A program made the translations under genes and the position numbers. 64,000 bases of DNA from Mya arenaria (taxonomy: Eukaryota > Mollusca > Bivalvia > Myida > Myidae): NCBI RefSeq assembly GCF_026914265.1, contig NC_069130.1, positions 37,440,988-37,504,987 of the forward strand, in the 5' to 3' direction. Under the pieces are notes generated by a model that had not been told where the DNA came from, made no database searches, and saw nothing but the letters and a program-made list of their open reading frames with translations. Below, in pieces: positions 1 to 64,000 of the stretch; position 1 is the first letter of the stretch, and each line of letters opens with the position of its first letter.

Positions 1-143
1 AGATTTATATACCATATATATTAATATTCTAAGGTATACATTGAACCCAACCGTTTAAGGTTAATTAATATTCAGAATGTCTTTTTACAGAAGAGAGCCG
101 AAAATCATCACTGCGATCCCGGAAACTTGAAAAAAATGCTGAA

Positions 144-2981
144 ATGAATGCTGAAAAGAATGAAGACATAGAAAAGAAGCAGAAGGAGAAAAACAGGCTG
201 AAAGTCAAGGCATGGAGAATGCGTCAGAAAACAGAAAACTCCACAAAATATTCTGAAATCAAAAAGAAAGACACAGAAAGAAAGAAGGAAGCTCGAATGA
301 AAGTGAAACTCATGGCCAATTCAGATCCTGAATTAAAAGCCTCCTTAAGAAAGAAAAAAGCTGAAGAAATGAAAAGATACAGACAGAGAAAAAAGATGAA
401 AACAACATGTTCTTCTGAAGATCCTGGTGTTAAAAAGAGTAAGAAACCGGCTCTGGAAGAAAAAAAGAAAAAAGCTGTGAAGCGAACACAAGCCTGGAGA
501 ATGCGAATTAAACTTAAGTCTCCTACAATTCCAATTGTTAACACAGTTGATGAAAATGACAGTCATGGAGAAAGCAGACAGAACAAAAGTATTTTATCCC
601 GTGCAACAGTATACAGACGAGCGCAAATGGTGAAAGGCATTCTGCCTAGGACACCAAAGAAGAAAGCCGCCATTTTAAAGAAGCTTATTGAGTCACCTTC
701 AACATCCAAAGTACTTTCTGACCAAGGAGTAACAATGACACCAGCTTGTAAGAAGAAACTTGAAGTAGCAGATGCTATAGTGAATTCCTTGAAAGAAAGT
801 ATTTCCGAAGTAAACATTGGTGTTCGAAAAGACAGAGAAAAGAAACATGCATATGATGTAATACGTGATTCAGTACTAAGGAAATACAAAAAGATCACAG
901 TTAGTAAATATTTCAATGTGTCTTACAAGACAAGGAAGATGAGAAATGAATGGTGGAAAAAGGAACAGGGAAAAACAAGATGTGATGTGATAAGTGATCA
1001 TGTGAAACAATCAGTGAAAGAGTTCTACCTGAGTGCTGAAATTAGCAGAGAGGTGCCATCCAAACGAGATGTTGTTAGAATCAAAACTCAGACTGGTATG
1101 AAAGAAACACTACAGAAACATGTGATGACAATGACACTAGAAGAAGCACACAAGTTATACAAAACAAGAAACCCCAATCATAAAATAGGACTTACATCAT
1201 TCAGCAAACTAAAACCAGTTAATGTAAAGAAAGTGTCAGAGACAAGCAGACGGTCATGCCTGTGCCAGACTTGTTGTAATGTAGCCCTGAAAGTAGAAGC
1301 ACTTACAACATTGAAACGAGTTGTAAAAGAGACTGACATGACAGAAGACATTAAGATTGATAAGAAGAGTCTGAGTGATGCAACATTCTGCAGCTATGAA
1401 CAAGAGCCATCTTTAAAATGTGTGTCAAGGAATTGTGAAAAATGTGGAGTACAAGGCCTTCAAAAGTATTTGGCGACTATGGAAGAAAAGAACAGAGATG
1501 GGATGGTGTCATGGTATCAATGGGAAAGCATTGAAATAAAGAAATATGACAAAGTAAAGCGCTGCGTTTCTTGTGTGCCCAAAGAAGCTGATTTCAAAGT
1601 GTTTTTGACAGCTTTAGAGAAAGACATGATGGTGTACCCAGAGCATGCATTTAGAGCATCCTGGCAACAGAAACAAATGGGTGTATGTGTAGAGAAATTA
1701 ACAAAGGGATCTGTAGCCATGGTAATGGATTTCAGTGAGAACTATGCATGTGTCTTCCAAAGTGAAGTGCAGTCAGGGTTCTTTGATAGAAACCAGGTAA
1801 CTGTACATCCAATGATGTGCTACTATAAAGAAAGTCTTGATGACAAAGATGTTACAGTAAAACATGCCATCATTGGAATAAGTGAAGAAACCAAACATGA
1901 TGCGGATTTAGCAATTGTCTTCGAGAATCAAGCCATTAAATTACTAGAAAGCAGAGGGGTGAAGATTGGTGAACTCCATGAGTGGACTGATGGGTGTGCA
2001 GCCCAGTACAAGGGGAAAAAGGCGTTTGCTGATATCAGTCTCAGAAAGCAGCCCAAAATGACTCGAAACTACTTTGAAACGTCTCATGGAAAGAATGTCT
2101 GTGATGGGTTGGGTGCAACTGTAAAGAATGCTTGTTATCGTGCTGTAATAAGTAACAGGAAAGTTCTTGGCAATGCTGAAGACGTTTACCAATTTTGTCA
2201 AGAAACTCTGAATATGGAAGTAGTGGACACTGTAAAAAGCACTCTGTCGAGAAGAGAATTTGTATTTGTTGAAAATGTGAATAGAAACCGACCAGAAACA
2301 AATGTACAAACATTAACTGGAACATGGAAGCTGCACTCTGTTAAGTCTGTTGGTAAAGACTATGAGCTGAACTCAAGGAAACTTAGTTGTTACTGTGATG
2401 CTTGTGTGAATGGTGTAACATCAAAATGTGAGAATGTAGACATAGTTAATAAGTGGGAGAAAAGAAACCTTGATGTTATTAGTAAAGTCCAAGAAAAACT
2501 AAATGTAAAGAAGAAACAACCATCTAACAAGGAGCAGCCTAAAGCAACCTGCAAAGAACAAACAAAAGGACAGAAACAAATAACTTTGAAAAGAAAATCG
2601 GAGACCAAGCAACCAAAAGCCAAGAGGAGAAAAATAGAAGAGACAGCAGCAACAACATCCCAACAAGATACAGCCTTTCAACCTGGTGATTTTGTTACCG
2701 TTGGGCTCAAACCGAGAAAAGGACCCATAAGTGTTTACGTTGCTGAAATTACAAGTAAATCTGAAACAGAATATGGGCTTAAATATATGAAGAAAGCTGG
2801 AAACGCATATGTGTGGCCTGAGAAGTCAGACGTTTCTCAGGAGCCAACAGAACATATCATTTCAAAGCTAGAAGCTCCTGAACTTGTCAATGAAAGAGGT
2901 CATTTTAAATTCAATACACAGGAACTCAGCAAAGTTAGAGTTAATCTGTTGAAAATACACAAACATGTGTATTTCAAATAG
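144..2981 (+). CDS. DDE-transposase-like protein, 945 codons (probably the last exon of a spliced gene)
   Basis: One uninterrupted reading frame of 945 codons. The first ~120 residues are very rich in Lys, Arg and Glu, with repeated short RxRQK/AWRMR motifs, probably a basic DNA-binding or nuclear segment. A Cys-rich stretch follows (CLCQTCC, then CEKCG). The centre has the hallmarks of an RNase H-fold DDE nuclease: MDFSENY with Asp529, TDGCAAQYKG with Asp616, and SHGKNVCDG with Glu645 or Asp654 as candidate third acid. The C-terminus carries a basic linker and a compact FQPGDFVTVGL domain. The frame stays open upstream of Met144 to about base 69, and a TTTTACAG acceptor ends at base 90, so an upstream exon may supply the true start. 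I see no terminal inverted repeats in the visible flank. It could be an active transposase, a dead copy or a domesticated gene; an intact 2.8-kb frame favours recent or selected coding. I cannot assign the superfamily. Confidence 0.75.
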   Translation: MNAEKNEDIEKKQKEKNRLKVKAWRMRQKTENSTKYSEIKKKDTERKKEARMKVKLMANSDPELKASLRKKKAEEMKRYRQRKKMKTTCSSEDPGVKKSKKPALEEKKKKAVKRTQAWRMRIKLKSPTIPIVNTVDENDSHGESRQNKSILSRATVYRRAQMVKGILPRTPKKKAAILKKLIESPSTSKVLSDQGVTMTPACKKKLEVADAIVNSLKESISEVNIGVRKDREKKHAYDVIRDSVLRKYKKITVSKYFNVSYKTRKMRNEWWKKEQGKTRCDVISDHVKQSVKEFYLSAEISREVPSKRDVVRIKTQTGMKETLQKHVMTMTLEEAHKLYKTRNPNHKIGLTSFSKLKPVNVKKVSETSRRSCLCQTCCNVALKVEALTTLKRVVKETDMTEDIKIDKKSLSDATFCSYEQEPSLKCVSRNCEKCGVQGLQKYLATMEEKNRDGMVSWYQWESIEIKKYDKVKRCVSCVPKEADFKVFLTALEKDMMVYPEHAFRASWQQKQMGVCVEKLTKGSVAMVMDFSENYACVFQSEVQSGFFDRNQVTVHPMMCYYKESLDDKDVTVKHAIIGISEETKHDADLAIVFENQAIKLLESRGVKIGELHEWTDGCAAQYKGKKAFADISLRKQPKMTRNYFETSHGKNVCDGLGATVKNACYRAVISNRKVLGNAEDVYQFCQETLNMEVVDTVKSTLSRREFVFVENVNRNRPETNVQTLTGTWKLHSVKSVGKDYELNSRKLSCYCDACVNGVTSKCENVDIVNKWEKRNLDVISKVQEKLNVKKKQPSNKEQPKATCKEQTKGQKQITLKRKSETKQPKAKRRKIEETAATTSQQDTAFQPGDFVTVGLKPRKGPISVYVAEITSKSETEYGLKYMKKAGNAYVWPEKSDVSQEPTEHIISKLEAPELVNERGHFKFNTQELSKVRVNLLKIHKHVYFK

Positions 2982-5264
2982 AAAATGTTGAGCATGTGTT
3001 GGTTCTTACAATGTGTAGAGTCCGTAACCGTAGTGCAGTCTATTTCTATCTCATACAAAAAATATGTTCTATTGATATAAACAGCAGAAACTGACTATAC
3101 TTGATAGGAAAAGTGTTTATTTTAGAAAAACAATGTGCTTGGGGCACTTGGTTCTACAAACTTTAAAAGTTACATTTAAAGTTGTGTGATCATTTTTGTC
3201 AATTTTTAGAGTTCATCGCAACTGGGATGAAATATGTTTTTTTTTATGCTTATCTCAAGCAGAGATTTTATGCATTTGTTTGTTAACATTCTAATTGTTA
3301 GTTTTCTGTGTTAACCTGAATAATACAGACTTGTTTCCATTAAAATCTTTGTTGTTATATGCCTGTTGTAGTGTACACTGACCTGTATATAAAAGTCGCC
3401 AAAAAAATTAATTTATAAAAGCGACTGTAGGAAAACAAATATCATTTCCAATGACTGAAACTTTAAACTAAAAATGGACAAAATTTCATGGCCCTGCATG
3501 GAAATTCATTTTTCCACCTTGGTGAGACACTTAGGTGGACAAATACCGTGTTTTAGCCGAAACGTCAAGTTGGTTTACATACATGTAAGACAAAGAGACA
3601 TGTTATTGTGTGGATTTAACAACATAAATACAGAGCTACAATTAACACTAGAAGTTGACAAACATTTGACATCAGCATTCATTAAAAAGTTCTAATTAAT
3701 TAAATGTTGCATGAATATTTTACATCATCTGTACAAGTTGATGTTGCCGATTGTTTTTATTGCAGAATGGTGCTCTAGAACAAACAAGCAATGACCACTG
3801 TGTGTCAGTAAATTGCAAAATTTCAAGAAAGCATGTTTGTCCTATTAAAACTGCAAGGTGCACACTGCATACACGTCTTTCTGTGGACCCTGCGCGTTAA
3901 CCCCTCCCCACATTTTTCGCTATTCAGCAACTTTTTAAAAACCACTTAATTTGAGTCAAAAACATGAAATACCAGATGAATCACATTATCTTTTGCATCG
4001 TAGCTGTATACATAACCTGCTGTGTAAATCAATAAAATGGTCCAGTGAACACAGATTTATTTTAGCGCATTGTCATTGTGTACTATAGGGTATGGGTTTT
4101 TCCAGATATATGCATAACATCAACATGTTCTCTAAAATGGCGGCCTAAAGCATGCTTTCCATCAGGAAAAAAGACCGTTTTGGGGAATTGAGTGGTTAGG
4201 TAATCATTGTGCATGTTACAGAAGCGGAAAAAAAGACCCCAGAATGTGTACTGGTATTGAGGAATGCATGTTTAATGGGACATGATACGGTATGAGATGA
4301 TGAGATGAAGCTTAGCCCATGAATTTTGGAGCAGAAGAATCTCTTTTAGATGGGTTTTCTCATGCTGGTACAAATAAAACAGCTATTGCAGTTCATGAAA
4401 TAGTTCAAAAAGCGTATTATTTTTTAAGTAACATGAGTCTATTAAAAGGGTACAATGTTGTTTGTATGAGGATAAGTATGGATCAAAGACCAGAATGTCT
4501 ACACACACTTAAATGTTAACTAGTGGTACACTGTACAGCATCAACTGTTTGTACATAATTATTATTGTTGTAGCAAAATGATATGTAAACATTCAGGGCT
4601 TAACAATATGCATAAAAAATGAATGCATTAAATATACACCAGGGGTTTCAAAATGGACTGATAACCAGTCAGCTTAAAAACTAAAAGCAATTAGTGTTGG
4701 CCACCCACCTTTCTGTATGCTGCCCCTTTGAAACCTTGTGGGGAAGTTCCCCTAAATCTCTGCCTACATTCAGCAATCATCTTCTAATTTGTCCAAACAA
4801 AATGAAATCACTGATACACTGTACACTTACTTTTATAAGTGTATGTATTCAACAATATCCAATAAGCCTATTAACATAAAATAGTGATGAAAGAGCGTGT
4901 GTGTATACAAGCAAAAAACCCTTTCAAGACTTCACAATAGCACCATAGGTGTACGCCAACTGTCTTCCATTCCTCTCAAATATCAACAAAGTCAAGCCAG
5001 AGTTATGTGCCTTGCCTATTGGTAAAATCACCGTATAGGCAGTAAAACTCTGTCAATGGGATAAATCTTACACAAAGTTATGTCATACATGATGAACACT
5101 TACAAAAATGCACTAGTATACATGAAATACCTTTAAACCCCAAGCTTTTAAAAGCCATTAATAGATTTGAGAAGGCTTCAAGCAAGCTATACTATTGAAA
5201 ATCAGGGCTTTTGTTTTGTTTTGATTAAAATAATGCACATTAAGTTGGCATAATTTGTGTTTAC
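2982..5264. other. Intergenic AT-rich stretch
   Basis: No convincing coding region on either strand. Short open frames here have no domain, signal peptide or splice context. A possible ATTAAA polyadenylation signal near 3339 could end the transcript of the 144-2981 gene. Confidence 0.5.
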
Positions 5265-6057
5265 CAGAGCTCCAGATAAGAATTTTCAATAAGTTTAGGT
5301 AAATGTACAACCCACTCACAATTTTTGCAATAGAGAAATCAGACTGTTGCATCAGGTACATGTAGGTATACTGTTCTATTTTTATCAATAAAAACAGTGC
5401 ATGGAGAGCCTATCTCGTAGGTAGGGTTGGGTAACCTGAACCAAATGTATTTTCTTAAGCCCAGTCAATTGGAAGCCAGCAGTCATGTTTGCAATGGCTG
5501 TTTCTGCTTTATAGTATGAATCAATTCCATTAGCTTGCGGTCATTTTTTAAATCCTACCATTTTGATTGATTAATTTCCAGACATTTGAAGTTGTGTGTG
5601 ATTAGTAGTTCATATTACTAATAAAAAACTTATTTATATATCAGCAGTTGCCTGATTTTCTTTGTTCGACTGCTGACAATGACAAGGCCTTGAAAAAACA
5701 TTTCTGGTTCAAGTAACCCAGCCCTACCTACGAAACAGGCGCAGACCCTACAGTTTTTATAATCAGTTGGTTAAAATAAATAAAATCAGTTTAATACTGA
5801 GTATAATTTTAACACCATTCCCCAATGATGATTAAAACATCCTTACACAAAATCTATTTTTTTTTAAAGCCTACCTACCCTACATCTTTTTTTTTGTTTT
5901 TGGACAATATGTAACCCTAACTATACATTATTACTTTTTTAAATCAGTAGAACTCGTGCTGATTGTTTGTGATTTTATAAGCTTCAAAATACTTTTAATT
6001 GCCTTTTCTGTGATTAAAATTTCATACATGTTCTAATAAAGCTTATCTGGAGCTCTG
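5265..6057. mobile_element. Short inverted-repeat (MITE-like) element, outer of a nested pair
   Basis: The ends are perfect inverted repeats: CAGAGCTCCAGATAAG at 5265-5280 and its complement at 6042-6057. There is no coding capacity. Another inverted-repeat element sits inside it at 5409-5739, so this is the older insertion if the nesting is real. I cannot define the target-site duplication with certainty. Confidence 0.6.
5409..5739. mobile_element. MITE-like element nested in a larger one
   Basis: Terminal inverted repeats of about 35 bp at 5409-5443 (containing CGTAGGTAGGGTTGGGT) and 5705-5739 pair with only a few mismatches. The 330-bp body has no open frame of note. It lies wholly within the 5265-6057 element. 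Confidence 0.6.
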
Positions 6058-6642
6058 GCGTTGACTTGCTGATTTAAAAAAATATTTTGTGAGAAAGGTT
6101 TTTTTTTCAGTGATTCAGAAAATTTGTTTTCATTACAATATTTTGAACATAATTATTTTCATAACTGTTACAAAAACCCTGAATTGTACATCAAGGCACA
6201 GTTCTTCAAAACGTAATATATCTTCAATTGAATTTTTAATAGCAGAAGTAGTATGGATTACATGCAGTTACTGAAGAGGAGCAACTGAAGAATTGATAAT
6301 TAGTATTAACAAGAAGTTATCTCAAAAAGGCTACTAGAAATCAATCTCAGAATTTTATTAAGTTTTAAAATAAGGCAAATAAAAGATATATATGTCTCCA
6401 AAATCTTCCTAGAGCTTGATTCCTGGCTAATAGCAGTAGTAGAAAAAAGCAGGCATTGCATTGGTAAAAATGCTTTCAAAGGATGCTAAAATTCTGGATT
6501 TGATATAACAGGGCCTGTTCAAAGAAATCATGTCAGCCAGTAGCGTAAGTCGAAGAATTCAGGCTTTAACAAGAAACTTAAGTTTTGAAAAAAACTGAGC
6601 CTTGATGTGAAAAGATTCATGCTTAATCCAGACTGCACTTAC

Positions 6643-9159
6643 TATAAGCTTCTGAACCATCGTCTGTAGTTTCTTCCCCTTGGTCAACCTCACCCCCGCT
6701 GGTTGTGACAGTAAACGCGGGGCCCTGGGGCCAAGTCTGGGTAGGTGGAGCTTTTGGTTGACCTGGTTCAACTCCTGTGATTTCTAGCTCCATTTCGTTC
6801 TCAGTTATTGGTTCAATTTTTATACTGGTTGGGTTCGACAAGTTTTCACTTTCAAGAGTGGAATCAGGAGCTAGTTTGTGTCCAAGTTTGTCCATTTTCT
6901 TCAGTTCATTGTCAGACTGTTCACTCTCATTAGCACAACTGGTTTGGGTATGGTTTAAGTCAAGTCCTGCATCGAATGTCACTTTTGTTGCATCAAAGTT
7001 CACCATATTCTCACCTTTATCCATATTCACATTACTCTGACTAGCTGAACCAGTTTTATCTGCCAGCATCTGAGCGATAGTCTTGTCACCTGTATGTTTA
7101 TTATACCCCTCCCCAAAGTTTTTCAGAGCTGGGGGTTGGGCAAGGGTTTTGCTAGATTTAGGCACATTTTTTTTGCTAAAAGGGTCCAGAGGTCTCTGGT
7201 ACGGTGACCCTCTGGTTTCGGTTGGTGCCTTGCTGTGGTGTGCTGCAATAAATCAATAAGTAATTTTCTAATATTAAAAGGAAACAATTGATGCATAATA
7301 TTTTTGAAAACAAGAGGCCAATAAGAGCCTTCTGACATGATTTTTGTTTGTTATATACTGAACTCACATTCAAAGTTAAGCAATCACTAAATCAGTGAAA
7401 CCTAGGTTATGTTTTCCAAAGGGCATGTACTTCAATAATTTGGCAACTCTCAAAGAGAGTTGTCTCCCCTAGAAATACTGCAGCATTTCATGGGCCTTAA
7501 ATCCTTACATGCATGGAAGAATCTGGCTGGTTTTCGAAAGGAATCGAGCTTTCAGGGTTATCTAACCACTGTGGCAGTTTGATTAAGATACAATACAATC
7601 TGAAGGCTGTTTCATTTTCACTAGCAATGTATTTCAGATGATAGACGACAGACACTGTGCCATGGCATAAGCTCTCTTGGCCTTTGGCCAGTAGAGCTAA
7701 AAAAAATAGGAAATAATTAAATTTTATAAAAATCAGGTAAAATGGCTTAGTTTGTAAACTGCTTGATTCATTTACTATCATTATAAATTGATCCTGACTG
7801 TAAATGATTTAACAATGACTAAGAATGGGGTAAAAAGTATGGTTTTTTATCTTCATGTTCTGTGTAGCATGAGCCAATTTTCTCAAATATACATTCATTC
7901 AAAATATTAATTGTAACTCTGCATTTGTATCGATAAGACAATGCAAATGCATACAATATTTAACCTAGGTAATATGGTCACCATAGATCAAATCAAAATT
8001 TACTTCAGTTATTGAACTTGAATAATCCAAGAACATCATATTCTTACTTTTCAAGCAATGCCCAAGAAACTGAGACTTTATTTCTTCGTGCCCTTCAAGG
8101 AAGCCCTTTCCAGTTCCCGAGCCCAGCTGGGAAATGGTTCCATCATTAACGCCTGCTGTTAGCACCAGCGATTCATCATCAGCATGATCTGATAGCTGCT
8201 GTAACTGAAATTGAGAAAATACTTCTGTTTCATACACATAATGTATACACAATATAATGTTAGTTGACCGCAAAATCATGCCCTACATCAAGGTGAGCCA
8301 TGCTAAGCAGTTGATTTGGCAAATGCTTTATCTGTCCCATTCAATTTTTACCAGAGGGAGACTGTTGCCGTAGGTCAGTCAGGTTTCTCAATATCTAAAT
8401 TTGACTTAGCAATATTGATTTATCATGGACATAGTCAAATAACAATTTGTTTTTGTATTGTATTTGCAGTTTTTTGTTACTTTTTATTTTAATGGTAAAT
8501 TTTCTCCAAAACATGGAAGTGCAAGTCTTAACACTACAAAATATGAAATCATCATCATCACCATCATCAATTGGGAAAAATACCTTCATCTTTAACAATT
8601 TATTTTATTTATGCTTCCTAAAGAGATGGCTTAAATCAACATTGATATCGACTTTTGAGATTTTCAACTTCCAACATTTCACCTTTAAAATTTTAATCCA
8701 AAATGTTTGAACCTTTAGCTTGCAACAATTACATAGACACATTGGCTGCCAAATATTAAAACAGCATCATGGGACAAAAAGTTATGTTCCACTGCTTTTT
8801 AGTATATCAGGGGAGATAACCCAACAGTTATTAGAGCCAGAGTTATCAGCATTATTGTACATATGCATATTGATTTGTATCTTGAAACAAGTGTTCCAAT
8901 TCTATCGATAAATCTCCATGGTTTTTGAGCTATAGTTAAAAAAGATCTTTCATTTTGCACTACCTGACCACAACAACACTCGGATATGAAAATACAGTAT
9001 CTAAAAACATTGCAGTTTTAAACAGAAGCCATGCCATCTATTAATACGGACTGACTAATGAACCTACCAACAGCTGTATCTGGGCCTTGATGACTGCACG
9101 CAGTACTGCCTTGAATCCCGGCACTTCCTTCAGGTTCTCCAACTCCGTCCCCATCGTCA
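6643..9159 (-). CDS. Unknown spliced gene, three coding exons seen (5' end complete, 3' end not found)
   Basis: Splice model on the minus strand: exon 9159-9068 (ATG at 9154, acceptor TTCATAG just before it, donor GTAGGT), exon 8204-8048 (acceptor TTTCAG, donor GTAAGA), exon 7242-6643 (acceptor ATTGCAG, donor GTAAGT). Phases agree at both joins (0, then 1). A donor GAAG|GTAAGC near 9460 may end a 5' untranslated exon. The protein begins MGTELENLKEVPGFKAVLRA, a short helical start, then becomes acidic, Ser/Thr/Asn-rich and probably disordered. It contains IKIEP, which fits a SUMO-acceptor motif. The strong donor after residue ~281 shows at least one more exon downstream, possibly in 3-6.6 kb or beyond the window. 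I do not recognise the family. An exon-like block at about 7490-7697 (open, acceptor TTTTAG) fits the phase of exon 2 but not of exon 3, so it may be an alternative last exon. Confidence 0.6.
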
Positions 9160-9179
9160 CTATGAAATTCGATCAAACA

Positions 9180-10565
9180 TTTATTCAAGAACTGCCATTA
9201 AAATGAATGAAGCTTTGAATTTGTTCCCAAAATTTCATTATAAACATGGGTTAATCAAGAAAGCAGTCTATTATCTAGTGACTCGAAACGAAATTAGCTG
9301 AGGGCACAAGAAAATGCAAATCTGCAAAACTGCAGATACTGCTGTAGTGAATTCGAAATAAAAAGGTCATTTTATGTGGAATCTAAAAGCTGTGGGCGGT
9401 TGTCAGTTGTACAGGCAAATACGTTGACATTAATTTCAATCATATCAGCCCGGCTTACCTTCGTTTGCTTGGCGCTATCTTTGATATTTAGCAAAAAGAA
9501 CCATAATTTCCAACAATGGGAATTTCTTGTTACCTCCACTGATAATTTGTTGAAGAGCGTAACATTTTAAAAATGAACCCAAAGAAAATTGACGAAAAGA
9601 AATATTATTGAAGCAGGTAACAGTTTCTTGGTTTCGTCGCTTTTGGGCAAGTGAATTGTTGTTGTTGTTGCAATATATTGACCCCCACTACGTATTATTT
9701 ACTCAATGTTTGTTTCGCCGATCCAACGCCCCTCATGTTTATAAATAACGAATAAAATGGAAATTATCCCAAAATATTATATTTCGGACGAATGTTTACT
9801 GTACCATACTGTAGTAGGCACGGAACTGGTTTATAGGTCCGTGCTAGTAGGTAGCTTCAGTGTCGAGCATGCTTTTCTCTGAAGGGATCTGTTGGCCTTG
9901 TTGGCCTCACACGTTACATATCTATATAAATATATATACAGGCGGTGCTATAAGCTAGGCTATAGGCGATGGGTGCAACTACCCAACGTACGTAGTCTCG
10001 TGACTATGGTGTTGAAATACATAAGAGGATAGTACTTAATTGATCGTAAAAATTGCATTTATAAACCGTTTTTAACTACTGCAATTTACCATTTGTATCG
10101 TCTATGTATACCATAGTATTTCAGTATTTCGTTTTCAATAATTTAAGAAAGCCAAATTTTACTGTCTATTTTTTATTGTAAAGACACGGAAAAAACTGCA
10201 CAGAATAAAATCCCAGATTGTTTTTATTAGTTTGACCCACGAGCAATTGAACTTCATACATCATTCTGGGTAGTACGGTTTTTAGGTACTTTATCTTGTA
10301 AGAAACTTGAACATATTATTATCATGCATTCCGTGTTTTCGGCCTGTCACCTCAATTTGACTTTTCTGACATACTAGTAAGATAATATATTAGTTTTGTA
10401 TTGAAGACATTTATTTGAATTTTAAAATATCTTTATTTTTTGTACAAGTTATAAAACAGCTTTTAAAAATAACATGCCATTACAAATTGGTCTACTTTTA
10501 TTTTCGACACAAACTAGATAAAACAAAATACAGAGTGTTTATCACTTCTTTTTTGGACAATCCGC
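9180..10565. other. Probable promoter and 5' region of the minus-strand gene, then intergenic
   Basis: No coding region seen. A donor-like GAAG|GTAAGC (minus strand, near 9460) suggests a non-coding first exon of the 6643-9159 gene. The rest is AT-rich with a short GTT run near 9655. Confidence 0.35.
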
Positions 10566-10731
10566 TTAAAGCTGCACTCTCACGGCTAGATTGACTGCTT
10601 TGACAACCTGCGATCTGATATATTTTCAGCAGTCTTATATCACTGGTTTCCAGCCATTAACGCAAAAAATGACTGATTTTAAGACAAAAAACAGTTGTCA
10701 AAACGGCCAATCTGTGAGAGTGCAGCTTTAA
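10566..10731. mobile_element. MITE copy, TTAAAGCTGCACTCTCAC family
   Basis: The left end TTAAAGCTGCACTCTCAC and the right end GTGAGAGTGCAGCTTTAA are inverted complements. The body shares the 'ATATCACTGGTTTCCAG' block with the other copies. This is the shortest complete copy in the window. The TTAA at both tips could be part of the repeat or of the target site. Confidence 0.75.
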
Positions 10732-10879
10732 GAACGTCTTAAGTAGAGTTTATGAGGATGATTATAATCGGATTGGGACTTGAACAATCATTATTGTTCT
10801 AATTGAAATAGCGGAAATTGCTACTTCAAGCATTCATATATTCTATGAATCACATGACACCTCGTAGATGCTTAAAACT

Positions 10880-11001
10880 GGAGTACTTTGTCAGCAGTCT
10901 TATATCACTGGTTTTCATATATTTAAGCAAACATTGGCGCATTTCAAGATAAAATATAAAAAAGAGTTCAAAACGGTAAATCTGTGAGAGTGCAGCTTTA
11001 A
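10880..11001. mobile_element. Right-hand remnant of the TTAAAGCTGCACTCTCAC MITE
   Basis: It keeps the internal 'TCTTATATCACTGGTTTTC' block and the right end GTGAGAGTGCAGCTTTAA but lacks a recognisable left end. It lies 150 bp upstream of hyaluronidase exon 1. Confidence 0.6.
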
Positions 11002-11075
11002 GTCAGACAAGTGGATGTCATCCGGTTCTCCAGTGACCATACGCGTACCATCGTGTCATCGAGAGTGATAAATAT
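11002..11075 (+). repeat. SINE 3'-end-like remnant upstream of hyaluronidase
   Basis: The segment CAGACAAGTGGATGTCATCC... through CGAGAGTGATAAATATAATG resembles parts of the repeats at 38262-38375 and 43450-43620 (minus). All carry a 'GACAAGTGG..TCCGG' block followed by 'CGAGAGTGATNAATATA'. The similarity is moderate, and weaker similarity extends to about 11140. Confidence 0.4.
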
Positions 11076-11168
11076 AATGTTGGAATGACTTGGTTCATAA
11101 TCGTTGTGAATTTATTAAGTTTAACATGGAGTATATATGTTAAAGTTTATTAGTGGTGAAAATAAATC

Positions 11169-14100
11169 ATGAACGGGATCGTAATTGTGTTGGTTCTCTT
11201 AAAAGCTGTTATTGTGAACACAAATGTGTTAACAAATAATGTTATACTCGCTGGGCTTGAAGAGAATTTCAACAAACCGTTCATAACAATTTGGAACGCC
11301 CCAAGTCTTACCTGCTTCCGAAAATACGGAATTGACCTTGACCTTAGCTCATTCGATATTGTCGCGAATAAAGGTGACACGTTTGAAGGGGATGAAATTG
11401 TAATATTCTACGAAAACCGCCTTGGGTTCTACCCGTGGATAGACGAAGACGGGAATTACATCAACGGTGGTCTTCCACAGGTACGGGTTTTATACATATA
11501 AAAGGTACAGTCGAAACTCGCTATGTCGAACTCGGTTGTCTCGATTTTCTGGTTAGACCGAACTTTTTCGAATGTTTTGTATTTCGGTTATATCGAATTT
11601 TCAAAATCTCGAAGCATTTCCCGAACGACTTCGACATAGCGAGTTTTGACTGTATTAATTTTGTTGTTTTCTTGAGAGCTACACCATCGGTGACGCATAT
11701 GTATATAGCGTTGGTTGAAGGAACGTACCTCAATCATTTTGAATTGTATGCCCTAATACTTGAAAGAGATATCTGTCATAAGCTTCTAGTATCTGCTGTA
11801 TGGGCGAGGCGTGTACCCCCTGTACAACACATTGATGAAAGAACCGATTTCGAGCAATCCGAACCTTTATATTCGGCAAAACTACAGTGAACCTGTTAAT
11901 CGTTCCATGTAAATACATCTTCTTAGCCTTTGCTTTTCAATTCTGTTTTAAGAGTTATAAGCACTTGCCATTTCGGGGGAAAACAAATCGATATGTACAC
12001 CCGGACGTACTCATTCGGAATTCCTCGGCCATTATCCACCGAAAACAACCTCAGATGTATGGCGAAGTAGTTCATAAAATTTTAAATACAAGTAATAGTA
12101 AAAATGAATTGTAGTGTTTTAAGATGTATTTTTATCATATACATTCAGGTTGTTTTCGATGGAAAATGGCCGAGGTGTTCCGAATGGGGAGTACTGGCAG
12201 TATTTGCAAATAAGACAGGAGATGATATAACGTATGAATTCAAGTTATTCCCGAATGCTGAAATAACTGTTAAGAGAGAACACACTGTCTTACCATCTTG
12301 AAGCTATGTTTCATTGTATAATTCTAGTAGTATATTATGTATAGTATCTATAATTACAGTCTGATCTCAAGTAGTCTCATTGACTGTTTAATGCCTCATT
12401 TATTTCATTAATTGATGGTTTTGATTGATGGATTTATTTTCAAATGTGACCAAAAATTTACCTGCCTTGACAAATATGTAATATATGGATGCATTCATTT
12501 ATAACGGGGATTTGGTTTTATGGTCATTGCTGTTCGGGAATTATTAGTTACACTGTTAGTAGCTGGGGGTATGTGATGTACACCCCCATTGGTTTCATAC
12601 CATACGAGAACGAACTATTACGGTCATTGCTGCACGGGGATTTGGCACTACGGTCATTGCTTTACGGGAATTGGCAGATCGGTCATTGTTGTATGGGGAT
12701 TTGGCACTACGGTCATTGCTGTACGGGGATTTGGCAGATCGGTCATTGCTGCACGGGGATTTGGCACTACTGTCATTGCTGTACGAGGATTTGGCAGATC
12801 GGTCATTGCTGCACGGGGATTTGGCACTATGGTCATTGCTGTACGGGGATTTGGCAGATCGGTCATTGCTGTACGGGGATTTGGCAGATCGGTCATTGCT
12901 GCACGGGGATTTGGCACTATGGTCATTGCTGTGCGGGGATTTGGCAGATCGGTCATTGTTGTATGGGGATTTGGCACTACGGTCATTGCTGTACGGGGAT
13001 TTGGTAGTATGGTTATTGCTGTACGGGGATTTGGTAGTATGGTCATTGCTGTGCGGGGATTTGGCAGTACGGTCATTGTTGTACGGGGATTTGGCAGTAC
13101 GGTCATTGTTGTACGGGGATTTGGCAGTACGGTCATTGCTGTACGGTGATTTGGCAGTACGGTCATTGTTGTACGGGTATTAGAAAATACACCCACTGCT
13201 GTATGGGGACTGTTCATGCGTATTTCGTGAAAAATACATTCATAGTTATGTGAATTCCTGGTTATCAGTTTCCAAATATGATAGCATTTTCAGAAATCTT
13301 TGTATGTTATTACAACTCCGTAATGGAAACACCACGTGGGTAATAACAACTCCGTTATGGAAACACCACGGTGGGTTTTTCTTAGAAATAAATATGTGTA
13401 AGACATTGTTTCAGGTCGGTAATAGATCAATCCATCCCATGTAAGCTATTACAATACCGTTAGTTATGAAAACATCACGTTGGCATTTCTCGGAAATATT
13501 TTCGTGTCATTCATTGTTTAGTCAGTGTTTGCAAGAAGATCAATCCCACTTTATAATGTTCAATGTAGAGACGAAGACAACATACAAATCAGAAATTCGC
13601 AGTGGTTGATATTTGCGCTGGAAAGTTGATGTTTCATGCCGAAAACTCATTTTTCTTAAAGCGTTAGTAACGCTTTTAGCCACAAAACTTTTTGAACGTA
13701 AATATCAAAAACTGAGATCTGATAATTTGTTACCAGTCTTATATCACTGGTTTCCCGATATTTACGCAAATATTAGTTCATTTCAAGACAAAAAAAGAAA
13801 TATGGTGTCAAAACGGCCAATTTATGAGAGTGCAACTTTAATGAAATTAAAACAAAATTGGTAATCATGTTTCCTTCGTTCTATTTACATGAGGTGCTAC
13901 GATATGTAAACAAATACAATATTGACCACAAAAATGTCTTATTTTAAAATGTCTTTAAAATCAGTCTTCGAAAAGTTATTTATTTGCACGCGAAATTGCA
14001 CTGATTTAAAGTGCTCAACGACCCCCAACACCATAAACGTGGAAAAGTTCAACATATACGTACACAAGTTTAAACAACTTTAATAAGAAAAACGCGATTT

Positions 14101-17100
14101 TTTAATCTACTTTTTTATTTACTGTTACGTGACGGACCATCTATATATACTACTCCATACAGTATACAACTAATGTTCTGCTCAATCCATAACAATTCTG
14201 TTCTAAATACTTTCAAGAAAACGTTCATGGAAATAGGTCTAGTTAAAATAATCAAAATTGTTGAAACAAACCAATCAAAAGATGTTTATAATCAATAATA
14301 TATATATTTATTTTTTTCAAAATGCTACCTTTGTAGCTTGCCGATTACAGCGTCCATATTCAGAAGGTGGTCGATGACGTCAACAATTTCATCCCTGACG
14401 TCAATTTCTCTGGGCTCGCGGTAATCGACTGGGAACGATGGCGTCCAATATTTGAAAGAAATAACTACAACGAAGAACAGCGAGTCTACATCCGGGCGAG
14501 TGAGGCGCAGGTCAGGAAGCTACACCCCGACTGGTCAGTAAAGCAGGTACATTCTCATGCGGAGACGGAGTTCCAGCAGGCTGCCAGGTTTGCCAAAATT
14601 AATATTAGCGATATTCGGCGAGTTTTTAACTGGGAATTTTGTGACACTTACCTATTAATTGAAAATACCATTTATAAAGGCTAATTTGATCTGTACACAC
14701 ATAATATGCTTTTATATCATTAGAGTCAAATCAGTTAAACATGTTAAAACATTTTTGTTTGTATCATTCTATATTGTGCTTTCTTAAAGCTGCACTCTCA
14801 CAGATTGAACGTTTTGACAACTTTTTTTTTTTGGAACGAGCCAATTTATGTGAAAATGCATGCAACCAATAATATAAGCCTGCTGACGAACAATCAGATC
14901 GCAGATTATCATATCTAAGTTTAAAAATTGATGTTTTATGCATTTTTCTTAAACCGTTTAAGTAACGTTTTTAGCCATAACACATTCATTTTCGAACAGA
15001 AATATGAAAATCTGCGATCTGATCTTTCGTCAGTAGTCTTTTATCACTGGTATGCAGATAATTACACAAATAATGGCTCATTTCAAAACAAAAAATAAAA
15101 AAAGTTGTCAAAACGATAAATCTGTGAGAGTGCAGCTTTAATAGTGTGAACCGTTTTACGTCTTGTGCCTTTTCTCGATTATCTTTAAAGCTTGGCTCTC
15201 AATTGGTCCTGTTGTCATTAAAGCTGCACTCTCACATACATTTTGACCGTTTTGTGACCTTTCTTATTTTTGTCTTTGAATGAGCGCATTGTTGTGCAAA
15301 TGTCTTGAAACCAGTGAAAGAGGACTGCTGGCGGAAAATCAGATCACAGATTTTCATATTTACGTTCGAAAATTGATGTTTTTATGGCTAAAAGCGTTTA
15401 TTAAAATGAAAATTTCGGCAGTATTCAACAACAACTAACTGAGATCTGTTCTATAGAGAGTTATCTCATATGACTGCATTGAAGGCATTGATGCCCAAAT
15501 CAGCTGATTCTGAGACAAGAATTAAAAAAAGGTCAAAACTGTCAATCTGTGGTAGTGCCGCTTTAACTAAGACCACAGAGAGTATTAAGCTACAGGGCTT
15601 ATCCCTGCAGTTTCCGACTCATCAAACCAACTTCGTTTCAGACGTTTAATGGAAGGCACCCTCGTGACATGTCGGCAACTCCGACCACGTGGCCACTGGG
15701 GCTTTTACGGGTTTCCAGCCTGCTATAACTACCACAAAGGAGAGAGTACCTGCAGTAACGAGACCAAGAGCCTCAATGACAGGTGCTACCATATTTTAAC
15801 ACAGAACTTTTTGCTCCTTTTTGTCGATTTTTCTTGTTGGACAATAAAACTAACACACTTAGGACAAGCACGGTCACGTGACATACATTGAACGTCATAT
15901 TAAACCATGAGGCGGACGATGAAATGACTCTTTGTTCTAATACAAATCCAGAGTTTTACCCAAGCAATGTTATCCTCTGATTACATAAGAAACAATCGCC
16001 ACTTTAATATACAATGGTTAAGTTAACAATGTTGTTAACGTAATATCGTCGATAACTTTTAAGTATATTTAATGATCCTGAAGTTTAATTCATGAACACA
16101 CATGTGAACTGCAGGGTTCTTCACAAGGTTTGAGACAAATGTATCAGCTTTACTTGTTTTATTTGACTTTATTAGCACATCATGAACTATTTTACGTTTG
16201 AAAGTTAACAACGTTTCGTTATTCACGTTGTTAACTTTAACAATCGGCCACGTACATACTTAAAAGATAATGCCGTACATGCTAGACTAGTTCATCAAAG
16301 CAAATTTAATATTCATGGTTCAACTATCCTCAAATATGCATTATTTCTTGTAGGCTGGATTGGTTATTCAACATTAGTTCTGTGCTTCTACCCTCGATCT
16401 ACCTGTCTGAAAAGATCGGAACCCACAATGCCCGTCAAGCACGCGCGCACGGGGAGCTTGGAGAGGCGCTGAGAGTTGCAAATGCGTATTCGGTACATAA
16501 CACACCTCTTGTCGCTTACTCAAGGTTCCGGTACGGAGATACGGGGAGATTCTACGACTTGGTAAGTACTAGAATGAGGCTCATTGAGATTTTCAACAGT
16601 AGTACTGCACTGTTACTAGGTTTTTGATGAAATTGTCCCCTGCTTCCCAAGGATTTTTGGTTAAATAAAGTAATTGTTTGAAAATGCGATAACCCCCAGT
16701 GTTATGTTCACCTTCACTTGAGGGGTAAATAAGTACTAGGTTTGAAAAATTATGTGAACTATACATTATATTTCAGAAGAAGACTATTTAACTATGCAGT
16801 AGACCTGTGCGTTTAATCAGATTCACAAATGTTCTCACAGAGTACTTAACATTCTCAGCAGTCAGGAATTTGAAATATAACAAACTAGAACTTGTTTTAT
16901 CAATACCGAGAAGATTGGTAGACAGAACAATGCGGACGAAAGGATATGTACAAAACCCATCATTCCATCAGCGATATAAAGACTACATATTCTCTAATTT
17001 GTCTAAACCCCTGGGTTGATTTCGCTGGGACGAGCTCTCTTTGGGTCAAAACACTGGTACTATGTAATAAAGATATACACTAGTTTTGTAGACGACTGTC

Positions 17101-17568
17101 TGTAACGTTTTTGTCGACTTTCAGGCGGACTTGAACAATACTCTACGCCAATCAGCGGAGGCTGGGTTCAGCGGTGTTGCATTATGGGACAGTTCAGAGT
17201 CCTTCAAGACGCGGACAGAATGTGAGGCTACCAAAGCGTACCTGGACAACCAGCTGGGTCCGTACATTCGGGAGTTAAGTAAAGATGCATTGGAGTGCAG
17301 CAGGAACATTTGCAGTGGCCATGGACGTTGTGTCAACACAACCTTCGGGATATATTATACAAACTTACACAGTAAATTCTTTTCAAAATCACATGGATAT
17401 CGTGTGTATAAATACCTTAAGAATACTGCACTAGATTTGATAACGAGCATTCTTGAAGGTTTTAAAACTGTATTGAGGCTCATTTTGAACGATGAATTGA
17501 AGGGAAAGACTGTTTCTTGTGTGTGTTTCAATGGTTGGAAAGGAGAAAATTGTTCTAGAAAGGAGTAG
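11169..17568 (+). CDS. Hyaluronidase (GH56), complete five-exon gene, copy 1
   Basis: Predicted secreted or lysosomal endoglycosidase of family GH56 that cuts hyaluronan- or chondroitin-type chains. Exons by splice site and phase: 11169-11480, 14337-14587, 15642-15782, 16354-16561, 17125-17568, giving 1356 nt and 451 aa. Residues ~1-20 form a signal peptide. Family marks in order: TIWNAPSLTC, NGGLPQ at the exon 1 end, the catalytic GLAVIDWERWRP (Asp135, Glu137 as proton donor), HWGFYGFPACYN, LDWLFNISSVLLPSIYL, GFSGVALWDSS, and a C-terminal EGF-like module (CSRNICSGHGRC ... CVCFNGWKGENC). The layout matches bee and vertebrate hyaluronidases, including the EGF-like tail. All joins keep frame and rebuild conserved motifs (for example FQQAA-R-RLMEGT and LND-R-LDWLF). 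Donors at exons 2 and 3 are weak (GTTTGC, GTGCTA). Intron 1 (2.9 kb) holds a MITE, a hairpin and a minisatellite. Exons 2-5 recur 7.93 kb downstream. Confidence 0.93.
11506..11654. mobile_element. MITE with TACAGTCGAAACTCGC ends (mariner-like), in hyaluronidase intron 1
   Basis: About 25 bp of inverted terminal repeat: TACAGTCGAAACTCGCTATG at the left and its complement with one mismatch at the right. It begins and ends with TA, as expected for Tc1/mariner-type insertion. Body 149 bp, non-coding. Confidence 0.75.
12012..12186. repeat. Inverted repeat (hairpin) in hyaluronidase intron 1
   Basis: Two 40-bp arms, 12012-12051 and 12147-12186, are complementary with about five mismatches; both contain CCTCGGCCATT or its complement. 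The 95-bp spacer is AT-rich. Weak pairing extends outward, so it may be a degraded foldback or MITE element. Confidence 0.55.
12525..13185 (+). repeat. 30-bp minisatellite in hyaluronidase intron 1
   Basis: About 20 tandem copies of a 30-bp unit built on GGGGATTTGGCA(GATC/CTAC)GGTCATTGCTGTAC. Two subtypes, GGCAGATC and GGCACTAC, alternate over much of the array, giving a 60-bp higher-order unit, then GGCAGTAC takes over towards the right end. The unit length is a multiple of three and free of stops in several frames, which makes long spurious reading frames on both strands. The left edge of the 7.93-kb tandem duplication lies in this array. Confidence 0.9.
13670..13841. mobile_element. Partial MITE, TTAAAGCTGCACTCTCAC family
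   Basis: Keeps the 'CAGTCTTATATCACTGG' block and a diverged right end TTATGAGAGTGCAACTTTAA; the left end is not recognisable. Repeated in copy 2 at about 21598-21769. Confidence 0.5.
14784..15141. mobile_element. MITE, TTAAAGCTGCACTCTCAC family, in hyaluronidase intron 2
   Basis: Complete copy of 358 bp with inverted ends TTAAAGCTGCACTCTCACAG and CTGTGAGAGTGCAGCTTTAA. Non-coding. The corresponding copy in the duplication is 22712-23069. Confidence 0.8.
15218..15566. mobile_element. Second MITE of the same family in hyaluronidase intron 2
   Basis: The left end TTAAAGCTGCACTCTCAC is intact; the right end is diverged (GTGGTAGTGCCGCTTTAA). It lies 76 bp from the preceding copy. The duplicate is 23146-23494. 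Confidence 0.7.
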
Positions 17569-17600
17569 CAATATTGTTGATTTAAATGGATATAGGAACA

Positions 17601-17789
17601 TACAGTCGAACCCTGTTGGCTCGAATTCGTTTGGCTAGAATTCCTCGTTGGTTCGAACTGGGTGTAAAGGACCGATTTCTAGAGAAATCTATATACTGAA
17701 GGAAATCATTTCCGCATGGCTCGAATTTTTCGTGGCTCGAGATATTTTTGCCGGTCCTTGGGAGTTCGAGCCAACGGGGTTCGACTGTA
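17601..17789. mobile_element. MITE with TACAGTCGAACCCTGTTGG ends, just 3' of hyaluronidase
   Basis: Inverted ends TACAGTCGAACCCTGTTGGC and its near-complement, beginning and ending in TA. The TACAGTCGAA tip is shared with the 11506-11654 element but the inner arm differs, so it is a sister family. It lies 33 bp after the hyaluronidase stop, so it may fall in the 3' untranslated region. Confidence 0.75.
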
Positions 17790-19969
17790 ATACATGTACA
17801 TGTACTTCTTATTGCTGTAAACATACCATTGCAATGGTGTTGAACGTACATATAACATAACATAACAACACACAACATAACATTACCCAACATAGTTTTT
17901 GAGCATTAATGTCATAACAACCTCTTAGCCATACACAATAGCATACAGTGAAATACAGTTGCAAAACGTCCTAAGTTGATAGTGATGTTGTTGTGTTGTT
18001 TTTCACCCAATCGTTTCGAAGAAAAGTGATGGAAGTAACGTTGGTTAGTGGTGGGATAACGCTTTATTGTGGTGGTAAACACGACCAGAGGTAAAACAGT
18101 TTATTAAAAATTGAAATGTTTTTACAAGGATATGTGCAAGATGACCTCCTGTTATCATTGATTCAATGTATGTATTTGGTTTTCTCTACACTGTAAACAT
18201 GACATTTTATATGGCAAGTATGATCCGCGAGCATTAAAAGTTAAAAAAAAAAACAGCGTAAAACACGACCATAACATGGCAAGTCAGGTTTCGTCCGTAG
18301 GAAATAGTTAATCTATAGTCTATTTTGATTCTGTTTGCTGTAAATAACGTGTGATATTGCACGTTAGGGTGTCTTTTGAGAAACAAATATTGTAACATTA
18401 ATTACAATAATTACAACTACTGAAGTGATTGATATTTCACCTTGTTAAGTATTAAACGGTCAAGCTTTAGCACGTTTACATAAAAAAGCACATTTTTTAC
18501 GAAATTACGAAATAAAATCCAGTGTAGGTAGCATATGATTGGGAGGAAAATATAGGGTCGGTCGAGTTTGTGGAAACAAACATTTTTACGCCATATTAGT
18601 TTTTCGGTAAATGCAATGGAAGTTTCAGTCACAAGTCTGGCAGTCAAAGTTATTTTGGGAGCTTGTTTATGGCACACAAAAAATCAAAGCGGAGACAAAT
18701 GGACAACCTCAGGATATCATATCTAAGTCTATAAAACACTAACTATAACTAGTCCTCGGGGCAACAACTCCATCAAGGGGGCGGCATCTACCTCAGGCGC
18801 CTAATAATAATAATAATAATAATGATAATAATAATAATGCCTTAAATGGTTGAAAACATTTTAAATTAGGAGAACTAGGGATGACTGCTCATAGCCCACC
18901 AGTCTCGAATGACCTATAAAATAGAGGGTACTAAAGGTACCAAGTACTTCAAAATCAATGTAAGACCTCCAATCTCTGATTCAAGGAAACCACATACTGA
19001 GAAACTTACATGTGGCTAGCTAGCAATAATAATCATGAATAAAAAGGCAGTCTCTACTCCCAGCACTTAAATAAACAGAATGTCTCTGCAGGCCAATCCA
19101 ATTCCTCTGAATTAGTTCTGGCTTCCATAACTTTAATGTTGATATTTATTTTCTTGATGTTTACTACACATTAAAGTTCTGGCTTCCATAACTTTAATGT
19201 TGATATTTTTTTTTTGATGTTTACTACACATTAAAGTTATGGCGTAACCCCCATACTAAAGTCAACCAGAATCAACTGAGTGTGATGTTGCAATCTGCAA
19301 TCACATGACCATGATGACGTCGATGGATTCTATTTTTAGCATCGGATTCACATTGTTCATTTAGTAGAATGCAATTGCAGTAAGGTTGAAAATACCTTTT
19401 GATAAGTAAAAACAATGAATTCATTCCAAATTTGTTATTAGTTATTTACTTATTATTCGAAATAGAAAAAAAACATCAAAATAAACATTACATTTGTGAT
19501 GTCAAATGTAGGTCACATGGGTATTTTCTGAAAATCTTGTTATCACGTGATTAAATTTGAACACAACTATGACCTAGTTAAGGAATGCTTATAATCGGAA
19601 TTATTTAAATGGTAAATCAACTATCTAAAAAGCGTTTTTTGGTTTTGAAAATGTGTTTGTGAACTACATTTTACTTCATTTACCTGAGGATACAGTTATT
19701 TTGTCTGTACAATGCATATAAGTGAAATAACAGCGTGGCATAAAATGTCACGAATTCTGGTAGGGTTTGGATACGGCGTTCTCTTTAGCGAACACATCTT
19801 AAAAGGTAATATATAATGTGTTCGCTGAAGTTCTTTAGCTACCTCTGAATCAGCTCCAATAATCAGCCTCAAACGCCCCGAATTTAATGTGTGCACACAC
19901 AGCCCCAGCAACATTCTAGAAGAATACATGTACTTTAGATGTATCAATATAGTTAATGAAAATGTGAAA
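17790..19969. other. Intergenic stretch with an AAT microsatellite and a foldback repeat
   Basis: No convincing gene. 18803-18838 is an AAT-rich microsatellite, and copy 2 is longer here by three bases. At 19113-19242 a ~62-bp unit (TTCTGGCTTCCATAACTTTA...) is repeated twice and bounded by the perfect inverted pair CCATAACTTTAATGT (19125-19139) and ACATTAAAGTTATGG (19228-19242). Confidence 0.5.
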
Positions 19970-20143
19970 ATGTCGGAAAAATTGACTTTCTTAATTGTTT
20001 TGTCCGTCGGGGCTTTCCTTTTCGTTATTTTATTGATCTATTTGCTTTCATCAGCAATTTTCTGGTTATTTTTTATAATTTGGGTCAGCTCTTGGTTTAT
20101 AACTATTATTTTATTTACTACAGATAACGGGGAGGTCGTGTGA
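19970..20143 (+). CDS. Small hydrophobic protein, about 57 aa, hypothetical
   Basis: From the ATG of MSEKLTFLIVLSVG the frame encodes two closely spaced membrane segments (FLIVLSVGAFLFVILLIYLL and an Ile/Trp/Phe-rich second one), then ends GEVV. A donor-like GTGAGT overlaps the stop, so it could also be an exon of a larger gene. No family recognised. Present unchanged in the duplicate at 27901-28074, but so is everything else there, so that conservation is no evidence of function. Confidence 0.25.
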   Translation: MSEKLTFLIVLSVGAFLFVILLIYLLSSAIFWLFFIIWVSSWFITIILFTTDNGEVV

Positions 20144-20280
20144 GTATTTTGTAATTTATTTCTGTTGCGAAGTACTTCTTTTGCTGTCAGTTTTGGTATT
20201 TTGTTGAAATATATTGAGCTTACTTCTTTACGGCTTGCAGGCTTTCCTGTTTCTTGCTTAAGGCTTTTGGATTTTAAATA

Positions 20281-20541
20281 TTATTTTTTTTCTATGAAGA
20301 GTATGTTTTGATGGTGATTCTCCTTTGGCATATCTAACGTCTTTTGGAGTGCCGTTTGGATTACTTGATCGCCCTCATCATTTTGATCTTCTTTTCCTTT
20401 GTCTCTGTCGTCGTCATTGAAGTTAAAACCTAATTCTATATTTTCAAAAGTATTCAAATCCAAAATCTTGTCAAAGAAGTCTTCCTCACCACTATCCTTC
20501 GAAAGGTAAAAATCACCGTGAAGTAGGGTAACGTACTTTCC
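20281..20541 (-). CDS. Possible last exon of an unknown minus-strand gene, 86 codons, acidic C-terminus
   Basis: On the minus strand an acceptor (CTCACAG) precedes GKYVTLLHGDFYLSKDSGEE, which runs in frame to a stop at 20281. The segment is acidic (EEDFF, NDDDRDKGKED) and looks protein-like. Upstream (20545-20880) lies a Lys/Thr/Pro/Asn-rich open stretch in another frame, which is either a low-complexity exon or an intron. Copy 2 (28205-28471) has one T fewer near the stop and ends in different residues. No family recognised. Confidence 0.35.
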   Translation of the reverse strand, partial: GKYVTLLHGDFYLSKDSGEEDFFDKILDLNTFENIELGFNFNDDDRDKGKEDQNDEGDQVIQTALQKTLDMPKENHHQNILFIEKK

Positions 20542-22711
20542 CTGTGAGATTTGTTGTTTTTTTCTTGTAGTTTTGTTTTGGCATCCAATTTTGAGTCTTT
20601 CCTTTGGTGTTTAGTTTCTGATTTATTATCTTTAGCTTGTAGCTTTGTTTTGTCGTCCTTTTTTGGTTCTCTGGTTTGAGGTTTAGTTTTGGTGTTGGAA
20701 TTCTGATCTTCAAGTGTTGTTTAGTTTTGGCATCTGTTTTTGATTCTTTGGTTGTACATGTAGTTTTTGTTTGGGTTTCCATTATTGATTCATTGGTTTG
20801 AGGCTTTGTTATGGTTTCTGGTTTCTGGTAAGTTGGAGTTTTGTTTGAGTATATTTTTTTATTATTTGGCTTGAAGTTTCTGGTTCACTATGTTACTTGT
20901 TGGCCTTTAATGGTGTAAGATGTCATTTCATTCGAATTTTCAGCTTTCTGTTTAAGACATGTGGATAAAAATAATTTATGTTCATATGTTTAAAGATGCA
21001 CTCTTACTCCCGGGGATTTGGCAGTACGGTCATTGTTGTACGGGGATTTGGCAGTACGGTCATTGCTGTACGGGAATTTGGCAGTACGGTCATTGTTGTA
21101 CGGGTATTAGAAAATACACCCACTGCTGTATGGGGACTGTTCATGCGTATTTCGTGAAAAATACATTCATAGTTATGTGAATTCCTGGTTATCAGTTTCC
21201 AAATATGATAGCATTTTCGGAAATCTTTGTATGTTATTACAACTCCGTAATGGAAACACCACGTGGGTAATAACAACTCCGTTATGGAAACACCACGGTG
21301 GGTTTTTCTTAAAAAATAACTATGTGTAAGACATTGTTTCAGGTCGGTAATAGATCAATCCATCCCATGTAAGTTATTACAATACCGTTAGTTATGAAAA
21401 CATCACGTTGGCATTTCTCGGAAATATTTTCGTGTCATTCATTGTTTAGTCAGTGTTTGCAAGAAGATCAATCCCACTTTATAATGTTCAATGTAGAGAC
21501 GAAGACAACATACAAATCAGAAATTCGCAGTGGTTGATATTTGCGCTGGAAAGTTGATGTTTCATGCCGAAAACTCATTTTTCTTAAAGCGTTAGTAACG
21601 CTTTTAGCCACAAAACTTTTTGAACGTAAATATCAAAAACTGAGATCTGATAATTTGTTACCAGTCTTATATCACTGGTTTCCCGATATTTACGCAAATA
21701 TTAGTTCATTTCAAGACAAAAAAAGAAATATGGTGTCAAAACGGCCAATTTATGAGAGTGCAACTTTAATGAAATTAAAACAAAATTGGTAATCATGTTT
21801 CCTTCGTTCTATTTACATGAGGTGCTACGATATGTAAACAAATACAATATTGACCACAAAAATGTCTTATTTTAAAATGTCTTTAAAATCAGTCTTCGAA
21901 AAGTTATTTATTTGCACGCGAAATTGCACTGATTTAAAGTGCTCAACGACCCCCAACACCATAAACGTGGAAAAGTTCAACATATACGTACACAAGTTTA
22001 AACAACTTTAATAAGAAAAACGCGATTTTTTAATCTACTTTTTTATTTACTGTTACGTGACGGACCATCTATATATACTACTCCATACAGTATACAACTA
22101 ATGTTCTGCTCAATCCATAACAATTCTGTTCTAAATACTTTCAAGAAAACGTTCATGGAAATAGGTCTAGTTAAAATAATCAAAATTGTTGAAACAAACC
22201 AATCAAAAGATGTTTATAATCAATAATATATATATTTATTTTTTTCAAAATGCTACCTTTGTAGCTTGCCGATTACAGCGTCCATATTCAGAAGGTGGTC
22301 GATGACGTCAACAATTTCATCCCTGACGTCAATTTCTCTGGGCTCGCGGTAATCGACTGGGAACGATGGCGTCCAATATTTGAAAGAAATAACTACAACG
22401 AAGAACAGCGAGTCTACATCCGGGCGAGTGAGGCGCAGGTCAGGAAGCTACACCCCGACTGGTCAGTAAAGCAGGTACATTCTCATGCGGAGACGGAGTT
22501 CCAGCAGGCTGCCAGGTTTGCCAAAATTAATATTAGCGATATTCGGCGAGTTTTTAACTGGGAATTTTGTGACACTTACCTATTAATTGAAAATACCATT
22601 TATAAAGGCTAATTTGATCTGTACACACATAATATGCTTTTATATCATTAGAGTCAAATCAGTTAAACATGTTAAAACATTTTTGTTTGTATCATTCTAT
22701 ATTGTGCTTTC

Positions 22712-23069
22712 TTAAAGCTGCACTCTCACAGATTGAACGTTTTGACAACTTTTTTTTTTTGGAACGAGCCAATTTATGTGAAAATGCATGCAACCAATAA
22801 TATAAGCCTGCTGACGAACAATCAGATCGCAGATTATCATATCTAAGTTTAAAAATTGATGTTTTATGCATTTTTCTTAAACCGTTTAAGTAACGTTTTT
22901 AGCCATAACACATTCATTTTCGAACAGAAATATGAAAATCTGCGATCTGATCTTTCGTCAGTAGTCTTTTATCACTGGTATGCAGATAATTACACAAATA
23001 ATGGCTCATTTCAAAACAAAAAATAAAAAAAGTTGTCAAAACGATAAATCTGTGAGAGTGCAGCTTTAA
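22712..23069. mobile_element. MITE, TTAAAGCTGCACTCTCAC family (duplicate of 14784-15141)
   Basis: Same sequence and position relative to hyaluronidase exons as in copy 1; multiplied by the tandem duplication, not by a new insertion. Confidence 0.8.
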
Positions 23070-23145
23070 TAGTGTGAACCGTTTTACGTCTTGTGCCTTT
23101 TCTCGATTATCTTTAAAGCTTGGCTCTCAGTTGGTCCTGTTGTCA

Positions 23146-23494
23146 TTAAAGCTGCACTCTCACATACATTTTGACCGTTTTGTGACCTTTCTTATTTTTG
23201 TCTTTGAATGAGCGCATTGTTGTGCAAATGTCTTGAAACCAGTGAAAGAGGACTGCTGGCGGAAAATCAGATCACAGATTTTCATATTTACGTTCGAAAA
23301 TTGATGTTTTTATGGCTAAAAGCGTTTATTAAAATGAAAATTTCGGCAGTATTCAACAACAACTAACTGAGATCTGTTCTATAGAGAGTTATCTCATATG
23401 ACTGCATTGAAGGCATTGATGCCCAAATCAGCTGATTCTGAGACAAGAATTAAAAAAAGGTCAAAACTGTCAATCTGTGGTAGTGCCGCTTTAA
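23146..23494. mobile_element. MITE, TTAAAGCTGCACTCTCAC family (duplicate of 15218-15566)
   Basis: Carried along in copy 2. One base differs from copy 1 just outside its left end (CTCAGTTGG versus CTCAATTGG). Confidence 0.7.
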
Positions 23495-25528
23495 CTAAGA
23501 CCACAGAGAGTATTAAGCTACAGGGCTTATCCCTGCAGTTTCCGACTCATCAAACCAACTTCGTTTCAGACGTTTAATGGAAGGCACCCTCGTGACATGT
23601 CGGCAACTCCGACCACGTGGCCACTGGGGCTTTTACGGGTTTCCAGCCTGCTATAACTACCACAAAGGAGAGAGTACCTGCAGTAACGAGACCAAGAGCC
23701 TCAATGACAGGTGCTACCATATTTTAACACAGAACTTTTTGCTCCTTTTTGTCGATTTTTCTTGTTGGACAATAAAACTAACACACTTAGGACAAGCACG
23801 GTCACGTGACATACATTGAACGTCATATTAAACCATGAGGCGGACGATGAAATGACTCTTTGTTCTAATACAAATCCAGAGTTTTACCCAAGCAATGTTA
23901 TCCTCTGATTACATAAGAAACAATCGCCACTTTAATATACAATGGTTAAGTTAACAATGTTGTTAACGTAATATCGTCGATAACTTTTAAGTATATTTAA
24001 TGATCCTGAAGTTTAATTCATGAACACACATGTGAACTGCAGGGTTCTTCACAAGGTTTGAGACAAATGTATCAGCTTTACTTGTTTTATTTGACTTTAT
24101 TAGCACATCATGAACTATTTTACGTTTGAAAGTTAACAACGTTTCGTTATTCACGTTGTTAACTTTAACAATCGGCCACGTACATACTTAAAAGATAATG
24201 CCGTACATGCTAGACTAGTTCATCAAAGCAAATTTAATATTCATGGTTCAACTATCCTCAAATATGCATTATTTCTTGTAGGCTGGATTGGTTATTCAAC
24301 ATTAGTTCTGTGCTTCTACCCTCGATCTACCTGTCTGAAAAGATCGGAACCCACAATGCCCGTCAAGCACGCGCGCACGGGGAGCTTGGAGAGGCGCTGA
24401 GAGTTGCAAATGCGTATTCGGTACATAACACACCTCTTGTCGCTTACTCAAGGTTCCGGTACGGAGATACGGGGAGATTCTACGACTTGGTAAGTACTAG
24501 AATGAGGCTCATTGAGATTTTCAACAGTAGTACTGCACTGTTACTAGGTTTTTGATGAAATTGTCCCCTGCTTCCCAAGGATTTTTGGTTAAATAAAGTA
24601 ATTGTTTGAAAATGCGATAACCCCCAGTGTTATGTTCACCTTCACTTGAGGGGTAAATAAGTACTAGGTTTGAAAAATTATGTGAACTATACATTATATT
24701 TCAGAAGAAGACTATTTAACTATGCAGTAGACCTGTGCGTTTAATCAGATTCACAAATGTTCTCACAGAGTACTTAACATTCTCAGCAGTCAGGAATTTG
24801 AAATATAACAAACTAGAACTTGTTTTATCAATACCGAGAAGATTGGTAGACAGAACAATGCGGACGAAAGGATATGTACAAAACCCATCATTCCATCAGC
24901 GATATAAAGACTACATATTCTCTAATTTGTCTAAACCCCTGGGTTGATTTCGCTGGGACGAGCTCTCTTTGGGTCAAAACACTGGTACTATGTAATAAAG
25001 ATATACACTAGTTTTGTAGACGACTGTCTGTAACGTTTTTGTCGACTTTCAGGCGGACTTGAACAATACTCTACGCCAATCAGCGGAGGCTGGGTTCAGC
25101 GGTGTTGCATTATGGGACAGTTCAGAGTCCTTCAAGACGCGGACAGAATGTGAGGCTACCAAAGCGTACCTGGACAACCAGCTGGGTCCGTACATTCGGG
25201 AGTTAAGTAAAGATGCATTGGAGTGCAGCAGGAACATTTGCAGTGGCCATGGACGTTGTGTCAACACAACCTTCGGGATATATTATACAAACTTACACAG
25301 TAAATTCTTTTCAAAATCACATGGATATCGTGTGTATAAATACCTTAAGAATACTGCACTAGATTTGATAACGAGCATTCTTGAAGGTTTTAAAACTGTA
25401 TTGAGGCTCATTTTGAACGATGAATTGAAGGGAAAGACTGTTTCTTGTGTGTGTTTCAATGGTTGGAAAGGAGAAAATTGTTCTAGAAAGGAGTAGCAAT
25501 ATTGTTGATTTAAATGGATATAGGAACA

Positions 25529-25717
25529 TACAGTCGAACCCTGTTGGCTCGAATTCGTTTGGCTAGAATTCCTCGTTGGTTCGAACTGGGTGTAAAGGAC
25601 CGATTTCTAGAGAAATCTATATACTGAAGGAAATCATTTCCGCATGGCTCGAATTTTTCGTGGCTCGAGATATTTTTGCCGGTCCTTGGGAGTTCGAGCC
25701 AACGGGGTTCGACTGTA
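25529..25717. mobile_element. MITE with TACAGTCGAACCC ends (duplicate of 17601-17789)
   Basis: Same inverted ends and body as the copy 1 element, carried by the duplication. Confidence 0.75.
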
Positions 25718-27900
25718 ATACATGTACATGTACTTCTTATTGCTGTAAACATACCATTGCAATGGTGTTGAACGTACATATAACATAACATAACAACACA
25801 CAACATAACATTACCCAACATAGTTTTTGAGCATTAATGTCATAACAACCTCTTAGCCATACACAATAGCATACAGTGAAATACAGTTGCAAAACGTCCT
25901 AAGTTGATAGTGATGTTGTTGTGTTGTTTTTCACCCAATCGTTTCGAAGAAAAGTGATGGAAGTAACGTTGGTTAGTGGTGGGATAACGCTTTATTGTGG
26001 TGGTAAACACGACCAGAGGTAAAACAGTTTATTAAAAATTGAAATGTTTTTACAAGGATATGTGCAAGATGACCTCCTGTTATCATTGATTCAATGTATG
26101 TATTTGGTTTTCTCTACACTGTAAACATGACATTTTATATGGCAAGTATGATCCGCGAGCATTAAAAGTTAAAAAAAAAAACAGCGTAAAACACGACCAT
26201 AACATGGCAAGTCAGGTTTCGTCCGTAGGAAATAGTTAATCTATAGTCTATTTTGATTCTGTTTGCTGTAAATAACGTGTGATATTGCACGTTAGGGTGT
26301 CTTTTGAGAAACAAATATTGTAACATTAATTACAATAATTACAACTACTGAAGTGATTGATATTTCACCTTGTTAAGTATTAAACGGTCAAGCTTTAGCA
26401 CGTTTACATAAAAAAGCACATTTTTTACGAAATTACGAAATAAAATCCAGTGTAGGTAGCATATGATTGGGAGGAAAATATAGGGTCGGTCGAGTTTGTG
26501 GAAACAAACATTTTTACGCCATATTAGTTTTTCGGTAAATGCAATGGAAGTTTCAGTCACAAGTCTGGCAGTCAAAGTTATTTTGGGAGCTTGTTTATGG
26601 CACACAAAAAATCAAAGCGGAGACAAATGGACAACCTCAGGATATCATATCTAAGTCTATAAAACACTAACTATAACTAGTCCTCGGGGCAACAACTCCA
26701 TCAAGGGGGCGGCATCTACCTCAGGCGCCTAATAATAATAATAATAATAATAATGATAATAATAATAATGCCTTAAATGGTTGAAAACATTTTAAATTAG
26801 GAGAACTAGGGATGACTGCTCATAGCCCACCAGTCTCGAATGACCTATAAAATAGAGGGTACTAAAGGTACCAAGTACTTCAAAATCAATGTAAGACCTC
26901 CAATCTCTGATTCAAGGAAACCACATACTGAGAAACTTACATGTGGCTAGCTAGCAATAATAATCATGAATAAAAAGGCAGTCTCTACTCCCAGCACTTA
27001 AATAAACAGAATGTCTCTGTAGGCCAATCCAATTCCTCTGAATTAGTTCTGGCTTCCATAACTTTAATGTTGATATTTATTTTCTTGATGTTTACTACAC
27101 ATTAAAGTTCTGGCTTCCATAACTTTAATGTTGATATTTTTTTTTTGATGTTTACTACACATTAAAGTTATGGCGTAACCCCCATACTAAAGTCAACCAG
27201 AATCAACTGAGTGTGATGTTGCAATCTGCAATCACATGACCATGATGACGTCGATGGATTCTATTTTTAGCATCGGATTCACATTGTTCATTTAGTAGAA
27301 TGCAATTGCAGTAAGGTTGAAAATACCTTTTGATAAGTAAAAACAATGAATTCATTCCAAATTTGTTATTAGTTATTTACTTATTATTCGAAATAGAAAA
27401 AAAACATCAAAATAAACATTACATTTGTGATGTCAAATGTAGGTCACATGGGTATTTTCTGAAAATCTTGTTATCACGTGATTAAATTTGAACACAACTA
27501 TGACCTAGTTAAGGAATGCTTATAATCGGAATTATTTAAATGGTAAATCAACTATCTAAAAAGCGTTTTTTGGTTTTGAAAATGTGTTTGTGAACTACAT
27601 TTTACTTCATTTACCTGAGGATACAGTTATTTTGTCTGTACAATGCATATAAGTGAAATAACAGCGTGGCATAAAATGTCACGAATTCTGGTAGGGTTTG
27701 GATACGGCGTTCTCTTTAGCGAACACATCTTAAAAGGTAATATATAATGTGTTCGCTGAAGTTCTTTAGCTACCTCTGAATCAGCTCCAATAATCAGCCT
27801 CAAACGCCCCGAATTTAATGTGTGCACACACAGCCCCAGCAACATTCTAGAAGAATACATGTACTTTAGATGTATCAATATAGTTAATGAAAATGTGAAA

Positions 27901-28074
27901 ATGTCGGAAAAATTGACTTTCTTAATTGTTTTGTCCGTCGGGGCTTTCCTTTTCGTTATTTTATTGATCTATTTGCTTTCATCAGCAATTTTCTGGTTAT
28001 TTTTTATAATTTGGGTCAGCTCTTGGTTTATAACTATTATTTTATTTACTACAGATAACGGGGAGGTCGTGTGA
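27901..28074 (+). CDS. Small hydrophobic protein, duplicate of 19970-20143
   Basis: Same 57-residue, two-membrane-segment frame beginning MSEKLTF. Its status depends on whether the copy 1 frame is real. Confidence 0.2.
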   Translation: MSEKLTFLIVLSVGAFLFVILLIYLLSSAIFWLFFIIWVSSWFITIILFTTDNGEVV

Positions 28075-28204
28075 GTATTTTGTAATTTATTTCTGTTGCG
28101 AAGTACTTCTTTTGCTGTCAGTTTTGGTATTTTGTTGAAATATATTGAGCTTACTTCTTTACGGCTTGCAGGCTTTCCTGTTTCTTGCTTAAGGCTTTTG
28201 GATT

Positions 28205-28471
28205 TTAAATATTATTTTTTTCTATGAAGAGTATGTTTTGATGGTGATTCTCCTTTGGCATATCTAACGTCTTTTGGAGTGCCGTTTGGATTACTTGATC
28301 GCCCTCATCATTTTGATCTTCTTTTCCTTTGTCTCTGTCGTCGTCATTGAAGTTAAAACCTAATTCTATATTTTCAAAAGTATTCAAATCCAAAATCTTG
28401 TCAAAGAAGTCTTCCTCACCACTATCCTTCGAAAGGTAAAAATCACCGTGAAGTAGGGTAACGTACTTTCC
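28205..28471 (-). CDS. Possible exon, duplicate of the 20281-20541 frame
   Basis: Same acidic segment (GKYVTLLHGD...). A one-base difference in a T run near the end changes the last residues to KNNI before the stop. Confidence 0.25.
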   Translation of the reverse strand, partial: GKYVTLLHGDFYLSKDSGEEDFFDKILDLNTFENIELGFNFNDDDRDKGKEDQNDEGDQVIQTALQKTLDMPKENHHQNILFIEKNNI

Positions 28472-28941
28472 CTGTGAGATTTGTTTTTTTTTTCTTGTAG
28501 TTTTGTTTTGGCATCCAATTATGAGTCTTTCCTTTGGTGTTTAGTTTCTGATTTATTATCTTTAGCTTGTAGCTTTGTTTTGTCGTCCTTTTTTGGTTCT
28601 CTGGTTTGAGGTTTAGTTTTGGTGTTGGAATTCTGATCTTCAAGTGTTGTTTAGTTTTGGCATCTGTTTTTGATTCTTTGGTTGTACATGTAGTTTTTGT
28701 TTGGGTTTCCATTATTGATTCATTGGTTTGAGGCTTTGTTATGGTTTCTGGTTTCTGGTAAGTTGGAGTTTTGTTTGAGTATATTTTTTTATTATTTGGC
28801 TTGAAGTTTCTGGTTCACTATGTTACTTGTTGGCCTTTAATGGTGTAAGATGTCATTTCATTCGAATTTTCAGCTTTCTGTTTAAGACATGTGGATAAAA
28901 ATAATTTATGTTCATATGTTTAAAGATGCACTCTTACTCCC

Positions 28942-29690
28942 ACATAAGATTTACCACAATAAATACTATTTTTTATTATTCCAAAAAGGGTGAATAAATG
29001 TCGAAACAATGGTTAATAAAGGATACCTACTTTAATTTGAAAGAAATGTGCATAAAACACAGTATTTCTACCATTTGATATGATAGTAGATCACAGTAAA
29101 TCTTATAGCCATTCACCAATCATTAAATATGTTTGCGTTTTCAGCTTTTAAATACACGGTTAACTCGTGTTTTCAGTAATTATTAATTAATATTTTCCAT
29201 AAATGCATTTTTAAGCAAGTAGTTAAAGGTTTACCATTCAAAATATATGTTTGTTATACATGTGTATGCATTGATATTGAATAAAAGTGTCACTTTTAAG
29301 GGTTTATCCGGCCGCGCTTCCTTAATGTTTGATATGGTTCTAAACAAGATGATATATTTCGGTTCTAAACAAGATGATATCTTTCCACCTCACTCTCTTG
29401 GTGAACCTGTGGTCCTCTTTCGTGGTGTATTACGGCTAGACATCTTATGCACTTATATTTAGGTGTGTTGTTTGTACATGTATTTGGGTGTTGATTTCCT
29501 TGTAAACCCTTTATCAATGTTTGGGCTGCCACTGTCACTCTCGAGCCTGAATAATATCACATATTAGCATGTGAAGTATTGTCCTAGGAGATATAAACAA
29601 ATAATTCGGTATATGGGAGTGACTTTTGTAGATTTTTCTATTTTTCAAACTGAATAATGGGCTTGGCAAGTAAATGGAGAACACTTATGG
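28942..29690. other. Unique intergenic stretch between the duplication and the retroelement fossil
   Basis: No gene recognised. A short direct repeat (TCTAAACAAGATGATAT) occurs twice near 29340-29375. Confidence 0.4.
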
Positions 29691-29699
29691 ATTCTTGAG

Positions 29700-32600
29700 G
29701 CTGGAGCTGAGTCGTGAACATGTTTTATGGTGAAATGTTACAACCTGGGATCTCCTTTTTGCATTGTAGTACCACACTTGCTCACCAATATCTGATTGGT
29801 GTGAAATCTTCTTTTGACACATATTTGTTATTCGTTTTCATGTTCTCGGCTAAATTCCCTAAATTCTTACTTGCTATGTTATGTATCTCTGTTAGAGTGT
29901 CTACTAGTTCAAGAACATATGTTGCGGTTAAATGTGTTTTTCGCCTACAGGTTTCCCAAAGGCTAGGTCGATAGGCCATCACAAGTGAAGGTAAATTGGT
30001 ACACCAGTCACGCTGGTCACTCTGTACAAATGTTGATAACATGTTCTGTATCATCCGGTTTATTTTTTTTCTATTAGGCCATCTGTACTTGGGCGTCCCA
30101 CTGATGTTCATGTTTTGTGTATTCCTAAACTGTAACACACTTCTTTGAATAGATCTGAGTCAAAGTTTGATCCTCTATCTGAAAATTATTACTCTTATAA
30201 CTAAGGGAGTAAGTAGCAAACATTCTGATGAATTTATTGATCAATTTCTGGCCACATATTTAGCATCAATTTGTTTCTGTGGAATGGCTTGTATCCATTT
30301 CGAAAAGAAGTCACAAACAACTTCATGTAGTATGTACCTTTTTTGTCGGTTTGAGACAGGGTACGGGCTCTGGATATCAATGGCTATTCTTTCCATAACT
30401 TGACCAATTTATTTGCAATGGACCTTTGGCTTTTCTTTGGGGTTGTTTTCTGCAAGTATATGTGTCGAAAACAAATTTCTAGGGCTTTCTGGGGCCACAA
30501 TCAACCTTATCAAAAAAAAATTCACTAGGAACTTTTTGAAGGAGTTTCTCATTTTCTATTTCGAGTAAGTCAAAGTTGGACCACTAATGTTTGATGTTTT
30601 GCCCTTGCTTAGAAATATCCTGACATTTTGGTTTGCCCTCTCTATTCAGGAAATAACATCCTTCAATATCTCGTCTTTTCGTTGCTCTTCAGCCATGTTC
30701 TCTAGTCTTTCCACTTTGGACAATTCCTACTCTTCGTTTGTTTAGGAATTGGGTTGAGTTGTGTTTACGCATTGCGTACCATTACAGTGTCATTTTCCTG
30801 GAATTTCCTCTCCATTCCCTCACAATGTTGGCAGTCTTTTCTTTTTTTCTTTGTTTCTTTTCATGGTCTTCTTGACAAGATATCACAACTGTTATACACC
30901 CTACCGACTCTGCATTCAATGTTGAAATTGTAGTTGGCTAGCATTTCTAGCCACCTAGCTAACTGCCCATCAAAGTTTCTTAAGTATATGATCCATTTTA
31001 AATTACCATGGTCAATGCGGATTGTGAAAGTATGGTCATAGAGAAAATGGTGGTAATTCTTGATGGCTAATATTATTGCATACAGTTCTTTCCGGGTAAT
31101 ACAATAATTTATTTCGTGAGTTTGAGAAACATCGTGAAAAGTAGCCAATAACCTTCTCTTGTCCTTCTTGGATCTGGATCTGGAACTACGCCTTAAGCTT
31201 CCTTCAACGCATCAGTATCTCATATAAATGTTTCAATTGGGAAAACAAGAATTGGAGCTGAGCATAGTTTTTGTTTTAGCTCAGTAAAGAAAGCTTCTTC
31301 ATAGTCATCCCATGGGAATAGATGGCTAGCATCGGTCTGAGTGGACAATGGTTTTGCACTCGTGGCAAACATGTGGGACCATTTTACGGTAATATCTGCA
31401 TAAACCTAGAACTGATCTGAGTTGTTTGACATTTCCAGGTCTAGGCAAGGAACGGATCTTCTCAGTTTTCATTGTGCAAGCTTCAATTCCAAATTCACTT
31501 ATTCGATGTCTTAGGAAACTTTACTTTGTTTGGAAAAGATGACATTTCTTTGGACATAGCTTTGTTTGAAGTTTGCTTCTCTTAATCTTTGAAACATTAG
31601 TTTCAGACTGGCAAGGTGTTCATGAAATGTGTTGGAGAAGCAAAGATCATCCAGATAGACAAGACATATTTTGTAGGTTTAAACCTTTCATTACCTTTTC
31701 AATAATCCTTTCAAAGACTGCTAGGCAGGTTGCCATGCCAAAATGCATAACACTACAATGGTAGGTTTCACGCCCTATGGTAAAGGGTGTTGCTGGTCGA
31801 TCCTCCTTAGCTTCTGAAAATTGATGGTAAGCAGATCTGCAGTACATCGAAGAGAAATACTTGTTTCCAGACAAAGATTCAAGTGGCTGATCTATTCTTG
31901 ACAGGGGATGAGCATCATATTTTACTATGACATTTACTTTCCTGAAATCAATACATAGTCTGACGGACTTTTTGTCGGATTTTGGCACAACTACAACAGA
32001 TGATAGCCATGGACTTTAATAGGACTCTATTAAATCGTTATCTTACTCTTTTTTTGATAATCGCAATCGTTGGCAGGGGTGCGTTCAGGTAAATTGCCCC
32101 CGTATCTATTGCAAACTCTACTTAATCAGAATGGCCAATGTCATCACCTGAGAAGCAAAATGCATCTTTGTGTTATACAAGTTAGTCAGTTTCCCGAACT
32201 GTGTTGGTTTTACTTTGGTAGTCTGGGAAACATCTGTTGATCTTTGGTGTATTTGAGTTGTTATTGCTATTTGATATTGGTCTCTGTGACCTATTTGTCA
32301 TTTTGGGGGGAGTTATTTCTAGGAGGACCCTGACAAGTATTTGGCCTGTCCGGGTATCTAGGGTTGGTTCAGCTAACTTGCTCTTGGTTTTTAAATGGTC
32401 TGAAGTTCTGGTTCTGTTGCGTTAACGTATTAAGGGCTTTGGTCAGTTGCTCAATTGTATTTAAGTGTGTTGTGGTTTTCCTCAGCTACTTTATTTTCAG
32501 TGGTATGGTTTATCGAGGGATTCTGTCGGATACTGTACGTGTTACGGTTTTGCGGATACTGCCCCACAGAATTTCTCTGATCATGTGCTCTAAGTCCAGC

Positions 32601-33000
32601 TGTCACTGGGATTGTCTCGTATCTTGCTTGTCAGCTATTTTATAGGCCTCAAGTCTTGTTGCCATTTGCTCTGCTTAGGAGAGTGTTATGGGTCTGCTTC
32701 TCTCAATTTCAATCTCATCTCTTGCTCATATGATGAATCAAAGAAGTGATCCTTGTAAATGGTCTCCAGAAATTCAATGTGGGCATTTTGATAAGCTAAG
32801 ATTGTCATCTTTTTATTGTCTTGGGCAAGGTCGGAAATACTTTCTCCTACTTTTCTGATTCGTCCTCTCAGCTTAACTCTGAAAACCTTTTTCTGATTAA
32901 TTTACCCACATCTTTCTCTCAGTTTCTGTGTAAATGTTTGTCCTTTCAATTCTTTGCAGTTAAGTCAGAATACCTCTAGTCCTCCCTGTTAGGCTGCTAA
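29700..33000 (-). mobile_element. Ty3/Gypsy LTR-retrotransposon fossil, broken
   Basis: Read on the minus strand, the pol order is preserved: reverse transcriptase (about 31990-31650, with the IDFRKVN-type palm region), RNase H (about 31150-30860, with NYHHFLYDH and SCDILSRRP) and the end of integrase (about 30140-29780). The part above 32000 probably derives from the upstream gag/protease region but is not recognisable. The element is degraded, with many breaks (at least six or so across pol), so it is an old, immobile copy. Long terminal repeats were not identified with confidence; the block at 33100-33350, also found at 39112-39358, could be a remnant of its end. Confidence 0.75.
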
Positions 33001-33098
33001 CTAGGTAAGTTGTTGTAAGTATGGAGACCCACGATTTATTTGCCTGCATATTTCAAAGGAATTAATGTACTCAAATACGTCATATCTTGGATATCTAA

Positions 33099-33352
33099 GA
33101 TGTGAATCAGGCTGTTCAGTGTTATAACCCTTGTTTTGAGGGTTATCTATTCTTGTCCTGAAAGGGTAGGCAACTCTATATGTGGTGTCAAACTCTATCA
33201 TATTGGTTCCTATTACAGTAAAGGAAGTCTATATCTGGGTCTGGGGAGGGTTAAGATATGTTGTGTTGACCCTATCCGGAAGGTGAGTACACAGACTCTG
33301 ATCCTTGTGGACATTTCGTGAATCTGATGGGTTCTGTAACTGGGCTTTGGTT
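33099..33352. repeat. Dispersed repeat, about 250 bp, found three times
   Basis: A block containing GGGTCTGGGGAGGGTTAAG and CTATCCGGAAGGTG recurs at 39112-39358 and, without its left part, at 45229-45370. It may be a retroelement end fragment because it abuts the Gypsy fossil; this is inference. Confidence 0.6.
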
Positions 33353-33836
33353 GGGCGGGAATGTTCGACCCATCAAGGGAGATAACTAAGTTGCCCATAT
33401 TTCGGTCACGTTAAGGTGTGATACTAAAATAATTGGTCTCCCTTTAATCAGTGCAGCAATTTTAATTAAGGCTCGTGTTTCTTGTATCGTCATGATCTCC
33501 CTCTATCAACGCACTATTAGCGAAACAAACATATGTTACGGGTTTTGTTATTGATAGCAATCAATAATCGTGACTGTATTAATCTGTATAAAATTCACAT
33601 CATGTTATGGCTGTGCAGTAAAGTAACATATTTCAGGGTAGTTTTTTTGGCAGGTAAAATTGACTGGACTGGACTGCAGTCCTAGAACGAAGATCATGCT
33701 ATCCGGATAACGGCCCTTGGGTTTAAAGGATTGAGCCCCGTGGAGCGATCCCGTCACAAGTTTTTGGCCCGGTATGACAAGATGGTCAATCCTATCCGGA
33801 AGTTCAAAAAATCGTAGTCCGCACGACTCGCCTTCC

Positions 33837-33837
<1 letters not shown>

Positions 33838-33896
<59 letters not shown>
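33838..33896. repeat. TA microsatellite
   Basis: About 29 TA units. The same position in the duplicate (45862-45876) has only about seven, and the related position at 38583-38673 has about 45. Confidence 0.95.
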
Positions 33897-33900
<4 letters not shown>

Positions 33901-34899
33901 TTATGCTTCTACACGTATGAAATATTTTAGATTTACTTGTATATTGAAGATGCAATCCTTGCCCAAAATTTCAACTTGGCGGACTTTTGTAGAACTAGGC
34001 AACGCTGTGTGCGTTTAAATCTTCGCGTTAAATTACAAATAGAGTACCTCCATTAACTTACACATTGTTGAATTTGAAATCGAAGACCAGTAATGTTATT
34101 GATTGGAAAGATAAAGGTCCATTGATTTCACACGTAATGCCAATTTATTATAGTGGGAGGGGTTGGGGAGAACCGCGAACGCGATTGGATGATGCGTCTA
34201 GAGAACTATTCCATACACGCATTCTGGCGATCAGCAAACCATTACGATAACAGCTAAGCAGACGATTATACGGCCGCCACGCCTTCTTGCTATAGGTCTA
34301 CTATAACGGAAGCCTTAGCTTTGATTTGTCAATATTTATTACTGTTTTGATATATCGGTTATTAGCCTCGCCAAGGAGAGGCACGTCGGCCCCGACAACC
34401 CAAAGGCCTGGTGAAAACCTGAATTGTCACAGAAAGAGCAGTGGGACCACTCTAGATGTCATTCATCGTAGGGTTCAAAATTACTCGTTTGGCGAATATC
34501 CCACAAAACGGTGTGAATAAAACTCCCCATTTGGCCTCAAAAATATGATTCAGTCACACTTGGGGATATGACGGGGTCAAGCCATAATGCAGCCACTATA
34601 AGGCGCGGGTAGACTTTTATTAACTCAACAACAAATTCTCACAGAAAAGTTCTCAATGTGAAGTATAATACTCGCTACTAAATTGGTCCACAAATACATG
34701 TATCCACCAAACATGATTTTGTATTATACTATATCAGTACTATTAACTTTCTACATAAAATATAACAAGTTAAAACAAATTAATTCTAAGTTTTCACATT
34801 TAAGGATATACATGTACATTACTGCATATTGATGAAATTATGCGTATGCATTTAAATGTATCATACTTTTGTTTCAAAAATTTGATAGTTGTAAGGAAA

Positions 34900-35330
34900 A
34901 TATTTATAATGAGCTTAATCAATTTTAATCATATGAATCCTATCATCTGTTCAAGTAAGTATTGAGCTTATTATTGCAAAATCCGGCGTCTTGGGATAAA
35001 TGTATTGTAATATGAAACGTTATGTGTAGGTAGACGATAATACAGTATTACATAATACTACCTACTACACAATTACCGCCTGAATATATTTTATGCATTA
35101 TAAATATTTTAAAACATGTTTCATAGCAATTTCTATCTGCATATATATCATTACCGCCTGGACATATATCATTGCCGCCTGCATATTTATGCTGCAATAT
35201 ATTGTTAAATAATTCCTATACATTAGACACATGTTTCAAAGCAATTACCGTCAATTCCTGTCTGCATATATATTATGTAACATATTGTTGAATAATTTTT
35301 ATGTATATTAGACTCCGAAAAGAGCAGACA
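34900..35330. repeat. Diverged single units of the 92-bp satellite
   Basis: Contains TATTGTTAAATAATTCC, ACATTAGACACATGTTTCAA and 'TGTCTGCATATATAT' blocks like the 42391-42970 array, but only one to three diverged units. Repeated at about 46850-47275. Confidence 0.55.
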
Positions 35331-35419
35331 CGTATTTTAAAATTACTTTGGCTATGTAAAAGGTAAGACCTTTAAATAATACATAGGGAGGTGATGAAAG
35401 ATTCTTAAAGAATTTAGTT

Positions 35420-35863
35420 TTAAAGCTGCACTCCCATAGATTGGCAGTTATAAGTTTTATTTTATGTTCCAGAATCAGCTGGTTTTATTGTCGATTCCTT
35501 CAATTCAGTCGTTTAAAATAACTAATTAAAGAAAATACATATTGTATCTCAATTGTATGGAAAACTGCTCATACCGTAAGTAGAACGCTTTTAGTCATAA
35601 AACTTACCGCAAGGCTTGCGCGCATTGAATGATAGTTAGGCCGAGCGTGAGCTGATAAGCGGGAAGAAAGCACGTGACGTGTTAATTAGTGCCCAGTCTG
35701 GGCCCAGCATGGGGGCAGCGGCTGTGTTGACCCTTCCTCTAAATGCAATTAAGAATCTTAATTTTACTTATATTACAAGTTTTCAGACATTGACGCAAAT
35801 ATTGGCTGACATTCTAAATGAAAAAAAAGTCAAAACGGTCAATTTTTGAGAGTGCAGCTTTAA
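35420..35863. mobile_element. MITE, TTAAAGCTGCACTCTCAC family, with extra internal sequence
   Basis: Left end TTAAAGCTGCACTCCCATAG and right end TTGAGAGTGCAGCTTTAA. A GC-richer block (about 35610-35750, with GTGCCCAGTCTGGGCCCAGC) is not in other copies and may be a captured or inserted sequence. The duplicate is 47365-47813. Confidence 0.65.
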
Positions 35864-36212
35864 GTTATGAAAGGTAAATGAATGATCCCAGTAGCCTAAG
35901 CATTTGGTGTGTTTGCTACAATTAATTCATGCAATTATTTGATTGTATGTTCTCGCCAGAAGTAAATTAAACCTATTTCGCCTTGCATATTTAATTATGC
36001 AAACTGAAACTCATTACGTCAGAAAACTTTGTCATCTTCAGGATCCATATTCACTGACGTCTTCAGTTTGAGACTCAAGTCTCAAAAATGTTTATCTTGA
36101 TTTTGATGTTAAACAAAAACTAGAACATTGGCCAAAAGTATCAGAAAATCCTGATTGCTTTCCTTTACTAGACTAGCAAAATCATCAGCTGAAAAGTAGC
36201 AATAAATAATCT

Positions 36213-36413
36213 TCATTTGATCATGTCCGATTGCTTTGATTCTGAAAAGTTCAAATCAGAAATACCACTTGCTCTAGCACAGAAATTTGACCCTGAACCT
36301 CTTTTATCAAATGCATCATCGTCAGCCGTATCTGAACCAATGGTCGATAAATGTTTAGCAACACTGGACCTAATTTGCCGGTAACGCCTCCGATATTCTG
36401 TCGTCCTTTTCAT
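36213..36413 (-). CDS. Hypothetical 66-codon frame, basic N-terminus
   Basis: MKRTTEYRRRYRQIRSSVAK opens a frame that looks like the start of a DNA-binding or transposon-related protein. The copy in the second block (about 48166-48368) has five extra bases after codon 7 (TAT AGT ATC) and is therefore out of frame. It may be a first exon or a dead fragment. Confidence 0.25.
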   Translation of the reverse strand: MKRTTEYRRRYRQIRSSVAKHLSTIGSDTADDDAFDKRGSGSNFCARASGISDLNFSESKQSDMIK

Positions 36414-36932
36414 AAGGGCATTTCAGTGAATTAATTAATTTTCTACATACTGCATCAATTGTTAGTTGTGCAATGGAGGACTTGGTTGGTGGTTTACCAT
36501 AATTGATTAATTATGACCGTTGACAAATATGCCCATGCAGATGAAAGAGGCAAAAAGTCACCGTGACTTGGACAGTTTATATAGATAATATCACAAACTT
36601 TAAAATTGAAGACAGACTTCCGCGGAAATACACGGCAAAGGCAAAGCAAAAATATAAATTGCGTTAACAACTTTCGTATACACACAATATGTACATGCAT
36701 TTAAAATTGCAATTCGATAATGTGAGATCGTTGTTCTGCATTTAAATGAATTATTATCTACGTGTACAATTTAGTAAATTTACTGTTTCAAAACACCTTG
36801 GCGAGAAATGATCGAGAGCTCTTTTCCCTGTGCTAAACTTATTCAGTTATTAATAATTTTTCGAAATTAAAGTTTTGATGCTGACTTATAATTATATTGT
36901 AGTTTACCCGGAGGCCTCCTGAATCAAAAAGT

Positions 36933-37350
36933 ATGTCTCCATCGCAATTGCTCTTTGTCATCCTAAGCTTGTCTTTGCTGTGCGGGCCAGGGCAAGCAAT
37001 TCCTCGTATGCTACGCAGTGGGCCTGCAGCAACCGATGCTAATCAAGAAGGAGTCACTCGAATGCCACAAGTGCTTCAAGAGGGAGTCACTCGAATGCCA
37101 CAAGCGCTTCAAGAGGGAGTCACTCGAATGCCACAAGCGCTTCAAGAGGGAGTCACTCGAATGCCACAAGCGCTTCAAGCCAGTAGTACCGTTCAACATA
37201 TTATGCCGGACGAACAAACGTCTAGATCTCGAAAATCGCTTAGTTAAACTAAAGGAAACACGGAGCGTCCTTCGTAACGATAAAAAAGGAATAAAAAGGA
37301 TGGAGTTACATGGACGAATTCTTCTGCCCCTAAGTAAGATTCGAAATTGA
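36933..37350 (+). CDS. Secreted repeat-peptide gene A (4 units)
   Basis: ATG at 36933 begins MSPSQLLFVILSLSLLCGPG, a classic signal peptide with likely cleavage after GQA. Four 33-bp units follow (37047-37178). In the signal-peptide frame they read EGVTRMPQALQ, and the frame ends at 37247 (104 aa). In the next frame, open from 37018 to 37350, they read RESLECHKRFK, with Lys-Arg pairs as in peptide precursors, and run into a 56-residue basic tail (PVVPFNILCRTNKRLDLENR...). An acceptor-like TATATTGTAG lies 36 bp before the ATG, so an upstream non-coding exon is possible. No family recognised. Which frame is used, or whether both are, cannot be settled by eye. Confidence 0.6.
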
Positions 37351-38260
37351 ATTATTGCATAAATTTTATCAACGAAATAAAATATGAACTGCTATTTTGG
37401 TTGCATATGTTACAGTCAAACCCGTGGGCCCTGACCTTTTGGACTCAGTCAATTGAAACAGTCACTTACCCTATTCAACAGCTATTATTTTAAAGTTATT
37501 GCATCATCTTTTCGACAGAAGCATATACAGTGCATGTATGAATAGATGTAAAGTAATCAAAGGGCAATAACTCCAGAAATACAATATACAAAGTAATGTG
37601 AGTTTTTTGCTGCATAGTACTTCTCCCCAACACAGTCAATACGTATTTACAGTTTAAAACAAATAACTCAAAACAAAAGGCTTCTGAAATAAAATGGAAA
37701 GAAACTCTGATAATAAGTGAAAAGCTGGAATGGAAAACCATATATGGTAACATTTACAAATCATTTATAGATACAACATTGCATAGCTTCAACTACAAAT
37801 TCGTTATACTGCAGTAAGAATATTACCGACCAACCAATTTCTGTTTAAAATCAAAATTCAAAATTTGCAATTCAAATGTAGAATCAATTGAACATTTATA
37901 TTGGGAGTGTCAAAAACACAACAGTTATGGAACAAATTCAACAACTTTATTGCATTGACGCCAATGAATATAACAATTTACAAGCATGAAGCCCTATTGG
38001 GATTTGTCAAGAAAAGCAAGTTCAGTAATATCTGTAATATTTTAATTATCTTATATATCTATATACATATATACTTGATACATTATGTAAATACGACATA
38101 TATTGAAAATAAATGAGAAAAAAAATCCTTCCAGTAACAAACAAATGTTACCGGTTTTACTACAGATCACAATCAATAATCGATATTGTATAAATATGTA
38201 TAAAATTCACATCATGTAATGGCTGTTCAGAAAAGAAACATATGGCGCATGTGAGTTTGG
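37351..38260. other. 3' flank of gene A
   Basis: Diverged match to the flanks of genes B and C up to about 37600 (CAGTCAAACCCGTG, GGACTCAGTCAATTGAAACA), then unique AT-rich sequence. No gene seen. Confidence 0.45.
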
Positions 38261-38261
38261 T

Positions 38262-38375
38262 TTGTGGTCACCAAGCCGGACAGTGGGTTTCTCCGGTACT
38301 CAGGTTCCCCCCCCCCACGCAAAAGACCACATTCTCGCGTAAAATCGTGCCAACGAGAGTGATTAATATATTGTT
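38262..38375 (+). repeat. SINE 3' part (molluscan tRNA-SINE-like)
   Basis: GCCGGACAGTGGGTTTCTCC, a C-run, AAAGACCACATTCTCGCGT and GTGCCAACGAGAGTGATTAA occur in order. The same order, on the minus strand, is seen at 43450-43620 together with a box-B-like GAGTCGATTCCC. Confidence 0.5.
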
Positions 38376-38580
38376 AAAATAACTAGTTTCACAATCGTTG
38401 TAAAATAAATAAGTTTAAACTAAAGTTATATAGTTCAGGGTTTTTTGGCAGGTAAAATTGACGGACTACAGTCCAAGACTAACGATTATACTATACGACT
38501 AACGGCCCCTTGAGATAAAAAGATTAATCCCCCGGGAGCGATCCCGTTACAAGTTTGCAAGATGGTCAATCCTATCCAAT

Positions 38581-38582
<2 letters not shown>

Positions 38583-38673
<91 letters not shown>
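38583..38673. repeat. TA microsatellite
   Basis: About 45 uninterrupted TA units next to a diverged copy of the 33640-33840 sequence. Confidence 0.95.
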
Positions 38674-38675
<2 letters not shown>

Positions 38676-39658
38676 TTTTAATCAGATCCCCAATACACGC
38701 TTCACGACGTTACGCTATGTGGATCTGAGGACTTCGCGTAAGGGGTCACCTCAGATTGACCTCTCCACTAGCCAATGAAATTGCTCGTTACGTCGAAGGC
38801 AGACACGAAACTGACGTTTTCTCCAAACGTCATGGCCGAATTAAGCTGTGAGTATATGGCAATTTTACAAAAAAAATAGCAAATTCGTATGCTCAGAATG
38901 GTGTCGTTTTGATGAAACTTTCAGGGTTTCTTTCGAAACTACTTTTCTCTCTGTATACCAAATGCCATTAAAAGGACACCATTTTAAGATGCTGCAATAG
39001 CCGTTTATTTACGAGGTAAACACCGGCATCCGTCACTTGTAGATGTAAACCGATTGCTACTGGATTAAGTTTATAATAAATATTCCTTTCCATCCTGTAT
39101 TTTCTTTTATCTAAGATGTGGATCAGGCTGTTCAGTGTTATAACCCTTGTTTTGGGGGTTATCTATCCTTTCCTGTAAGGGTAGGCAACTCTATACGTGG
39201 TGTCAAACTCTATCATATTGGTTCCTATAACAGTAAAGGAAGTCAATATCTGGGTCTGGGGAGGGTTAAGATATGTTGTGTTGACCCTATCCGGAAGGTG
39301 GGTACACAGACTCCTTGTGGACATTTCGTGAATCTGATGGGTTCTGTAACTGGGCTTTACATAACGTAATGAAATGAAGTGAACGTCACGATATGATTTT
39401 AATGAGATTGGGTTTTTATCCATCTTGTAAGGTAAACATATAAGAACAGCATTTGCTGCGAAAAGTGATTTGCTTCTTGTAGCTGTATAATTTAATGTCG
39501 TAGGTTTTACTTAAAGGACCATACCTTTTTTATATTATTATAATGAGTAATATATCAGTTGCTCTGGATAGTGTATTGGAATGAGTCGAGTTCATCATCA
39601 AAAAAAAGTTTCTAGTATCTCGCAGAATCGATGACGTCATAGGAGAAATGATCGAATG

Positions 39659-41741
39659 TATAGTTTGACCAGAAATTATTGAGAATTTTATTAACAACTT
39701 TGATGTGGCAACATATTTATTTTGTGCTTAACATCAATTAACTTCTTTTAATATAAGGGGACGTGACTCTTTCCTTAAATTGTCCAGTAGTCTGTTAGAG
39801 CAGACGACCTTGAAAGCAGTGATGGGATTACAACTGCAAGCACCATTTCAGAAACTGCAAACATTCCTCTATCTACTGTATCATGCCGGGTAATCATTGG
39901 AGCCATAACATTTTGTTATGTGTTGAAGATCGCAAGGGAGTGCTTGTTAATTTAGGTGATTGACTGTAAAATACATTTTCTTGCAAATTTTGAGCTACGG
40001 AGTGATTTTTTTTCTCGACATGAATATACCCGCCTCTTTTTCCCTTTAAAGACACCCATCTGAAAATATATAAACACAATCGTAAGATTTTTGCCCTATA
40101 ATACCAGGAAATACAGAATTTGAATTACGACGATCATTTGTTTTTAAGTATTAATTTATTAGACACAAAATGAACTTTAAAGTTCGCAAAGCAGTGTGGT
40201 AGTTGGTCATACTTTAAAATGATCGAAAATGATATCAATTCAGTTAATTTTCATGTTATGAAATTGCTACATTTTTTCACAATTCGTTTCCTTCTAAATT
40301 ACTATTCATGAGCACCACAACCTATTCATTGGCACCACAACGTTCAGAAAATCGAGTATAGTGCAGCAAGTATAACAAATAAAGTTCTAAAATTTGTAAC
40401 GCGGTAACCTTTTGTCAATAAAAAAGCCACACACGTGTAAAGAAAATGCTTAAACCTAAGGTACAAGAACGATTCTCACGAAAATCCAGAGTTTTACCTT
40501 GTCAACACTAACATCTAGCAAGTTATGCAAGTTCTAAACGATCAGATATTAATTTTCATTCACAACTTTTACATTTAGAACAACTCATAACCATTCCTAT
40601 GTGGAACTACTTTCTCCATCTTATAAAATTTACTCGAATAAACCCCTAAAATGAAAAATAAGAAACCATACTCACTGTTTACATCCATATTCCACTCATT
40701 GGCACTATAACGGAAGACGCGTTGGAGCATTTTCAGGGTATACAGGGTTTTGAGAAAAATTGAGAATGGACAGGGAATAGAGCATACGAAGGGAGCAGGT
40801 AGGCTTCAAAGTTTGACAGTTGGTGAGTCGGAGGAGGTTGGGTTTAGTCACATCCAAAAACAGGAGATGGAGTATTTCCATGATCAGAGGTGAAATGATT
40901 TACATGGGCACTGTGCCGGTATCCAAAGAGACCATGAGGAAAGAGCTTCATTCCATAGGCTTGGAAAAAAGAATGCAACGCCATCTCCTCTCATGAAGCC
41001 AGAGCAAAAACAGAAGAGGTTGGATTGGTGTTTGCGTCACAGAGACTTTAAATGGGATAATGTGATATTCTCTGATGAAAGCTCTTTCTGGCTCTACCCA
41101 AATGGTATGAAAATGTGGACTAAAGACGACAAATCTTTACTTTACCAGCGACCAAAACACAGTCCCAAGTTCCATGTGTGGGGTGGGGTATGTCTCTTTG
41201 GAGTGACGCCACTTTGTGTCTTCGAAGGTAATCTTACCAGTGAGCGGTATACATACATTCTTCATGGACATTTGATTCTAACAGCCCAGGTTTTGTATGG
41301 ACATGAATGGATTTTGCAACAAGATAATGATCCAAAACATACTGCCGAACATGCAAAATCCTGGTATTTCGCGGAAAATGTCACAGTTTTGGAGTGGCCA
41401 AGTTACAGTCCTGATCTAAATCCTATTGAGAAAATTTGGGGATTAATGAAGAACAATATCAACCAGAAAAACCTAACTACCATAGATGCAATGAACCAGG
41501 AGGTAGTCCATTTCTGGGACACTGTGGACCCTGATTTGATAACTTCTTTGATAGGGAGTATGCCCAGGAGGATTGAAGCATGTATTACTCAGGAAGGCGG
41601 ACTTACACAATATTGAAAGCTGGTGACTTTATATTGTGAATATATGTTCAATATCATGATATAAACAAATAATTGATGCTATGTTTTGTTCTAGTTCTAT
41701 GTATTAAATCATAAATCTCAATAATTTCTGGTCATACTGTA
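39659..41741 (+). mobile_element. Tc1/mariner transposon with inverted ends
   Basis: The left end at 39659 (TATAGTTTGACCAGAAATTA) and the right end at 41716-41741 are inverted repeats of about 26 bp (TAYAGTWTGACCAG...). Both tips are TA. The 2.08-kb body carries the transposase described separately. The 5' side before the transposase is about 1 kb, longer than usual, so it may hold other insertions. Confidence 0.75.
40993..41616 (+). CDS. Tc1-like transposase, catalytic part (DD34E)
   Basis: The 207-codon frame contains FSDESSFWLYPNG, the QQDNDPKHTAEH motif and WPSYSPDLNPIEKIWG. Thirty-four residues separate the second Asp from the Glu, which is the Tc1 spacing. Upstream, about 40720-40975 encodes helix-turn-helix-like pieces (RVLRKIENGQGIEH, VSKETMRKELHSIG) in another frame. 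A length change in the A-run near 40965 would account for the shift, so the transposase is probably inactive. The frame also continues upstream of Met as KNATPSPLM. Confidence 0.85.
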   Translation: MKPEQKQKRLDWCLRHRDFKWDNVIFSDESSFWLYPNGMKMWTKDDKSLLYQRPKHSPKFHVWGGVCLFGVTPLCVFEGNLTSERYTYILHGHLILTAQVLYGHEWILQQDNDPKHTAEHAKSWYFAENVTVLEWPSYSPDLNPIEKIWGLMKNNINQKNLTTIDAMNQEVVHFWDTVDPDLITSLIGSMPRRIEACITQEGGLTQY

Positions 41742-42390
41742 CATGTAGGTATTCTTAGAATCGAGGTGTATTCTCCGGATGACATGGTTTAGTGAAAAAC
41801 ATGAATACGGAAAAAGGAGACAAACAAAACCATTTCACAGAAGCCATTTATGGACCGTCATCATTAGGAAAACTACGGAGCAGAAAAACGATCTTTTGAC
41901 GCTATATTGTTTTATTTGTAAATGCAATGAGAGTATCAGTCACAAGTATGGCAGTCAAAAGAATTTGGGGAGATTGATCACGGTGGAGAACCCACGTGAC
42001 TTTTTGGTCATGTGCACGCCAAATACTGTAAACAACAGATCTCGATTCAGGTAGTTTGTTTTAGATAACTTTCATAATAGTGGGAGAATTTTGTAATATA
42101 AAAACCATTAACCCTGCAATTGAGAGCACTGTCCACGGTTATATAGAACTTTCTCTTAAATCATAAGCTTTTTCTGAAAACTTGACCAACTGATTTCTCG
42201 GAGTTGAAAATGTTTCAAAGCAGTTATTATCGCCTACCAACACATGGTATTATCCGATGCCTACACAATTATTGTCTGCATACATTTTATGGATTATAGT
42301 TACTTTGAAACATGTTTCAAAGCAATTACCTTCTGCATATAAATCATTACCGTCTGAATATACATATATATTATCATTATGCAACATATT

Positions 42391-42970
42391 GTTGAATAAT
42401 TGCTACACATTAGACTCCTGTTTCAAACCAAATACTGTCTGCATACATATAATGACCGTCTACATAGTATGCAAAATATTGTTGAATAATTGCTACACAT
42501 TAGACTCCTGTTTCAAACCAAATACTGTCTGCATATACATATAATGACCGTCTACATAGTATGCAAAATATTGTTGAATAATTGCTACACATTAGACTCC
42601 TGTTTCAAACCAAATACTGTCTGCATATACATATAATGACCGTCTACATAGTATGCAACATATTGTTGAATAATTGCTACACATTAGACTCCTGTTTCAA
42701 ACCAAATACTGTCTGCATATACATATAATGACCGTCTACATAGTATGCAAAATATTGTTGAATAATTGCTACACATTAGACTCCTGTTACAAACCAAATG
42801 CTGTCTGCATATACATATAATGACCGTCTACATAGTATGCAAAATATTGTTGAAAAATTGCTACACATTAGACTCCTGTTTCAAACCAAATACTGTCTGC
42901 ATATACATATAATGACCGTCTACATAGTATGCAAAATATTGTTGAATAATTGCCACACATTAGACTCCTG
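42391..42970. repeat. 92-bp tandem satellite, about seven units
   Basis: The unit start GTTGAATAATTGCTACACAT occurs at 42391, 42481, 42573, 42665, 42757, 42849 and 42941, so the period is 92 bp (first unit 90). The units are very alike, with single differences. Diverged single units occur at about 34.9-35.3 and 46.9-47.3 kb and on both sides of the array, so it expanded from a local sequence. Confidence 0.95.
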
Positions 42971-43449
42971 TGCATATTATACAATTTATTTTTGAATTAT
43001 TGCTATACTTTAGGCACATGTTTCAAAGCAATTTTCGTATATATATATTTTGCGTATATACAATTACCGTCTGCATATTACGAAACATATTGTACATAAC
43101 ACATACTCGTTGTCATAGTAAACAGTCGGTTTGACGACTTCAAAGTTAAAATACAGCTTGGAAAATTGGAACTCGGGTCGAAACATCGCTTCCCTCGAGG
43201 TTTCAGCTCGCATCCCCGGCGTCTTCGCAGTTGTCCTGTATTAAATAGTGGAACAGTCATCTAACGAAACAAAGATGTCACCCCCGCTCCCATTAAAAAT
43301 CTAGCAATTAATCAATATTGGCCCTAGCCCGAAGACGTTAGTGCATTCGAGCCCAGTTTTCAAACTAAGTTTCAAACTTAGACTTAAGGCGTTTGTGAAT
43401 ATAGAATCAGTTTAGTTTCGACTATTTGTTCTAAAACGATTATAAAGAA

Positions 43450-43625
43450 AGTTATATTCACTGATGCTACATGTAAGTCACTCATGTTGGCACAATGCTG
43501 CGCGAGAGTAAGGTCTAGCACGTATTGTCCGGGAACCCGGAGATAACCCACTTGTCCGGCATGAGTGACCCCGAGCCATGCTCGCATACCCCCAAGCCGG
43601 GAATCGACTCAATGTCACCTTGGCT
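43450..43625 (-). repeat. SINE fragment with box-B-like promoter piece
   Basis: On the minus strand: GAGTCGATTCCCGGC (box B-like), then CTCGGGGTCACTCATGCC, GGACAAGTGGGTTATCTCC, ACTCTCGCGCAGC and TGCCAACATGAGTGA. This is the order seen in the 38262-38375 repeat. It sits about 130 bp before the start of gene B and is absent at genes A and C. Confidence 0.5.
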
Positions 43626-43756
43626 AGAAGTGATCGAGGGGCCTTGTCCCTGTGATAACAGTAAACTGATTCAGCTATTATTTTTTTCAAAATTCAAGTT
43701 TTGATGCTGACTTATGTATTGTAGTTGTTCACCGGAAGCCTCCTGAATCTAAAAGA

Positions 43757-44503
43757 ATGTCTACATCGCAGATGCTCTTTGTCATCCTAAGCTTGTCTTT
43801 GCTGTGCGGGCCAGGGCAAGCAATTCCTTGTCTGCGAAGCAATGGGCCTGCAGCAACCGATGCTAATCAAGAAAGAGTCACTCGAATGCCACAAGCGCTT
43901 CAAGAGGGAAACACTCGAATGCCACAAGCGCTTCAAGAGGGAGTCACTCGAATGCCACAAGCGCTTCAAGAGGGAGTCACTCGAACCCACAAGCGCTTCA
44001 AGAGGGAGTCACTCGAATGCCACAAGCGCTTCAAGAAGGAGTCACTCGAATGCCACAAGCGGTTCAAGAGGGAGTCACTCGAATGCCACAAGCGGTTCAA
44101 GAGGAAGTCACTCGAATGCCACAAGCGGTTCAAGAGGGAGTCACTCAAATGCCACAAGCGGTTCAAGAGGAAGTCACTCGAATGCCACAAGCGGTTCAAG
44201 AGGGAGTCACTCAAATGCCACAAGCGGTTCAAGAGGGAATCACTCGAATGCCACAAGCGCTTCAAGAGGGAGTCACTCGAATGCCACAAGCGCTTCAAGA
44301 GGGAGTCACTCGAATGCCACAAGCGCTTCAAGCCAGTAGTAACGTTCAACCGATTATGCCGGACGAACGAACGTCTAGATCTGAAAACTCGATTAGTTAA
44401 ACCAGAGAAAACAAGGAGTTTCCTACGTAACGGTAAAAATGGAATGAAAAGGTTGGATTTACATGGACGAATTCTTCAGCACCGACACAAGAATCAAAAT
44501 TGA
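43757..44503 (+). CDS. Secreted repeat-peptide gene B (14 units), 248 aa
   Basis: A single frame joins a signal peptide (MSTSQMLFVILSLSLLCGPG), three units read as (E/R)(G)VTRMPQALQ, one 32-bp unit (CGAACCCACAAG instead of CGAATGCCACAAG) that changes frame, ten units read as RESLECHKRFK, and a basic tail (PVVTFNRLCRTNERLDLKTR...). Units lie at 43871-44331. The Lys-Arg pairs on each side of ESLECH would allow release of many near-identical peptides in the secretory pathway, as in neuropeptide or antimicrobial precursors; this is inference. One Cys per unit could also cross-link an uncleaved protein. In units 6-11 GCGCTT is GCGGTT (still Arg-Phe). No homologue recognised. It is the only one of the three genes where signal peptide, dibasic units and tail share one frame. 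Confidence 0.6.
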   Translation: MSTSQMLFVILSLSLLCGPGQAIPCLRSNGPAATDANQERVTRMPQALQEGNTRMPQALQEGVTRMPQALQEGVTRTHKRFKRESLECHKRFKKESLECHKRFKRESLECHKRFKRKSLECHKRFKRESLKCHKRFKRKSLECHKRFKRESLKCHKRFKRESLECHKRFKRESLECHKRFKRESLECHKRFKPVVTFNRLCRTNERLDLKTRLVKPEKTRSFLRNGKNGMKRLDLHGRILQHRHKNQN

Positions 44504-45098
44504 ATCATAAATTTTATCAACAAAATAAAAATATGAACTGCTATTTTGGTTGCATATGTTACAGTCAAACCCGTGAACTCTGACCTTTTGGACTCAGTCA
44601 ATTGAAACAGTCACGTACCCTATTCAACAGCTATTATTTTCAAGTTAATACTTCATCATCTTTCGACAGAACCATAAACAGCGCATATATAAATAGATAT
44701 AAAATAATCAAAGGTCAATAACACCAAAAGTATCATACACGAAAGCATGTGTTTTGCACAGTACTTCTCATCAACATAGTCAAGACGTGTTTGCAGTTTA
44801 AAACAAAAATAAAGAGTAATGGAGATAAGTAGACTTGTCACAGTACAACATAAATATAAAACTAATCAAAGGGCAATAACTCCAAAATACCAAACACAAA
44901 TATTGTTTCTTTAGCAAGCACTTCTCAAAACAGTCATTATGATTATGAAGTTTGAAGTCAATACCTAAATAAATATGGTACAATCATAATAAAAGTACAT
45001 TAATGGTTCAATGTGAAAATCTGACTACACCTTACAGAGCACTTATTTGACAAGATCTATCAGAGGGATCATGCACGACTATTCAGCCCCTTTTAAGT

Positions 45099-45235
45099 TT
45101 AAAGCTGCACTCTCACAGATTGAACGTTTTGACAACTTTTTAAGTTTTTGTCTTGGAACAAGCCAACTTTTGTGTAAATCCATAGAAACCAGTTATAAAA
45201 CACTGCTGACAAACAAATTAGATCCCAGATTCCTA
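45099..45235. mobile_element. Truncated MITE at a duplication junction
   Basis: Left part of a TTAAAGCTGCACTCTCAC element that stops at GATCCCAGATT and passes straight into the sequence found at 33206. The complete version is 49789-50155, so the MITE was cut by the rearrangement. Confidence 0.8.
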
Positions 45236-45853
45236 TTACATAAAAGGAAGTCTATATCTGGGTCTGGGGAGGGTTAAGATATGTTGTGTTGACCCTATCG
45301 GGAAGGTGGGTACACAGACTCTGATCCTTGTGGACATTTCGTGAATCTGATGGGTTCTGTAACTGGGCTTTGATTGGGCGGGAATATTCGACCCATCAAG
45401 GGAGATAACTAAGTTGCCCATGTTTCGGTCACGTTAAGGTGTGATACTAAAATAATTGGTCTCCCTTTAATCAGAACAGCAATTTTAATCAAGGCTCGTG
45501 TTTCTGGTATCGTCATGATCTTCCTCTATCAACACACTAATAGCGAAACAAACACATGTTACGGGTTTTGTTATAGATAGCAATCAATAATCGTGACTGT
45601 ATACATATGTATAAAATTCACATCATGTTATGGCTGTGCAGTAAAGTAACGTATTTCCGGGTAGTTTTTTTGGCAGGTAAAATTGACTGGACTGGACTGC
45701 AGTCCTAGAACGAAGATCATGCTATCCGGATAACGGCCCTTGGGTTTAAAGGATTGAGCCCCGTGGAGCGATCCCGTCACAAGTTTTTGGCCCGGTATGA
45801 CAAGATGGTCAATCCTATCCGCAAGTTCAAAAAATCGTAGTCCGCACGACTCG

Positions 45854-45882
45854 CCTTCCGTATATATATATATACGGAAGGA
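45854..45882. repeat. Perfect palindrome left by TA contraction
   Basis: CCTTCCG, a short TA tract and CGGAAGG form a perfect hairpin. In the source copy the corresponding right arm is missing and the TA tract is about four times longer. Confidence 0.75.
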
Positions 45883-47364
45883 AGATGCAATCCTTGCCCA
45901 AATCGCCCAAAATTTCAACTTGGCGGACTTTTGTAGAACTAGGCAACGCTGTGTGCGTTTAAATCTTCGCGTTAAATTACAAATAGAGTACCTCCATTAA
46001 TTTACACATTGTTGAATTTGAAATCGAAGACCAGTAATGTTATTGATTGGAAAGATAAAGGTCCATTGATTTCACACGTAATGCCAATTTATTATAGTGG
46101 GAGGGGTTGGGGAGAACCGCGAACGCGATTGGATGATGCGTCTAGAGAACTATTCCATACACGCATTCTGGCGATCAGCTAACCATTACGATAACAGCTA
46201 AGCAGACGATTATACGGCCGCCACGCCTTCTTGCTATAGGTCTACTATAACGGAAGCCTTAGCTTTGATTTGTCAATATTGATTACTGTTTTGATATATC
46301 GGAAATTAGCCTCGCCAAGGAGAGGCACGTCGGCCCCGACAACCCAAAGGCCTGGTAAAAACCTGAATTGTCACAGAAAGAGCAGTGGGACCACTCTAGA
46401 TGTCATTCATCGTAGGGTTCAAAATTACTCGTTTGGCGAATATCCCACAAAACGGTGTGAATAAAACTCCCCCTCAAAAATATGATTCAGTCACACTTGG
46501 GGATGTGACGGGGTCAAGCCATAATGCAGCCACTATAAGACGCGGGTAGACTTTCATTAACTCAACAACAACAACAAATTGTCATAGAAAAGTTCTCAAT
46601 GTGAAGTATAATACTCGCTACTAAACTGGTCCACAAATACATGTATCCACCAAACATGATGCTGTATTATACTATATCAGTACTATTAACTTTCTACATA
46701 AAATATAACAAGTTAAAACAAATTAATTCTAAGTTTTCACATTTAAGGATATACATGTACATTACTGCATATTGATGAAATTATGCGTATGTATTTAAAT
46801 ATATCGTACTTTTGTTTCAAAAATTTGATAGTTGTAAGGAAAATATTTATAATGAGCTTAGTCAATTTTAATCATATGAATTCTATCATCTGTTCAAGTA
46901 AGTATTGAGCTTATTATTGCAAAATCCGGCGTCTTGGGATAAATGTATTGTAATATGAAACGTTATGTGTAGGTAGACGATAATACAGTATTACATAATA
47001 CTACCTACTACACAATTACCGCCTGAATATATTTTATGCATTATAAATATTTTAAAACATGTTTCATAGCAATTACTGTCTGCATATATATCATTACCGC
47101 CTGGACATGTATCATTGCCGCCTGCATATTTATGCTGCAATATATTGTTAAATAATTCCTATACATTAGACACATGTTTCAAAGCAATTACCGTCAATTC
47201 CTGTCTGCATATATATTATGTAACATATTGTTGAATAATTTATATATATATTAGACTCCGAAAAGAGCAGACACGTATTTTAAAATTGCTTTGGCTATGT
47301 AAAAGGTAAGACCTTTAAATAATACATAGTGAGGTGATGAAAGATTCTTAAAGAATTTAGTTTT

Positions 47365-47813
47365 AAAGCTGCACTCCCATAGATTGGCAGTTATAAGTTT
47401 TATTTTATGTTCCAGAATCAGCTGGTTTTAGTGTCGATTCCTTCAATTCAGTCATTTAAAATAACTAATTGAAGAACATACATATAGTATATAGTTTGGA
47501 AAACTGCCGAAACACTCATACCGTAAGTAGAACGCTTTTAGTCATAAAACTTACCGCAAGGCTTGCGCGCATTGAATGATAGTTGGGCCGAGCGTGAGCT
47601 GATAAGCGGGAAGAAAGCACGTGACGTGTTAATTAGTGCCCAGTCTGGGCCCAGCATGGGGGCAGCGGCTGTGTTGACCCTTCCTCTAAATGCAATTAAG
47701 AATCTTAATTTTACTTATATTACAAGTTTTCAGACATTGACGCAAATATTGGCTGACATTCTAAATGAAAAAAAAAAGTCAAAACGGTCAATTTTTGAGA
47801 GTGCAGCTTTAAG
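47365..47813. mobile_element. MITE, duplicate of 35420-35863
   Basis: Same ends and same internal GC-richer block; carried by the block duplication, with a few point differences. Confidence 0.65.
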
Positions 47814-48880
47814 TTATGAAAGGTAAATGAATGATCCCAGTAGCCTAAGCATTTGGTGTGTTTGCTACAATTAATTCATGCAATTATTTGATTGTATGTT
47901 CTCGCCAGAAGTAAATTAAACCTATTTCGCCTTGCATATTTAATTATGCAAACTGAAACTCATTACGTCAGAAAACTTTGTCATCTTCAGGATCCATATT
48001 CACTGACGTCTTCAGTTTGAGACTCAAGTCTCAAAAATGTTTATCTTGATTTTGATGTTAAACAAAAACTAGAACATTGGCCCAAAGTATCAGAAAATCC
48101 TGATTGCTTTCCTTTACTTGACTAGCAAAATCATCAGCTGAAAAGTAGCAATAATTAATCTTCATTTGATCATGTCCGATTGCTTTGATTCAGAAAAGTT
48201 CAAATCAGAAATACCACTTGCTGTAGCACAGAAATTTGGCCCTGAACCTCTTTTATCAAATGCATCATCGTCAGCCGTTTCTGAACCAATGGTCGATAAA
48301 TGTTTAGCAACACTGGACCTAATTTGCCGGTAACGCCTCCGATACTATACTCTGTCGTCCTTTTCATAAGGGCATTTCAGTGAATTAATTAATTTTCTAC
48401 ATACTGCATCAATTGTTAGTTGTGCAATAGAGGGCTTGGTTGGTGGTTTACAATAGTTGATTAATTATGACCGTTGACAAATATGCCCATGCAGATGAAA
48501 GAGGCAAAAAGTCACCGTGACTTGGACAGTTTATATAGATAATATCACAAACTTGAAAATTGAAGACAGACTTCCGCGGAAATACACGGCAAAGCAAAAA
48601 TATAAAATGCGTTAACAACTTTCGTATACACACAATATATACATGCATTTAAAATTGCAATTCGATAATGTGAGATCGTTGTTCTGCATTTAAATGAATT
48701 ATTATCTACGTGTACAATTTAGTAAATTTACTGTTTCAAAACACTTTGGCGAGAAGTGATCGAGAGCTCTTTTCCCTGTGCTAAACTTATTCAGTTATTA
48801 ATATTCTTTCGAAATTCAAGTTTTGATGCTGACTTATAATTATATTGTAGTTTACCCGGAGGCCTCCTGAATCAAAAAGT

Positions 48881-49199
48881 ATGTCTCCATCGCAATTGCT
48901 CTTTGTCATCCTAAGCTTGTCTTTGCTGTGCGGGCCAGGGCAAGCAATTCCTCGTATGCTACGCAGTGGGCCTGCAGCAACCGATGCTAATCAAGAAAGA
49001 GTCACTCGAATGCCACAAGCGCTTCAAGCCAGTAGTAACGTTCAACCGATTATGTCGAACGAACGAACGTCTAGATCTGAAAACTCGATTAGTTAAACCA
49101 GAGAAAACAAGGAGTTTCCTACGTAACGGTAAAAAAGGAATGAAAAGGTTGGATTTACATGGACGAATTCTTCAGCACCGACACAAGAATCAAAATTGA
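48881..49199 (+). CDS. Secreted repeat-peptide gene C (1 unit), A/B hybrid
   Basis: Signal peptide identical to gene A (MSPSQLLFVILSLSLLCGPG) and the same IPRMLRSGP, then a single 33-bp unit (48995-49027) and a tail like gene B (PVVTFNRLCRTNERLDLKTR...). The signal-peptide frame ends at 49096 (71 aa). The frame carrying ESLECHKRFK and the tail is open from 48966 to 49199 (77 aa). The switch from A-like to B-like sequence lies between about 48968 and 49000. Coding status is open, as for gene A. Confidence 0.55.
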
Positions 49200-49788
49200 A
49201 TGATAAATTTTATCAACAAAATAAAAATATGAACTGCTATTTTGGTTGCATATGTTACAGTCAAACCCGTGAACTCTGACCTTTTGGACTCAGTCAATTG
49301 AAACAGTCACGTACCTTATTCAACAGCTATTATTTTAAAGTTAATACTGCATCATCTTTTCGACAGACCAGCGCATATATAAATAGATGTAAAATAATCA
49401 AAGGTTAATAACTCCAAAACTACCATACACGAAAGCATGTGTTTTGCACAGTACTTCTCATCAACACAGTCAAGACGTGTTTGCAGTTTAAAACAAAAAT
49501 AAAGAGTAATGGAGATAAGTAGACTTGTCACAGTACAACATAAATATAAAACTAATCAAAGGGCAATATCTCCAAAATACCAAACACAAATATTGTTTCT
49601 TTAGCAAGCACTTCTCAACACAGTCATTATGATTATGAAGTTTGAAGTCAATACCTAAATAAATATGGTACAATCATAATAAAGGTACAATAATGTTTCA
49701 ATGTGATAATCTGACTACACCCTACAGAGCATTTATTTGACAAGATCTATCAGAGGGATCATGCACGACTATTCAGCCCCTTTTAAGT

Positions 49789-50155
49789 TTAAAGCTGCAC
49801 TCTCACAGATTGAACGTTTTGACAACTTTTTAAGTTTTTGTCTTGGAACAAGCCAACTTTTGTGTAAATCCATAGAAACCAGTTATAAAACACTGCTGAC
49901 AAACAAATTAGATCCCAGATTTTTGATATTTAAGTTCAAATATTGATGTTTTATGCATTTTTCTTAAACCGTTAGTAATGGTTTAAGCCATAAAACATTA
50001 ATTTCCGAACGGAAATATGAAAATCTACGATCTAATTATTTGTCAGCAATCTTAAATCATTGGTTTGCAGATATTTATGCAAAAAAATTGCTCTTTCAAA
50101 GACAAACAATAAAAAAAGTTGTAAAAATGGTATATCTGTGAGAGTGCAGCTTTAA
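49789..50155. mobile_element. Complete MITE, TTAAAGCTGCACTCTCAC family
   Basis: Left end TTAAAGCTGCACTCTCACAG (within TTTAAAGC) and right end CTGTGAGAGTGCAGCTTTAA. It is the intact counterpart of the element cut at 45235. Confidence 0.8.
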
Positions 50156-50773
50156 GGATTACAAAGTTTTGGTAAAATATGTGTGAATCACTATAAAATG
50201 AGATTACATGCAAAACCTTATCCAGAGTTTCTAATTTGAACAAAATGGGTTATGATTTGCATTTTATGCAATTTACTTGATTAACGAAGATTGGATAGTA
50301 AAGAACAGCTGTCAAAAGTTTTAATGCAATACTTGATGTATTTGCTGAGATAATACTAGAAGTTGCTAACATTCAAACTGGCATTTACCACAATCAAATG
50401 TACTCTGATAAAGTCTCAATAAGCTTTTCAAACCATGAATTATAGATGATTTAGAAACAAATAAGAATTTTCTTCCACTTCTGTTTAATGAAAAATGAAT
50501 ATCTCTGAAATTAAATAGTGTATTTCAATTGGTCACATATTTAATAGTTAGGTATATGCTAAAAAAATTAGCTCGACAAAAGCTGACACGCTCAAGACCG
50601 TTTCTTGAGCAGACACCAGTACTGGCCCAAATTTCTCGAAACTTCATAAGTTTAACAGAAATAAGCAGCTTATTCCATTTAGTCATTTTTTGACATAATG
50701 AGATTTTGATATATGAAAAATCGTTTATTGTAATTATTAGATATAAGTTATAATATAACACTCCTATTAGAAG
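50156..50773. other. Intergenic AT-rich stretch
   Basis: No gene, repeat or clear structure recognised. Confidence 0.4.
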
Positions 50774-50950
50774 TACAGTCAAAACTCGCTATGTCGAAAG
50801 TGTTTGACCTCGGGAAATACTTCGAGATAACGAACTTTCGATATAACCGAAATACAAATAGCGTATAAATTAATTCAACACAATCGAAAAAAGTTTGACA
50901 TAAGGAGAACATCGAGATAGCAATGTTTGACATGGCGAGCCTCGACTGTA
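50774..50950. mobile_element. MITE with TACAGTCAAAACTCGC ends
   Basis: The ends TACAGTCAAAACTCGCTATG and the diverged right end (GGCGAGCCTCGACTGTA) make it a member of the family at 11506-11654. TA tips. Its right arm is more diverged, so the copy is older. Confidence 0.7.
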
Positions 50951-51285
50951 AATACATGTATTACGATAAATAGAGATAAATAAAAGTAGTGAGCTTAACA
51001 ATAAGGCACTAATGAAGTTTCGAGAAACTTGATTGGGCCTAGTATCCATTTTGAGAGGGTATGAGAAGGAGGCCGTGGTGGAGATTGCATCCGCAGCCCC
51101 TTGGGTGAGAGGCGGACACCTGTACAACTAGACAACTATCACCTTCTAAGTGCAAAGCCGCTCTGTAAAAGCTGAGTATGGATTACTTCCCCTATCACTA
51201 TGTATATAGACTGGATTACTTCCTCTATCACTTTTCTCTATGTATATAGGTTGGATTACTTCCCCTATCACCATGTTACATAACT

Positions 51286-51545
51286 GTCTCCGTGGCCTAG
51301 TGGTAAAGGCGTCCGTCTACGGAGCGGGAGATCAAACGTTCGAGTCTCACACGGGGCTTGTTCCGACATGGCAGGTTGCCGACCATGCAGCTAGTTAAAT
51401 CGAGGGGTACCGATTGCCTTCCTGCCAGGCGCCTCGCATTTGGGATAGGAATCGATGTAAAGATATTCACGATTGAAGGTGTCTCATAAGCCCAACGGGC
51501 TGGCCTTAACTAAGAGAGGTGACACTATAATAAACAAACACTTTA
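51286..51545 (+). repeat. tRNA-derived SINE
   Basis: The head has a box A-like TGGCCTAGTGGTAAAGGC and a box B-like GTTCGAGTCTC at tRNA spacing, with cloverleaf-like arms, followed by a ~180-bp non-tRNA body and an AT-rich tail (AATAAACAAACACTTTAC). The tRNA-like part lacks a proper anticodon stem, so I call a SINE and not a tRNA gene. Just upstream, 51175-51275 holds three imperfect copies of TGGATTACTTCCCCTATCAC. Confidence 0.7.
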
Positions 51546-52708
51546 CTTTTTATTGGATTTAGTACGCAGGGGAATGGACTATGCAATAGCGTTGATATTA
51601 ACATTTTGGTACTGAAAAATATGGTAAAAATTGTAGGAAATGTTACACAAACAAGAATATCGCTGAAAGCAATGGAATGCTAACCATACGCCTTTTTATC
51701 TATGAAAGACAGAAATTATCATACAACCTGATGTTAAAAGGTATATGCTTGAACAATTATTATACACAAGTTTGAAAAAAATCATAACATAGAAAGATAT
51801 GGACAGGTATGAGAATTAAATTTTAAAGTAAATTTTAAGAGATGAAAGAAAACAGCAGCAATGAAATTTCATAAATATTCGATTTTTAAAAGCAGATAGG
51901 GGGGAGGGGGAGATAACTAAAAACATGCAGCTCAGGATTATAACTTAATAAACACGAAAGGATTATGGTTCTTCAATTGCCATCTATCTATATACCAAGA
52001 CCCAGGTAAGCACCAATCATGAAAAAAATGATTAAGGGGAGATAAGTAGTATTTTTGAAATGAAATAATGTCCAGAAAAGGAATCTACTAAATACCTGAA
52101 ATAACATACATTTCACAAACAAGCTTTTTAGGCCTTGAAAAATTCCAACATAGGTCATTTCATGTAGAATTATTGTTCCTATGAAAAAGGACATATGCAA
52201 ATTGTAATAATTATTACATTATGTATAAAAAGTTTATCATATAATGTACTTTTGGTTATTTGTTTTCCATATTAGTAATCAGCAACTCCAGCTATATGAT
52301 TTTCATCCAGTACCAAATTATATGTGGTCCCCAGGCATTTTTAACTTATAATAATCATTGTTAATGGAGATATCAAAAATTTAGCTTGGGGGGTCAAAAT
52401 ACCTGGGGGTCTGTTTGGGTATGAGGGATTCATGCTTAAAGCAGGATCAAGGGGCTTAGACCCTTTTTGAAATTGTTTCCAAGTCATTTATATCCATTCA
52501 ATGTTCAAATACTTAATACTGATTTTGATGCATCTGTCCAAGCAAAACACACTTTTTATAACTGTACAAAACTTTTGTAAAACCAATTCCTAAGTTCCAC
52601 ACATATCACTTTCAACTTATCAGTCATGCAAAGTCATTTAAAGGCGTGAAAACAGTTCTAGCAGTTTCTTAATATAAGTCCACATTTTCACTCCTTGATC
52701 TGTTTTTT
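51546..52708. other. Intergenic, 3' side of CENP-S
   Basis: No gene recognised. The right end should contain the 3' untranslated region of the minus-strand CENP-S gene. Confidence 0.4.
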
Positions 52709-55700
52709 TCAGCTCTCCTCCTCTACAATGACCGTTTCAGTCTGATCGCTGGTGGTAGCTCCAACAGACGTCTCCTTCCCTTTACCTTTCTTACTTCTCT
52801 TCTTAGGTTCTGGTTTAGAAGCATTCAGTTCTTCTTGCACACCATTGATATAGTCCAGCTAAAAATAGAAAAAGAAGTAGAAAAAATTGAGGGCTTAATG
52901 CAAGACTGTTGTATTACCTTCTATTTTTATACAGAGTTATTACCAATTTGCAATTTGTCTTTGAATGAGCCAATGTATGATAGGGTTTTAGCCAGGTTTT
53001 CAAAAGGACAGGGTGATAAAGAAAAAGGACAGGGTGCTACATTAAAAAGGACAGGGTGCTACATTAAAAAGGACAGGGTGCTACATTAAAAAGGACAGGA
53101 TAATACAGAAAAAGGACAGGGTGCTACATTAAAAAGGACAGGGAGCAGCATTAAAAAGGACAGGGTGCTGCAGAAAAAGGACAGGGTGCTACATTAAAAA
53201 GGACAGGGTGCTATATTAAAAAGGACAGGGTGCTACATTAAAAAGGACAGGATAATACAGAAAAAGGACAGGGTGCTACATTAAAAAGGACAGGGAGCTG
53301 CATTAAAAAGGACAGGGTGCTGCAGAAAAAGGACAGGATGCTACATTAAAAAGGACAGGGTGCTACATTAAAAAGGACAGGGTGCTACATTAAAAAGGAC
53401 AGGGTGCTACTTAAAAAGGACAGGTTGCTGCAGAAAAAGGACAGGGTGTTACATTAAAAAGGACAGGGTGCTACATTAAAAAGGACAGGGTGCTACATAA
53501 AAAAGGAGAGGGTGCTACATTAAAAAGGACAGGGTGCTACTTAAAAATGACAGGGTGCTACTTAAAAAGGACAGGGTGCCACATTAAAAAGGACAGGGTG
53601 CTGCATTAAAAAGGACAGGGTGCTGCAGAAAAAGGACAGGGTGCTACATTAAAAAAGACAGGGTGGTGCAGAAAAAGGACAGGGTGCTACATTAAAAAGG
53701 AGAGGGTGCTGCAAAAAAAGGACAGCGTGCTACATTAAAAAGGACAGGGTGCTGCAGAAAAAGGACAGGGTGCTACATTAAAAAGGACAGGGTGCTACAT
53801 TAAAAAGGACAGGATAATACAGAAAAAGGACAGGGTGCTACATTAAAAAGGACAGGGAGCAGCATTAAAAAGGACAGGGTTCTGCAGAAAAAGGACAGGG
53901 TGCTACATTAAAAAGGACAGGGTGCTATATTAAAAAGGACAGGGTGCTACATTAAAAAGGACAGGATAATACAGAAAAAGGACAGGGTGCTACATTAAAA
54001 AGGACAGGGAGCTGCATTAAAAACGACAGGGTGCTGCAGAAAAAGGACAGGGTGCTATATTAAAAAGGACAGGGTGCTGCATTAAAAAGGACAGGGTGCT
54101 ACAGAAAAAGGACAGGGTGCTGCATTAAAAAGGACAGGGTGCTGCATTAAAAAGGACAGGGTGCTACATTAAAAAGGACAGGGTGCTGCATTAAAAAGGA
54201 CAGGGTGCTACTTAAAAAGGACAGGGTGCTACATTAAAAAGGACTGGGTGCTACATTAAAAGGACAGGGTGCTGCATTAAAATGGACAGGGTGCTACAGA
54301 AAAAGGACAGGGTGCTGCATTAAAAAGGACAGAACGCTGCATTAAAAAGGACAGGGTGCTACATTAAAAAGGACAGGGTGCTGCATTAAAAAGGACAGGG
54401 TGCTACATTAAAAAGGACAGGTTGCTACAGAAAAGGGACAGGGTGCTGCATTAAAAAGGACAGGGTGCTGCATTAAAAAGGACAGGGTGCTACATTAAAA
54501 AGGACAGGGTGATGCATTAAAAAGGACAGGGTGATGCAGAAAAAGGACAGGGTGCTACATTAAAAAGGACAGGGTGCTACATTAAAAAGGACAGGGTGCT
54601 ACATTAAAAATGACAGGATAATAAAGAAAAAGGACAGGGTGCTACATTAAAAACGACAGGGAGCTGCATTAAAAAGGACAGGGTGCTGCAGAAAAAGGAC
54701 AGGGTGCTACATTAAAAAGGACAGGGTGCTACAGAAAAAGGACAGGGTGCTGCATTAAAAAGGACAGGGTGTTGCATTAAAAAGGACAGGGTGCTACATT
54801 AAAAAGGACAGGGTGCTACTTAAAAAGGACAGGGTGCTACATTAAAAAGGACTGGGTGCTACATTAAAAAGGACAGGGTGCTGCATTAAAATGGACAGGG
54901 TGCTACAGAAAAAGGACAGGGTGCTGCATTAAAAAGGACAGGGTGCTGCATTAAAAAGGACAGGGTGCTACATTAAAAAGGACAGGGTGCTGCATTAAAA
55001 AGGACAGGGTGCTACATTAAAAAGGACAGGGTGCTACAGAAAAAGGACAGGGTGCTGCATTAAAAAGGACAGGGTGCTGCATTAAAAAGGACAGGGTGCT
55101 ACATTAAAAAGGACAGGGTGCTGCATTAAAAAGGACAGGGTGATGCAGAAAAAGGACAGGGTGCTACATTAAAAAGGACAGGGTGCTACATTAAAAAGGA
55201 CAGGGTGCTACATTAAAAATGACAGGATAATAAAGAAAAAGGACAGGGTGCTACATTAAAAAGGACAGGGAGCTGCATTAAAAAGGACAGGGTGCTGCAG
55301 AAAAAGGACAGGGTGCTACATTAAAAAGGACAGGGTGCTACAGAAAAAGGACAGGGTGCTCCATTAAAAAGGACAGGGTGTTGCATTAAAAAGGACAGGG
55401 TGCTACATTAAAAAGGACAGGGTGCTACATTAAAAAGGACAGGGTGCTACATTAAAAAGGACAGGGTGCTGCAGAAAAAGGACAGGGTGCTGCATTAAAA
55501 AGGACAGGGTGCTGCAGAAAAAGGACAGGGTGCTACAGAAAAAGGACAGGGTGCTACAGAAAAAGGACAGGGTGCTGCATTAAAAAGGACAGGGTGCTGC
55601 ATTAAAAAGGACTGGGTGCTGCATTAAAAAGGACAGGGTGCTGCAGAAAAAGTACAGGGTGCTACTTAAAAAGGACAGGGTGCTGCAGAAAAAGGACAGG

Positions 55701-58700
55701 GTGCTACATTAAAAAGGACAGGGTGCTGCAGAAAAAGGACAGGGTGCTACATTAAAAAGGACAGGGTGCTGCATTAAAAAGGACAGGGTGCTGCATTAAA
55801 AAGGACAGGGTGCTACAGAAAAAGGACAGGGTGCTACATTAAAAAGGACAGGGTGCTACAGAAAAAGGACAGGGTGCTGCATTAAAAAGGACAGGGTGCT
55901 GCATTAAAAAGGACATGGTGCTGCAGAAAAAGGACAGGGTGCTACTTAAAAAGGACAGGGTGCTGCAGAAAAAGGACAGGGTGCTACATTAAAAAGGACA
56001 GGGTGCTGGAGAAAAAGGACAGGGTGCTACATTAAAAAGGACAGGATGCTGCAGAAAAAGGACAGGGTGCTACATTAAAAAGGACTGGGTGCTACATTAA
56101 AAAGGACAGGGTAATACAGAAAAAGGACAGGGTGCTACATTAAAAAGGACAGGGTGCTGCATTAAAAAGGACAGGGTGCTACATTAAAAAGGACAGGGTG
56201 CTACTTAAAAAGGACAGGTTGCTGCAGAAAAAGGACAGGGTGTTACATTAAAAAGGACAGGGTGCTACATTAAAAAGGACAGGGTGCTACATAAAAAAGG
56301 AGAGGGTGCTACATTAAAAAGGACAGGGTGCTACTTAAAAAGGACAGGGTGCTACTTAAAAAGGACAGGGTGCCACATTAAAAAGGACAGGGTGCTGCAG
56401 AAAAAGGACAGGGTGCTACATTAAAAAAGACAGGGTGGTGCAGAAAAAGGACAGGGTGCTACATTAAAAAGGAGAGGGTGCTGCAGAAAAAGGACAGCGT
56501 GCTACATTAAAAAGGACAGGGTGCTGCAGAAAAAGGACAGGGTGCTACATTAAAAAGGACAGGGTGCTACATTAAAAAGGACTGGGTGCTACATTAAAAA
56601 GGACAGGGTAATACAGAAAAAGGACAGGGTGCTACTTTAAAAAGGACAGGGTGCTACATTAAAAAGGACAGGGTGCTACATTAAAAAGGACAGGGTGCTA
56701 CATTAAAAAGGACAGGGTGCTACTTAAAAAGGACAGGGTGCTGCAGAAAAAGGACAGGGTGCTACATTAAAAAGGACAGGGTGCTGCAGAAAAAGGACAG
56801 GGTGCTACATTAAAAAGGACAGGGTAATACAGAAAAAGGACAGGGTGCTACATTAAAAAGGACAGGGTGCTACATTAAAAAGGACAGGGTACTACATTAA
56901 AACGGACAGGGTGCTGCATTAAAAAGGACAGGGTGCTACAGAAAAGTGACAGGGTTCTGCATTAAAAAGGACAGGGTGCTACATTAAAAAGGACAGGGTG
57001 CTGCAGAAAATGGACAGGGTGCTACATTAAAAAGGACAGGGTGCTGCAGAAAAAGGACAGGGTGCTACATTAAAAAGGACAGGGTGCTGCATTAAAAAGG
57101 ACAGGGTGCTGCAGAAAAAGGACAGGGTGCTACATTAAAAAGGACAGGGTAATACAGAAAAAGGACAGGGTGCTACATTAAAAAGGACAGGGTGCTGCAT
57201 TAAAAAGGACAGGGTGCTGCATTAAAAAGGACAGGGTGCTGCATTAAAAAGGACAGGGTGCTGCATTAGAAAGGACAGGGTGCTACTTAAAAAGGACAGG
57301 GTGCTACATTAAAAAGGACAGGGTGCTGCATTAAAAAGGACAGGGTGCTACTTTAAAAAGGACAAGGTGCTACATTAAAAAGGACAGGGTGCTACAGAAA
57401 AAGGACAGGGTGCTGCATTAAAAAGGACATGGTGCTGCAGAAAAAGGACAGGGTGCTACATTAAAAAAGACAGGGTGCTGCAGAAAAAGGACAGGGTGCT
57501 ACATTAAAAAGGACAGGGTGCTGCAGAAAAAGGACAGGGTGCTACATAAAAAAAGACAGGGTGCTGCAGAAAAAGGACAGGGTGCTGCAGAAAAAGGACA
57601 GGGTGCTACATTAAAAAGGACAGGGTGCTACATTAAAAAGGACTGGGTGCTATATTAAAAAGGACAGGGTGCTACATTAAAAAGGACAGGGTGCTAAGGG
57701 AGTCACAAAAGTTCACAAGAAATAGTAGAAATTGTGCTTAATTGAAGTAACAAGTAGGTTTTTACTGCCAATTATGTCATGTTTGTATGGATTTATAACA
57801 ATATTTTAAGCTTTAATCAAAACAAAAGAACGTGTCTTAAGCATTTAATTCTATAAAGGCAGGAAGGTACACATGTATCTACTTCTCTGCCATTGCCAAA
57901 GGTTCACATGTAGGACATTTTGCTAGGAACTTGTCATTTACATACATAGCCGTACAGTAAAACTGAGATTGTTCGAACAGGCTGTCGTTGGAAAAAAGGC
58001 GATCAATCAAAGTCAAAGTCGAGGCTAAGTCTCTTCCATATTACCTTCTTTTTTCATATATAATATACTGACACTGGATCAAAACCTAAAAAAGTCGAGG
58101 AGTCGAGCACCATTGTCAGTCCTAAATACACAAACGCTCAAAACCTTATGATTACCTCGATGTCATAATTTCACACATTTTCCCAAAAGCATGTAAAATA
58201 TTAACATACAATTCGCAGGAGTTAACATTTTCAGAAGTTGTAAAAGTTCAGTGAAAAAAGAGAGGGAATTTGATAAGGTTTTCCAAACTTGATTATCACC
58301 ATTTACGCATGACCACTAATACTTGATAAGGACATTTGAGAAGATAATTGTCAAAAGTTAATGACAAGAATTTAATCATATTTTCATGTTGTTTGTTTAG
58401 ATTTTTTTTTAAATAAACATTGCTATTTATTCTCATATATTGTTTTTTCTTTTACATTTTCACACTAAGTAAATGACAGCTTTTAAACATATGAGTGATT
58501 TCCACAACAAAATACGTAATCCGTGCCGAAGTAAACTGACGGCTTCAAACTTTGAAAATACATTGTAAGAGATTTCATAACAAACTTAAATGGACACTTG
58601 GGTTGTTCAAAACATCAGAACATTCGAGGTTTTAACTGGGTCCAAGGCGTTCTTGAGCAATTGCAGTTTTACTGTATATATTTAGGCTTGTGGGTTATAA

Positions 58701-59630
58701 ACCCATTATTATATAAACATAAAAGAATTTGGGCTTGTTGAATAAAGTCTGAAATGTGGTTGACAATGAAACCTGACATAACAAATCAAGTCATACCAAT
58801 TTGGGTGTCTTCCTTATCAACATTTTAACATCATCTGCATTGATTGTGCTTCTTTTTACATGCCTGAAATTGATACAACATTGATAATACTCCACAAATA
58901 CTCCTTAATAGACTAACAAATTGGTCCAATGTGAATGAAAAGCTCACAAAAAAAATCAATTTGGTTTTCAGAAAGGGAAATCTGTATCTGACTGTATTTT
59001 TATTTTACAATGTATTATCTCAAAAGTTCCAAGCGAAAAAGAAAAACTTTACTGTGTGTTTATTGATTACCAACAATTTTTTGACCGCATTGACCACACA
59101 TATCTATGGCACAAGTTGTTAAATGAAAATGTAAGTGGCCGATAATATATTTTCTAAAGCTTGAGCTTAACCATACCAATCATAAATACAATCATATCAT
59201 TTGGTAATCATATCGAATGTGTTTGCAAACATCTGGACAAGTAATTATAGATACAACATAGATTATACATGTTCTAAAACTTGAGTTCAATCATACCAAA
59301 TATGTTTGGAAACATCTGGACAAGTAATTATTAACATTTAAATGTACCTACTATTTCAATTATTTTAAAATGTCAATTATAAAATTGTATGGCGAAACTA
59401 AGAAGATACATGTACATGGAATATTCTTAAGTTTAGTAGGACAAAAATGATTAAAAATATCAAAAATAGTACTTTGCAAAGAGTTCTAGATCTGTAGCAA
59501 ATTGTTCACATTTTTTCCAAGTCGTCTCGGAGATGGCGGCCACAACCATCTTGTTAAGCTGTACATTTTTCTCATCTGCGTGTTCATTACATATCTGTAG
59601 AGTTGTGTGGTGAACAGCAGCTTTTAGCCT
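52709..59630 (-). CDS. CENPS: Centromere protein S (CENP-S / MHF1), last three exons
   Basis: Minus-strand exons 59630-59473, 58863-58797 and 52858-52709 (stop TGA at 52711-52709); acceptors TTTTCAG, TTTCAG and TTTTAG; phases 2 and 0 agree at the joins. They encode RLKAAVHHTTLQICNEHADE..., then AISETTWKKCEQFATDLELF, AKHVKRSTINADDVKMLIRK, TPKL-LDYINGVQEELN and a basic-then-acidic tail ending EEES. This matches the histone-fold of CENP-S (human QRLKAAVHYTV, AISELTFRQCENFAKDLEMF, KRTTINTEDVKLLARR). The family protein pairs with CENP-X in the kinetochore CCAN and with FANCM in DNA repair. The 124 residues seen plus a short first exon fit the usual ~140. The first coding exon was not found; an ATG at 63648 (MTTEETD) is only a weak candidate because its donor phase does not fit. 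The last intron is 5.9 kb and mostly minisatellite. Confidence 0.88.
53003..57698 (+). repeat. 4.7-kb minisatellite in the last CENP-S intron
   Basis: Over 200 tandem units of 21-23 bp built on AAAAAGGACAGGGTGCT followed by ACATT, GCATT, GCAG, ACAG or ACTT; rarer units read AGGATAATACAG or GGGAGCTGC. Purine-rich on the plus strand. Blocks of variants recur: a distinctive group at 54605-54700 returns about 606 bp later, and the group at 53400-53760 returns at about 56190-56550. It ends abruptly at GGTGCTAAGGGAGTC. Confidence 0.97.
57953..58676. mobile_element. MITE-like element with TACAGTAAAACTG ends in a CENP-S intron
   Basis: The left end TACAGTAAAACTGAGATTG and the right-end complement TACAGTAAAACTGCAATTG pair with two mismatches and continue more weakly inward. 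TA at both tips. 724 bp, non-coding. Confidence 0.65.
58900..59143 (+). mobile_element. LINE reverse-transcriptase fragment
   Basis: A ~60-codon stretch reads QFGFQKGKSVSDC... and VFIDYQQFFDRIDH, which is RT palm motif A of non-LTR elements (usually F.D..KAFD...H), then HTYLWHKLLNENV and a stop. It is isolated and 5'- and 3'-truncated. Confidence 0.7.
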
Positions 59631-59839
59631 CTGAAAAATAAAGAAAAGATGGAAAACATGTTTCGTGATATAGGTCCAAATATCCTAGTACTGGTTACCC
59701 ATCAAGTAAAACCATACCAAACCACTGAATTTGCAGAAGTCAGGCACAGCCAATTTGCGGATTTATTGGGTTTGACTTTAGTATTAAAAGCAGAAATAAA
59801 TAACAACAATGTTAGCGTTGGCAGGGATGTCTCTTACTC

Positions 59840-60483
59840 GCCTGGCAATGCACCTCCAGAGATCTTCTATACCTGGGAGTCGAATTAACATCAGATTTAA
59901 CCTGGAAAACTCATATTGGCAACATTAGAAGAAAAACTAAAAAAAACTCATCCTGAGGATACATATAATATTAAAAACTGCAAGCAAGATGTAAAAGAAA
60001 AAGCGTTCAACTCTCTAGTACCACCACATCTTGAATACTTCTCCTCAGTCTGGGACCCCTACTTTGAACAGGATGTTCAATCCCTTGACAAATCCTGTTC
60101 AATCCATCGATTAAGTCAAGCAAGAGAGTCAACACGAACTACTCATGTTGAAACAGCGCAACTATGCTCAACAACATGAACTGGCAATCACTTCAACACA
60201 GACTCGATGAAGAGACTAACCCATTTCCATAAAGCAGTATACACCTTATGCTACTCCAGAGCGTTACTATGCTACAAGGAGACATTACAATGCCTATATT
60301 GAACTCCGGCCTAACTACAAACAATACAAAAACAGCTCCCTTCCTCGAGACCTGGTGAATATCACCTCTGTAGACAGCTTCAAGACCGCTCTGCAGACAT
60401 ACACAGACTAAGCAACAGCCACATTTTTTTTTTATTTCAATTGTAAATATGCCATATATGCTATAACTTGTATAAGGCTTTTA
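59840..60483 (+). mobile_element. LINE 3'-end fragment (Jockey/CR1-like ORF2 C-terminus)
   Basis: YLGVELTSDLTWKTHIGNIR, then HLEYFSSVWDPYFEQDVQSL and, after frame changes, SSLPRDLVNITSVDSFKTAL, the usual ending of non-LTR ORF2 proteins, then a stop near 60411 and a tail. At least three frame breaks, so it is dead. It lies on the opposite strand to CENP-S, just upstream of the CENP-S exon at 59473-59630. Confidence 0.75.
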
Positions 60484-60574
60484 CAGTGGAGCGAGACAAA
60501 TCGGCCCCTTACCAAATCGGCCCCTGAGACGTTTCGGCCCTGCCATTTCGCCCCCTAAAAAATATTGAATAGTC

Positions 60575-61065
60575 TTTTCCGCCCCTTACTGATTTTTATC
60601 AGAGACATTTCAGCCCCTTACTGATTTCCATCAGAGACATTTCGGCCCCTTACTGATTTCCATCAGAGACATTTCGGTCCCTTACTGATTTTCAACAGAG
60701 ACATTTCCGCCCCTTACTGATTTCCATCAGAGACATTTCCGCCCCTTACTGATTTTCATCAGAGACATTTCCGCCCCTTACTTATTTTCATCAGAGACAT
60801 TTCCGCCCCTTACTGATTTCCATCAGAGACATTTCAGCCCCTTACTGATTTCCATCAGAGACATTTCCGCCCCTTACTGATTTTCATCAGAGACATTTCA
60901 GCCCCTTACTGATTTCCATCAGAGACATTTCAGCCCCTTACTGATTTCCATCAGAGACATTTCAGCCCCTCACTGATTTTCATCAGAGACATTTCCGCCC
61001 CTTACTGATTTCCATCAGAGACATTTCAGCCTCTCACTGATTTTCAGAGACATTTCAGCCCCTTA
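60575..61065. repeat. 32-bp tandem array
   Basis: About 15 units of CCCCTTACTGATTTCCATCA GAGACATTTC(A/C/G)G. The TTTCGGCCCCTTAC part is shared with the ends of the surrounding element, so the array looks like an expansion of the terminal sequence. Confidence 0.9.
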
Positions 61066-61666
61066 ATTTTAATTAAGTTTTTATATTAAATACAATTAAA
61101 ACAGTAGAAATGTTCAAATATTATTTCGATATAAGTTGTAATGAGATTTGTAATTCAACATAAAAAAAACATATATTACTGAAAATATTGATAAAATATT
61201 GGAAGAAAAAAGGTAATATATTTAATTTATTTGTATTTTAAAACAACTATAAACAAGAGATGTTTGTCAAACATTATGCCCCCCCCCCCCTGAGCGCCAT
61301 GTTGTCAGGATTATTTGAACAATTGAAATATGCATGGACCGATATGAAAGCTGATTTGTCATTGACATTGCATGCCTTTGAGGCAGTTTTAAGATTATGA
61401 CCATTAAGTGTGAGGACAGTAGGTACAGTTTTTAAACATGTACAGTTGATGACTGATATTTGCAGATAAAATTGTATCCTCTTAGCAGCAGGGAATAAGT
61501 AAATATGACGAAATTTTAAAGATGAATATGAGTTATGACCATGACCTTTGACTCTATGACCACAAAATCCATAGGGGTTATCGACTGGTCACACTCAACC
61601 AAAATGTTAAGTTTGAAGGTCATGGGTGCAGGCATTGTCATCACACAGACAAGCTCTTTGCGTTCA

Positions 61667-61681
61667 AGGTCACTGTGACCT
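61667..61681. promoter_or_regulatory. Palindromic ERE-type site 1
   Basis: AGGTCACTGTGACCT is a perfect inverted repeat of the nuclear-receptor half-site AGGTCA with a 3-bp spacer, the consensus oestrogen response element. TTGACCTTTGACC follows, adding direct-repeat half-sites. Binding is inference from known receptor preferences. Confidence 0.6.
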
Positions 61682-61954
61682 TGACCTTTGACCCGATGAC
61701 CCCTAAGTCAAAAGGGATCATTAACAGGTCAGGCCCAACCCCCAAGTCAAGTTTGAGGGCCATGGGTGCAGGCATTGTTGAGTTATCTCTTGGACAACCT
61801 TTTATCATTCAAGGTTACTCTGACCATGACCTTTGGCCTTATGGCCTCCAAAATCAATAGGGGTCATCTACTGGTCAGGCCCAGCCTCCAAGTCAAGTTT
61901 GAGGGCCATGGGTGCAGGCATTGTAGAGTTATCACTGGGACCTTTTATCATTGA

Positions 61955-61969
61955 AGGTCACTGTGACCT
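61955..61969. promoter_or_regulatory. Palindromic ERE-type site 2
   Basis: Perfect AGGTCACTGTGACCT followed by TTGACC. A diverged unit (AAGGTTACTCTGACCATGAC) lies between it and site 1, near 61811. Confidence 0.6.
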
Positions 61970-62104
61970 TTGACCCAGTGACCCCTAAATTCAAAAGGGG
62001 TCATATTCTGGTCAGGTCAAGCTTCCATGTCAAGTTTTATGATCATAGGTCCAGGCATTATTGAGATGTCACTGGGAGAAGCATTGTTAACGTTTTCGCA
62101 TGAA

Positions 62105-62119
62105 AGGTCACTGTGACCT
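62105..62119. promoter_or_regulatory. Palindromic ERE-type site 3
   Basis: Perfect AGGTCACTGTGACCT followed by TGACCTCTGGCC; 150 bp from site 2. Confidence 0.6.
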
Positions 62120-62260
62120 TGACCTCTGGCCCGATAACCCCCAAAATCAATAGGCATCATCTACAGGTCAGGCCCAACCTTTATGTCAAGTTTGATGACC
62201 AAAGGTCTAGGCATTGTTCAGTTATCACTCGGACAAGCTTTAAAATCCTTTTACCATTAA

Positions 62261-62275
62261 AGGTCACTGTGACCT
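62261..62275. promoter_or_regulatory. Palindromic ERE-type site 4
   Basis: Perfect AGGTCACTGTGACCT followed by TGACCTTTGACCC; 156 bp from site 3. Confidence 0.6.
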
Positions 62276-63513
62276 TGACCTTTGACCCGATGACCCCTTA
62301 AATAATAAGGGTCATCTACTGGTCAGGCCCTACCTGCATGTCAAGTTTGATGACAATAGGTCCAGGGATTGCCAAGTTATCACTTGGACAAGCATTGGTC
62401 TACCGACAGAAGGACGGACCAAGTCAAGTGCAAAGCATAAAAACCCCTCTTCTTCAAAAGGGGGCATAATAAATGTAACAAAAATACATAAACAATACAT
62501 TTACTACACAAAAAATGTTAAGGTATTTTTAAACTACATTAAATTCACTGTACCAAATGTCAAAACTATATATACTGTATCAACATCTATCTGCATCCAC
62601 TGTAGATGGCACCCACATTCTTGAGGAATTGCTAACATGTGACCTTGTTTGGCCTTAAAGTAATCTCTGGAGATGCCTATAAAGATAGTTATGAAAATAT
62701 AAATAAAATAACAATTGAAATTGTATATACCATATTGCAAATATTTTCACAAATCAGATAACCACAGTAAATGTCAGATACATGTTTATTTTATAAATGC
62801 CGACAAATGACAGAGGTGTTTTATAATGTCGACAAACGTAGAGAAGCATCTTTTAGAGCCACATTATGCGCGAGGGGCCGACATAAGTAAATATTTGACA
62901 TATTGGGTAAATTTAATGACAACAGCTTTGATGATACCTCATATTGTTTTAGCATCATGTATGTTTTAAATCTGAAGATAAATGGGGTTACCATTATTGG
63001 AAAGCTCGCTTTTTTGGGGGGATCGGCTGGCTGGCTCATATAGCTAAATCTCGAAGAAAGGATTGGTAACTCACATTCCAGAAATTTTTAAACATTAAAC
63101 CTATTTAATATATATATACTTGAGACTGAAAATACATGACCATTTGCACGAGGTCTATCTACTCATATCAGCTTTAATGACTGTCAAACACATTAAGAAA
63201 TTAAAGACACTAATTCATTCACACATCTTTGAACGTCTTGTTCACACTCACAACACAGTATGCCTGACAAAGAATGCCTTGATCAAAGACATTTTTTCTT
63301 TTTTTAATTCATCTACATTATAACATCTATTTTAATAACAATTTTAACAAAAACGTATTTATATAACATGTAATATTAATAAAAAAAATAAGGGGCGAAA
63401 CGTCTCCGTAATCAGGGGCCGAAATGTCTACAGGGTGGGGCCGATTTGGTAAGGGGCCGAATAGGTTCCTGTTTCAACTAGGGGCCGATTTGGTAAGGGG
63501 CCAATTTGTCGGG

Positions 63514-64000
63514 TAGCTTTTTACAGCTTTGATGGCGTCACTTGTCCGCGATGCTCTTATGCTCTAGGCAATAACGAAGCAGAATTAAAAGTGTGTTTGA
63601 GTATGATAAATTCAAACTTGTGTGTATGTCAGTTTCCTCTGTTGTCATTTTCCTTTTTCCCGCCACCTGTCAGCATCATTTTAACAGACGCTTGGTAAAT
63701 GTCGAATTAAACGCCGTTATCGCTTGAGCGGTTACAACATATCATTGTTGGGCCAAACTTTAACCATCGGTTAGTTCTCACATTTACTAATACCAATACG
63801 CAGTAGTGTTAAATTACACTTTCAAGAATATCCCAAAAGGATGTAAAAAAGAAGAAGTTTGTTTCCATCATTCCGACCAACCCTAGATAGATAGAGTTTA
63901 TATATAGGGTATTTTTTTCGAGAGAACCCCTGTCACAGTGTGCTAGAATATTTCTTCCCAAGTGAAAAGACATACATGTATTTTTAAGAATTATTGTAAA
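63514..64000. other. Unique sequence, possible CENP-S 5' region
   Basis: Less AT-rich than its surroundings. Minus-strand ATGs occur at about 63690 and at 63648 (MTTEETD), but no first exon with a fitting donor could be proved. Confidence 0.3.

Follow-up and report, generated by a model that had tools for sequence, protein, structure and literature searches.

Which frame of their repeat do the three clustered clam genes at this locus use, and do they encode precursors of short secreted peptides? A sequence-only reading of the window (the whole 64,000-nucleotide stretch analysed here; coordinates count from its first letter and all features lie on the + strand) had proposed a three-gene family with 4, 14 and 1 copies of a 33-bp unit. 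We observed that the family holds, with a common predicted signal peptide and a repeat whose copy number varies among neighbours as described. Counted in the sequence, gene 1 carries a 4 x 33 bp minisatellite (37048..37179), gene 2 a tandem array of 14 units (43872-44332) and gene 3 a single unit (48996-49028). The copy counts stood, but the unit length did not hold throughout: 18/19 units of the window measure 33 bp, the sole exception being the fourth unit of gene 2 (43971..44002), a frame-shifting 32-bp unit with ACCC in place of ATGCC. The same position in gene 2 of a second cluster, described below, also holds a 32-bp unit. Because the other 18 units are 33 bp long, parsimony suggests that the short unit is derived. 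As in a coding minisatellite, the unit length is a multiple of three inside an ORF and copy number varies among paralogues; as in a frame-variant VNTR, an indel in one unit (the fourth of gene 2) leads to a second open repeat frame.

From the signal-peptide ATG, gene 1 has an ORF of 104 aa (36933..37247) with a predicted signal peptide (about 36933-36998, to a putative cleavage point), four EGVTRMPQ(A/V)LQ units and a 22-aa tail, and gene 3 has an ORF of 71 aa (48881..49096) with one ERVTRMPQALQ unit. Both read (EGVTRMPQALQ)n, contain 0 CHKRFK units and stop at 37247 and 49096, respectively. The earlier end of gene 3 at 49199 was not borne out: that stop belongs to the other frame, so 48881-49199 does not form a single ORF. 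In genes 1 and 3, the signal peptide and RESLECHKRFK are read in different frames, the latter +1 relative to the former. Only in gene 2 is the signal joined to RESLECHKRFK, via the 32-bp fourth unit: the 248-aa ORF (43757..44503) runs from a signal peptide as in gene 1 through three EGVTRMPQALQ-type units into the RESLECHKRFK frame (10 CHKRFK) and a 56-aa tail. The signal is thus out of frame with RESLECHKRFK in 2/3 window genes, and in 4/6 with the second cluster included.

The RESLECHKRFK frame is open from an internal ATG in gene 1, as an overlapping second-frame ORF of 104 aa that has no signal peptide (37036..37350), and gene 3 has an overlapping second-frame ORF of 71 aa, also from an internal ATG (48984..49199). 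With these ORFs and the precedent of MUC1-ARF (PMC5074479), genes 1 and 3 might also make a second-frame protein. We regard such dual coding as highly improbable: the gene 1 internal ATG has C at −3 where the signal ATG has A, a frameshift affects the second-frame ORF of the second-cluster gene 3, and no significant constraint was found.

We assessed the sequence around the signal-peptide ATG. All three genes have the near-identical start MS(P/T)SQ(L/M)LFVILSLSLLCGPGQAIP, in agreement with the signal peptide noted earlier as common to them. A crude home-made signal-peptide rule, applied to ATG ORFs of at least 60 aa in the window, fired on 8/68 ORFs (genes 1-3, a hyaluronidase start and 4 others), or on 4/64 besides genes 1-3 and the hyaluronidase start. 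Because the rule also fires on other window ORFs, the signal peptide is suggestive and no proof. Its core falls within 56 nt that form the longest stretch of identity shared by genes 1 and 2 (P = 0.00075, column shuffling). Gene conversion explains this identical stretch equally well, because silent sites are identical too. Just 5' of the gene 1 ATG is a putative 3' splice site, TTGTAG (36897..36902), after a conserved TGCTGACTTA branch-like stretch; the corresponding putative AG ends at 43724 in gene 2 and at 48850 in gene 3. The TGCTGACTTA and TTGTAG stretches are conserved and the spacer between them varies. Homology between genes 1 and 2 starts only at about 43616/36794, and upstream sequence common to genes 1 and 3 is absent from gene 2, which has a dispersed repeat just upstream (43423..43634; putatively SINE-like, by its length). 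By motif match only, candidate polyadenylation signals lie 3' of gene 1 (37376..37381) and 3' of genes 2 and 3 (44524 and 49220), with a further match at 37290 inside the gene 1 second-frame tail. We infer that the three genes would be transcribed and spliced and their products secreted.

The sequence-only reading had taken the unit, in one frame, as RESLECHKRFK, with Lys-Arg pairs around a short Cys-containing peptide, and had suggested multi-peptide precursors. Both proposals fit gene 2, where the signal is in frame with 10 CHKRFK, and fail for genes 1 and 3, which are off-frame. The gene 2 signal-ATG ORF contains 9 RFKR furin-type sites and 21 KR/RR pairs. Gene 2 alone could then be a working precursor in which proprotein convertases cut at RFKR to free about ten ESLECHKRF-type peptides. 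CHKRFK is invariant across its ten units, with Tyr for His in one unit of the second copy; the first unit of gene 1 in this frame reads KCFK. We consider this reading distinctly unlikely. The peptide frame is not the signal frame in genes 1 and 3, the first three units of gene 2 fall outside it, and gene 2 does not have the upstream sequence common to the other two genes. Amidation Gly before KR, a common though not obligatory feature of precursors, was absent from gene 2 (0 GKR). The 8 distinct variants of the unit (5 N and 3 S in the RESLECHKRFK frame) do not indicate significant constraint, a number too small to decide, and the two point changes between gene 2 copies both alter residues.

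The second cluster of three genes lies 677 kb from the window cluster on the same contig (C9:36.80-36.81 Mb) and could be either an allele or a segmental duplicate. We observed 30 mismatches and 9 indels between the clusters over 18,861 aligned bases. The second-cluster signal-ATG ORFs are 104, 217 and 71 aa long, with 0, 9 and 0 CHKRFK units, and the signal-peptide ORF is open in 6/6 copies across both clusters. The single signal-peptide change between clusters (gene 3, position 48937) alters no residue in the signal frame. In the second cluster, the RESLECHKRFK-frame tails of genes 2 and 3 are interrupted by indels, whereas genes 1 and 3 keep their signal-frame ORFs intact; the only gene 3 indel falls outside the signal-frame ORF and disrupts the other frame. 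In gene 2, a 37-bp indel shortens the ORF (217 vs 248 aa) and takes with it the tail's stop in the signal frame; it therefore counts against constraint there, whichever frame is considered. The idea that a mobile element carried the genes was dropped, as the gene body was found at at least six places, all on contig C9; a match on C17 (E 0.07) was treated as chance.

Sequence comparison showed that gene 3 is a hybrid. Its gene-1-like 5' part comes from a block (45881..49028) that matches the gene 1 side (33946-37080, 96.7% identity), and its gene-2-like 3' part from a block (48991..49921) that matches the gene 2 side (44295-45231, 96.6% identity). Because the 3' part matches the gene 2 side, the array that donated it might have included the odd unit. 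This would suit a gene-2-like ancestor with signal, switch unit, RESLECHKRFK units and 56-aa tail, from which genes 1 and 3 would have been truncated once array contraction removed the 32-bp unit. The tail in the RESLECHKRFK frame is open over 56 codons in 3/3 window genes (shuffle P 0.018-0.035 with the frame fixed and 0.05-0.09 with any of the three allowed) and in 1/3 second-cluster genes, and of the three differences between the tails of genes 2 and 3, two are silent in that frame (simulation P 0.17). The open tail and silent differences hint that the frame codes or once coded. Such an ancestor nevertheless appears unlikely, as parsimony makes the short unit derived and tail divergence from gene 1 in this frame is neutral-looking (pN/pS 1.0 for genes 1-2 and 0.74 for genes 1-3).

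We asked whether any frame carries a mark of selection. N/S counts showed no frame with significant purifying selection in genes, units or tails. In the signal frame, genes 1 and 2 differ by 14.5 nonsynonymous and 1.5 synonymous changes with units excluded; the neutral simulation mean was 11.6 nonsynonymous of 16, under an assumed transition bias of 2 (the pair itself shows 5 transitions and 11 transversions). Unit variants were 7 N to 1 S in the signal frame and 5 N to 3 S in each other frame. Codon-usage scoring picked the right frame for two hyaluronidase exons, and is a weak frame chooser: its reference was 5/30 kinase loci (1208 codons), the other 25/30 being dropped as near-duplicates or for an internal stop when a 1500-base flank was assumed. 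In the gene 1 array the EGVTRMPQALQ frame scored higher (13.6 vs 7.0 bits), as did its continuation in the gene 2 array (37.8 vs 27.1 for the frame of the ORF itself); for heads and tails the scoring favoured no frame consistently. The unit was stop-free in three forward frames, as had been reported, yet this is unremarkable: 12% of 33-mers sampled from the window are open in three frames, and because 65% of dinucleotide shuffles of the unit are too, its openness is expected.

Searches for relatives bore out the earlier failure to recognise a family. Among Pfam families, the four family proteins had no match at the curated cut-off (best E 0.043). PDB chains gave matches to the gene 1 repeat in the designed protein OR464 (E 1.7e-6) and an ankyrin chimera (E 0.001), which we set aside as repeat composition. 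In viral and prokaryote contigs, the gene 2 protein as query gave 2 and 56 pattern stretches, respectively; tblastn confirmed none of them, which is what one would expect of a clam gene. Rfam had no match above gathering scores at 32000-52000 of the window, and the four unit peptides had no exact-letter occurrence in the PMC papers searched. AlphaFold2 single-sequence models showed a long, lone helix with low pTM; because both frames model this way, they cannot choose between frames. The signal-frame unit had a hydrophobic moment at 98 degrees above permutation (P = 0.0035 on the Fauchere-Pliska scale; P = 0.024, Kyte-Doolittle). This amphipathicity is unexceptional, as 220/1540 sampled three-frame-open window 33-mers match it in their best frame. 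These data give weak support to the idea that an amphipathic 11/3 helix would suit the unit of 11 residues.

Much of this evidence would also suit a relic: a minisatellite that never had a function or lies in DNA that is untranslated or decaying, multiplied by tandem and segmental duplication, with ORFs persisting because the unit is stop-free and the family young. Change looks neutral in every frame, openness of the unit is expected by chance, credible relatives are lacking in Pfam, PDB and viral or prokaryote contigs, 2/3 second-cluster tails carry indels, and the region upstream of gene 2, with its dispersed repeat, is unlike that of genes 1 and 3. We judge this reading rather unlikely, given the signal-peptide ORF open in every copy of both clusters, the identical 56-nt signal core of genes 1 and 2, and the conserved splice-acceptor-like stretch.

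The explanation we prefer, to which we give about an even chance, is a young, low-copy, predicted secreted tandem gene family of the soft-shell clam, with a coding minisatellite that switches frame through an odd-length unit. The coding exon would comprise a signal peptide followed by the 33-bp (11-codon) minisatellite. Because the signal-frame unit reads EGVTRMPQALQ, genes 1 and 3 would give short secreted proteins of 4 and 1 EGVTRMPQALQ units, respectively. Unequal exchange within arrays would change copy number and may also have created hybrid gene 3, and in gene 2 the one-base-short unit would move the downstream part into (RESLECHKRFK)n and a basic tail. Gain or loss of the short unit by copy-number change would therefore switch the C-terminal protein. 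That the 32-bp unit is a heritable switch, toggling the secreted protein by unequal exchange between two unrelated open repeat frames, (EGVTRMPQALQ)n and (RESLECHKRFK)n plus basic tail, with both states kept in the family and perhaps segregating in the population, seems very unlikely. Function is the least certain part of this explanation. Overall, the cluster resembles what ordinary evolution would produce in a young gene family that carries repeats. If expressed, it is a compact example from nature of how a coding minisatellite gives rise to new secreted protein sequence: paralogues a few kilobases apart differ in the frame and copy number of the array, and one of them can be traced to recombination as a hybrid. 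If it is not expressed, the locus amounts to an ordinary minisatellite within a duplicated stretch. It also cautions that the wrong frame is easily assigned to a repeat that lacks stops in all three.

Several known systems resemble parts of this locus. Synucleins and exchangeable apolipoproteins carry 11-residue helix repeats, and the clam unit has the same period, an EGV and a weak amphipathic 11/3 pattern; unlike them, it has Pro in every unit and follows a predicted signal peptide, and homology to synucleins or apolipoproteins was not supported among PDB chains, where the best synuclein match had E = 0.45. Molluscan multi-peptide (neuropeptide) precursors have a signal peptide and repeated short peptides between basic cleavage sites. 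Gene 2 has this layout, with a predicted signal peptide, whereas genes 1 and 3 do not have it in the signal frame, and there is no amidation signal or family match. The human MUC1 repeat has many more copies than the clam arrays. In human MUC1-ARF, translation from a downstream AUG reads the repeat array in a second frame, and MUC1-ARF was demonstrated with specific antibodies (PMC5074479). The internal ATG of clam genes 1 and 3 likewise opens a second frame through the array, known in the clam as an ORF only. In the human MUC1 VNTR, a one-base change in one unit yields a different repeat protein and tail (MUC1-fs, in ADTKD-MUC1; PMC5843638). MUC1 has a 60-bp unit and a disease insertion, whereas the clam has an 11-codon unit and a one-base deficit in both copies of one paralogue. 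The likeness is one of mechanism and implies no sequence relation: as in MUC1, a coding tandem repeat is open in more than one frame, and a one-base change shifts the frame.

The window lies at C9:37,440,988-37,504,987 in a genome of 1.216 Gb and 18 contigs. Its three neighbouring genes, which start at 36933 (gene 1), 43757 (gene 2) and 48881 (gene 3), constitute a small family, real and gene-like, that carries a minisatellite of coding type. Tandem Repeats Finder placed 33-bp arrays at 37043-37179 and 43867-44332, and splitting the arrays gave 4, 14 and 1 units for genes 1, 2 and 3. These counts agree with the sequence-only reading, but its uniform 33-bp length does not hold, because the fourth unit of gene 2 is 32 bp long. 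The unit is indeed free of stops in all three forward frames, as had been claimed; this is expected rather than special, since 65% of dinucleotide-shuffled versions of the unit, and 12% of 33-mers sampled from the window, were also open. A separate 4.7-kb array at 53002-57696 contains ~217 copies of a 22-bp unit and shows strong strand asymmetry of composition.

Translation from the signal-peptide ATG (the signal frame) gave 104 aa with four MPQ-LQ units for gene 1 and 71 aa with one such unit for gene 3, neither containing CHKRFK. Gene 2 gave 248 aa, in which three MPQ-LQ units are followed by ten with CHKRFK. The switch is the 32-bp unit (43971-44002), where ACCC stands in place of ATGCC. 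Because this unit shifts the frame, gene 2 alone has RESLECHKRFK, the second open reading of the unit, behind its signal peptide. The proposed RESLECHKRFK reading is thus the signal frame in gene 2 only; two of the three genes had been mis-framed.

Self-comparison of the window showed that 45881-49028 matches 33946-37080 (96.7% identity) and 48991-49921 matches 44295-45231 (96.6% identity). Gene 3 is therefore gene-1-like up to the array and gene-2-like beyond it, a mixed structure that unequal exchange within arrays would yield. Divergence is greater between genes 1 and 2, with 28 differences across the first 168 tail bases, and their homology begins only ~140 bases 5' of the ATG. At that point a dispersed repeat lies directly upstream of gene 2 (901 first-look candidates genome-wide, 40 scored). 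We found no counterpart upstream of gene 2 for any further-upstream gene 1 promoter or first exon beyond short repeat-like matches, the best being 52 bases (42982-43033 vs 35195-35246, 86.5%). A 92-bp tandem repeat (6.5 copies, 42378-42971) also lies upstream of gene 2, and genes 1 and 3 are preceded by related stretches (35065-35316 and 47008-47259, respectively). An ORF with a DDE_3 transposase domain (Pfam E 2e-19) occupies 40993-41616, between genes 1 and 2, and minus-strand retroelement fragments (reverse transcriptase and RNase H) occupy 30861-32015.

A second set of the three genes was found on the same contig, 677 kb distant. The paired stretch runs from ~4583 to past the window's end, with the other copy at C9:36,775,997-36,832,000, and is 98.4-99.8% identical over long blocks; 1 kb at the left edge (96.3%) and 2.9 kb left of the window (95.8%) are less similar. 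The second cluster could reflect either recent segmental duplication or an allele that was left uncollapsed. Other sequences gave equal-scoring hit pairs ~0.8-2.1 Mb apart on one contig (e.g. C4, C6, C13, C14, C10, C11), which could point to an assembly cause. A 7.9-kb hyaluronidase unit is present twice in the window and once in the second cluster. The window's copies form a 7.93-kb tandem duplication (13084-21011 and 21011-28941, 99.8% identical; region 12619-28941) with hyaluronidase (Glyco_hydro_56) exons, and its edge falls inside a 30-bp minisatellite (12619-13181, 21011-21108).

An alignment of the two clusters covering 18,861 bases shows 30 mismatches and 9 indels. Four mismatches fall within gene spans: one in the gene 3 signal peptide (silent), two in gene 2 units (both residue-altering) and one in gene 1, 3' of the signal-frame stop. 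In the second cluster, the gene 2 tail lacks 37 bp, which removes its signal-frame stop and gives an ORF of 217 instead of 248 aa, and the gene 3 tail has gained 1 bp outside the signal-frame ORF. Both indels break the RESLECHKRFK-frame tail; genes 1 and 3 keep an intact signal-frame ORF in all four copies.

Several features argue for coding: an ORF that begins like a signal peptide and is open in 6/6 gene copies, an identical 56-nt signal core in genes 1 and 2 (P = 0.00075), a conserved acceptor-like stretch (a putative splice site) and a polyadenylation motif match 3' of each gene. Against coding, no significant purifying selection was detected in any frame by pN/pS or by N/S counts with simulation, and the genes may instead be a non-coding relic. 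Across the three frames of the tail, genes 1-2 gave a pN of 0.152-0.167 and a pS of 0.165-0.226, and genes 1-3 gave a pN of 0.159-0.164 and a pS of 0.202-0.227; the genes 2-3 tails differ at only 3 sites, of which 2 are silent when read in the RESLECHKRFK frame (simulation P = 0.17). With units left out, genes 1 and 2 differ in the signal frame by 14.5 nonsynonymous and 1.5 synonymous changes, and 4.6% of neutral simulations had as few or fewer silent changes. At most this hints at diversifying change, and non-coding drift fits equally. The open 56-codon tail mildly hints that the RESLECHKRFK frame once coded (shuffle P = 0.018-0.035 with the frame fixed and 0.05-0.09 when any of the three may be open); it stayed open in 36-39% of simulated random changes of gene 1 vs gene 2/3 size. 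Overall, genes 1-3 are probably a young secreted-protein family that, we infer, is lineage-specific.

In the signal frame, V, M and L of the unit fall on the same side of an 11/3 helix (permutation P = 0.0035 with one scale and 0.024 with the other, this frame being one of three tested). We keep a predicted amphipathic helix only as a lead, because 14% of comparable window units reach the same moment in their best frame and AlphaFold2 modelled a long helix for either frame (pTM 0.33 and 0.34). In gene 2, furin-type cleavage at the RFKR sites could release ESLECHKRF peptides.

Pfam gave no matches above cut-off for the family proteins, and no credible relative of them was found in the PDB. When the gene 2 protein was used to scan viral and prokaryote contigs, no relative was confirmed, and an exact-letter search of PMC papers found no occurrence of the unit peptides. 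An open frame of 970 codons at 69-2981 likewise had no Pfam match at E 0.01. The best likeness is MUC1, as a mechanistic analogy with no homology claimed. A one-base change in a MUC1 array unit is described as yielding a frameshift neoprotein (PMC5843638), and MUC1-ARF is reported to arise from an internal AUG (PMC5074479).
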